A stretch of 28,265 nucleotides of DNA from a virus. The position numbers and the translations under genes are program-made. The notes beneath the pieces are model-generated. The model worked only from the letters and a program-made list of their open reading frames with translations, was not told the DNA's origin and did not search any database. Positions 1-28,265 of the stretch are shown here, piece by piece. The stretch is from IMG/VR virus record IMGVR_UViG_3300044678_000994, positions 1 through 28,265 of that record; one strand, given 5' to 3'. Positions within the stretch are counted from its first letter, which is position 1, and each line of letters opens with the position of its first letter.

Positions 1-1
1 G

Positions 2-124
2 GTCGCCGTCGTAAGCAGCGGCACACACAACCCGACTTCCGACGGAAGCATCGAAGACGCGATGGCGCGCGACTGCTACCGACTCGCCGACGCCATGCTC
101 CGCGCTCGCAAGGTGGCGCCATGA
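2..124 (+). CDS. C-terminal fragment of unknown early protein
   Basis: An open frame runs in from the left edge and ends at a TGA that overlaps the next start as ATGA. The visible 40 residues include a short helical stretch with MARDCYRLADAMLRARK near the end. The tight coupling to the downstream genes makes it a likely true gene end. I do not recognise the family; the N-terminus lies outside the window, so no function is offered. Confidence 0.55.
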   Translation, partial: VAVVSSGTHNPTSDGSIEDAMARDCYRLADAMLRARKVAP

Positions 125-252
125 GACTGCCGCTCACGCGTGGCGCCCGCTGGACGGGCGAGGGTGATCGGGCGCATCCGGGCGATGTCGCGGTGTTCAT
201 CGTCTGCGTGGTTGGGTTCGTGGTGCTGTTTGCATATGGGGTGATTCGATGA
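121..252 (+). CDS. Small single-pass membrane protein, function unknown
   Basis: This 43-residue frame starts with the ATG of an ATGA overlap and ends with an ATGA overlap into the next gene, which supports translation. Residues 1-22 are polar and basic. Residues about 23-41 form one hydrophobic segment (VAVFIVCVVGFVVLFAYGV) long enough to cross a membrane. It sits at the head of the visible early operon, not near the lysis genes, so a holin role is not suggested. It has no recognisable family. Confidence 0.55.
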   Translation: MRLPLTRGARWTGEGDRAHPGDVAVFIVCVVGFVVLFAYGVIR

Positions 253-491
253 GCACGCATGTCTACAGCAATGGCGTGATGGCGGGACGAGACGGTCAAG
301 ACAAGCATCGGCGCGTCGTGACGCGGAGTCAGATCAGGCATTGCGACAAGCCAGCGGAATACGACGCGACCGTCATCGATGCGGGTTACTGCCTCGATGC
401 GCCGTCGTGGATTCCTGCGGGTAGTTGGCAAGGGCACGCGGCGAAGTTTGGCGTTGCAATCGAATCGACCGAACTCAGGGGGAACGCATGA
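249..491 (+). CDS. Hypothetical early protein, 80 residues
   Basis: This frame is coupled on both sides by 4-base overlaps (start at 249, stop overlapping the ATG of the ERF gene at 488), which is the main support for it. The product is basic in its N-terminal third, has no hydrophobic segment and contains two tryptophans (PSWIPAGSWQG). I recognise no domain. Its position just before the annealing protein suggests co-expression with the recombination genes, but no role can be assigned. Confidence 0.5.
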   Translation: MSTHVYSNGVMAGRDGQDKHRRVVTRSQIRHCDKPAEYDATVIDAGYCLDAPSWIPAGSWQGHAAKFGVAIESTELRGNA

Positions 492-1141
492 CCGCCCGCA
501 CCGACACGGCCCCGCGCGTCTACGCGGCAATCGCAGGAATAACGAAGGACCTCGCGCGCACCGGCATTGCGAAGAATCGCAACAACACGCAGGGGCAGGG
601 GTTCAAGTTCCGCGGCATCGACGACGTCTACAACGCGCTCGCGCCTCTGCTGGCGGAGCACGGCCTCTGCATCATCCCGCGCATGGCCTCCCGCGAGCAG
701 ATCGAACGATCCAGCAAGAGCGGAGGCGCGCTGTTCTTCACGACCGTGCACGCGGAGTTCGACTTTGTCTCCGTCGAGGACGGCAGCAAGCACACCGCCT
801 GCACGATCGGCGAGGCGCAAGACAGCAGCGACAAGTCCACCAACAAAGCGATGAGCGCGGCCTACAAGTACGCCTGTTTCCTCACGTTCTGCATCCCGCT
901 CGAAGGCCAGGCCGACGCGGACGAGAGCACGGTCGAGGTTGCCTCCGCCGCTGAGTTGCTGCCCGAGTCGCAGGTGGTGGACTACCTCGCAGCGATCAGC
1001 GACGCGGCGACGTCCGAGGAACTGCTGAAAGTGTTCACGGCAGCCTACAAGGCAGCGAAAGCCGCCGAGGACGTGCAGGCCGCGCAGCGGTTCACGAAGG
1101 CGAAGGACGCGCGCAAGGCCGCGCTCGCGGTGCCCGAATGA
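488..1141 (+). CDS. erf: ERF-family single-strand DNA annealing protein
   Basis: The 217-residue product matches the ERF recombinase pattern: residues about 38-60 read GFKFRGIDDVYNALAPLLAE, and residues 108-138 carry the conserved GEAQDSSDKSTNKA and AYKYACFLTF-type helix. ERF proteins, known from phage P22, form rings that anneal complementary single strands during phage recombination and genome circularisation. I chose the ATG at 488 over an upstream in-frame ATG at 425 because it has a strong AGGGGG ribosome site and the ATGA overlap with the preceding gene; the longer form would add non-homologous residues. The next gene is the partner exonuclease, starting within this gene's last codons, the classic exonuclease/annealase pair. 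Family call is secure; the mechanism is inferred from the family. Confidence 0.9.
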   Translation: MTARTDTAPRVYAAIAGITKDLARTGIAKNRNNTQGQGFKFRGIDDVYNALAPLLAEHGLCIIPRMASREQIERSSKSGGALFFTTVHAEFDFVSVEDGSKHTACTIGEAQDSSDKSTNKAMSAAYKYACFLTFCIPLEGQADADESTVEVASAAELLPESQVVDYLAAISDAATSEELLKVFTAAYKAAKAAEDVQAAQRFTKAKDARKAALAVPE

Positions 1142-1758
1142 AACAGCTCACCGCCGAATGGTTCGCCGCGCGTCTCGGGTGCGTGACTGCATCGAGGGTC
1201 GCGGACGTGCTCGCGATGACGAAGAACGGCCCTAGCGAGCGCCGGCAGTCGTACCTCTATCAGCTTGTCGCCGAGCGGCTGACCGGGCTATCGACCGAGC
1301 ACTACGTCACCGCCGACATGCAGCGCGGCATCGACTGCGAGGCCGAAGCGCGAACGCTGTACGAACTGCGCGCGGGCCGGCTGGTGGACGAGGTCGCCTT
1401 CGTCCGGCACCCGACCATCCCGATGTGCGGCGCGTCGCCTGACGGTGTCGCGGGCGATGTCCTGGTGGAGATCAAGTGCCCGCGCCAAGAGCGGCACGTT
1501 GCCACGCTGCTGACCGGGAAGATCCCCGCCGACTACCTGCCGCAGATGAACCTGCAGATGGCATGCACGGGCGCGACCGGCGTCGACTACGTGTCGTTTT
1601 GCGCGGCAATGCCTGAGCCGATGCAGCTAGTCGTTCTGCGGCATGCCCGCAATCAGACGGAGATCGACGAGATGGAAGAGAAGATCCGCGCGTTCCTTGT
1701 CGAGGTAGAAGCAGCCGCGATCCGCGCGCGCGAGCTGGCGGAGGCGGGGCAAGCGTGA
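1138..1758 (+). CDS. YqaJ/lambda-type exonuclease (viral recombinase)
   Basis: This 206-residue protein has the PD-(D/E)XK nuclease signature of the YqaJ/lambda exonuclease family. The visible pieces are an N-terminal EWFAARLGCVTASR (residues 7-20), the acidic GIDCEAEAR around E70, SPDG with D102, and VEIKCP with E111 and K113 (residues 110-115), followed by LPQMNLQM (134-141). In this family the enzyme resects double-stranded ends to leave 3' single strands for the annealing protein encoded just upstream. The start overlaps the ERF stop as ATGA and the stop overlaps the helicase start, so the three are probably made together. Length is typical for the compact phage versions. Confidence 0.9.
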   Translation: MKQLTAEWFAARLGCVTASRVADVLAMTKNGPSERRQSYLYQLVAERLTGLSTEHYVTADMQRGIDCEAEARTLYELRAGRLVDEVAFVRHPTIPMCGASPDGVAGDVLVEIKCPRQERHVATLLTGKIPADYLPQMNLQMACTGATGVDYVSFCAAMPEPMQLVVLRHARNQTEIDEMEEKIRAFLVEVEAAAIRARELAEAGQA

Positions 1759-3134
1759 GTTATTCCGACTTCGTCTCGCGCAAGCTCTCCAGCAGCCCGG
1801 CCACCGGCATCACTGGCCCCGTGCAGATGCCTGCCGGCCTGTTCCCGCATCAATCCGACCTTGCCCGCTGGGCAGTGCGTCGCGGCCGTGCAGCGATCTT
1901 TGCCGACACCGGCCTGGGCAAGAGCCGCATGCAGCTTGCGTGGGCAGACATCGTGCGCCGTGAATCCGGATGCCGCGTGCTGATCCTCGCGCCGCTGGCA
2001 GTCGCGCCGCAGACCGTCGCCGAGGGCGCGGAGATTGGCGTCGAGGTCGTGCATGCTCGGGACGGTGCCGATACGGACGCGGGCATCGTCATCACGAACT
2101 ACGACCGCCTGCACCGATTCGACCCGAGCGCATTCGGCGCCGTCGTGCTGGACGAGTCGAGCATCATCAAGCATCACGACGCGAAGACGCTGAAGACGCT
2201 GCTGGAGGCTTTCCGGGAGACGCCGCACAAGCTCTGCGCGACGGCAACGCCTGCGCCGAACGACTGGACCGAGCTGGGCACGCATGCGGAGTTTCTCGGC
2301 GTGTGCTCGCGATCGGAGATGCTGGCCGAGTTCTTCGTGCACGACGGCGGCGACACGCAGACGTGGCGCATCAAGGGCCACGCGAAGCACGCCTTCTGGC
2401 AGTGGGTCGCATCTTGGGGCGCGCTTGTCCGCTCGCCTGCTGACCTCGGCCACGACGCCAGCGCCTACCGACTGCCGCCCGTTGACCTGCGCGAGCACAT
2501 CATCCGCAGCGACTACATCGCGCCCGGGTCACTGTTCGTCACCGAAGCGCAGTCGCTCATGGAGCGGCGCGAGGCGCGTCGAGATTCCATCGCCGACCGC
2601 GTGCGCGACTGTGCCGCCGTCGTCAACGCTGACCGCGAGTCGTGGGTCATCTGGTGCGACCTGAACGCCGAGGGCGATGCACTGCGCGCGGCGATTCCCG
2701 ATGCCGTCGAGGTGCGCGGCGCGGACGATCTCGACGTGAAGGAACAGCGGCTGCGCGACTTCGCAAGCGGGAAGATTCGCGTGCTCGTCACGAAGCCCAG
2801 CATCGCCGGCTTCGGGCTCAACTGGCAGCACTGCGCGCGCATGGCGTTCGTCGGCGTGACCGATAGCTTCGAGTCCTACTACCAAGCCGTGCGCCGCTGC
2901 TGGCGGTTCGGGCAGACGCGCACGGTCTGCGTGCATATCTTCGCGTCCGAGCGCGAAGGCGCGGTCGTGGCGAACCTGAAGCGGAAAGAGGCGGACGCGC
3001 TCGCGATGTCGGAGATGCTTTCCGGTGAGACGCGCGCCGCAGTGCAAGCGAACGTCCTCGGCATGGTTCGCCAGACGAACCCCTACAACGCAACGCGGCG
3101 CGTCACCGTGCCTCGGTTTCTGGAGGTTGCATGA
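1755..3134 (+). CDS. Superfamily 2 (SNF2-like) DNA helicase
   Basis: The 459-residue protein shows the ordered SF2 motifs: FPHQ near residue 30, Walker A TGLGKS (52-57), motif Ia ILAPLAV (77-83), motif II DESS (133-136), motif III ATATP (162-166), motif V around TKPSIAGFGLNWQ (346-358) and motif VI QAVRRCWRFGQ (377-387). The terminal RCWRFGQ resembles the SNF2/SWI2 arginine-finger motif. Such phage helicases translocate on duplex DNA using ATP and often neighbour exonuclease or methylase genes. Start and stop are both in ATGA overlaps, with the exonuclease upstream and the HNH gene downstream. Role in recombination, replication or remodelling of recombination intermediates is inferred; the helicase fold is seen. 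Confidence 0.9.
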   Translation: MSYSDFVSRKLSSSPATGITGPVQMPAGLFPHQSDLARWAVRRGRAAIFADTGLGKSRMQLAWADIVRRESGCRVLILAPLAVAPQTVAEGAEIGVEVVHARDGADTDAGIVITNYDRLHRFDPSAFGAVVLDESSIIKHHDAKTLKTLLEAFRETPHKLCATATPAPNDWTELGTHAEFLGVCSRSEMLAEFFVHDGGDTQTWRIKGHAKHAFWQWVASWGALVRSPADLGHDASAYRLPPVDLREHIIRSDYIAPGSLFVTEAQSLMERREARRDSIADRVRDCAAVVNADRESWVIWCDLNAEGDALRAAIPDAVEVRGADDLDVKEQRLRDFASGKIRVLVTKPSIAGFGLNWQHCARMAFVGVTDSFESYYQAVRRCWRFGQTRTVCVHIFASEREGAVVANLKRKEADALAMSEMLSGETRAAVQANVLGMVRQTNPYNATRRVTVPRFLEVA

Positions 3135-3538
3135 CTTCTCGAAATGCTGTCGGCGCCGATCACCCGTTGTTCCGAACCGGCAAAACGCACGATTCGCTTG
3201 GGTACATTCAATTGTCTTCGAAGGTTCACGGCGACACATGGCGCATGCGCGAGCATCGCGCCGTTATGCAAAAAGCAGTAGGACGCAGCCTTCGGATTGA
3301 CGAAGTTGTGCACCACATCAACGGGGACAAATCAGACAACAGAATTGAAAACCTTGCGCTGATGTCTCGCGCTGATCATGTGAGAGAGCACCACGCAAAG
3401 GGCCGCGCGATGATTTGTCAGTGTTGCGGCAAGCAGAAATGGTACAGCCCTGCGCTTATTGCTCGGATGACCGCTCACCCTTACATGTGCCGTGCCTGCC
3501 GTTTTGGACGTGACTGGAACAATGGAGCAAAGAAATGA
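3131..3538 (+). CDS. HNH endonuclease with C-terminal zinc ribbon
   Basis: The 135-residue protein carries a clear HNH core, EVVHHINGDKSDNRIENL (residues 58-75), preceded by the REHRAVM helix (40-46), followed by HVREHH, and a C-terminal pair of cysteine knuckles (C96/C99 and C120/C123). This layout is common in free-standing phage HNH homing-type nucleases. Two sequence lines counted by eye are only about 45-48% G+C, against roughly 65% in neighbours, which suggests a recent arrival. Yet it is joined to the helicase and methylase genes by 4-base overlaps on both sides. A homing role is likely; a role in packaging, as for some phage HNH proteins, is less likely because it sits among early genes far from the terminase. 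Confidence 0.9.
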   Translation: MTSRNAVGADHPLFRTGKTHDSLGYIQLSSKVHGDTWRMREHRAVMQKAVGRSLRIDEVVHHINGDKSDNRIENLALMSRADHVREHHAKGRAMICQCCGKQKWYSPALIARMTAHPYMCRACRFGRDWNNGAKK

Positions 3539-4422
3539 TGTGCATCGATCAGGTCGTAACCGACGCCTATGCCATTTACCAAGGGGACGCCGTCGAAGTG
3601 CTGCGCGGCATCCCGGACGAGAGCATCGACTACTCGATCTTCTCGCCGCCGTTCGCGAGCCTGTACACGTACAGCAACAGCCCGCGCGACATGGGCAACT
3701 GCCGCAACGATGCCGAGTTCTTCGAGCACATGGGCTATCTCATCACGGAACTGCGGCGCGTGCTGCGTCCCGGTCGTGAAGTGTCGTTTCACTGCATGCT
3801 GATGCCGACGAGCAAGGAACGGGACGGGCACATCGGGCTGCGCGACTTTCGCGGGGATCTCATCCGCGCATTCGAGGCGCGCGGGTTCATCCATCACTCC
3901 GAGGTCGTCATCTGGAAAGACCCCGTGACCGCGATGCAGCGCACGAAGGCTATCGGACTGCTGCACAAGAGCATCCGCGAGAACGCCAGTCTGAGCCGCC
4001 AGGGAATCCCGGACTACGTCATCACGATGCGCGCCCCAGGCGACGCGGTCCCGCGCGTGAAGCACGACCCTGAACAGTTCCCGGTTTCCAAGTGGCAGCG
4101 CATTGCCTCGCCCGTCTGGACCGACATCGACCCGTCAGACACCCTGCAATTCCGCTCGGCCCGCGAGCACGACGACGAGCGGCATATCTGCCCGCTGCAG
4201 CTCGAGGTTATCCGCCGCTGCATTGATCTTTGGACGAACCCGGGCGACGTCGTGCTCTCGCCGTTCGCTGGCATCGGGTCGGAGGGATTCGTCGCGATCG
4301 AGGAAGGGCGGCGATTTATCGGCGTGGAGCTGAAGCGGTCGTACTACGAACAGGCGACGCGGAATCTGCTGCAGGCCACGAAGTCCGAGGTCGATCTGTT
4401 TGCTGCTGCGGAGGTCGCATGA
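3535..4422 (+). CDS. Beta-class DNA methyltransferase (N4-cytosine or N6-adenine)
   Basis: This 295-residue protein has the catalytic motif SPPF (residues 37-40) near the N-terminus and the S-adenosylmethionine motif FAGIGS (244-249) near the C-terminus, with RRFIGVEL following. Catalytic motif before cofactor motif marks the beta class of amino-methyltransferases. SPPF is more usual in N4-cytosine enzymes, but this does not settle the base modified. No restriction endonuclease partner is visible, so it is probably an orphan enzyme that masks phage DNA from host restriction or marks it. It overlaps the HNH gene and the next small gene as ATGA. The first two codons are both ATG; the first fits the overlap. 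Confidence 0.88.
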   Translation: MMCIDQVVTDAYAIYQGDAVEVLRGIPDESIDYSIFSPPFASLYTYSNSPRDMGNCRNDAEFFEHMGYLITELRRVLRPGREVSFHCMLMPTSKERDGHIGLRDFRGDLIRAFEARGFIHHSEVVIWKDPVTAMQRTKAIGLLHKSIRENASLSRQGIPDYVITMRAPGDAVPRVKHDPEQFPVSKWQRIASPVWTDIDPSDTLQFRSAREHDDERHICPLQLEVIRRCIDLWTNPGDVVLSPFAGIGSEGFVAIEEGRRFIGVELKRSYYEQATRNLLQATKSEVDLFAAAEVA

Positions 4423-4637
4423 GCCACCCATTGACCGACAGCCTCCCCGACCACATGGACGCCCTCGCGCTGCGGCAGGCGTGCGGCGAGATCGAGGCGG
4501 GATTGCGGGCTGCGCTTGCTCGCAGCATGAAAGAGATGCAGCACGCCAACGAGGTGATGCTGCGAGAGGCAGGAGTCGGCGTGATCGACATCAACACGAT
4601 TGCACTGGCCCGCGCCGCACTGGAGGCAACGAAATGA
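4419..4637 (+). CDS. Hypothetical early protein, 72 residues
   Basis: I placed the start at the ATG overlapping the methylase stop (ATGA); a longer open frame extends upstream inside the methylase gene but is a shadow. The product is a predicted helical, acidic protein with motifs such as ALRQACGEIEAGLRAALARS and ends in ALARAALEATK. Its stop overlaps the next start as ATGA. The protein resembles the small helical accessory proteins common in phage early operons, but I know no function for it. Confidence 0.6.
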   Translation: MSHPLTDSLPDHMDALALRQACGEIEAGLRAALARSMKEMQHANEVMLREAGVGVIDINTIALARAALEATK

Positions 4638-5173
4638 GCGAGACGCTAACCGCGCGTGAACTGCAAACGCTGCGCAACATGGGCAACGAGGCAGAAGCGG
4701 CGGCGGATGAGATAGACGCCCTCCGCGCCGAGGTCGAGCGGTTGCGGGGCGCGCTTGAGAAGTTGGCGCGACTTGGCAACGGCGACCGATACGGAAACAG
4801 CACGGGCAATCAGATTGCCATTGCCGCCCTCACGCCCGCCGAGGTCGATGCTTTGCGCAAAGCGCAAGCTGATTTCCACATGGCCTACCGCATGAAGTGC
4901 GACGAAGAGACCAAAGCGCAGGCAGTGGAGATTGAGAGACTCCGCGCCGAGGTCGAGCGGGACGAGTTTCAGCGAATGGCCGGAGCCAACGGACTAGCGG
5001 GCCTTGAAATGGGCCGCGAGATAGACGCCCTCCGCGCCGAGGTCGAGGCTTTGCGAGAGGCTGCGCAAGAGTTCATCCGCGACTACATCGAAGGCGACAT
5101 GGACGACATTAAACAGTATGTCCGAGGATTCAGAGCCGCCCTCACGCCCGCCGAGGTGAAGCATGACGATTGA
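4634..5173 (+). CDS. Coiled-coil early protein with internal repeats
   Basis: The 179-residue product is mostly helical with a repeated heptad-type unit: EIDALRAEVERLR, then EIERLRAEVERDE, then EIDALRAEVEALR. A second repeated unit, AALTPAEV, appears mid-protein and at the C-terminus. The repeats are also near-identical in DNA, so they arose by duplication or recombination. Small phage early proteins of the Ead/Ea22-like type often carry similar LRAEVE units, but I cannot assign this to one family firmly. It starts in an ATGA overlap and its last codons overlap the start of the next gene by 11 bases, the second AALTPAEV DNA copy supplying the GAGGTGA ribosome site for that gene. Function unknown; oligomerisation is likely from the heptads. 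Confidence 0.7.
   Translation: MSETLTARELQTLRNMGNEAEAAADEIDALRAEVERLRGALEKLARLGNGDRYGNSTGNQIAIAALTPAEVDALRKAQADFHMAYRMKCDEETKAQAVEIERLRAEVERDEFQRMAGANGLAGLEMGREIDALRAEVEALREAAQEFIRDYIEGDMDDIKQYVRGFRAALTPAEVKHDD
4709..4738 (+). repeat. 30-bp direct repeat, copy 1
   Basis: This 30-base stretch, encoding EIDALRAEVE, is identical to positions 5018-5047. Its last 18 bases plus two more recur at 4940-4959 in a diverged middle copy. Confidence 0.9.
4823..4845 (+). repeat. 23-bp direct repeat, copy 1
   Basis: This stretch encodes the AALTPAEV unit and is identical to 5135-5157. Here it is internal to the coiled-coil gene. Confidence 0.9.
5018..5047 (+). repeat. 30-bp direct repeat, copy 2
   Basis: It is identical to 4709-4738 and encodes the third EIDALRAEVE unit of the coiled-coil protein. 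Confidence 0.9.
5135..5157 (+). repeat. 23-bp direct repeat, copy 2
   Basis: It is identical to 4823-4845. In this position the GAGGT end of the repeat lies 5 bases before the ATG at 5163 and so also serves as part of that gene's ribosome site. Confidence 0.9.
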
Positions 5174-5420
5174 TGAAGTGATGGCGACCGTTGTCGATTA
5201 TCGCATTGCCGTCTTCCAAGGCGACGACGCGATGACTGCATCCGCCTTGCGCACGGTTCGCAATGCCGTGAAAGTCTTCGTTGCCACCGAACGAGACGCG
5301 GAGGCGGAGGCGTGTGCGGAGTTAGTCATGGCCGAACAAGCGACGCCGCATGGTGCAGCGTATTGCGAAGCAGCCATCCGCGCCCGCATCGCCGCGCGGA
5401 AGGGAGGCGCGCAGCCGTGA
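5163..5420 (+). CDS. Hypothetical early protein, 85 residues
   Basis: The ATG at 5163 follows GAGGTGAAGC, a good ribosome site, and overlaps the preceding gene by 11 bases. The product is helical and alanine-rich, with an acidic middle (ATERDAEAEACAELV) and a C-terminus of the type AAIRARIAARKG that is frequent in small phage early proteins. There is no membrane segment and no recognised domain. It is coupled to the next gene through a GTGA overlap. Confidence 0.6.
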   Translation: MTIDEVMATVVDYRIAVFQGDDAMTASALRTVRNAVKVFVATERDAEAEACAELVMAEQATPHGAAYCEAAIRARIAARKGGAQP

Positions 5421-5800
5421 CCGACCTAGACGAACTCGAAAGGCTGCTGGAGCAGGCGACGCCGGGGCCGTGGTGGGTGTACGTGCACACGGGAGACGGG
5501 ACATCAATTGGACCCGGCGATGATTGGACCGTGTACGGCAACGGTAGAGAGCCCGTGGTGCACGAGGGCAGCTTTACTGTTCATGCCGCCGCCAACGCCG
5601 CCCTAATCGCCGCCCTGCGCAACTGTGCAGAGGAGCTGGTGCGGGATGCGCGGCGGTATTGGTGGCTTACGCACTGCGGAGCATTCACCGTGGGCCGTGC
5701 GACTAGCGCGCCGTGGGGATTGCATCTCAGCGGGTCAGCGACCGATCCGGCAGACTTGGACGCCGCAATTGACGCAGCCATCGCCCAGGAGCGCCCGTGA
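5417..5800 (+). CDS. Small phage early protein with ATPGPWW motif (Ead/Ea22-like)
   Basis: I chose the GTG at 5417 because it overlaps the previous stop as GTGA and gives an N-terminus MTDLDELERLLEQATPGPWW, which is the usual N-terminus of a widespread set of phage accessory proteins that begin with a short helix followed by ATPGPW. An ATG at 5312 would only add a shadow of the previous gene. The middle contains AAANAALIAALRN, another hallmark of that set. The 127-residue product ends with a helical AAIDAAIAQ. Function of these proteins is unknown. It ends in a GTGA overlap with the next small frame. Confidence 0.65.
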   Translation: MTDLDELERLLEQATPGPWWVYVHTGDGTSIGPGDDWTVYGNGREPVVHEGSFTVHAAANAALIAALRNCAEELVRDARRYWWLTHCGAFTVGRATSAPWGLHLSGSATDPADLDAAIDAAIAQERP

Positions 5801-5955
5801 CCCCGCGACAAACTCGCACACAGGCATTGATTGCACGTCGCCGCTTGCTAGAGAGCGTGGCATATCGTCGGGCGCACTCGGTTCGCACTTATGGAATGCT
5901 GCGCGGTCTTCTGCGATGGCAAATAAAAATCCCGGGTTGCAGGGGGCTGCTATGA
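5797..5955 (+). CDS. Small basic hypothetical protein, 52 residues
   Basis: The frame starts at a GTG overlapping the previous stop (GTGA) and ends in an ATGA overlap with the DUF551 gene; this double coupling is the main reason to accept it. The product is strongly basic (TRTQALIARRRLLESVAYRR) with no membrane segment and no known domain. A codon-level test would be needed to be sure it is a protein and not simply a leader keeping ribosomes moving to the next gene. Confidence 0.4.
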   Translation: MTPRQTRTQALIARRRLLESVAYRRAHSVRTYGMLRGLLRWQIKIPGCRGLL

Positions 5956-6179
5956 CGCGCTACGAATGGACGCCAGCGAGTGAGCCGCCTAGCGATTCGC
6001 GGCCAGTGCTGCTGTTGTTGGCATCAGGAGACTGGCATAAGGGATTTCACACAACAGGCGCTCACCCATCGTGGTGGATTGATCGATGCAACCTGCCGAT
6101 TGGAAACGTCACCCATTGGCGCGACGTAGAGCAACCCAACTCATCAGCAACGCTTACAGGTTCGGACGAGGGGAAGTGA
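5952..6179 (+). CDS. DUF551 family protein
   Basis: The 75-residue product has the pattern of the DUF551 family: an N-terminal YEWTPASEPPSDSRPVLLL, a central WHKGFH, then HPSWWID and a C-terminal VTHWRDV. DUF551 proteins are short, phage- and prophage-associated and of unknown biochemical role. An open frame extends upstream from 5625 but lies over the preceding genes; the ATG at 5952 makes an ATGA overlap and gives the expected family N-terminus. Base composition is a little lower in G+C than neighbours, as is usual for small mobile accessory genes. Confidence 0.75.
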   Translation: MTRYEWTPASEPPSDSRPVLLLLASGDWHKGFHTTGAHPSWWIDRCNLPIGNVTHWRDVEQPNSSATLTGSDEGK

Positions 6180-6442
6180 TGCCAAAGGTGCAACCCATCG
6201 TCCAAACCCCACCCCTAGCCGTCGACCGCGCCACCGCAGCAGCCGCGCTCGGCGTGTCGGAGTCAACGCTGGAGGGGCTGGTGCGCGCGGGTGAGGCGCC
6301 AGCACCGAGGCGCATATCGCGAGGGCGTGTCGCGTGGCTGTGGCGCGATCTTGTGGCGTTTGCAGAGTCTCGGCCGGTCAGCGAGTTGCAGCCGGGGCCG
6401 GGGCGGACATCAACCCGCGACGATGAGGCGATCCGTGCATGA
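6179..6442 (+). CDS. AlpA/excisionase-like winged-helix DNA-binding protein
   Basis: The ATG at 6179 overlaps the previous stop as TGATG. The 87-residue product contains a helix-turn-helix of the AlpA/MerR-like excisionase type: AAAALGVSESTLEGLVRAG (residues about 19-37), then PAPRRISRGRVAWLWRDLVA with the wing and the WRDL helix. Such proteins act as excisionases or transcription regulators of prophages. No integrase is visible in the window, so whether this phage integrates cannot be told; a regulator of the adjoining genes is equally possible. The stop is at 6440-6442, inside the start of the truncated methyltransferase frame. Confidence 0.75.
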   Translation: MPKVQPIVQTPPLAVDRATAAAALGVSESTLEGLVRAGEAPAPRRISRGRVAWLWRDLVAFAESRPVSELQPGPGRTSTRDDEAIRA

Positions 6443-6560
6443 GTTGGCACTTTTCGCGGGCGCTGGTGGAGGCATTCTCGGCGGACACCTGCTCGGATGG
6501 CGAACCATCTGCGCCGTCGAGTGGGAGCCCTACGCCGCAGGCGGGCTTGTGCTACGGTAA
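6435..6560 (+). pseudogene. 5' fragment of a DNA cytosine-5 methyltransferase
   Basis: A frame beginning at GTG 6435 encodes HELALFAGAGGGILGGHLLG followed by WRTICAVEWEPYA and stops at a TAA after 41 codons. This is the N-terminal motif I (FAGAGG, cofactor binding) and motif II (the acidic residue of AVEWE) of C5-methyltransferases; the catalytic PC motif and target-recognition region are absent. Full enzymes have roughly 250-400 residues. The last residues (AAGGLVLR) depart from what follows in the family, so the coding sequence is cut at about 6535-6560, right where the oppositely oriented late operon ends. A different frame from 6439 to 6633 is also open but has no family resemblance. I read this as a remnant at a rearrangement junction, or a joining error in the assembly. 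Confidence 0.7.
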
Positions 6561-6598
6561 CTGCCCGGTGATTTCGGAAACCTACGCAGGGAACTGCA

Positions 6599-7147
6599 CT
6601 ACCGGCGCAACTGCGGCACCTGCGAATTCCTGACCGCGAACCACCACCCGATGCACACGCCCGCCTGAAACATCGTCCACGCGAGCACGTAGCCCAGCCA
6701 TTCGCGCCAGTCCTCCGGCGTGAACTCCACGCCCGAGCGCATGGCGAGCACGATGACCGCGATCGTCAGCGCGGACGAAGCGACCACGAACCAGAGCGTG
6801 ACGAACGGCCGGATCGCCTTCGAGAACGAGGACACCCAGCCCTCCCCCGCGAACTGCGTCGCGTAGCCGGCGGCGATGGCATCGAACTGTGCCGCCTCGA
6901 CCTTGCCCTCGGTCTCGATGCTGGCGATGCGTTCCTTGCCCGCGATCTCGGCGTGCATGATCTCGATGTCCACGCGGCGCAGCGCAACCTCGTGGGCCCG
7001 CGCCTTCTCGGCGTCCAGCAGTTCGAGCTTCTTTACCTCGATGTCCTGCTTCCGCTGCAGCCATCCGCCGACCCAGCCAAGCGCGGAGCCGGCGACGTTC
7101 GAGCCGAGAAGCTTGCCGATGCCGGCGATGAGGGTCAGGGGTTCCAT
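6599..7147 (-). CDS. Holin of the gene-transfer-agent/3-TM type
   Basis: I set the start at the ATG at 7147, not the longer open frame, because it gives a family-like N-terminus (MEPLTLIAGIGKLLG) and follows the DUF5675 gene closely. The 182-residue product has a weakly hydrophobic N-terminal segment (about 5-30), a charged coiled-coil region (32-90), then two clear membrane segments at about 113-136 (RPFVTLWFVVASSALTIAV) and 149-172. This resembles the family described as holin of three TMs for gene-transfer release. It would permeabilise the inner membrane to trigger lysis. It is the last gene of the late operon, next to the truncated methyltransferase of the opposite strand. Confidence 0.75.
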   Translation of the reverse strand: MEPLTLIAGIGKLLGSNVAGSALGWVGGWLQRKQDIEVKKLELLDAEKARAHEVALRRVDIEIMHAEIAGKERIASIETEGKVEAAQFDAIAAGYATQFAGEGWVSSFSKAIRPFVTLWFVVASSALTIAVIVLAMRSGVEFTPEDWREWLGYVLAWTMFQAGVCIGWWFAVRNSQVPQLRR

Positions 7148-7557
7148 TTCACCTCCAGTTCGAACGGGCGGCCCTGCATCGCAGCCATGAACCGGCGCAC
7201 CGCCGGCCGAGAAAGCAGCACAGCACGTTGACCGCTGAGGCTGCCCATCCGCTCGCCGAGCAGGATGCAGCCTTGCACGTGCGTCTTTCGCTGCGGGATC
7301 TGGCCTGCCCAGTTGCCGGCGTGGATCAGGATGTGCGTCCGGCCTGGCACGTTCTGCACGCCGTAGACGCGGCCGAAGCGCGGGCTGTTGACGACGGCGC
7401 ACCGGTAGACGCCGGCCGGGATGCACGAGCGTTTGCGCGCGTTGTCGAGCCAGGGGAGTTCCAGCGTGTGGCAACCGAACGACTCCGACACCAGCACGCC
7501 TGGCGTGCCTTCCTCGGTCGACGGGTCGCGGAGGATCAGCACGCGAGGAAGCGCCAT
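7135..7557 (-). CDS. DUF5675 protein, candidate lysis enzyme
   Basis: The 140-residue product, from the ATG at 7557 (TGATG overlap with the gene before it), carries the features of DUF5675: EGTPGVL near residue 16, TLELPWLDN (31-39), SCIPAGVYRC (44-53), the core ILIHAGN (76-82) and GCILLG (96-101). The biochemical role of the family is not established to my knowledge. The H79 and C97 pair, spaced like the histidine and catalytic cysteine of L,D-transpeptidase (YkuD) folds, suggests a peptidoglycan link; this is inference only. It sits between a small membrane protein and the holin, the place where an endolysin would be expected, and no lysozyme, amidase or transglycosylase is otherwise visible. 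It overlaps the holin start by 13 bases. Confidence 0.75.
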   Translation of the reverse strand: MALPRVLILRDPSTEEGTPGVLVSESFGCHTLELPWLDNARKRSCIPAGVYRCAVVNSPRFGRVYGVQNVPGRTHILIHAGNWAGQIPQRKTHVQGCILLGERMGSLSGQRAVLLSRPAVRRFMAAMQGRPFELEVKWNP

Positions 7558-7862
7558 CAGTGCCCCTTCCGTTCCTGCAGCATGAGCTTCAGCAGTTCCT
7601 TCACGTCGGTCTCGATCGTTGAGAGCCGCCGGTCGTTGCGGTCGCCGACCTCGCGCAGCGCGAGCGCGGTCTCGCTCTTCGTCGCGTAGACCTCGGGGAT
7701 TTTCTCCGCGAGCTTCTCGAGCTTCTCCTGGGTCTGCTTCATGTCGGCCTTCATCGCGTTGACGATCCACGCGACAACGCCCGCGATAACGCCGCCGAGA
7801 TTGCCGATCCACGGGCCGATATGCTCGAGCAGGCGCAAAAACGAAGGGTCGACGTCGTGCAC
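7557..7862 (-). CDS. Small membrane-anchored coiled-coil protein of the lysis region
   Basis: A GTG at 7862, two bases after the TerL stop, opens a 101-residue frame; the longer open frame upstream overlaps terminase and is a shadow. Residues about 15-37 form one hydrophobic segment (IGNLGGVIAGVVAWIVNAM), followed by a charged heptad-rich tail (KQTQEKLEKLAEKI, then LSTIETDVKELLKLMLQERK). One anchor followed by a coiled coil fits a lysis accessory protein such as an antiholin, a haemolysin XhlA-like protein or a spanin-like protein; none can be assigned. The ending overlaps the DUF5675 start by one base (TGATG). Confidence 0.6.
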   Translation of the reverse strand: MHDVDPSFLRLLEHIGPWIGNLGGVIAGVVAWIVNAMKADMKQTQEKLEKLAEKIPEVYATKSETALALREVGDRNDRRLSTIETDVKELLKLMLQERKGH

Positions 7863-7864
7863 CC

Positions 7865-9484
7865 TCAATACTCCACGGTCACGGTGTATTCGCCCTGCGT
7901 CGGCCGCCAGCCGCGCATCGGGTCCAGATTGCCGGCGGCTACGACTCGACCGATCCGCACCGGTTCGTCGTCGATCGCCTTCGCCGCGGCGTCGAGATAG
8001 TCGTCCGGCTGGTTCGATACCTGGGGATTCCATTGCAGCATCTGCGTCCGGACGCGCTCGATCACGGACACGTGCGCCCATAGCGCCCCGCTCTGCATGT
8101 TCGGCTCGAAGGCGGCGAGAATGCTCGGGTTCTTGGCCTTCGTGCTTTGCCGCTCGTAGACCGAGGCCGACAGCTTCCGAGCGCGCAGCGCGCCACGCAG
8201 AATCGACGGCACGTGCCCGCCGATCCCGTTCGTTTCGACGTTCACGCATGGGATCTGAAACTCCTTCACGACGTCGCAGACCTGCATCACTTGCCCGCCG
8301 ATAACCTCGCCCTTCTCGTTGAACTCGGCCAGCTCGCCCACCATGCCGAGCGCCCGATGCCAGTAGACATTCCCGAGCGCGTCCTGCAGCACGAGGCACA
8401 GCGCCGAGACGTCGGAGTTGATCTTCCCGGCGGACGGGTCGAGACGCAGCGTCGCAGACATGATCTGCACCTTGCCCAGCCACATCGCGACCTCGCCGTT
8501 CGCCGAGCGGATGGTCGGCTCAACGTCGTAGGGGATGAGCTTGTTCGGGTCGAGGCGGACCGTGCCGATCGGCTTGCTGTGTAGCTGATACTGCGAGTCC
8601 CATTCGTTGAGCGTCCGGCATTCCTTCCGACGCTTCAGCAATTCGGCCCGGTTGAACCGCTCCGGCCAAGCGCACCCGGCATAGCAGTCGATCAGCCCGC
8701 CGGCCAGTTGCTCAAGCACGATCGCCGTGCCGTCGTACCCGTAGTCGATGCCCGCGCGCAGGAGCTTCGTCTGCGGACCGATGCCGACGAAGACGAACTC
8801 CGGATGAAACGACACCGCAAGCCGCTTGCCCTGCGGGTTCTCGACGCGGTGCTCGTTCGCGAAGAGCGGGATCTTCAGGACGTCGGCCCCGGCTGCGATC
8901 TGCTCTTCATACAGGCTGTCGTGCGTGTGCGGCGTGCCGATGTAAAGCTTCCGGCCACCGGGGACGAGGATGTGCGTCTGCTCGCCCAGCCGATAGCGGA
9001 GCTTCTCGCGCGCCTCGGGCGTGCCGATGTTGCGCGGGACCTCCACGTCGTCGTTCTGGCACTCGTCCGCGCGCGAGCTAGTCACGTTCGACATGATGCC
9101 CGCCGCTTGCATGCTGGGGTTCCGCTCGTCGTCGTTGCCGGCCACGCGCCAGAAGGCGATCTCGCCCGTGATGTCGCGCGGGTGAATGCGTGTCCACGGG
9201 TGGCGCAGCAGAACTGCCTTCGTGTCGCGCGATGTCTTGTATGCCGTCCCGTCTTGGTCGCCCTGGTGCAGGATGCGATACGACGGGTCGCGCCAGAAGC
9301 GCCATGCGTTGTAGACGGCGAGGATCGTGGACTTGCTGAAGCCGCGAAACGCCATGAACACGGCATCCGGCCCGCGATGCTCGAGCCAATGCGCCGCGAC
9401 GATGTGGCAGTCGGGGACCGTCCAGCCCTTGGCAGCGGCCCACGCCAGATAGAACGCGAGAAACGAAACATCACGCCTTGGCAT
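7865..9484 (-). CDS. terL: Terminase large subunit (T7 gp19-like)
   Basis: The 539-residue product has a packaging ATPase followed by a nuclease. The P-loop is FRGFSKST (residues 46-53), the region expected to be Walker B reads SRADECQNDDVEV (137-149), and the coupling motif is YIGTPHTHDSLY (181-192). The RNase H-like nuclease part includes LDPSAGKINSD (348-358), VETNGIG (416-422) and a terminal DDYLDAAAKAIDD. Terminase translocates DNA into the procapsid through the portal and cuts it. Its place near the end of the late operon, beside lysis genes, follows the T7 pattern. The Walker B strand is unusually polar (ECQN before DD). The start overlaps the TerS-like gene by 14 bases. Confidence 0.88.
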   Translation of the reverse strand: MPRRDVSFLAFYLAWAAAKGWTVPDCHIVAAHWLEHRGPDAVFMAFRGFSKSTILAVYNAWRFWRDPSYRILHQGDQDGTAYKTSRDTKAVLLRHPWTRIHPRDITGEIAFWRVAGNDDERNPSMQAAGIMSNVTSSRADECQNDDVEVPRNIGTPEAREKLRYRLGEQTHILVPGGRKLYIGTPHTHDSLYEEQIAAGADVLKIPLFANEHRVENPQGKRLAVSFHPEFVFVGIGPQTKLLRAGIDYGYDGTAIVLEQLAGGLIDCYAGCAWPERFNRAELLKRRKECRTLNEWDSQYQLHSKPIGTVRLDPNKLIPYDVEPTIRSANGEVAMWLGKVQIMSATLRLDPSAGKINSDVSALCLVLQDALGNVYWHRALGMVGELAEFNEKGEVIGGQVMQVCDVVKEFQIPCVNVETNGIGGHVPSILRGALRARKLSASVYERQSTKAKNPSILAAFEPNMQSGALWAHVSVIERVRTQMLQWNPQVSNQPDDYLDAAAKAIDDEPVRIGRVVAAGNLDPMRGWRPTQGEYTVTVEY

Positions 9485-9809
9485 CGCGCTTCGGCATGCG
9501 GTCTTGCACGCGGGCCAGGATCTTCTTCGCCTCGCGCTCGCTGCGCTTGATCTCGTCGTCTAAGTCTTCGCCGTCGCGCGGATTGCCAATGGCGCCGTTC
9601 TGTCCGCTGATCGAGTCGAGGCGCGCGTATATGTGCACCGCCTGCGCCGCCACCTTCATGCACCAGTAGCGGTCACCCCTCGCGTCCCGGTCGAGTTCCG
9701 CCGTCGGCGTGTTGCCGCCGATCCAGTTCTCCGGGTCCGCCTCGCGAAACACGGTGTCGAGGAGTCGGTCCTGCAGCGCGGCGAGCCGCTTCGCCTGTTC
9801 GGGTGTCAT
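9471..9809 (-). CDS. Putative terminase small subunit
   Basis: The 112-residue helical product lies directly upstream of and overlaps TerL, the usual place of the small terminase subunit that recognises phage DNA. The sequence starts MTPEQAKRLAALQDRLLDTV and includes RYWCMKVAAQAVHIYARLDS and a charged C-terminus (RSEREAKKILARVQDRMPK). I see no clear helix-turn-helix, so the call rests on size and position. Its start overlaps the stop of the 957-residue gene as ATGA. Confidence 0.6.
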   Translation of the reverse strand: MTPEQAKRLAALQDRLLDTVFREADPENWIGGNTPTAELDRDARGDRYWCMKVAAQAVHIYARLDSISGQNGAIGNPRDGEDLDDEIKRSEREAKKILARVQDRMPKRDAKA

Positions 9810-12679
9810 GGCGCCCCCTGGAAGAGGTTGTCAGTCGGCCCCGGTGCGAAGCCCTTCGAGCCGCCCTCGGTGAATGCTTCCTGTGCCGCCTGCCGGATCT
9901 CCGGGCGCGTGCGCGCGAGCCACGTCAGCGCCTCGGCGCGGGCATCGCTGAATGCGTCCAGCAGTAGCTTCGAGCGCTCCTCGGGCGACGCCTTCGGGTT
10001 GCGGTACTCGGCGGACTTGATGACGCGCTCGGCCTTCGGGCGGGCCAGCTCACCGACCTTCTGCCGGTAGTCGTGCAGCAGCCAGCCGGAGTGATCGATC
10101 GCCAGCAGGTCCACGCGGACCGTCGTGCTGACGCCGGGGACGTCGACCGTGACCTTCGAGCCGGGCGTCGTGATCGCGGTCCGGTTGCGCTGGATCTCGT
10201 CAAGAATCTCGTCGTTTTTGGGGGTGGACGAGCGCATCGGATTCATCGGCGACGATTCGATGCGCACCGGTTGCCCCCATATGTCGAGCTTTGGCGGAAT
10301 GTCCTTTCCAAGTCCGGGCACGCGGTTGTAGATCGTGTCGATGGTCTGCGTAAGTGGGTCCGCCTTCGACGGCTCGCGCACCACGTCGTCGTCGGTCTGC
10401 CGGATGAAGTTCGCCCATGCCGGAACCACGGAGCCCGCCATCTTCGCGCCGAAGTTGACGCCACGCTGGAGCTTGCCGTCGCCTGCGTCGTTGTTCTTCA
10501 GCATGTCGAGAGCGGTGGCCATGCCCGTCATGTAGCTCTTATTCATTAAACCTTCGCCGTAGCCCATCGCCACGGCTGCAGCGACTGCCGCCTTCGCGTC
10601 CTCATCGTCCGAATAGCGCATGATGTCCATCGCGTCCCCGGTGGCGGACAGCATCATTCCCACGGGGTCGAGCCGGTTGATGGAGTACCACTTGTCGCCA
10701 AGCATGATGCTGTTCGGCTGCCAGCCGTTTGCCATCATCTCGGCGCGGATCTTCGGATCGTCGGGGCCTCGGCCGGTGATCTTGCCTGCCCATGCGTAAG
10801 TCGCAGCCAGCGCGGAAATTGAAGAGCCGAGGCTCATCTTTGCAATTGCCAAGTCGCGCTTGGCGCCGCCGGCCTTGATGTCCTCGCGGACCGACTTCAT
10901 CGACAGCCCCATCGGCGTGCGTTCCAGCGCGTACTCGACGGCGTTGGTGGGCGTGCGGATGAACGGCAGAATGAACTTGACCACTGGCAACGACGCGAGC
11001 TTCTGCCCCGCTTGGCCGAAGACTTCGACCCAGTTGTCACCCGAAAGCGTGTCCTGCAGCGTCAGGAATCGCGCCGTCTGGTCGGCGGCGATGTGCATGT
11101 TCTCGGGAGGATTGGCCGCGAGTTCGGCCTTGCGTGCCGCGAACTCTTCGCCGGTCAGCCCTTCGCGCGTGGCTTGCCGGAACGCCAGGGCGTCCAGTTC
11201 TCCACGATAGCCGAAGACCTTGAAAACGGCGTCTTCGACCAGCATGGCCCGCCCCGGCAGGCGAACGTAGTACTCGCCGAACAAGTCGAGCGCCTTGCCC
11301 GCGCCGGACTCCGGGTCCAGCCCGAATGCGGCGGATGTGAATGACTTCCGGGTAGCGTTTTCCATCTTGCCCGTCGCGCCCAGCGGCTCACCCGTGCGAG
11401 CAACATGCGCCGCCGCCGACATGACGTCCTGCCACGCGTTGAACATGCCGGAGATGAGCGCGCCCGCCTCGCCGATCTCGACGCGGTCCCCGCCGTGAAG
11501 CTTGCCGATTGCGCCGGCGACCGCCCGCTCGGGCACCTGCATGGCCAGCGTCAGCGCGTTGCTAAGCGTGTTGACCATGTGCGTCGCCGGACCCGACAGC
11601 AGCCCGTTGATCCAGAATTCCGTCACGGCATCGACGGTGGTCGCCTTGTACTGCTCGCGGGCCACCTTGGCGATCTTCGTCGGGTCGCCCTCGGTATCTA
11701 CCATCAGGCGCGCGATCTTCTCGATGGTGTCGTTACCGCCCTCGGCGCCGAGCAGTTCCTTGATCTGCATCGCCCGCAGTCGCGTATTCGCGGGAGCGGT
11801 GATCGACTTCAGGATGTTGAGGCCGCGCCCGAGTTCCGTGGCGGCCCCCTGGACGGTCTGCTGCACGCCGACGAACTGCTGAAGCAGCACGCGGTATTGC
11901 AGCATGTCCTCTGCCGAGGCGGCGCCCGTGTCGATGATCTTGGAAGCTTTGGCGATGCGATCGCCGAGTTCCTCCATGACCATGATCGCGCCCTTCGTCT
12001 GCTCGGCATTGAACCCAGTGCCGGCCTTCGTGCCGATGTAGTCCTCAATCGTGTACCCGCGCGCCGCTGCCGTCGTGTCTTCCCACGAACGCACGCCGCG
12101 GCGTTGCTCCACGAATCCGCCGTTCTCCTCGGCAACGCGATCGATCAGCGCCTTGATGTCGTCCGAGGTTTCCAGCTTGTCCGAGCGGAAGTTCCGCCAT
12201 TCGGTGCGCCCCGGCTCGATCTGTCGCGGCGCGCCCGAGTTCATGTCGGTCGCGATCTCCTGCGCCTTCGCCTCCGTCGGCATGGGCGCCTGTGTCGCGG
12301 GTTGCGGCGCTGGCGTCTTCGCCTTCTTCGGCTTCGGCGCGGGGGGCGGTGCGACCGGCTGCGGAGCCGCTGGCGGCACGCTGGGAGGCGCAGGCGGTGC
12401 TGCTGCGGTCGCTGCCTTCTCCGCGTCTGTCGCGGCCTGCGTGCCCTTCTCCGCCGCCTTCTCGCCCTTGCGGAGCGCTTTGCCGAGTAGACCCTTCAGC
12501 GCACCGGCAACGCCGGCCACCTGGATCGGTTCGTCGCCACCGTCGAGCGCCTGCCCGTCAGGCGAGAGCGCCGGTTCTCCGGCATCGATCTCGGGCGCCG
12601 GCACCGCTTCGGGCATCGGCGCGGGCGGGATCGTGATCGCGGAGGTCGAGTCCGACTGCGTGCCGGGGAGTTGGATCAT
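9806..12679 (-). CDS. Large internal virion/DNA ejection protein, 957 residues
   Basis: The protein begins with a low-complexity region: proline- and alanine-rich from about 92 to 140 (PPAPPSVPPAAPQPVAPPP). A long helical body follows, with WINGLLSGPATHMVNTLSNA at about 356-375, an alanine-rich helix 375-392 and a weakly hydrophobic segment near 615-632 (LGSSISALAATYAWAGKI). Its place after the gp14-like and gp15-like genes matches the largest ejected protein of T7-like virions (gp16 position), though I see no transglycosylase motif. The WINGLLSGPATH-type region resembles domains of large polyvalent phage proteins, which are packaged and delivered with DNA. I infer a virion protein that enters the host during ejection. 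It is coupled by ATGA overlaps on both sides. Confidence 0.7.
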   Translation of the reverse strand: MIQLPGTQSDSTSAITIPPAPMPEAVPAPEIDAGEPALSPDGQALDGGDEPIQVAGVAGALKGLLGKALRKGEKAAEKGTQAATDAEKAATAAAPPAPPSVPPAAPQPVAPPPAPKPKKAKTPAPQPATQAPMPTEAKAQEIATDMNSGAPRQIEPGRTEWRNFRSDKLETSDDIKALIDRVAEENGGFVEQRRGVRSWEDTTAAARGYTIEDYIGTKAGTGFNAEQTKGAIMVMEELGDRIAKASKIIDTGAASAEDMLQYRVLLQQFVGVQQTVQGAATELGRGLNILKSITAPANTRLRAMQIKELLGAEGGNDTIEKIARLMVDTEGDPTKIAKVAREQYKATTVDAVTEFWINGLLSGPATHMVNTLSNALTLAMQVPERAVAGAIGKLHGGDRVEIGEAGALISGMFNAWQDVMSAAAHVARTGEPLGATGKMENATRKSFTSAAFGLDPESGAGKALDLFGEYYVRLPGRAMLVEDAVFKVFGYRGELDALAFRQATREGLTGEEFAARKAELAANPPENMHIAADQTARFLTLQDTLSGDNWVEVFGQAGQKLASLPVVKFILPFIRTPTNAVEYALERTPMGLSMKSVREDIKAGGAKRDLAIAKMSLGSSISALAATYAWAGKITGRGPDDPKIRAEMMANGWQPNSIMLGDKWYSINRLDPVGMMLSATGDAMDIMRYSDDEDAKAAVAAAVAMGYGEGLMNKSYMTGMATALDMLKNNDAGDGKLQRGVNFGAKMAGSVVPAWANFIRQTDDDVVREPSKADPLTQTIDTIYNRVPGLGKDIPPKLDIWGQPVRIESSPMNPMRSSTPKNDEILDEIQRNRTAITTPGSKVTVDVPGVSTTVRVDLLAIDHSGWLLHDYRQKVGELARPKAERVIKSAEYRNPKASPEERSKLLLDAFSDARAEALTWLARTRPEIRQAAQEAFTEGGSKGFAPGPTDNLFQGAP

Positions 12680-14001
12680 TTCTGCACCTTCACGGCGATC
12701 GAGCCGCCCGGCTTGCCTGTTGAAACTCTGAAGTCGCGGCGCCCGTCCGGGAACTCGTCATCAAGTTGCAGCGATTTTGGATCGACACGCACCGCCACAA
12801 CCGTTTCGCCGTACCCGGTCGTTGCGTCCTGCGTCGTGGTCAAATACACATCGGGTTCGCCGGCAGAGCGCAATCGGCCCGACTTCTTGATTGCGTCGGC
12901 TGCCGCCTTGTTGGTGTGGTGGTAGAGCGTGACGGTGCCGTCGTCATTCAACGGCAGCCCGGTTGCTTCGTGCAGTTTTGTCGGCATTGCGCCCCCGTCA
13001 GGAACAGCGCGCATTCTGCCGCCTGCCGAGTCCACCACTGTCTCGACACCCTTCCGCGCCATCTCCTTCGCCGTCGGCGCGAGGGCCTTCGCCCCAGCCG
13101 CGACACCCTTCACCGCCATCCCCGGCGCCTTGCCCAGCCCGACCACCTCGCCGATACCTTGACCGAACTCAGCAGGCACTTGGCGCAGTCGGTCGCCGCC
13201 GGTCACGAGATCGGTCGTTCTCGGCGGGATGACTGCCGGCAGCTTCCCTTCCATGTCTTCAGTCGTGGGCATGACTTGCTCGCCGCCGGTCAGCAGGCGC
13301 ACGAGTGATTCGATGTCGCCCGGAAGCCCAAGCGTCTGCGCGACGCCCCCTTTCAGCGCGCCGGCCAGCATGTCGAACAGCCCGGCGACCGGTCGCCCGA
13401 GTTCGCGCATGTCGGCGTTTGCCGCGAAGGGACTGCCGACCCGCTCGGCCGGCGGGGCGTCCGTTTTCGTCGCAGTCGGACCAGCGGCGACCATGATCCC
13501 GTGATGCTCCATCCACGCATCCAGCGCGCGACGCTGCGTGGGCAAGAGTTCGGCCAGATCCATCTCCGACATTTGGGAAAGAATTCCCCGGACATCCGCC
13601 GCTTCCTCGTCGTCGTCCTGCGCCAGGCCGAGCACGCGGTCTTCCAGCGGCACGCGCGAGAGGATGCGCTGCCCGGTCGCCAGATCGACACCGTTCACCA
13701 GCAGCCGCCCCGGCTTGAAGTATTGAGGCGGCAACGGCACTCGGTTCGCACCGTCCTTTGTCGGGATCACGCCCTCGCGGATCATGCGCGGGTAGTCGTA
13801 GTCGTCCGGAGACGGCAGCGCGTCGCCCAGCGCCTGCGAGCGGACCCAATCGCGCGCCTGCTGCTGGTGCTCGGCATCGCTCGCCGCGTCCGTCTCGTCC
13901 TGCTGCCGGCGGGCAAAGGTCATCGCTTCCGACGTGTCTCGGGCGCGCTGCTCAAAGAACGCCTGCGCCCCGCTGGTCAGGTCGTCGTCATTGCGCAGCA
14001 T
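12676..14001 (-). CDS. Virion-associated protein with C-terminal ADP-ribosyltransferase-like domain
   Basis: The 441-residue product has a helical acidic N-terminal part with YDYPRMIREGV and LPPQYFKPGRLLVNG (residues 68-103), seen in structural proteins of related podophages, and an Ala/Gly-rich linker (280-330). The C-terminal ~95 residues look like an ADP-ribosyltransferase fold: VTLYHHTNKAAADAIKKSG (357-375), DVYLTTT (384-390), GYGETVVAVRVDP (396-408) and LDDEFPDGRRDF (413-424). In that superfamily YHxT and a later tyrosine on a strand frame the NAD site. ADP-ribosyltransferases packaged in virions are known in phages such as T4 (Alt). The domain call is moderate; enzymatic activity is unproven. 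A GGAGGG ribosome site precedes the ATG at 14001. Confidence 0.65.
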   Translation of the reverse strand: MLRNDDDLTSGAQAFFEQRARDTSEAMTFARRQQDETDAASDAEHQQQARDWVRSQALGDALPSPDDYDYPRMIREGVIPTKDGANRVPLPPQYFKPGRLLVNGVDLATGQRILSRVPLEDRVLGLAQDDDEEAADVRGILSQMSEMDLAELLPTQRRALDAWMEHHGIMVAAGPTATKTDAPPAERVGSPFAANADMRELGRPVAGLFDMLAGALKGGVAQTLGLPGDIESLVRLLTGGEQVMPTTEDMEGKLPAVIPPRTTDLVTGGDRLRQVPAEFGQGIGEVVGLGKAPGMAVKGVAAGAKALAPTAKEMARKGVETVVDSAGGRMRAVPDGGAMPTKLHEATGLPLNDDGTVTLYHHTNKAAADAIKKSGRLRSAGEPDVYLTTTQDATTGYGETVVAVRVDPKSLQLDDEFPDGRRDFRVSTGKPGGSIAVKVQK

Positions 14002-15568
14002 CCCATTCCCTCCGGAAGCGATTCAGGTTGTCGTAGTCCTTCAGCCATTGATCGGTGAGGCTCTGCTTCCGCTTCGGGTCGGTGGCCTTGTCGAAGCCGC
14101 GCTTGTAGTCGCCATACATGCGCTTCGCCGCGTCGTCCCAGTCCGGTGCGCTGTTGCCTTTCGGCTGCACGTAAAACCGGAGTTCCGAGGGCACGGGCGG
14201 CTTGAAGAGGTTCGGCCGCTCTTTCCGCAGGCGCTCAAGGTAGGCATTCGGGTCTTTGCGATTGCGCGCCAGTTCCTCGAGCACATCGGATTCGAGCTTC
14301 TCGACCTGCGCCTTGTCGTCCTTGCCGGCGGCTGACTTCTGCACCTGGAGCTTCTGCACGATGATTCCGCGCACTGTGTCGAACTGCTTGTCTGCTGCCT
14401 GCTCGGCGTCCGTCTTCTGCCGCTGGCCCTCGGCCCGCAGGTCGTTCAGATAGCCCTCGATCGTCGCGTTGAACTGGTCCTCGGTGCGGCGCGAGATGCG
14501 GGGCGAGCCCGTCGTGCGCGTCGCCGGGTCGTAGCCCGAGCCGTAGACCGTGACGCGGTCGCGCAGCCGCTGCAGCTTGACCGGATCTTTCCACGCGTTG
14601 CGAATCTCGGAGGTCAGTTCCTGCACCGTCTTCGGGTCGTCCGCGCCCTCGACCGCTTGGTTACGCAGGCGTGACATCTGCGTCTCGTACTGCTCGGCAG
14701 TCAGTTTCGAGCGGAACTTCTCGACCATCTGCGGCGTGAGCATGCCGCCCGTGCGCAGGTCGGTCAGCGTCTTCAGGATGCCGTCCTGTTCCTGCTTGAC
14801 CGCCGTCTCGGTGTCCTTCTCCAGTTGCGTGCGCCGCGTCGATGCAGCCGACGACATCGAGAGCTTCTTTTCGGGCGACAGGCCAGGATCGTTGGCGATG
14901 GTCTTCTGCACCTCCGCGATCTGCGCGGGCGAGGTCGCTGCCTCCAGCGCGGAGATGTACTTGTTCGCCGTCATGTCCTCGGCGGTCTTGCGCAGAATCT
15001 TGTAGGCGTCTTCCTGTTGCATCGCGCCGGTTTTGATTGCAGCGCCGAGCGCCTGATCGACGCGCAGCACGCGCTCCTCGTCCGATAGCCCCGGCACGGA
15101 CTTGGCATTGTCAATGTCCATCAACGTCTTCGCGCGGAAGGCGTCCTGCCGCCGCTTCTCTGCCGTCGTCATGACGTGCTCGCGCGTGCTCTCGATGTAG
15201 CCGGACAGCGTGCGAGCGATGACGTCCTGAGCCTTCCGGTTCTTCGTAGCCTTCTGCGCGTCTTCATCGATGCGCTTCGCGAAGGCGTCGAAATCTTTCA
15301 GCATCGTCTCGTATCGCGGCGGCCCTTTGTCGCTGCCGGGATCGTTGTCGACGCCGAGCTTGTACTTGTGCAGTTCCTGCTTTGCGGTCGCGGTGATCGA
15401 ATAGGCGTCTTGGATCGCCTCGCGCTCATAGAGCACGTCCGAGACGCCGGCGATTGCCCGCCCCATCTGAATCAAGCCGCGCGAGTCGCCGAACGCCTGC
15501 TGCGGCACAGCGATCGCCGGACCGGGCTGGGGCACTGCGTTGCCGAAATTGCCGACCGGGATCTTCAT
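13988..15568 (-). CDS. Internal virion protein (gp15-like position), 526 residues
   Basis: This is a long, almost wholly helical, highly charged protein with an N-terminal MKIPVGNFGNAVPQPGPA-type segment that often opens internal virion proteins of podophages of this group. I see no membrane segment and no enzymatic motif. It follows the gp14-like gene by a one-base TGATG overlap and precedes the ADP-ribosyltransferase-like gene with a 14-base overlap. By order and composition it corresponds to the second internal core/ejection protein of T7-like phages (gp15 position). Sequence identity with T7 gp15 itself is not apparent by eye, so the equivalence is positional. Confidence 0.7.
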   Translation of the reverse strand: MKIPVGNFGNAVPQPGPAIAVPQQAFGDSRGLIQMGRAIAGVSDVLYEREAIQDAYSITATAKQELHKYKLGVDNDPGSDKGPPRYETMLKDFDAFAKRIDEDAQKATKNRKAQDVIARTLSGYIESTREHVMTTAEKRRQDAFRAKTLMDIDNAKSVPGLSDEERVLRVDQALGAAIKTGAMQQEDAYKILRKTAEDMTANKYISALEAATSPAQIAEVQKTIANDPGLSPEKKLSMSSAASTRRTQLEKDTETAVKQEQDGILKTLTDLRTGGMLTPQMVEKFRSKLTAEQYETQMSRLRNQAVEGADDPKTVQELTSEIRNAWKDPVKLQRLRDRVTVYGSGYDPATRTTGSPRISRRTEDQFNATIEGYLNDLRAEGQRQKTDAEQAADKQFDTVRGIIVQKLQVQKSAAGKDDKAQVEKLESDVLEELARNRKDPNAYLERLRKERPNLFKPPVPSELRFYVQPKGNSAPDWDDAAKRMYGDYKRGFDKATDPKRKQSLTDQWLKDYDNLNRFRREWDAAQ

Positions 15569-16074
15569 CAGTCCATGATCCCCATCGATTCAGGGAATAC
15601 GCCGCTGCCGCCGCCTCCCATCTTGCTGTACGCCCACCCGGCCTGCGCGCCGCCCTGCAGCACTGTCCCGAGTGCGCCGATGTTCCCCGACACGCGCGCC
15701 TTGCGTGCCGCACGGGACTGCATCTGCGACTGGCTACGCAGCCGCGCCGAGGTGTTCTGCCCGGTGATCAGCGCAGTCAGCGCATCCATCTCGCCACGCC
15801 GCACGATGTCGCCCTGCACGTCGAGCGCGGTGCCGGAGTTCACATCGACGCCAGACGCCCCGTAGGCTGCCGTCGCCTCCTTCCGCGTCATCGTCGCGGC
15901 CCTGCGGATGGCTTTCGCTTCTACCTGCGACATGCCGATGGCCGCGTTCGCATCGGCGAGCGACATGCCCGCTTGGTAGTTGAGCGCGGACTCCTGCTCT
16001 CGGCCCTGCCGGTACTGCCCAAATGCCTGCAGGCCGGTGCCGACCGCCAGTGCCGCAAGTGCCGTGACGCACAT
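15568..16074 (-). CDS. Internal virion protein B (T7 gp14-like)
   Basis: The 168-residue product starts with MCVTALAALAVGTGLQAFGQ, a short Met-Cys opening and a small hydrophobic alanine/glycine-rich helix, then a polar helical body rich in glutamine, arginine and alanine (GREQESALNYQAGMSLADAN). It ends glycine-rich. This closely follows the layout of T7 gp14-type core proteins, which leave the virion and enter the outer membrane during ejection. It sits between the GNAT gene and the gp15-like gene, joined to both by one-base overlaps. Confidence 0.75.
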   Translation of the reverse strand: MCVTALAALAVGTGLQAFGQYRQGREQESALNYQAGMSLADANAAIGMSQVEAKAIRRAATMTRKEATAAYGASGVDVNSGTALDVQGDIVRRGEMDALTALITGQNTSARLRSQSQMQSRAARKARVSGNIGALGTVLQGGAQAGWAYSKMGGGGSGVFPESMGIMD

Positions 16075-16526
16075 CAGGCAGTCCCCCAGGTGTAGACGAC
16101 GCCGCTATGTGCGCCGCCGAGTCGTTCGTAGAGCATGGCCGTGCGCTCCGTTTCCACGCCGGTCGATGCGCCCAGCGAGGTCATCTGCGCGTTTTGCGAC
16201 TTCGCCCAGTCGATGAAGCGACGCACCAGCCGAGCCGCCGCCATTCCGCCACGATGCTCGGGCGCGATGTAGCAGACGAGATCCTCGGCCACGAGCGCGT
16301 GCGAGAACCACTGCGGCGTGAGCAGCCCGACGAGCGTGCCGGTGATCTTGCCGTCCTGCTCGACGACGAAGATGCAGCCCAGCCCCGCGAGAATGGCCGT
16401 CAGCATCTCGTGGACCTTCTCGGGCGCGTAGGGCAGCACGGAGAAGCGCGACTCCGCATGCATGCGCGAGAGCAGATAGACGAGGTCGTCGATGTCTTGC
16501 GAGTGAGCGGCGCGGATCGTGGTCAT
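16074..16526 (-). CDS. GNAT-family N-acetyltransferase (T7 gp13-like position)
   Basis: The 150-residue protein has the GNAT fold pattern: N-terminal TIRAAHSQDIDDLVYLL (strand 1 and helix 1), a central IFVVEQDGKITGTLVGL (strands 2 and 3), the acetyl-CoA site around YIAPEHRGGMAAARLVRRFI (residues 87-106) with the HRGGMAAA loop, and a final YERLGGAHSGVVYTWG. GNAT genes sit at the same place, between the nozzle and internal virion genes, in many T7-like phages, where T7 gp13 is a related morphogenesis protein. Whether this one modifies a protein or is a structural relative is not known. It begins four bases after the nozzle stop. Confidence 0.88.
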   Translation of the reverse strand: MTTIRAAHSQDIDDLVYLLSRMHAESRFSVLPYAPEKVHEMLTAILAGLGCIFVVEQDGKITGTLVGLLTPQWFSHALVAEDLVCYIAPEHRGGMAAARLVRRFIDWAKSQNAQMTSLGASTGVETERTAMLYERLGGAHSGVVYTWGTA

Positions 16527-16530
16527 GGGG

Positions 16531-19269
16531 TCACCCGTCGTTCACGGTCATGCGCTTGATGAGCGCAAGGCATTGGAAGGGAAACGGGACGTCGTGCGTA
16601 ATCGTGATCGAGCCGTCCGAGTCGCCCGATCCGGTGCGGCCCCATCCGAGGTTTTCCATCCGCCAGTCGCCCGAGTAGACCGTCGGGACTGTGGGCGGGG
16701 AGGACACCGGCTGATTAGGCAGTGCGTCGCCGTCCAGTTGCCCGCCCACGGAACCCGATAGCCTCACGATGAGTTCGTGCGCGCTGCTGGCGTTGCCCTG
16801 AGCGGTGCCGGTGCCCGTGCCGATCTCGGTCGGGAGCGTGGTGACGGTCATCGAGAAGGGCAGGCCGGCATAGATTTCGTCCACGACATCCGGCAGTTCA
16901 ATTTCTCCCGCCGAATCGACAACTACCGATCCGTAGAACTTGCCATTGCCGACGACTTGCACGGTCTTGCCTGCGCACTGCGTAAGGCCGAACCAGATAG
17001 TCGTCGGCTGCCCCCATTCGATTACAGGGGTGTACTGTACTTGGCCGGCTGTCAGACGAAACTCGACCGAGCCCTCCCCCGGCGTGAAAGCGACCGCCGG
17101 GACGTAACCAGCGGTTGGCGATATGGCGGTGTAGGGCGTGCCAATCAGTACGCCGTTCAGGTAGAACGAAACTGTGTTGGCGTTCAGATTGATGCGGCAT
17201 CCGATCACGTCGCCGACGTTCCATGCCGCGCCAAACGCTGCGGAGACGCCGTTGTTCCAGCGAAGCGCGTCGGACGAGAAACCGAAACTATTCACGCCTC
17301 CGACCGTGTAGCCGGGCGCATTGCCGGGAGCCCAGCCCGCAATCACCTGCGGCAGAACACCCATGATGATTCGCTGGCCCGCGCTCTTCGAAAGTAGCTT
17401 CACCTCAAAGTAGCGGTCCCATCCGACGCCGTCTGTCGGTATCGCGCCGACGATGCAGCGCGTCGTTGTTCCGCCCGCTTCCTTCGGTGCAGCAGTGACG
17501 ACTGGCTTGGCAAGCGTGACGTTCGTCAAGGCAGAGTTGGCCTCGTTGACCCAGTACGTCCCGAACAGCGTGCAGTCGGTGCCGACCGTGTCATCGAAAA
17601 ACTCCAGAGAGCGAAACGCGCCGCCCGTTGCAGTGCGCTTCACGATGGCAAAGGTCCGGAAAGAGTCGCCGGTCGGCACGACCGCGATGGACTCGACAAC
17701 GCCATCGGTCAGCGTCTGCGCCCACGCGCTGATCTGCTGCTCCTTGTTGTATGTCAGCGGCACCATCTGCCCGTCCGTGCGCAGGCACCACACGACCTGG
17801 TCGGGCAGCGCCTGGTAGTCCATCTCGAGGATTCCCGGCGCGGTGATGTGCTCGGACAGGATCGTGACGTCGGGCGCGTTGAAGTAGTCGGCATCCGAGA
17901 TCGACAGCGCACGAACAGCCCGACTGCCGCGCTGCACGTAGAGGATCTCCTGACCCACCTGCACCGGTCGCCCGGTCGATGCACCGAACGCGCTCTGGAC
18001 CTTCACCTGAATGTTCGTCGGGACGATCGGCTTCTCGATGCCGCCCGTGACCTCCAGCTCCGCGCCGCCGGTATGTCCGACGATGGACCTCGACGCGACC
18101 AGATGCTCGATCGCGGCGGTCTGCTCCGAGGTCGTGAACTGCATCGCGTCGTCGTCGCCGACACCGGTCGAGAAGTCCAGAAAATCACCGGTCACGCTGG
18201 CCCAAAGCGTCGCGGGGAAGAAGTCAGACGACGCTAGGAACAACCGCTGCTGATACGCGCACACCGAGCGCGGATAGCTTCTAGTGATCGGCTTGAACGT
18301 CCACACCGGGGCGCGCAGCGCCCATCCGCCAGACGGTGCCGCAGCAAGTGCCGTCAGTTGCGTGCGGACGATTCCCGTCACGACCGTCGTGCTGGTATAG
18401 CCAGTGATCTGCACAAGCCCGTCATTGATCTCGACGGAGTAGCCGACATGAGATAGGCCCACGAGGTTCTTCCAGCCTGCCGCGCCAAGGGTCAGCGTGA
18501 TCGATGCACCGATCGGGCCGACAGCGCTCGCGGTGCATGTGGTCTTCGGGCTTTCGCTGATTCGCCACGTCTCGACTGGCAGCGATATGCTGTCGAAGGT
18601 CGTCGTGCCTGTGTTGATCGTTACTACGGTTCCGGAAGTCCAGCCTGTGATGATGCCGCGCGCCGATCCCGCCTCGATGTAGCGACCGACATCTGACAGC
18701 GCAAAGCACCCATTGCTGGCCGTAGCCGTTACCGCCGCCCCGCTCGTGGCCGACAACGAAAGCAGCGAGTTCGGCCATTCGCCCAGCTCGTCCGTTGGTG
18801 GTTGCACGAATGGCACGATGCCGAACGAAAACCGATCTGCCAGCAGTCGACGGAGCTGATGCGGCGGCCGGTTCGGATGCACGAGATACATCGTGTCGCC
18901 GTACTGCGTCCAGCGGATCGACGCGATCTCGTCGTGTGTCCACGTCGTCAGGAACGAATAGCCGAGCGAGCGCCCGCCATACGTGTAGACGTTGATGCGG
19001 GTCGCGCTGCCATCCCAGTACAAGACGACCACATACGCCTCGTCGCGCGTGTAGACGAAGCGCAGCAACCGAGCACCCGGAAAACTGGCGGGAAGCGTTG
19101 CCACGTAGCGCAGCCCCGGCCGACGACGGAAGCCCCCATGCGGCAGCGCGTAGGCGTTGAGCATGGTTTTGACCGCGCTGCCGTACTTCGCGAGGTCGGT
19201 GCGGCCGTACAGGCGCGGGCTGATCTCGCCCGTCGTGAAGCTGTTCTGCGATGCGGTGACCTTCGGCAC
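16531..19269 (-). CDS. Tail nozzle / tail tubular protein B (gp12-like) with inserted SPRY-like domain
   Basis: The 912-residue product shows the typical N-terminus of podophage nozzle proteins: QNSFTTGEISPRLYGRTDLA, then GGFRRRPGLRYVA and QRLFLASSD. It forms the tube tip below the adaptor ring and carries DNA to the cell. The start is GTG at 19269, overlapping the TAG of the adaptor gene. Between residues about 617 and 740 it contains a segment with SPRY features: YFEVKLLS, GYTVGG, NVGDVIGCRINLNANTVSFY, LNGVLIG and AVAFTPGEGSVEFRL. After it the nozzle pattern resumes (WGQPTTIWFGLTQCAGKTV). This probably is an accessory beta-sandwich on the nozzle surface, possibly for receptor or fibre contact. 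Lines inside the insert are slightly A+T-richer than their surroundings. Confidence 0.88.
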   Translation of the reverse strand: MPKVTASQNSFTTGEISPRLYGRTDLAKYGSAVKTMLNAYALPHGGFRRRPGLRYVATLPASFPGARLLRFVYTRDEAYVVVLYWDGSATRINVYTYGGRSLGYSFLTTWTHDEIASIRWTQYGDTMYLVHPNRPPHQLRRLLADRFSFGIVPFVQPPTDELGEWPNSLLSLSATSGAAVTATASNGCFALSDVGRYIEAGSARGIITGWTSGTVVTINTGTTTFDSISLPVETWRISESPKTTCTASAVGPIGASITLTLGAAGWKNLVGLSHVGYSVEINDGLVQITGYTSTTVVTGIVRTQLTALAAAPSGGWALRAPVWTFKPITRSYPRSVCAYQQRLFLASSDFFPATLWASVTGDFLDFSTGVGDDDAMQFTTSEQTAAIEHLVASRSIVGHTGGAELEVTGGIEKPIVPTNIQVKVQSAFGASTGRPVQVGQEILYVQRGSRAVRALSISDADYFNAPDVTILSEHITAPGILEMDYQALPDQVVWCLRTDGQMVPLTYNKEQQISAWAQTLTDGVVESIAVVPTGDSFRTFAIVKRTATGGAFRSLEFFDDTVGTDCTLFGTYWVNEANSALTNVTLAKPVVTAAPKEAGGTTTRCIVGAIPTDGVGWDRYFEVKLLSKSAGQRIIMGVLPQVIAGWAPGNAPGYTVGGVNSFGFSSDALRWNNGVSAAFGAAWNVGDVIGCRINLNANTVSFYLNGVLIGTPYTAISPTAGYVPAVAFTPGEGSVEFRLTAGQVQYTPVIEWGQPTTIWFGLTQCAGKTVQVVGNGKFYGSVVVDSAGEIELPDVVDEIYAGLPFSMTVTTLPTEIGTGTGTAQGNASSAHELIVRLSGSVGGQLDGDALPNQPVSSPPTVPTVYSGDWRMENLGWGRTGSGDSDGSITITHDVPFPFQCLALIKRMTVNDG

Positions 19270-20435
19270 TACGCGAACCTCCGCGCATGAATCAGCGGGT
19301 AATCGGTCGGCGTCTCGGAAGTCTCTTCGGTGCCGTCGATCGTCTTCGACTCACGCAGGACGCGAGCGTATTCGGCTTGCATCACCTGCGCCTGACTGGC
19401 GCTCTTGGTGATCGGATAGGCCGCTTCCTTGGCGAGGTAGTACGCGACGCAGTCAGTCACGTGCGAATCCCACAGCCCCGGGTCGGTCACGTCGCGCACG
19501 TATCTCAAGTCGATCGACGGCTCGTCGCAGGCGATCTCGGTGCCGATCATCTTCCAGTCAATCGCGATCTGATCGGTGGAGCAGAAGATGGTCCGCAGCC
19601 AGTCGCGCGGCAGCGCCATCGCGTAGGGCCACTCGCTCGACGGCGCCTTCGCCGGCCATTGCACGTGCCCGGTCGGCGGCGTGTAGGTCCATTCGTTCGG
19701 CAGGAAGCGCGCGAGGATCTGGATCTGCAGGTTGCTGGACCACCCGATCAGCGGGTAGAACACGCGGTTCGGGGCCGAGCGGAGCGTCGAATACGCGACG
19801 CTCTGCGTCACGCCGTTCTTGAAGAAGGTCAGCGTGCCCGCGTCGAGGTCGAGAGCGACGCCGATCACGTCCCCGCTGGTGTACGTGGCGCCATATGCTG
19901 CAGTGACGCCAGCCGACGACTTGAGCCCGTCGCCGCGATACACGAAGCCCACCGTGCCCGCCGCCGTGTTGATGCCGCCCGGCTCAAGCCCGGACCACGC
20001 GTACCACGACGGCACCGGCTCCACGTCCGCCAGGATGCCGATCTGTGCCGTGTTGGTCGCCGGAGTGCGCTCGATCAGCGCTTCGAAGTAGTACTTGCCC
20101 GTGTACAGGTACGGCCGCTGCGCCTCAACGTTGCCAAAGGCCGAGCAGAAGCCGCTAAACGTGGTCGATGACGAGACCCGATTTCCGATGATGTCGGCGG
20201 GGAACCCGTTCGTCAGTACGGGCGACGCAGTACGCGGAGACATCAGCCCCGGCGCCGTCAGCCGCACCTCGCGCACTGCGCAGTTCCACGGATGCGCCCG
20301 CAGCACCGCCTTTCGCGCCTGCGGGTACAGCACGTTCATCAGCCGCGCACGGTCCGTGGCATCGCCGAGCGTCGAGATCGTCTGCGCGCCCACCAGGAGC
20401 AGCGCCTTGTTGCATACCTCGTTGTTCGTCAGCAC
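19269..20435 (-). CDS. Tail adaptor / tail tubular protein A (gp11-like) with inserted SPRY-like domain
   Basis: The N-terminal residues (NKALLLVGAQTISTLGD, RKAVLRAHPWNCAVREVRL) and C-terminal residues (WPYAMALPRDWLRTIF, RYVRDVTDPGLWDSHV, YYLAKEAAYPITKS) are the hallmarks of tail tubular protein A, the dodecameric adaptor between portal and nozzle. Family members are usually about 190-200 residues; this one is 388. The extra ~150-200 residues (about 65-262) contain a SPRY-like domain: YTGKYYFEALIE, GDVIGVALDLDAGTLTFFKN and VFYPLIGW. The start is a GTG at 20435 with GAGG seven bases upstream; the nearby ATG at 20446-20448 is in another frame. It is one gene after the head protein and overlaps the nozzle gene by one base. 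Confidence 0.9.
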   Translation of the reverse strand: MLTNNEVCNKALLLVGAQTISTLGDATDRARLMNVLYPQARKAVLRAHPWNCAVREVRLTAPGLMSPRTASPVLTNGFPADIIGNRVSSSTTFSGFCSAFGNVEAQRPYLYTGKYYFEALIERTPATNTAQIGILADVEPVPSWYAWSGLEPGGINTAAGTVGFVYRGDGLKSSAGVTAAYGATYTSGDVIGVALDLDAGTLTFFKNGVTQSVAYSTLRSAPNRVFYPLIGWSSNLQIQILARFLPNEWTYTPPTGHVQWPAKAPSSEWPYAMALPRDWLRTIFCSTDQIAIDWKMIGTEIACDEPSIDLRYVRDVTDPGLWDSHVTDCVAYYLAKEAAYPITKSASQAQVMQAEYARVLRESKTIDGTEETSETPTDYPLIHARRFA

Positions 20436-20462
20436 GTCGCGGCCTCATGTCTGGGGTGAAAC

Positions 20463-20490
20463 CGCGCCGAGCGGTGATCTGCCCGGCGCG
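20463..20490 (-). terminator. Possible weak terminator or attenuator before the tail genes
   Basis: An inverted repeat, CGCGCCG at 20463-20469 and CGGCGCG at 20484-20490 with a 14-base loop, lies in the short gap between the head-associated gene and the tail adaptor gene. On the minus strand it is followed by GTTTCACCCC, a poor U-tract. It could reduce read-through from head to tail genes, but the lack of a real U-run keeps this tentative. Confidence 0.3.
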
Positions 20491-20504
20491 TTGCTTCTGC
20501 TACG

Positions 20505-21203
20505 TCAGTCCTGCACGTAGGCGACCTTCAGCGTCAGCACCTGGTTGTTGGCGATCTGCGCGCCCGCAACCGTGGAGATCAGCGTCGTGTCGTCGAACGT
20601 CGAGACGAACGCGTTGGCCGGGTTGCCCGTCTCGTCCGAGGTCTCGAACGCGCTGCCCGTGACGGTGATCGCGAGCGATGCCGTGGTCGCCGTGGCAGCC
20701 GCCGAGATCGTGACCACGCACACGCCACCGATCGGGCCGGTGACGCCAGTAATGCGCGTGCCGGTCGGAATGCCGGTGCCGGTGATGAGCGAGCCGACCT
20801 GCGCCGCACCCGCCGCCCGGAAGTTGGCGATGGACGTGGAGCCGATCGTGATGTCACCGACCGCCGTCACGACCTGATCGGCCGCCGCAGGCGTTGCACT
20901 GCCCGCCGTGGTGATCGCCGTCGCTGCGAGGTGACGAGCCGCCACGAGGTTGTCGCCGAGGTTCAGCGTGCAGGACGCCGTACCCGTGGTCCACGTGAGC
21001 CGGGAGAGATACCCCAGCACGCGCGACCGCGGCGGCAGCTTGCCCCAGATGATCCGGTCGGCAATGGCCGGAGCCGTGCCGCTGGCGGGGGCCACGTAGA
21101 CGAATTCCTTGAAGCGGATTCGACCGCCGTCCTGGTTCGCCTTGTTGCGGACCGCCGGCTGCGTGACGAGGTTTTGAAGCTGTACCGAATTGAAGTCTGG
21201 CAT
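20505..21203 (-). CDS. Head-associated (decoration-type) structural protein with inserted beta-rich segment
   Basis: The 232-residue protein follows the major capsid gene directly and has an AGGAG ribosome site. The N-terminus (DFNSVQLQNLVTQPAVRNKA, GRIRFKEFVY, LPPRSRVLGYLSRLTW) and C-terminus (VSTFDDTTLISTVAGAQIAN, VLTLKVAYVQ) resemble small head proteins that follow the capsid gene in this group of phages. Residues about 112-185 form a different, threonine/glycine/alanine-rich stretch with GSLITGTGIPTGTRITGV and VVTISAAATATTASLAITVT, a motif that recurs in beta-structured phage surface proteins and looks like an insertion. The role as a decoration or minor capsid protein is inferred from position. 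Confidence 0.65.
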   Translation of the reverse strand: MPDFNSVQLQNLVTQPAVRNKANQDGGRIRFKEFVYVAPASGTAPAIADRIIWGKLPPRSRVLGYLSRLTWTTGTASCTLNLGDNLVAARHLAATAITTAGSATPAAADQVVTAVGDITIGSTSIANFRAAGAAQVGSLITGTGIPTGTRITGVTGPIGGVCVVTISAAATATTASLAITVTGSAFETSDETGNPANAFVSTFDDTTLISTVAGAQIANNQVLTLKVAYVQD

Positions 21204-21229
21204 TGCAGTGATCTCCTATGCTTTGCCGG

Positions 21230-22120
21230 TTATTCGAAGCAACCGATTTGGACCACGCCCTCGTCCTCGACGCGGACGGCGCCCACGGCCATGCGGGCAT
21301 ACACCTGCATCGCCATGTTCTTGCCGGGCATGCGGTCGATCGACGTCACGATGTCCTTGCCGACGCCCATCGCGACGCAGGGCTTGGCCCATGCCATCGC
21401 GAAGCGGGTCGTGCTGGTCTTGGCGAGACGCTCCGAGCGAATGAACTTGAAGCCCAGGAACGTATCGACCTGACCCTGCGAGAGCGCCTTGACCGAGTTG
21501 TAGTCCACCGACTTGATCTCGGTCGTGCCGTACAGGTTGGTCAGTTGCTTCGACGAGCAGGCGATGAAGCGCGTTGCGTTCATCGTCTGGCCGGTCATCT
21601 GCTCGCTGTCTTCGCCAGGCTGCGCGACTTCGGCCGAGTCGAGGATTTCCTTCGCGGCGAGCAGCTTCGCGAGCGTGAGGCCCGTGCCGCCTTCCGCGAT
21701 GACCTGACTGGACGGCAGCGCCTGCGTGCCCGTGTTGGTGCGTGCCGCGCCTCGCAGTGCCGCGTAGATGACGTCGTCCTTGGCCCGGTTGAGCGCCTGG
21801 ACGGCGAGCTTCGGGTACTTGGACTTCGGATCGGCGAGCATGCGAACCTCGTCGAGTTCGTCCACCAGCTCGGCCCAGCCCTTGTCGGACAGGTCGATCC
21901 AGCGGCGGGAGTGCGGGACCTCGACGTAGCGCGTATCGGAGTGCCGCGACGTGATGTCGTAGGCTTCCGTCCGACCCACCCGCTCCACGGCCTTCGATTG
22001 GCCGATGATGCCGGGGTGCATCGTCACGCACTGCTCGAACCGCGAGGTCATCTGCTGGCCGAGTTCGTAGAAATTGGCCGCGTACTGCTGTACGAATGCT
22101 TCGGTGATCTGGAATGACAT
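21230..22120 (-). CDS. Major capsid protein
   Basis: The 296-residue product follows scaffold and has the features of podophage capsid proteins of this group: MSFQITEAFVQQYAANFYEL at the N-terminus, DLSDKGWAELVDELDEVRML in the E-loop region, ALNRAKDDVIYAALRG, and a C-terminal FAMAWAKPCVAMGVGKDI. I use the ATG at 22120, preceded by AGGAG with good spacing; the open frame extends to 22147 but has no ribosome site. An 8-base inverted repeat sits over the ribosome site (see separate entry). It assembles around the scaffolding protein encoded just upstream to form the T=7-type head expected for this class (inferred). Confidence 0.85.
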   Translation of the reverse strand: MSFQITEAFVQQYAANFYELGQQMTSRFEQCVTMHPGIIGQSKAVERVGRTEAYDITSRHSDTRYVEVPHSRRWIDLSDKGWAELVDELDEVRMLADPKSKYPKLAVQALNRAKDDVIYAALRGAARTNTGTQALPSSQVIAEGGTGLTLAKLLAAKEILDSAEVAQPGEDSEQMTGQTMNATRFIACSSKQLTNLYGTTEIKSVDYNSVKALSQGQVDTFLGFKFIRSERLAKTSTTRFAMAWAKPCVAMGVGKDIVTSIDRMPGKNMAMQVYARMAVGAVRVEDEGVVQIGCFE

Positions 22121-22127
22121 GAGGTGA

Positions 22128-22161
22128 ACTCCTGAGCGTTGAACCACACGCCTCGCTCAGG
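22128..22161 (-). promoter_or_regulatory. Hairpin overlapping the capsid ribosome binding site
   Basis: The perfect 8-base inverted repeat CCTGAGCG (22131-22138) and CGCTCAGG (22154-22161) flanks a 15-base loop. On the minus-strand RNA the second arm ends in CAGG and runs directly into AGTTCACCTC and the capsid ATG, so part of the AGGAG ribosome site would be paired. It may tune capsid translation or protect a processed 5' end. Confidence 0.45.
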
Positions 22162-22225
22162 TTGTTCAGCCCTTCCGGACTGGCCGTAGCTTCTGGCGAA
22201 TCGAATGCGACCCTTGGTTGCGGGG

Positions 22226-22240
22226 CCGGATGAGATCCGG
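22226..22240 (-). other. Small stem-loop in the scaffold-capsid gap
   Basis: CCGGAT and ATCCGG pair around a 3-base loop between the scaffold stop and the capsid gene. There is no U-run after it on the minus strand, so it is not a standard terminator. The rest of the 145-base gap (22121-22265) holds the hairpin at 22128-22161 and no recognisable promoter. Confidence 0.35.
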
Positions 22241-22265
22241 TTGTTCCCTTCGTCCTGCTGTCCTG

Positions 22266-23102
22266 CTATGCCGCCTGCTTGCCCTTCAGCTTTGCTTCGG
22301 CTTCGAAGTGAGCGCGGACCTTGGCCTTGATGCGCTCATGCTCCGGGTGCTGCTCGTTCCAATAGGCCGGGTTCTTCATCAGCGCGGAGAGGTCCTCCGG
22401 CTGCTGAACGTGCTGCGCGACTGCGGCCGTGTCCTCCTGCATCTCCGCGCCGACCTTGGCGAGGATGCGCAGCAGAGCCGGGTTGTTCCCCAGTCGCGGC
22501 AGTTCGGCCTTGATGTCCTCGTCGGCCAGCGCGTTGAATGCCTTCAGCGCCAGGCCCACGTTCTTGCGAATGTCCGCGTCGTTCTTCCAGACGGCTTTCA
22601 GTTGCGCTTCGCACTCGGAGCGCTGGTACTGCATCGCCTGCTCTGCGATGTCGCCGATCGTCCCAACGTACCGCTCCATGACGCCCTGGTACTGCTTCGT
22701 CGTGAGGCCGAGCCCGTGGCAGAACTGCTTGAACTCCTGCGTGCGCTCGGCGTCGAGTTCGATGTCCTTCAGGTCCTCGGGCGGCTCGAACGTGTAGCCG
22801 GTGACATCCTTCGGCGGGGCGCCGCCGTCGCGCATGCGCTGCTCCAGCGCCGTGTACGACTTCAGCACATCGTCGGTGCGAATCGCCTTCTTCTCGGCGT
22901 CCCAGAACTTCTCGGGCACGCCCTCGGGGCGACCGTCGGCAGAGGGCGCAGCGGGAGCGGCATCAGCCGGCGCGGCGCTTGCCGTCGCCTCGGCCGTCAT
23001 CGACTCCAGAAAGCTCGCGGTCTGTGTCGCGGCAGCCGTGGCGGCTCCGGTGTCCGCCGAGGTCTGCGTCGTGCTGGTCCCGCTGTCTGCGACTTCACTC
23101 AC
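22266..23102 (-). CDS. Capsid scaffolding protein
   Basis: The 278-residue protein is acidic with a disordered, Ala/Thr/Ser-rich N-terminus (about 1-58), then EGVPEKFWDAEKKAIRTDD (59-77), the conserved opening of many podophage scaffold/capsid-assembly proteins, followed by long charged helices and a lysine-rich C-terminus (EAEAKLKGKQAA) of the kind that contacts the capsid protein. The start is GTG at 23102, after GAGGTGACGA and overlapping the preceding gene by 8 bases. It lies directly before the major capsid gene, where a scaffold is expected. Confidence 0.85.
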   Translation of the reverse strand: MSEVADSGTSTTQTSADTGAATAAATQTASFLESMTAEATASAAPADAAPAAPSADGRPEGVPEKFWDAEKKAIRTDDVLKSYTALEQRMRDGGAPPKDVTGYTFEPPEDLKDIELDAERTQEFKQFCHGLGLTTKQYQGVMERYVGTIGDIAEQAMQYQRSECEAQLKAVWKNDADIRKNVGLALKAFNALADEDIKAELPRLGNNPALLRILAKVGAEMQEDTAAVAQHVQQPEDLSALMKNPAYWNEQHPEHERIKAKVRAHFEAEAKLKGKQAA

Positions 23103-23313
23103 TCGTCACCTCTTGCGCTTTGAGCAGTTGTCCCTGGATGAACTCCACCACCGCCCGCTGGCCGAGGTTGTAGGCCGTGGCGCGATCGCCTTCCTGCCCG
23201 CCTCGGACGAACATGTGCCGGTGATCGTAGAACCGCGCCTGCAGGTCCTCGAGGATCTGCGCGCCTTCGTGATGGCCCTCGAAGACGCGGGAATACATGC
23301 GTTCGTCGACCAT
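23095..23313 (-). CDS. Bbp19-like small phage protein
   Basis: The 72-residue product (YSRVFEGHHEGAQILEDLQA, then RFYDHRHMFVRG and AYNLGQRAVVEFIQGQL) matches the pattern of the small Bbp19-like phage proteins, named after Bordetella phage BPP-1, that lie between portal and scaffold or capsid genes. Function is unknown; it is thought to be virion- or assembly-related by its position. It overlaps the stop of the 124-residue gene by one base and the scaffold start by 8 bases. Confidence 0.65.
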   Translation of the reverse strand: MVDERMYSRVFEGHHEGAQILEDLQARFYDHRHMFVRGGQEGDRATAYNLGQRAVVEFIQGQLLKAQEVTSE

Positions 23314-23687
23314 CAGTTACCCGGCAGCGCCGATTCGCGCTGCACGCTCAGTTCGTAGTCCATCGACCGGAACGCCTGCTGCGTCACGAGGACGAGGCGC
23401 CACTGATCGTTCGGCGCGACCGTGATCGCGACGTTGTTCTGCGCGCTGTTGTAGGTGGTTTGCGTCGCCCAGGTGTGCCCGTTGTTCTGGCTCCGCTCGG
23501 TCCGCACGGTGTTGTTCGCGTCGATCGTGGAGTTCCTCGGGTGCGCCGTGTCGTTGGGCAGCGTGAGCCGTGCCGAGTACGTGGCAGCGCCGTTGACCGT
23601 GCCGGCGGGGATGACCAGCACGTCCGAGGTCTGGCCCGGGCCGGGCGATGCGCCGGATGCGAAAGTGCCTTTGATGATTTGTGACAT
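23313..23687 (-). CDS. Putative structural protein, 124 residues
   Basis: This is a beta-rich, threonine/asparagine-rich protein with no charged helices: IKGTFASGASPGPGQTSDVL, VIPAGTVNGAATYSARL, RTERSQNNGHTW and NDQWRLVLVTQQAF. Composition and position in the head-tail gene block suggest a virion component, perhaps a head fibre or adhesin. I do not recognise a family. A weak GAGAGA ribosome site precedes the ATG at 23687, and the stop overlaps the Bbp19-like start. Confidence 0.55.
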   Translation of the reverse strand: MSQIIKGTFASGASPGPGQTSDVLVIPAGTVNGAATYSARLTLPNDTAHPRNSTIDANNTVRTERSQNNGHTWATQTTYNSAQNNVAITVAPNDQWRLVLVTQQAFRSMDYELSVQRESALPGN

Positions 23688-23702
23688 GGTTGTCTCTCAA
23701 CG

Positions 23703-23912
23703 TCAGGACAGCATCGATTCGACTTCAGCGCGACTCACAGTCCGGCGCGACGAATCGATTGCGCGCTTGCCGTTGTCGTACTCCCAGACTGAGAAGTGCC
23801 CGTCGGTGTGCTGCCACACTTGCAGCCAATGCCCATTCGGCAATTCTGCTTCGGCGTAGCGACTCGCCTCGCCGCAGCACCCTTGACTCCACGTCAGGTC
23901 ATCCAGTGTCAT
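23703..23912 (-). CDS. Hypothetical protein, 69 residues
   Basis: The small product contains two cysteines side by side (TWSQGCCGEASRYAEAELPN), several aromatic residues (GHWLQVWQHTDGHFSVWEYD) and an SRAEVESML C-terminus. It begins with an ATGA overlap from the tail protein gene and ends 15 bases before the 124-residue gene, so it is probably translated. No family recognised. The sequence is A+T-richer than the capsid genes, like the adjacent tail protein gene, which suggests both arrived together. Confidence 0.5.
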   Translation of the reverse strand: MTLDDLTWSQGCCGEASRYAEAELPNGHWLQVWQHTDGHFSVWEYDNGKRAIDSSRRTVSRAEVESMLS

Positions 23913-25474
23913 TCCGAGGCTCCATACCAGAACCCGCTCAACCCGTCGGCCACCAGCAGCGTGCCGGCCTGCTGCAGTTGTCGGATGTAGTTCATCGACA
24001 GCGTCCAGTTGCTGATGGCAATGGTGAGCCCGTCACCTGGCGCGGTTGACAGGCCGTCACCCGTGTCGCCGAGCGAGGTCAAGTTGTGCCAGAAGATGAA
24101 GCCCGTATCGCCGTAGCGGACCAGCATGTCGATGTAGCTCTTGATGCGCGGGAAGGTCACCATGCCGTTCGCATCGATCCCGACCGATCCGCTACCAAGA
24201 TCCACTGCTCCGACGTGCGCGGCGTTGTCGATGCCCCACGGAGTCACGCAGGTGTTCTGCTTTCTGGCGTGCCGCTGCAGCACGATTCCGGTGTTCCGCG
24301 CGATGACCGTCTCAGCGAGTCGAGACGTGGACGACTGCGGGCTTGCGTAGAACTCGCCCCCACGACGCCACCCCTGGGCCTTGTACCAAGCCGCCGCCGC
24401 GACGATCTCCGAATAGATTTCGCCGGAGTTCGTGTAGCTGTTCAGCGCGTTGTGGTTCATGGTGTGGTTGATGATGTCCCAGCCCGCGTCATACGCGGCC
24501 TGTGCAAACACCATCCCGTTACCGTCGGCAGGCTGGTTTTTCCAGTCTGTGACCAGCCCGTAGCTCGGGTTCGAAACCCGGCGCGGTGCGGCGAGGTAGC
24601 CTTTCCACCCGTTGCGCCTGAAAAGCGGAAGCACGACCGTCGTCAGCAACGACGCCGCCAGCGCTTGATCGCATCCGAGGACCACCTGCGGCCGCGTCAC
24701 GAAATCAGTCCACAGGCTGTCGAAGTACAGCGTGGCGCCGACTAGGTTGTTCATCGTGATCGCCATGTATCGCAGATTCGCAGTCATGACGTTTGCGAAT
24801 GCGAAATTGGCGTTGGTCGTTTCGGTCATGCCGAAGAAATGCCCGTCTCGACCGCCGGCATCAATCTGCCCAAGCGTGCCGGAGTAGCTTCCGCTGTTCG
24901 TCGGGTTCGTGGTCTTGACGACCTTCAGGCAGTTCCAGCCTTCGCGCAGTTGGTTGGCGTTGAATGTCCAGCTAATCGCCGAAGCAGTAGCAGCCGGGTC
25001 AGTAGACACTGACAGTGTGATCGTCGCCGTGGGCGTCTCGCCCGGGCCGTACAGCGGGAGACTGGCAACAAAGACCCACAGCATCAGCTTGCCAGCCGTC
25101 GCGGTCGACGGGAAGTTGGCCGGCAGAATGCGGATGGCATCGGTTGCGCCAGTCGGCACCACCCTGAGCAGCGTCGGCATTCCCGTGCGGCTCACGGGAT
25201 CGCTGGTCGGCAACCCGGCCGTATCGAGTCCGCTCGTGTTGCTCAGGGTGGGCGTTCCTACCGTCGCGCCCCAGTTGGCGGCGGTTCGGAAGATGTCGAT
25301 CAGCGTGCCCATTTCCCTGGACGCCAACGTCGTGCCAAACGGCTGCGCGTTCGGGAATCTCTGCACGGCAGCCGAGAACTCCATCGCGGGAGTAGTTCGG
25401 GTGGAATCGAAAATAGTCCACCCGCTCGGGCCTAGTATTCCGATACTGGAAGAGACGTCTGTCGACTGTGCCAT
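23909..25474 (-). CDS. Tail fibre/spike-type protein with carbohydrate esterase 4-like domain
   Basis: The 521-residue protein has an N-terminal part rich in serine, threonine and glycine, a beta-rich middle (about 120-260, ending ATLYFDSLWTDF) and a C-terminal domain resembling polysaccharide deacetylases of the NodB/CE4 fold. Visible motifs are VVLGCDQAL (264-272) in the place of TFDDG, HTMNH (H337, H341) for the metal-binding histidines, EFYASPQSS (374-382) in the place of the third motif, and FIFWHN (H463) for the final histidine. The first aspartate is kept (D269), the second is glutamine (Q270). Such an enzyme would modify capsule, lipopolysaccharide or exopolysaccharide during adsorption. 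Its location between portal and scaffold, and its lower G+C, are unusual. A virion role is inferred. Confidence 0.65.
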   Translation of the reverse strand: MAQSTDVSSSIGILGPSGWTIFDSTRTTPAMEFSAAVQRFPNAQPFGTTLASREMGTLIDIFRTAANWGATVGTPTLSNTSGLDTAGLPTSDPVSRTGMPTLLRVVPTGATDAIRILPANFPSTATAGKLMLWVFVASLPLYGPGETPTATITLSVSTDPAATASAISWTFNANQLREGWNCLKVVKTTNPTNSGSYSGTLGQIDAGGRDGHFFGMTETTNANFAFANVMTANLRYMAITMNNLVGATLYFDSLWTDFVTRPQVVLGCDQALAASLLTTVVLPLFRRNGWKGYLAAPRRVSNPSYGLVTDWKNQPADGNGMVFAQAAYDAGWDIINHTMNHNALNSYTNSGEIYSEIVAAAAWYKAQGWRRGGEFYASPQSSTSRLAETVIARNTGIVLQRHARKQNTCVTPWGIDNAAHVGAVDLGSGSVGIDANGMVTFPRIKSYIDMLVRYGDTGFIFWHNLTSLGDTGDGLSTAPGDGLTIAISNWTLSMNYIRQLQQAGTLLVADGLSGFWYGASE

Positions 25475-27106
25475 TTAGGCTTCCACTTCCTGAGCCCCGG
25501 CCCGATCCTTCCCGGCCTTGGCGAGTTGTCCGTCAAGCGCGGCCAGTTGCCCGGCGGCTTGTGCATCGTTCATGGCCTGCTGCATCGCGGCCTGCTGCTC
25601 GCGGATCGCGGTCAGTTCGTCCTCGGTCACGATGAGCGACAGCGGCACGCCGAGCTTCTCGCCCTTCTCGCGCTGCGCGTCGTCCCACCGGTAGACGTCC
25701 ATCACCTCGGGGCGCGCCTGGCCCGCCTGCATCAGCGACATTTCGAAGCGGTCCATCGCCGAGACATCTACGAGTTTCTGAGAGCGCGCGATCGGGCTGC
25801 GGTAGTGCACGGTCATGTTCCGACCTGCCAGCGCTTGCGGTGCCGGGCCGAAGTAGCCGGCGCGGTAGGCAACACCGAAGCAGCGCTCGACCAGCGGCTG
25901 CAGCATCTCGGCCTGAAGCCGGCCGTAGACCGGGCCCAGCAGTTGCCGGATGAGTTCGACGCGGACGTGCACCTCGGTCGCCGTCATGGCCGGGCCGTCC
26001 TGCGGCTGTAGCTGGTCGGCGAGCATGACCTTGCGGATCGAGCGTTGGAGTTCGTCCACGATCAGCGCCGACACATCAAAGTTGCCTGCCGGCTGCAGCG
26101 GCTTGATGTTGTCCGGGTTCGCCGCGACGATGACCTTGCGCGGGCCGATCTTCAAAGTCTTGGGGTTCAGCACGCCGTCGTCGGTCGCGACCCACATGCC
26201 GGCAATGGCGAGGTCCGCATTCGCGAGGACGAACTGCTTCAGCGTGTTGAGCGTCTTGATGTCGGGCAGCGCGTCGCGCGTCGGGCCCACCGCATAGACC
26301 GAGTCCGGAATCACCGTCCATCGCGGAGAGACGCACGGCGCCTCGTGGTAGCCGGACTCGCGCACGATCTGCTTGGCCTGCTTCTCGACGTGCACCGAGG
26401 CATACGGCAAGTTTCGCGCAAGCACGCCCTGCGCATTGCGGCGCGGGTAGATTGCTTGGATGAACGAGACCATGTCGTCCCGCCCGCCGCCCTGTGCCTT
26501 GTCGCGGGTGGACTCCGAGACGCGGCCCTCGTAGAAGTTCAACGCCTGCTCGGCCGACATCTGCATGAGCCGATACCACGTGTCGATCCGCCCGCCCGGC
26601 ACACTGGCTGCGGCATACACGCCGGTCAGCGGCCAGAGGTCGAACGAGAGCCCGCGCTCGAAGTCCTCGTCGATGAAGAAGTTGCACCAGCCGGCAATGC
26701 TCATGTCGAGCATGCCCTCGAAGCCGACCGCGTCGTAGTTCGTCGAGTGGATCAGTTCCCACAGCGCGTCCGCCGCCTCGTCGAGCCACGTCTCGGCAGC
26801 ATCGTCCTCGACGCCCTCGGCCTGCAGTTCGAACCAGCGCGAGTTGGCCGGGGTCAGTCCCGACATCAGCGACGACGCCAGCAGGCGGACGCAGTCGGTC
26901 GCGGTGCTGTCGAACAGCTCGGCCTGTCGATCTCGCGAGGCGTTCGCCGTCTCGCTCGGCGTCATCAGCGCACCCGGAGCGCGCAGCGCCTGACCCCGGA
27001 TCGGCATCGTGTAGTCGTAGCACTCGCGCCACTGCTGCTCGATGACCGAGCGCGCGGAGAACAGCTTCTCGAAGCGCTGGAGGATCTGACCGGCGTCGGC
27101 GGGCAT
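25475..27106 (-). CDS. Portal (head-tail connector) protein
   Basis: The 543-residue product from ATG 27106 carries the features of the T7-type connector family: ILQRFEKLFSARSVIEQQWR and CYDYTMP near the N-terminus, ASSLMSGLTPANSRWFEL, NLPYASVHVE, the stem region PDIKTLNTLKQFVLANADLA, DGPAMTATEVHVRVE and a glutamine-rich C-terminal helix. The protein forms the dodecameric ring at one capsid vertex through which terminase pumps DNA and to which the tail adaptor binds. An upstream extension of 28 codons overlaps the preceding gene and lacks homologous character. It is followed directly by the CE4-like tail gene, whereas many relatives have the scaffold close by. Confidence 0.88.
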   Translation of the reverse strand: MPADAGQILQRFEKLFSARSVIEQQWRECYDYTMPIRGQALRAPGALMTPSETANASRDRQAELFDSTATDCVRLLASSLMSGLTPANSRWFELQAEGVEDDAAETWLDEAADALWELIHSTNYDAVGFEGMLDMSIAGWCNFFIDEDFERGLSFDLWPLTGVYAAASVPGGRIDTWYRLMQMSAEQALNFYEGRVSESTRDKAQGGGRDDMVSFIQAIYPRRNAQGVLARNLPYASVHVEKQAKQIVRESGYHEAPCVSPRWTVIPDSVYAVGPTRDALPDIKTLNTLKQFVLANADLAIAGMWVATDDGVLNPKTLKIGPRKVIVAANPDNIKPLQPAGNFDVSALIVDELQRSIRKVMLADQLQPQDGPAMTATEVHVRVELIRQLLGPVYGRLQAEMLQPLVERCFGVAYRAGYFGPAPQALAGRNMTVHYRSPIARSQKLVDVSAMDRFEMSLMQAGQARPEVMDVYRWDDAQREKGEKLGVPLSLIVTEDELTAIREQQAAMQQAMNDAQAAGQLAALDGQLAKAGKDRAGAQEVEA

Positions 27107-27107
27107 G

Positions 27108-27518
27108 TCAGCCGCCCAAGAGTGTGGCTTTCGGCGCAGCGCCCGCAAGCTGCTGCAGGACCGGGCCAGCCTGGAACAGCGACGCGCCAAGACGGCGTCG
27201 ACGGCGCGACTTCATTTCGACGGCTGCGGCTGCTGCGTCTGCGCTGGCCTGATCGGCCTGCCCGGCGATGTCGGGAGCGGGAGCGGGCTGCGGTGCGTCG
27301 TTGTTGTTGCCCTTGGGCACGAGGGCGCCGAGGCCGATCGTGTCAGCGGCCAGAGAGCCGAGGTTCTTGAGGTCGTCGAGCGCGCCCTTGGCGTCGCCCC
27401 TGACGAGCGACGCAACCGGCTTCACGGTGGCGCGGGTGAGGTCGTCGACCCGCGACAGCGAGTTGGAGACCGCCTTCACCGGGTTGCGAACGACCTGCCC
27501 GACCTTGCCGCCGCACAT
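27108..27518 (-). CDS. Small virion-associated protein with MCGG start
   Basis: The 136-residue product begins MCGGKVGQVVRNPVKAVSNS, a pattern seen in small proteins encoded next to portal genes in T7-like phages. The middle is Ala/Pro-rich (DAPQPAPAPDIAGQADQASA) and the C-terminus holds a basic run (MKSRRRRRLGASLFQ). No catalytic motif is visible. The stop lies one base before the portal start. I chose the ATG at 27518 rather than longer in-frame starts, which would overlap the preceding gene. Confidence 0.65.
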   Translation of the reverse strand: MCGGKVGQVVRNPVKAVSNSLSRVDDLTRATVKPVASLVRGDAKGALDDLKNLGSLAADTIGLGALVPKGNNNDAPQPAPAPDIAGQADQASADAAAAAVEMKSRRRRRLGASLFQAGPVLQQLAGAAPKATLLGG

Positions 27519-27520
27519 GG

Positions 27521-27799
27521 TCAGGCCACCTTCTCGACCAGCGGCTGGTCCACGAGGTAGCCCTGCGTCGTGAAGATCGGCACATGCAGCGTGCCGTTCA
27601 GCAGCCCGGCCATCGCAAGGTCGTAGTCCATCGGCGCGACCGGCGACGGCAGCGGACGCGACGGCTCGGAGGTGTCGATCTGGATCGGCTGGCGTCGGGC
27701 CGATGCGGTCGCGACGGGCGCCGGGGCCTCGGCCTCTTCGACCGTCACCGCCTCGGCCTTGGCCGACTCGCCCGGCACTCGCGGGATCACGCGAGACAC
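27521..27799 (-). CDS. Acidic low-complexity protein, 92 residues
   Basis: It starts at GTG 27799, inside the end of the small lysine-rich frame. The protein is rich in alanine, proline, glutamate and valine (AEAVTVEEAEAPAPVATASA), with an ordered-looking end (YDLAMAGLLNGTLHVPIFT and LVDQPLVEKV). The last part resembles small conserved segments next to portal genes, but I do not recognise a family. It ends two bases before the MCGG gene. Confidence 0.55.
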   Translation of the reverse strand: MSRVIPRVPGESAKAEAVTVEEAEAPAPVATASARRQPIQIDTSEPSRPLPSPVAPMDYDLAMAGLLNGTLHVPIFTTQGYLVDQPLVEKVA

Positions 27800-27837
27800 G
27801 GCTTCTTCCCCTTGCCACCCTTGCCTTTCTTCGCCAT
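27787..27837 (-). CDS. Lysine-rich 16-residue mini-gene
   Basis: An ATG at 27837 preceded by AGGAG nine bases upstream opens a 17-codon frame, MAKKGKGGKGKKPCLA, ending in TGA. The GTG start of the next gene lies inside it in another frame, so it may couple translation of that gene. Very short basic frames upstream of portal genes occur in related phages; this may be a real peptide or only a leader. Confidence 0.45.
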   Translation of the reverse strand: MAKKGKGGKGKKPCLA

Positions 27838-27909
27838 GCGACGCGCTCCTGAGCAGCGATCCAATCCGGACCAGTGCGCTCAGTCTCTAGCGGTCTGTTG
27901 TGCGTGTGG
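27838..27909 (-). promoter_or_regulatory. Leader of the late structural genes, no clear promoter
   Basis: The 72-base gap between the HTH gene and the lysine-rich mini-gene is the largest non-coding stretch at the head of the late operon. It contains the AGGAG ribosome site and a 6-base inverted repeat (CTGAGC at 27849-27854, GCTCAG at 27878-27883). I see no convincing -35/-10 pair. Confidence 0.3.
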
Positions 27910-28116
27910 TCACAATTTGGGCGGCAGCGAGTGCCAGACCATCAGCAGCCGCTCGCCGAGGTTGTGGCCGAGGTCCGACTGTCGCTCGACGGCGCGGACC
28001 AGAGTGGTGTGATGGCACCCGACATGCGCGGCGAGCGCCATCCACGTCATCCCCCGAGAGCGGCAGTCCCGGATGATGACAGCCCAGTCGACGCGGGGCA
28101 GGTCGCGAGGTCTCAT
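27910..28116 (-). CDS. Small helix-turn-helix DNA-binding protein
   Basis: The 68-residue product contains a helix-turn-helix: RVDWAVIIRDCRSRGMTWMA leads into ALAAHVGCHHTTLVRAVERQ (residues about 27-46), with a C-terminal GERLLMVWHSLP. This layout is typical of small phage regulators. The start overlaps the RusA stop as ATGA. It lies at the boundary between a DNA-metabolism gene and the late structural operon, so it may regulate late transcription or act in DNA recognition for packaging; neither is shown. A longer frame in another register (27887-28141) is a shadow. Confidence 0.65.
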   Translation of the reverse strand: MRPRDLPRVDWAVIIRDCRSRGMTWMALAAHVGCHHTTLVRAVERQSDLGHNLGERLLMVWHSLPPKL

Positions 28117-28265
28117 GCGGCGCGCTGCTCATCTGCCACAAGCCGCATCACGCCGACCTCGGCCCGCGGCGTCTCGGCGTACAGCTTCGTGACCATGACC
28201 GTCACGATCTGCGCGTCGTCGTCGTAGACGATCCCGTTCATGGCGTCGGTGACGGCCTTCAGCAC
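28113..28265 (-). CDS. rusA: C-terminal part of a RusA-like Holliday junction resolvase
   Basis: The frame enters from the right edge and encodes 50 residues beginning VLKAVTDAMNGIVYDDDAQI followed by VTVMVTKLYA and AEVGVM. The LKAVTDAMNGIVYDDDAQ segment is the conserved C-terminal RusA motif with its catalytic aspartates (normally DxDN-LxKxxxDAxNGhhhxDDxQh); the first acidic residues lie outside the window. RusA cuts four-way junctions and in phages helps resolve branched DNA before packaging. Its stop overlaps the HTH gene start as ATGA. Confidence 0.85.
   Translation of the reverse strand: MLKAVTDAMNGIVYDDDAQIVTVMVTKLYAETPRAEVGVMRLVADEQRAA

Follow-up and report, generated by a model that had tools for sequence, protein, structure and literature searches.

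The 521-residue protein P0001, encoded between the portal and scaffold genes of a podovirus-like phage, is best explained as a modular, exchangeable protein of the virion surface that engages glycans and is perhaps borne on the capsid, a reading to which a somewhat better than even chance is assigned. Among the systems compared it probably resembles the turret head of the archaeal virus HFTV1 most, a likeness that describes it better than the label of CE4 deacetylase tail spike suggested by the first-pass annotation. The window, meaning the whole stretch of DNA analysed, is one complete virus record of 28,265 bases, possibly a genome fragment. The genes around P0001 are the following:

25475..27190, minus strand: portal protein (head-tail connector), profile match to PF12236; one border of the slot
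23909..25474, minus strand: P0001, a 521-aa protein with a putative N-terminal docking peptide, a galactose-binding-like beta-sandwich and a NodB/CE4-like domain
23703..23912, minus strand: 69-aa ORF downstream of P0001, ahead of the 124-aa gene
23313..23687, minus strand: companion protein of 124 aa, member of a ∼102-aa family
22266..23102, minus strand: scaffold/protease-like protein, profile matches to phrog_3742 and phrog_458; opposite border of the slot
21230..22147, minus strand: major capsid protein, profile match to PF19821

On the minus strand these genes are read in the order portal, P0001, 69-aa ORF, 124-aa gene, scaffold/protease-like gene and major capsid gene, followed by the genes for tail proteins, internal virion proteins and terminase. 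The reading frame of P0001 is open along all 521 amino acids and its start directly adjoins the portal stop codon at 25475; as the scaffold-like gene runs from 23102, the position between portal and scaffold given at first pass is correct. The 69-aa ORF has no counterpart among the slot proteins compared. The closest portals in named phages are those of Yersinia phages YeP4-6 (48.5%) and Alcaligenes phage Piluca (40.5%), in which a gene of the size of P0001 is absent between the portal and the next head genes. Farther along the minus strand, the gp11-like and nozzle-like tail proteins (19269-20435 and 16531-19269) each contain an insertion of SPRY type (Pfam E 3e-13 and 1e-9, respectively); these domains could be tail-borne receptor-binding parts of the phage. 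The gene for a predicted acetyltransferase (16074-16526, minus strand; phrog_1249) separates that of the nozzle-like protein from one for an internal virion protein.

The portal–scaffold interval is an exchangeable cargo slot. Related contigs were fetched via the portal (80 loci) and the capsid protein (37 loci), and the interval could be measured in 94 contigs, the few fetched by both routes being counted twice: it is shorter than 600 bp in 62 and reaches at least 1 kb in 28. The cargo comprises SGNH/GDSL hydrolases (loci L009, L016, L046 and L085), a GDPD protein (L099), GH5 cellulase-like proteins (L095, L103), a DUF1996 protein (L010), a protein with Calx-beta repeats (L098), another weakly matched to head decoration (L015), and numerous unknowns. 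Several unrelated genes share one slot in L010 and L092; the L010 interval (3552-9758) extends over 6 kb and eight ORFs, including that of the DUF1996 protein (E 2e-41). The slot of L030 (5192-8545) and L033 (4838-8191) is filled by a 1117-aa protein directly after the portal, and the L033 copy gave no match in Pfam or PHROG. The deacetylase family PF01522 was found in one of the 33 records searched, namely in the window and in none of 32 related phage records, so that the slot rarely carries NodB cargo. An all-against-all BLAST of slot proteins linked P0001 to no other cargo.

P0001 nevertheless shares its start with slot proteins to which it is not homologous:

25403..25474, minus strand: residues 1-24 of P0001, MAQSTDVSSSIGILGPSGWTIFDS, a putative slot-specific docking peptide, traced by regular expression, profile and scan

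Similar starts are present on unrelated SGNH slot proteins (MADSSTISSSLATLTSAGW in L085, VTDANSVSPSLATLGTSGW in L016), on the GDPD protein of L099 (MADVSSGLASLTGGGW), in L108 (MATSGDITPNLASLGSAGW), in L118 (MTIDANSVSSALAVLGASGW) and in others. A regular expression, composed after the starts had been seen, matched 14 ORFs out of the 3,124 that reach 150 aa, with repeat copies of a gene counted, and 12 of the 14 are slot genes. With P0001 withheld, a profile built from six other peptide starts found it at E 2.4e-4: among 4,349 ORFs it was the sole one outside the training set, copies of the training rows aside, to fall under the inclusion threshold, and the same profile had zero matches in shuffled sequences. 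Scanning the DNA pattern of the peptide over 2.9 million viral contigs yielded 19 loci. At nine of these the motif lies just after a start codon, and each of the nine also carries at least one related gene for portal, scaffold or capsid; the remaining ten, from which such genes are absent, seem to be chance matches. Within these 2.9 million contigs the motif at an ORF start is limited to this phage group, in which the scan added an SGNH protein (L172) and proteins of 211 aa (L176) and 129 aa (L171) as new bearers. Such a distribution suggests that the 24-residue peptide may dock P0001 to the virion.

Separate acquisition of the module, proposed at first pass, is upheld by the variable slot and the shared N-terminal peptide, not by base composition as originally argued. 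The P0001 gene has a G+C content of 62.1% against 65.2% for the window, with 51.7% in its lowest 120-nt stretch, and its GC3 of 0.795 is equalled by two other structural genes (0.796 and 0.792); low G+C as proof of acquisition was dropped as weak. The lowest G+C of the window is found around 3200-3500, near the gene for a DNA methyltransferase-like protein (3535-4422, plus strand; phrog_67), the 3' half of which also matches a helicase profile (phrog_16).

The slot also carries a small companion protein. A family of ∼102 aa is encoded in the portal–scaffold interval of 16 other loci, and the 124-aa gene of the window is a member; at two peptide-bearing loci, L099 and L103, the companion is absent. 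Searches found no solved relative of this family and no relative among 50,697 phage records. Homology to the base protein of HFTV1 had been considered on account of an N-terminal likeness seen by eye and was rejected: the comparison, which included the upstream in-frame extension, gave a probability of 6%, which is not significant.

Two domains make up the remainder of P0001:

24701..25339, minus strand: residues 46-258, beta-sandwich, CBM-like or galactose-binding-like (Foldseek matches to CBM11, CBM28 and CBM61)
23921..24700, minus strand: residues 259-518, NodB/CE4-like (beta/alpha) domain (Pfam, AlphaFold2 model, Foldseek)

PF01522 (Polysacc_deac_1) aligns with residues 324-387 at E 2e-4 and 21.7 bits, against a cut-off of 23.1, and reaches 24.3 bits in a six-frame scan; the homologues L148 and L153, the latter from Methylomonas, score 31.6 and 33.9. 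The AlphaFold2 model based on a 14-member alignment has a pLDDT of 74.3 and a pTM of 0.80, with low confidence for residues 1-42, and the DD-type relatives in that alignment possibly steered it towards the CE4 fold; without an alignment the pLDDT is 31. The top Foldseek match in the PDB is the HFTV1 turret (8qpg_TA, E 4.8e-14, 505 columns, 14% identity), and the polysaccharide deacetylase 3rxz of M. smegmatis is matched at E 2.3e-3. Viral proteins matched include gp673 of Bacillus phage G (3e-21) and several annotated as polysaccharide deacetylase, so the combination of beta-sandwich and NodB domain is already known in proteins of phages and archaeal viruses. Sequence searches of the PDB with P0001 alone or with a four-member alignment (A4) did not find deacetylases; CE4 structures emerge in the profile search once DD-type relatives are in the profile and are thus not independent evidence. 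The model supports a predicted NodB/CE4-like fold for the C-terminal half, as the first-pass annotation had anticipated, fused to a carbohydrate-binding-like beta-sandwich.

The catalytic-site positions, as read from the alignment, are these:

24665..24670, minus strand: motif 1, D269 (catalytic-base position) kept, Q270 instead of the metal-ligand Asp
24452..24466, minus strand: motif 2, H337-x3-H341, the metal histidines, invariant
24332..24355, minus strand: motif 3, EFYASPQS, residues 374-381, P379 invariant
24272..24274, minus strand: R401, invariant in the close clade
24086..24088, minus strand: motif 5, H463 (catalytic-acid position), invariant, then the clade-specific G469-D470

In CE4 enzymes catalysis uses the first Asp of motif 1 as its base, and the metal is bound by the second Asp and HxxxH (PMC4505593). 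D269, Q270, H337, H341 and H463 lie exactly where they had been reported, and the replacement of the second Asp recurs in other phage copies. Across the 14-member alignment D269, H337, H341, P379, R401 and H463 are invariant. The scan pattern itself preselected G331, W332, N336 and both histidines in most rows, which means that they do not count as independently conserved; no such selection applied to D269, P379, R401 and H463. Over the NodB part of six homologues 39 of 263 columns are invariant, the same six positions among them, and D470 is an invariant acid specific to the clade. Given the PF01522 match, the order of the motifs exceeds chance.

Position 270, by contrast, reads Q, A, A, S, D and A across the six homologues (in the MAFFT alignment L148 is gapped at this position, and the residue following its Asp is A): it is freely substituted and its neighbours are held. 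The second Asp is also absent from the distant phage copies L140, L135 and L139, and is kept in DD-type copies and in HFTV1 gp31. Of the Arg-x-Pro of motif 3, the proline is present as P379 and the arginine is absent in P0001 and other phage copies. This pattern fits a domain that still needs its groove, perhaps with a weakly held metal, and fits neither simple decay nor ordinary catalysis. P0001 shares with the CE4 esterases of PF01522 the fold, the first motif-1 Asp, HxxxH, the motif-3 Pro and the motif-5 His; it differs in having Gln in place of the second motif-1 Asp, a metal ligand, in lacking the motif-3 Arg and in a whole-protein score below the Pfam gathering value. Since the defining metal ligand was checked and is absent, P0001 is classed as CE4-like and not as a CE4 enzyme.

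Neither tblastn against phages and plasmids with P0001 nor single-protein pattern scans of viral and genome contigs found its close relatives. A DNA pattern for motif 2, G-W-(D/E)-(I/M)-x-N-H-T-x2-H, scanned over IMG/VR returned 24 loci, two of which hold full-length homologues, L146 (E 9e-90) and L148 (E 4e-63), and an alignment-based scan added L151 as a third. These three phage proteins are 31-40% identical to P0001 and have Ala (L146, L148) or Ser (L151) in place of the second motif-1 Asp. The L146 gene sits between terminase and portal in a phage with a different portal family, the L151 gene between terminase and a phrog_332 portal, and the L148 gene adjoins a spanin gene. A second genome scan yielded a cellular homologue in a Methylomonas MAG (L153, 7776-9269; 39% identity; motif CDD, likely active), and L157 (1498-2967; motif CDA) is 65% identical to it; within its family the type is rare, being found in two of 201 genomes (L153 and L157). 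Both proteins bear Tat-type signals and are probably secreted. The signal of L153 and the functions of its neighbours, which point to sugar-nucleotide and polysaccharide synthesis and include a WcaJ-like sugar transferase, were read by eye from sequence. The Tat-type signals and the L153 setting among polysaccharide-type genes suggest a surface-glycan substrate. The tree resolves the close clade and not the order in which the second Asp was lost: its branches are long and the clade includes one DD protein, and repeated loss is as compatible with it as a single loss followed by a regain.

The similarity of P0001 to L146, L148 and L151 starts near residue 35-44, and that to the cellular homologues near 56-66. 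Upstream of the shared region the N-terminus differs from backbone to backbone, and in the cellular proteins the Tat-type signal stands there; the N-terminus therefore behaves like a targeting module that can be exchanged.

The closest known parallel is gp31 of HFTV1, a trimeric turret head protein seated on a hexameric base that the adjoining gene encodes; binding and modification of S-layer glycans have been proposed as its function, and PDB 6IA5 is reported as a relative of the base protein (PMC12494034). Between 50 and 70% of HFTV1 particles attach head first (PMC9973310). Like P0001, gp31 (PDB 8QPG) has a galactose-binding-like domain followed by a CE4-like domain, over 505 aligned columns, and just as the small base-protein gene adjoins gp31, a small companion gene lies near P0001. 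The differences are considerable: HFTV1 is an archaeal siphovirus, gp31 has an intact DD and a Zn site whereas P0001 retains two His without the metal Asp, N-terminus and gene position differ, the identity in the fold alignment is 14%, and the companions are not demonstrably homologous. The gp31 gene is located between tail-completion and tail-tube genes, away from the portal. Layouts of beta-sandwich and NodB domain similar to that of P0001 are also found in the 'minor tail protein/glucosaminyl deacetylase' of Gordonia phages, gp673 of Bacillus phage G, TM7 phage DolZOral124_53_65 and gp33 of EBPR podovirus 1. In those examined DD is kept, N-termini and genomic positions are other than in P0001, and the identity to gp673 and most others in fold alignments is at most 15%.

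Explanations divide on where in the virion P0001 would reside. It may instead be a spike attached to tail or neck, its short N-terminal peptide docking on the tail and its slot position amounting to gene-order noise; this is unlikely, yet deserves serious weight. The Gordonia phage proteins of the same architecture are annotated as minor tail proteins, the TM7 phage copy is encoded among tail-fibre genes, and the peptide-bearing L176 has a stretch that looks tail-fibre-like by eye. Second receptor-binding proteins of podoviruses dock via short N-terminal anchors, and such anchors have reportedly been discussed in a study of Klebsiella phages. G7C gp63.1 and Possum gp66 are established SGNH tail fibres that deacetylate carbohydrates (PMC9569702): like the proposed P0001 they are virion-borne, and SGNH domains occur in its slot behind its own peptide, but their fold is unrelated to P0001. 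Against the tail, the anchor-bearing genes of this phage group adjoin the portal and lie outside the tail block, the homologues in two other backbones (L146, L151) adjoin head genes, and the one solved structure found to share the two-domain layout over the full length belongs to a capsid turret. The 'tail protein' of the first-pass annotation finds no sign in the sequence, and no profile library assigned P0001 to a tail family. Gene context favours the head, although gene position does not fix virion location, as HFTV1 gp31 among tail genes, L148 beside a spanin gene and the Gordonia annotations illustrate.

A different question, compatible with either virion location, is catalytic state. P0001 could be a fully active CE4 N- or O-deacetylase that removes acetyl groups from the polysaccharide of the host, the place of the metal Asp being taken by Gln270 or by some other residue; we consider this quite unlikely. 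The six invariant positions in the close clade argue against plain decay, and clade-specific invariant acids such as D470 could serve this reading. The residues substituted for the Asp, in four phage copies and one cellular copy, are mostly non-metal-binding, and a change in a CE4 motif can abolish activity, as in SpPgdA D391N (PMC4505593). The lost Asp makes ordinary CE4 catalysis, and with it the deacetylase activity first proposed for P0001, doubtful. Improbable, finally, is a non-virion, moron-type gene, intracellular or expressed from a prophage, that alters the surface polysaccharide of the host itself. The cellular homologues with Tat signals, one of them among polysaccharide-type genes, and the several unrelated genes in slots such as L010 and L092 speak for it; yet P0001 has no recognisable signal peptide, the start it shares with other cargo is not signal-like, and its gene stands in the co-oriented head block directly after the portal.

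As a surface protein of the virion, P0001 would be docked by its N-terminal peptide of ∼24 residues, its middle beta-sandwich would bind carbohydrate, and the NodB/CE4-like domain would touch that glycan as well; since Gln occupies one of its three metal-ligand positions, this domain would be either a pseudo-enzyme that binds or an enzyme whose metal site is altered. In related phages the slot carries SGNH esterases, GDPD, glycoside hydrolase-like or adhesin-like proteins, several behind the peptide of P0001 and often with the companion. By analogy with the two-gene turret of HFTV1, in which a small base carries a head trimer of the same fold as P0001, P0001 would most likely sit on the surface of the capsid and most likely serve in an initial, perhaps reversible, attachment to capsule, O-antigen or exopolysaccharide. 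Sugar-binding and deacetylase-like domains, together with a tag common to unrelated enzymes, suggest that P0001 probably helps the virion to grip or modify the sugar coat of the host.

A more specific proposal, plausible enough to state and held only tentatively, is a bacteriophage counterpart of the HFTV1 turret: peptide and ∼102-aa companion would mount swappable NodB, SGNH, GDPD or other modules, either enzymes acting on glycans or pseudo-enzymes resembling lectins, on the capsid for head-first contact with the sugar coat of the host, and the NodB module would derive from a secreted bacterial protein related to surface polysaccharide, its Tat signal exchanged for the peptide and its metal Asp substituted. 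The authors of the HFTV1 study regarded turret heads as peculiar to that archaeal virus (PMC12494034); proteins of the same architecture near head genes of bacterial phages suggest that their use is wider. Tail genes are the usual basis for reading phage adsorption: should a portal-side slot serve to mount glycan-active modules, host-range prediction that considers tail fibres only would miss them.
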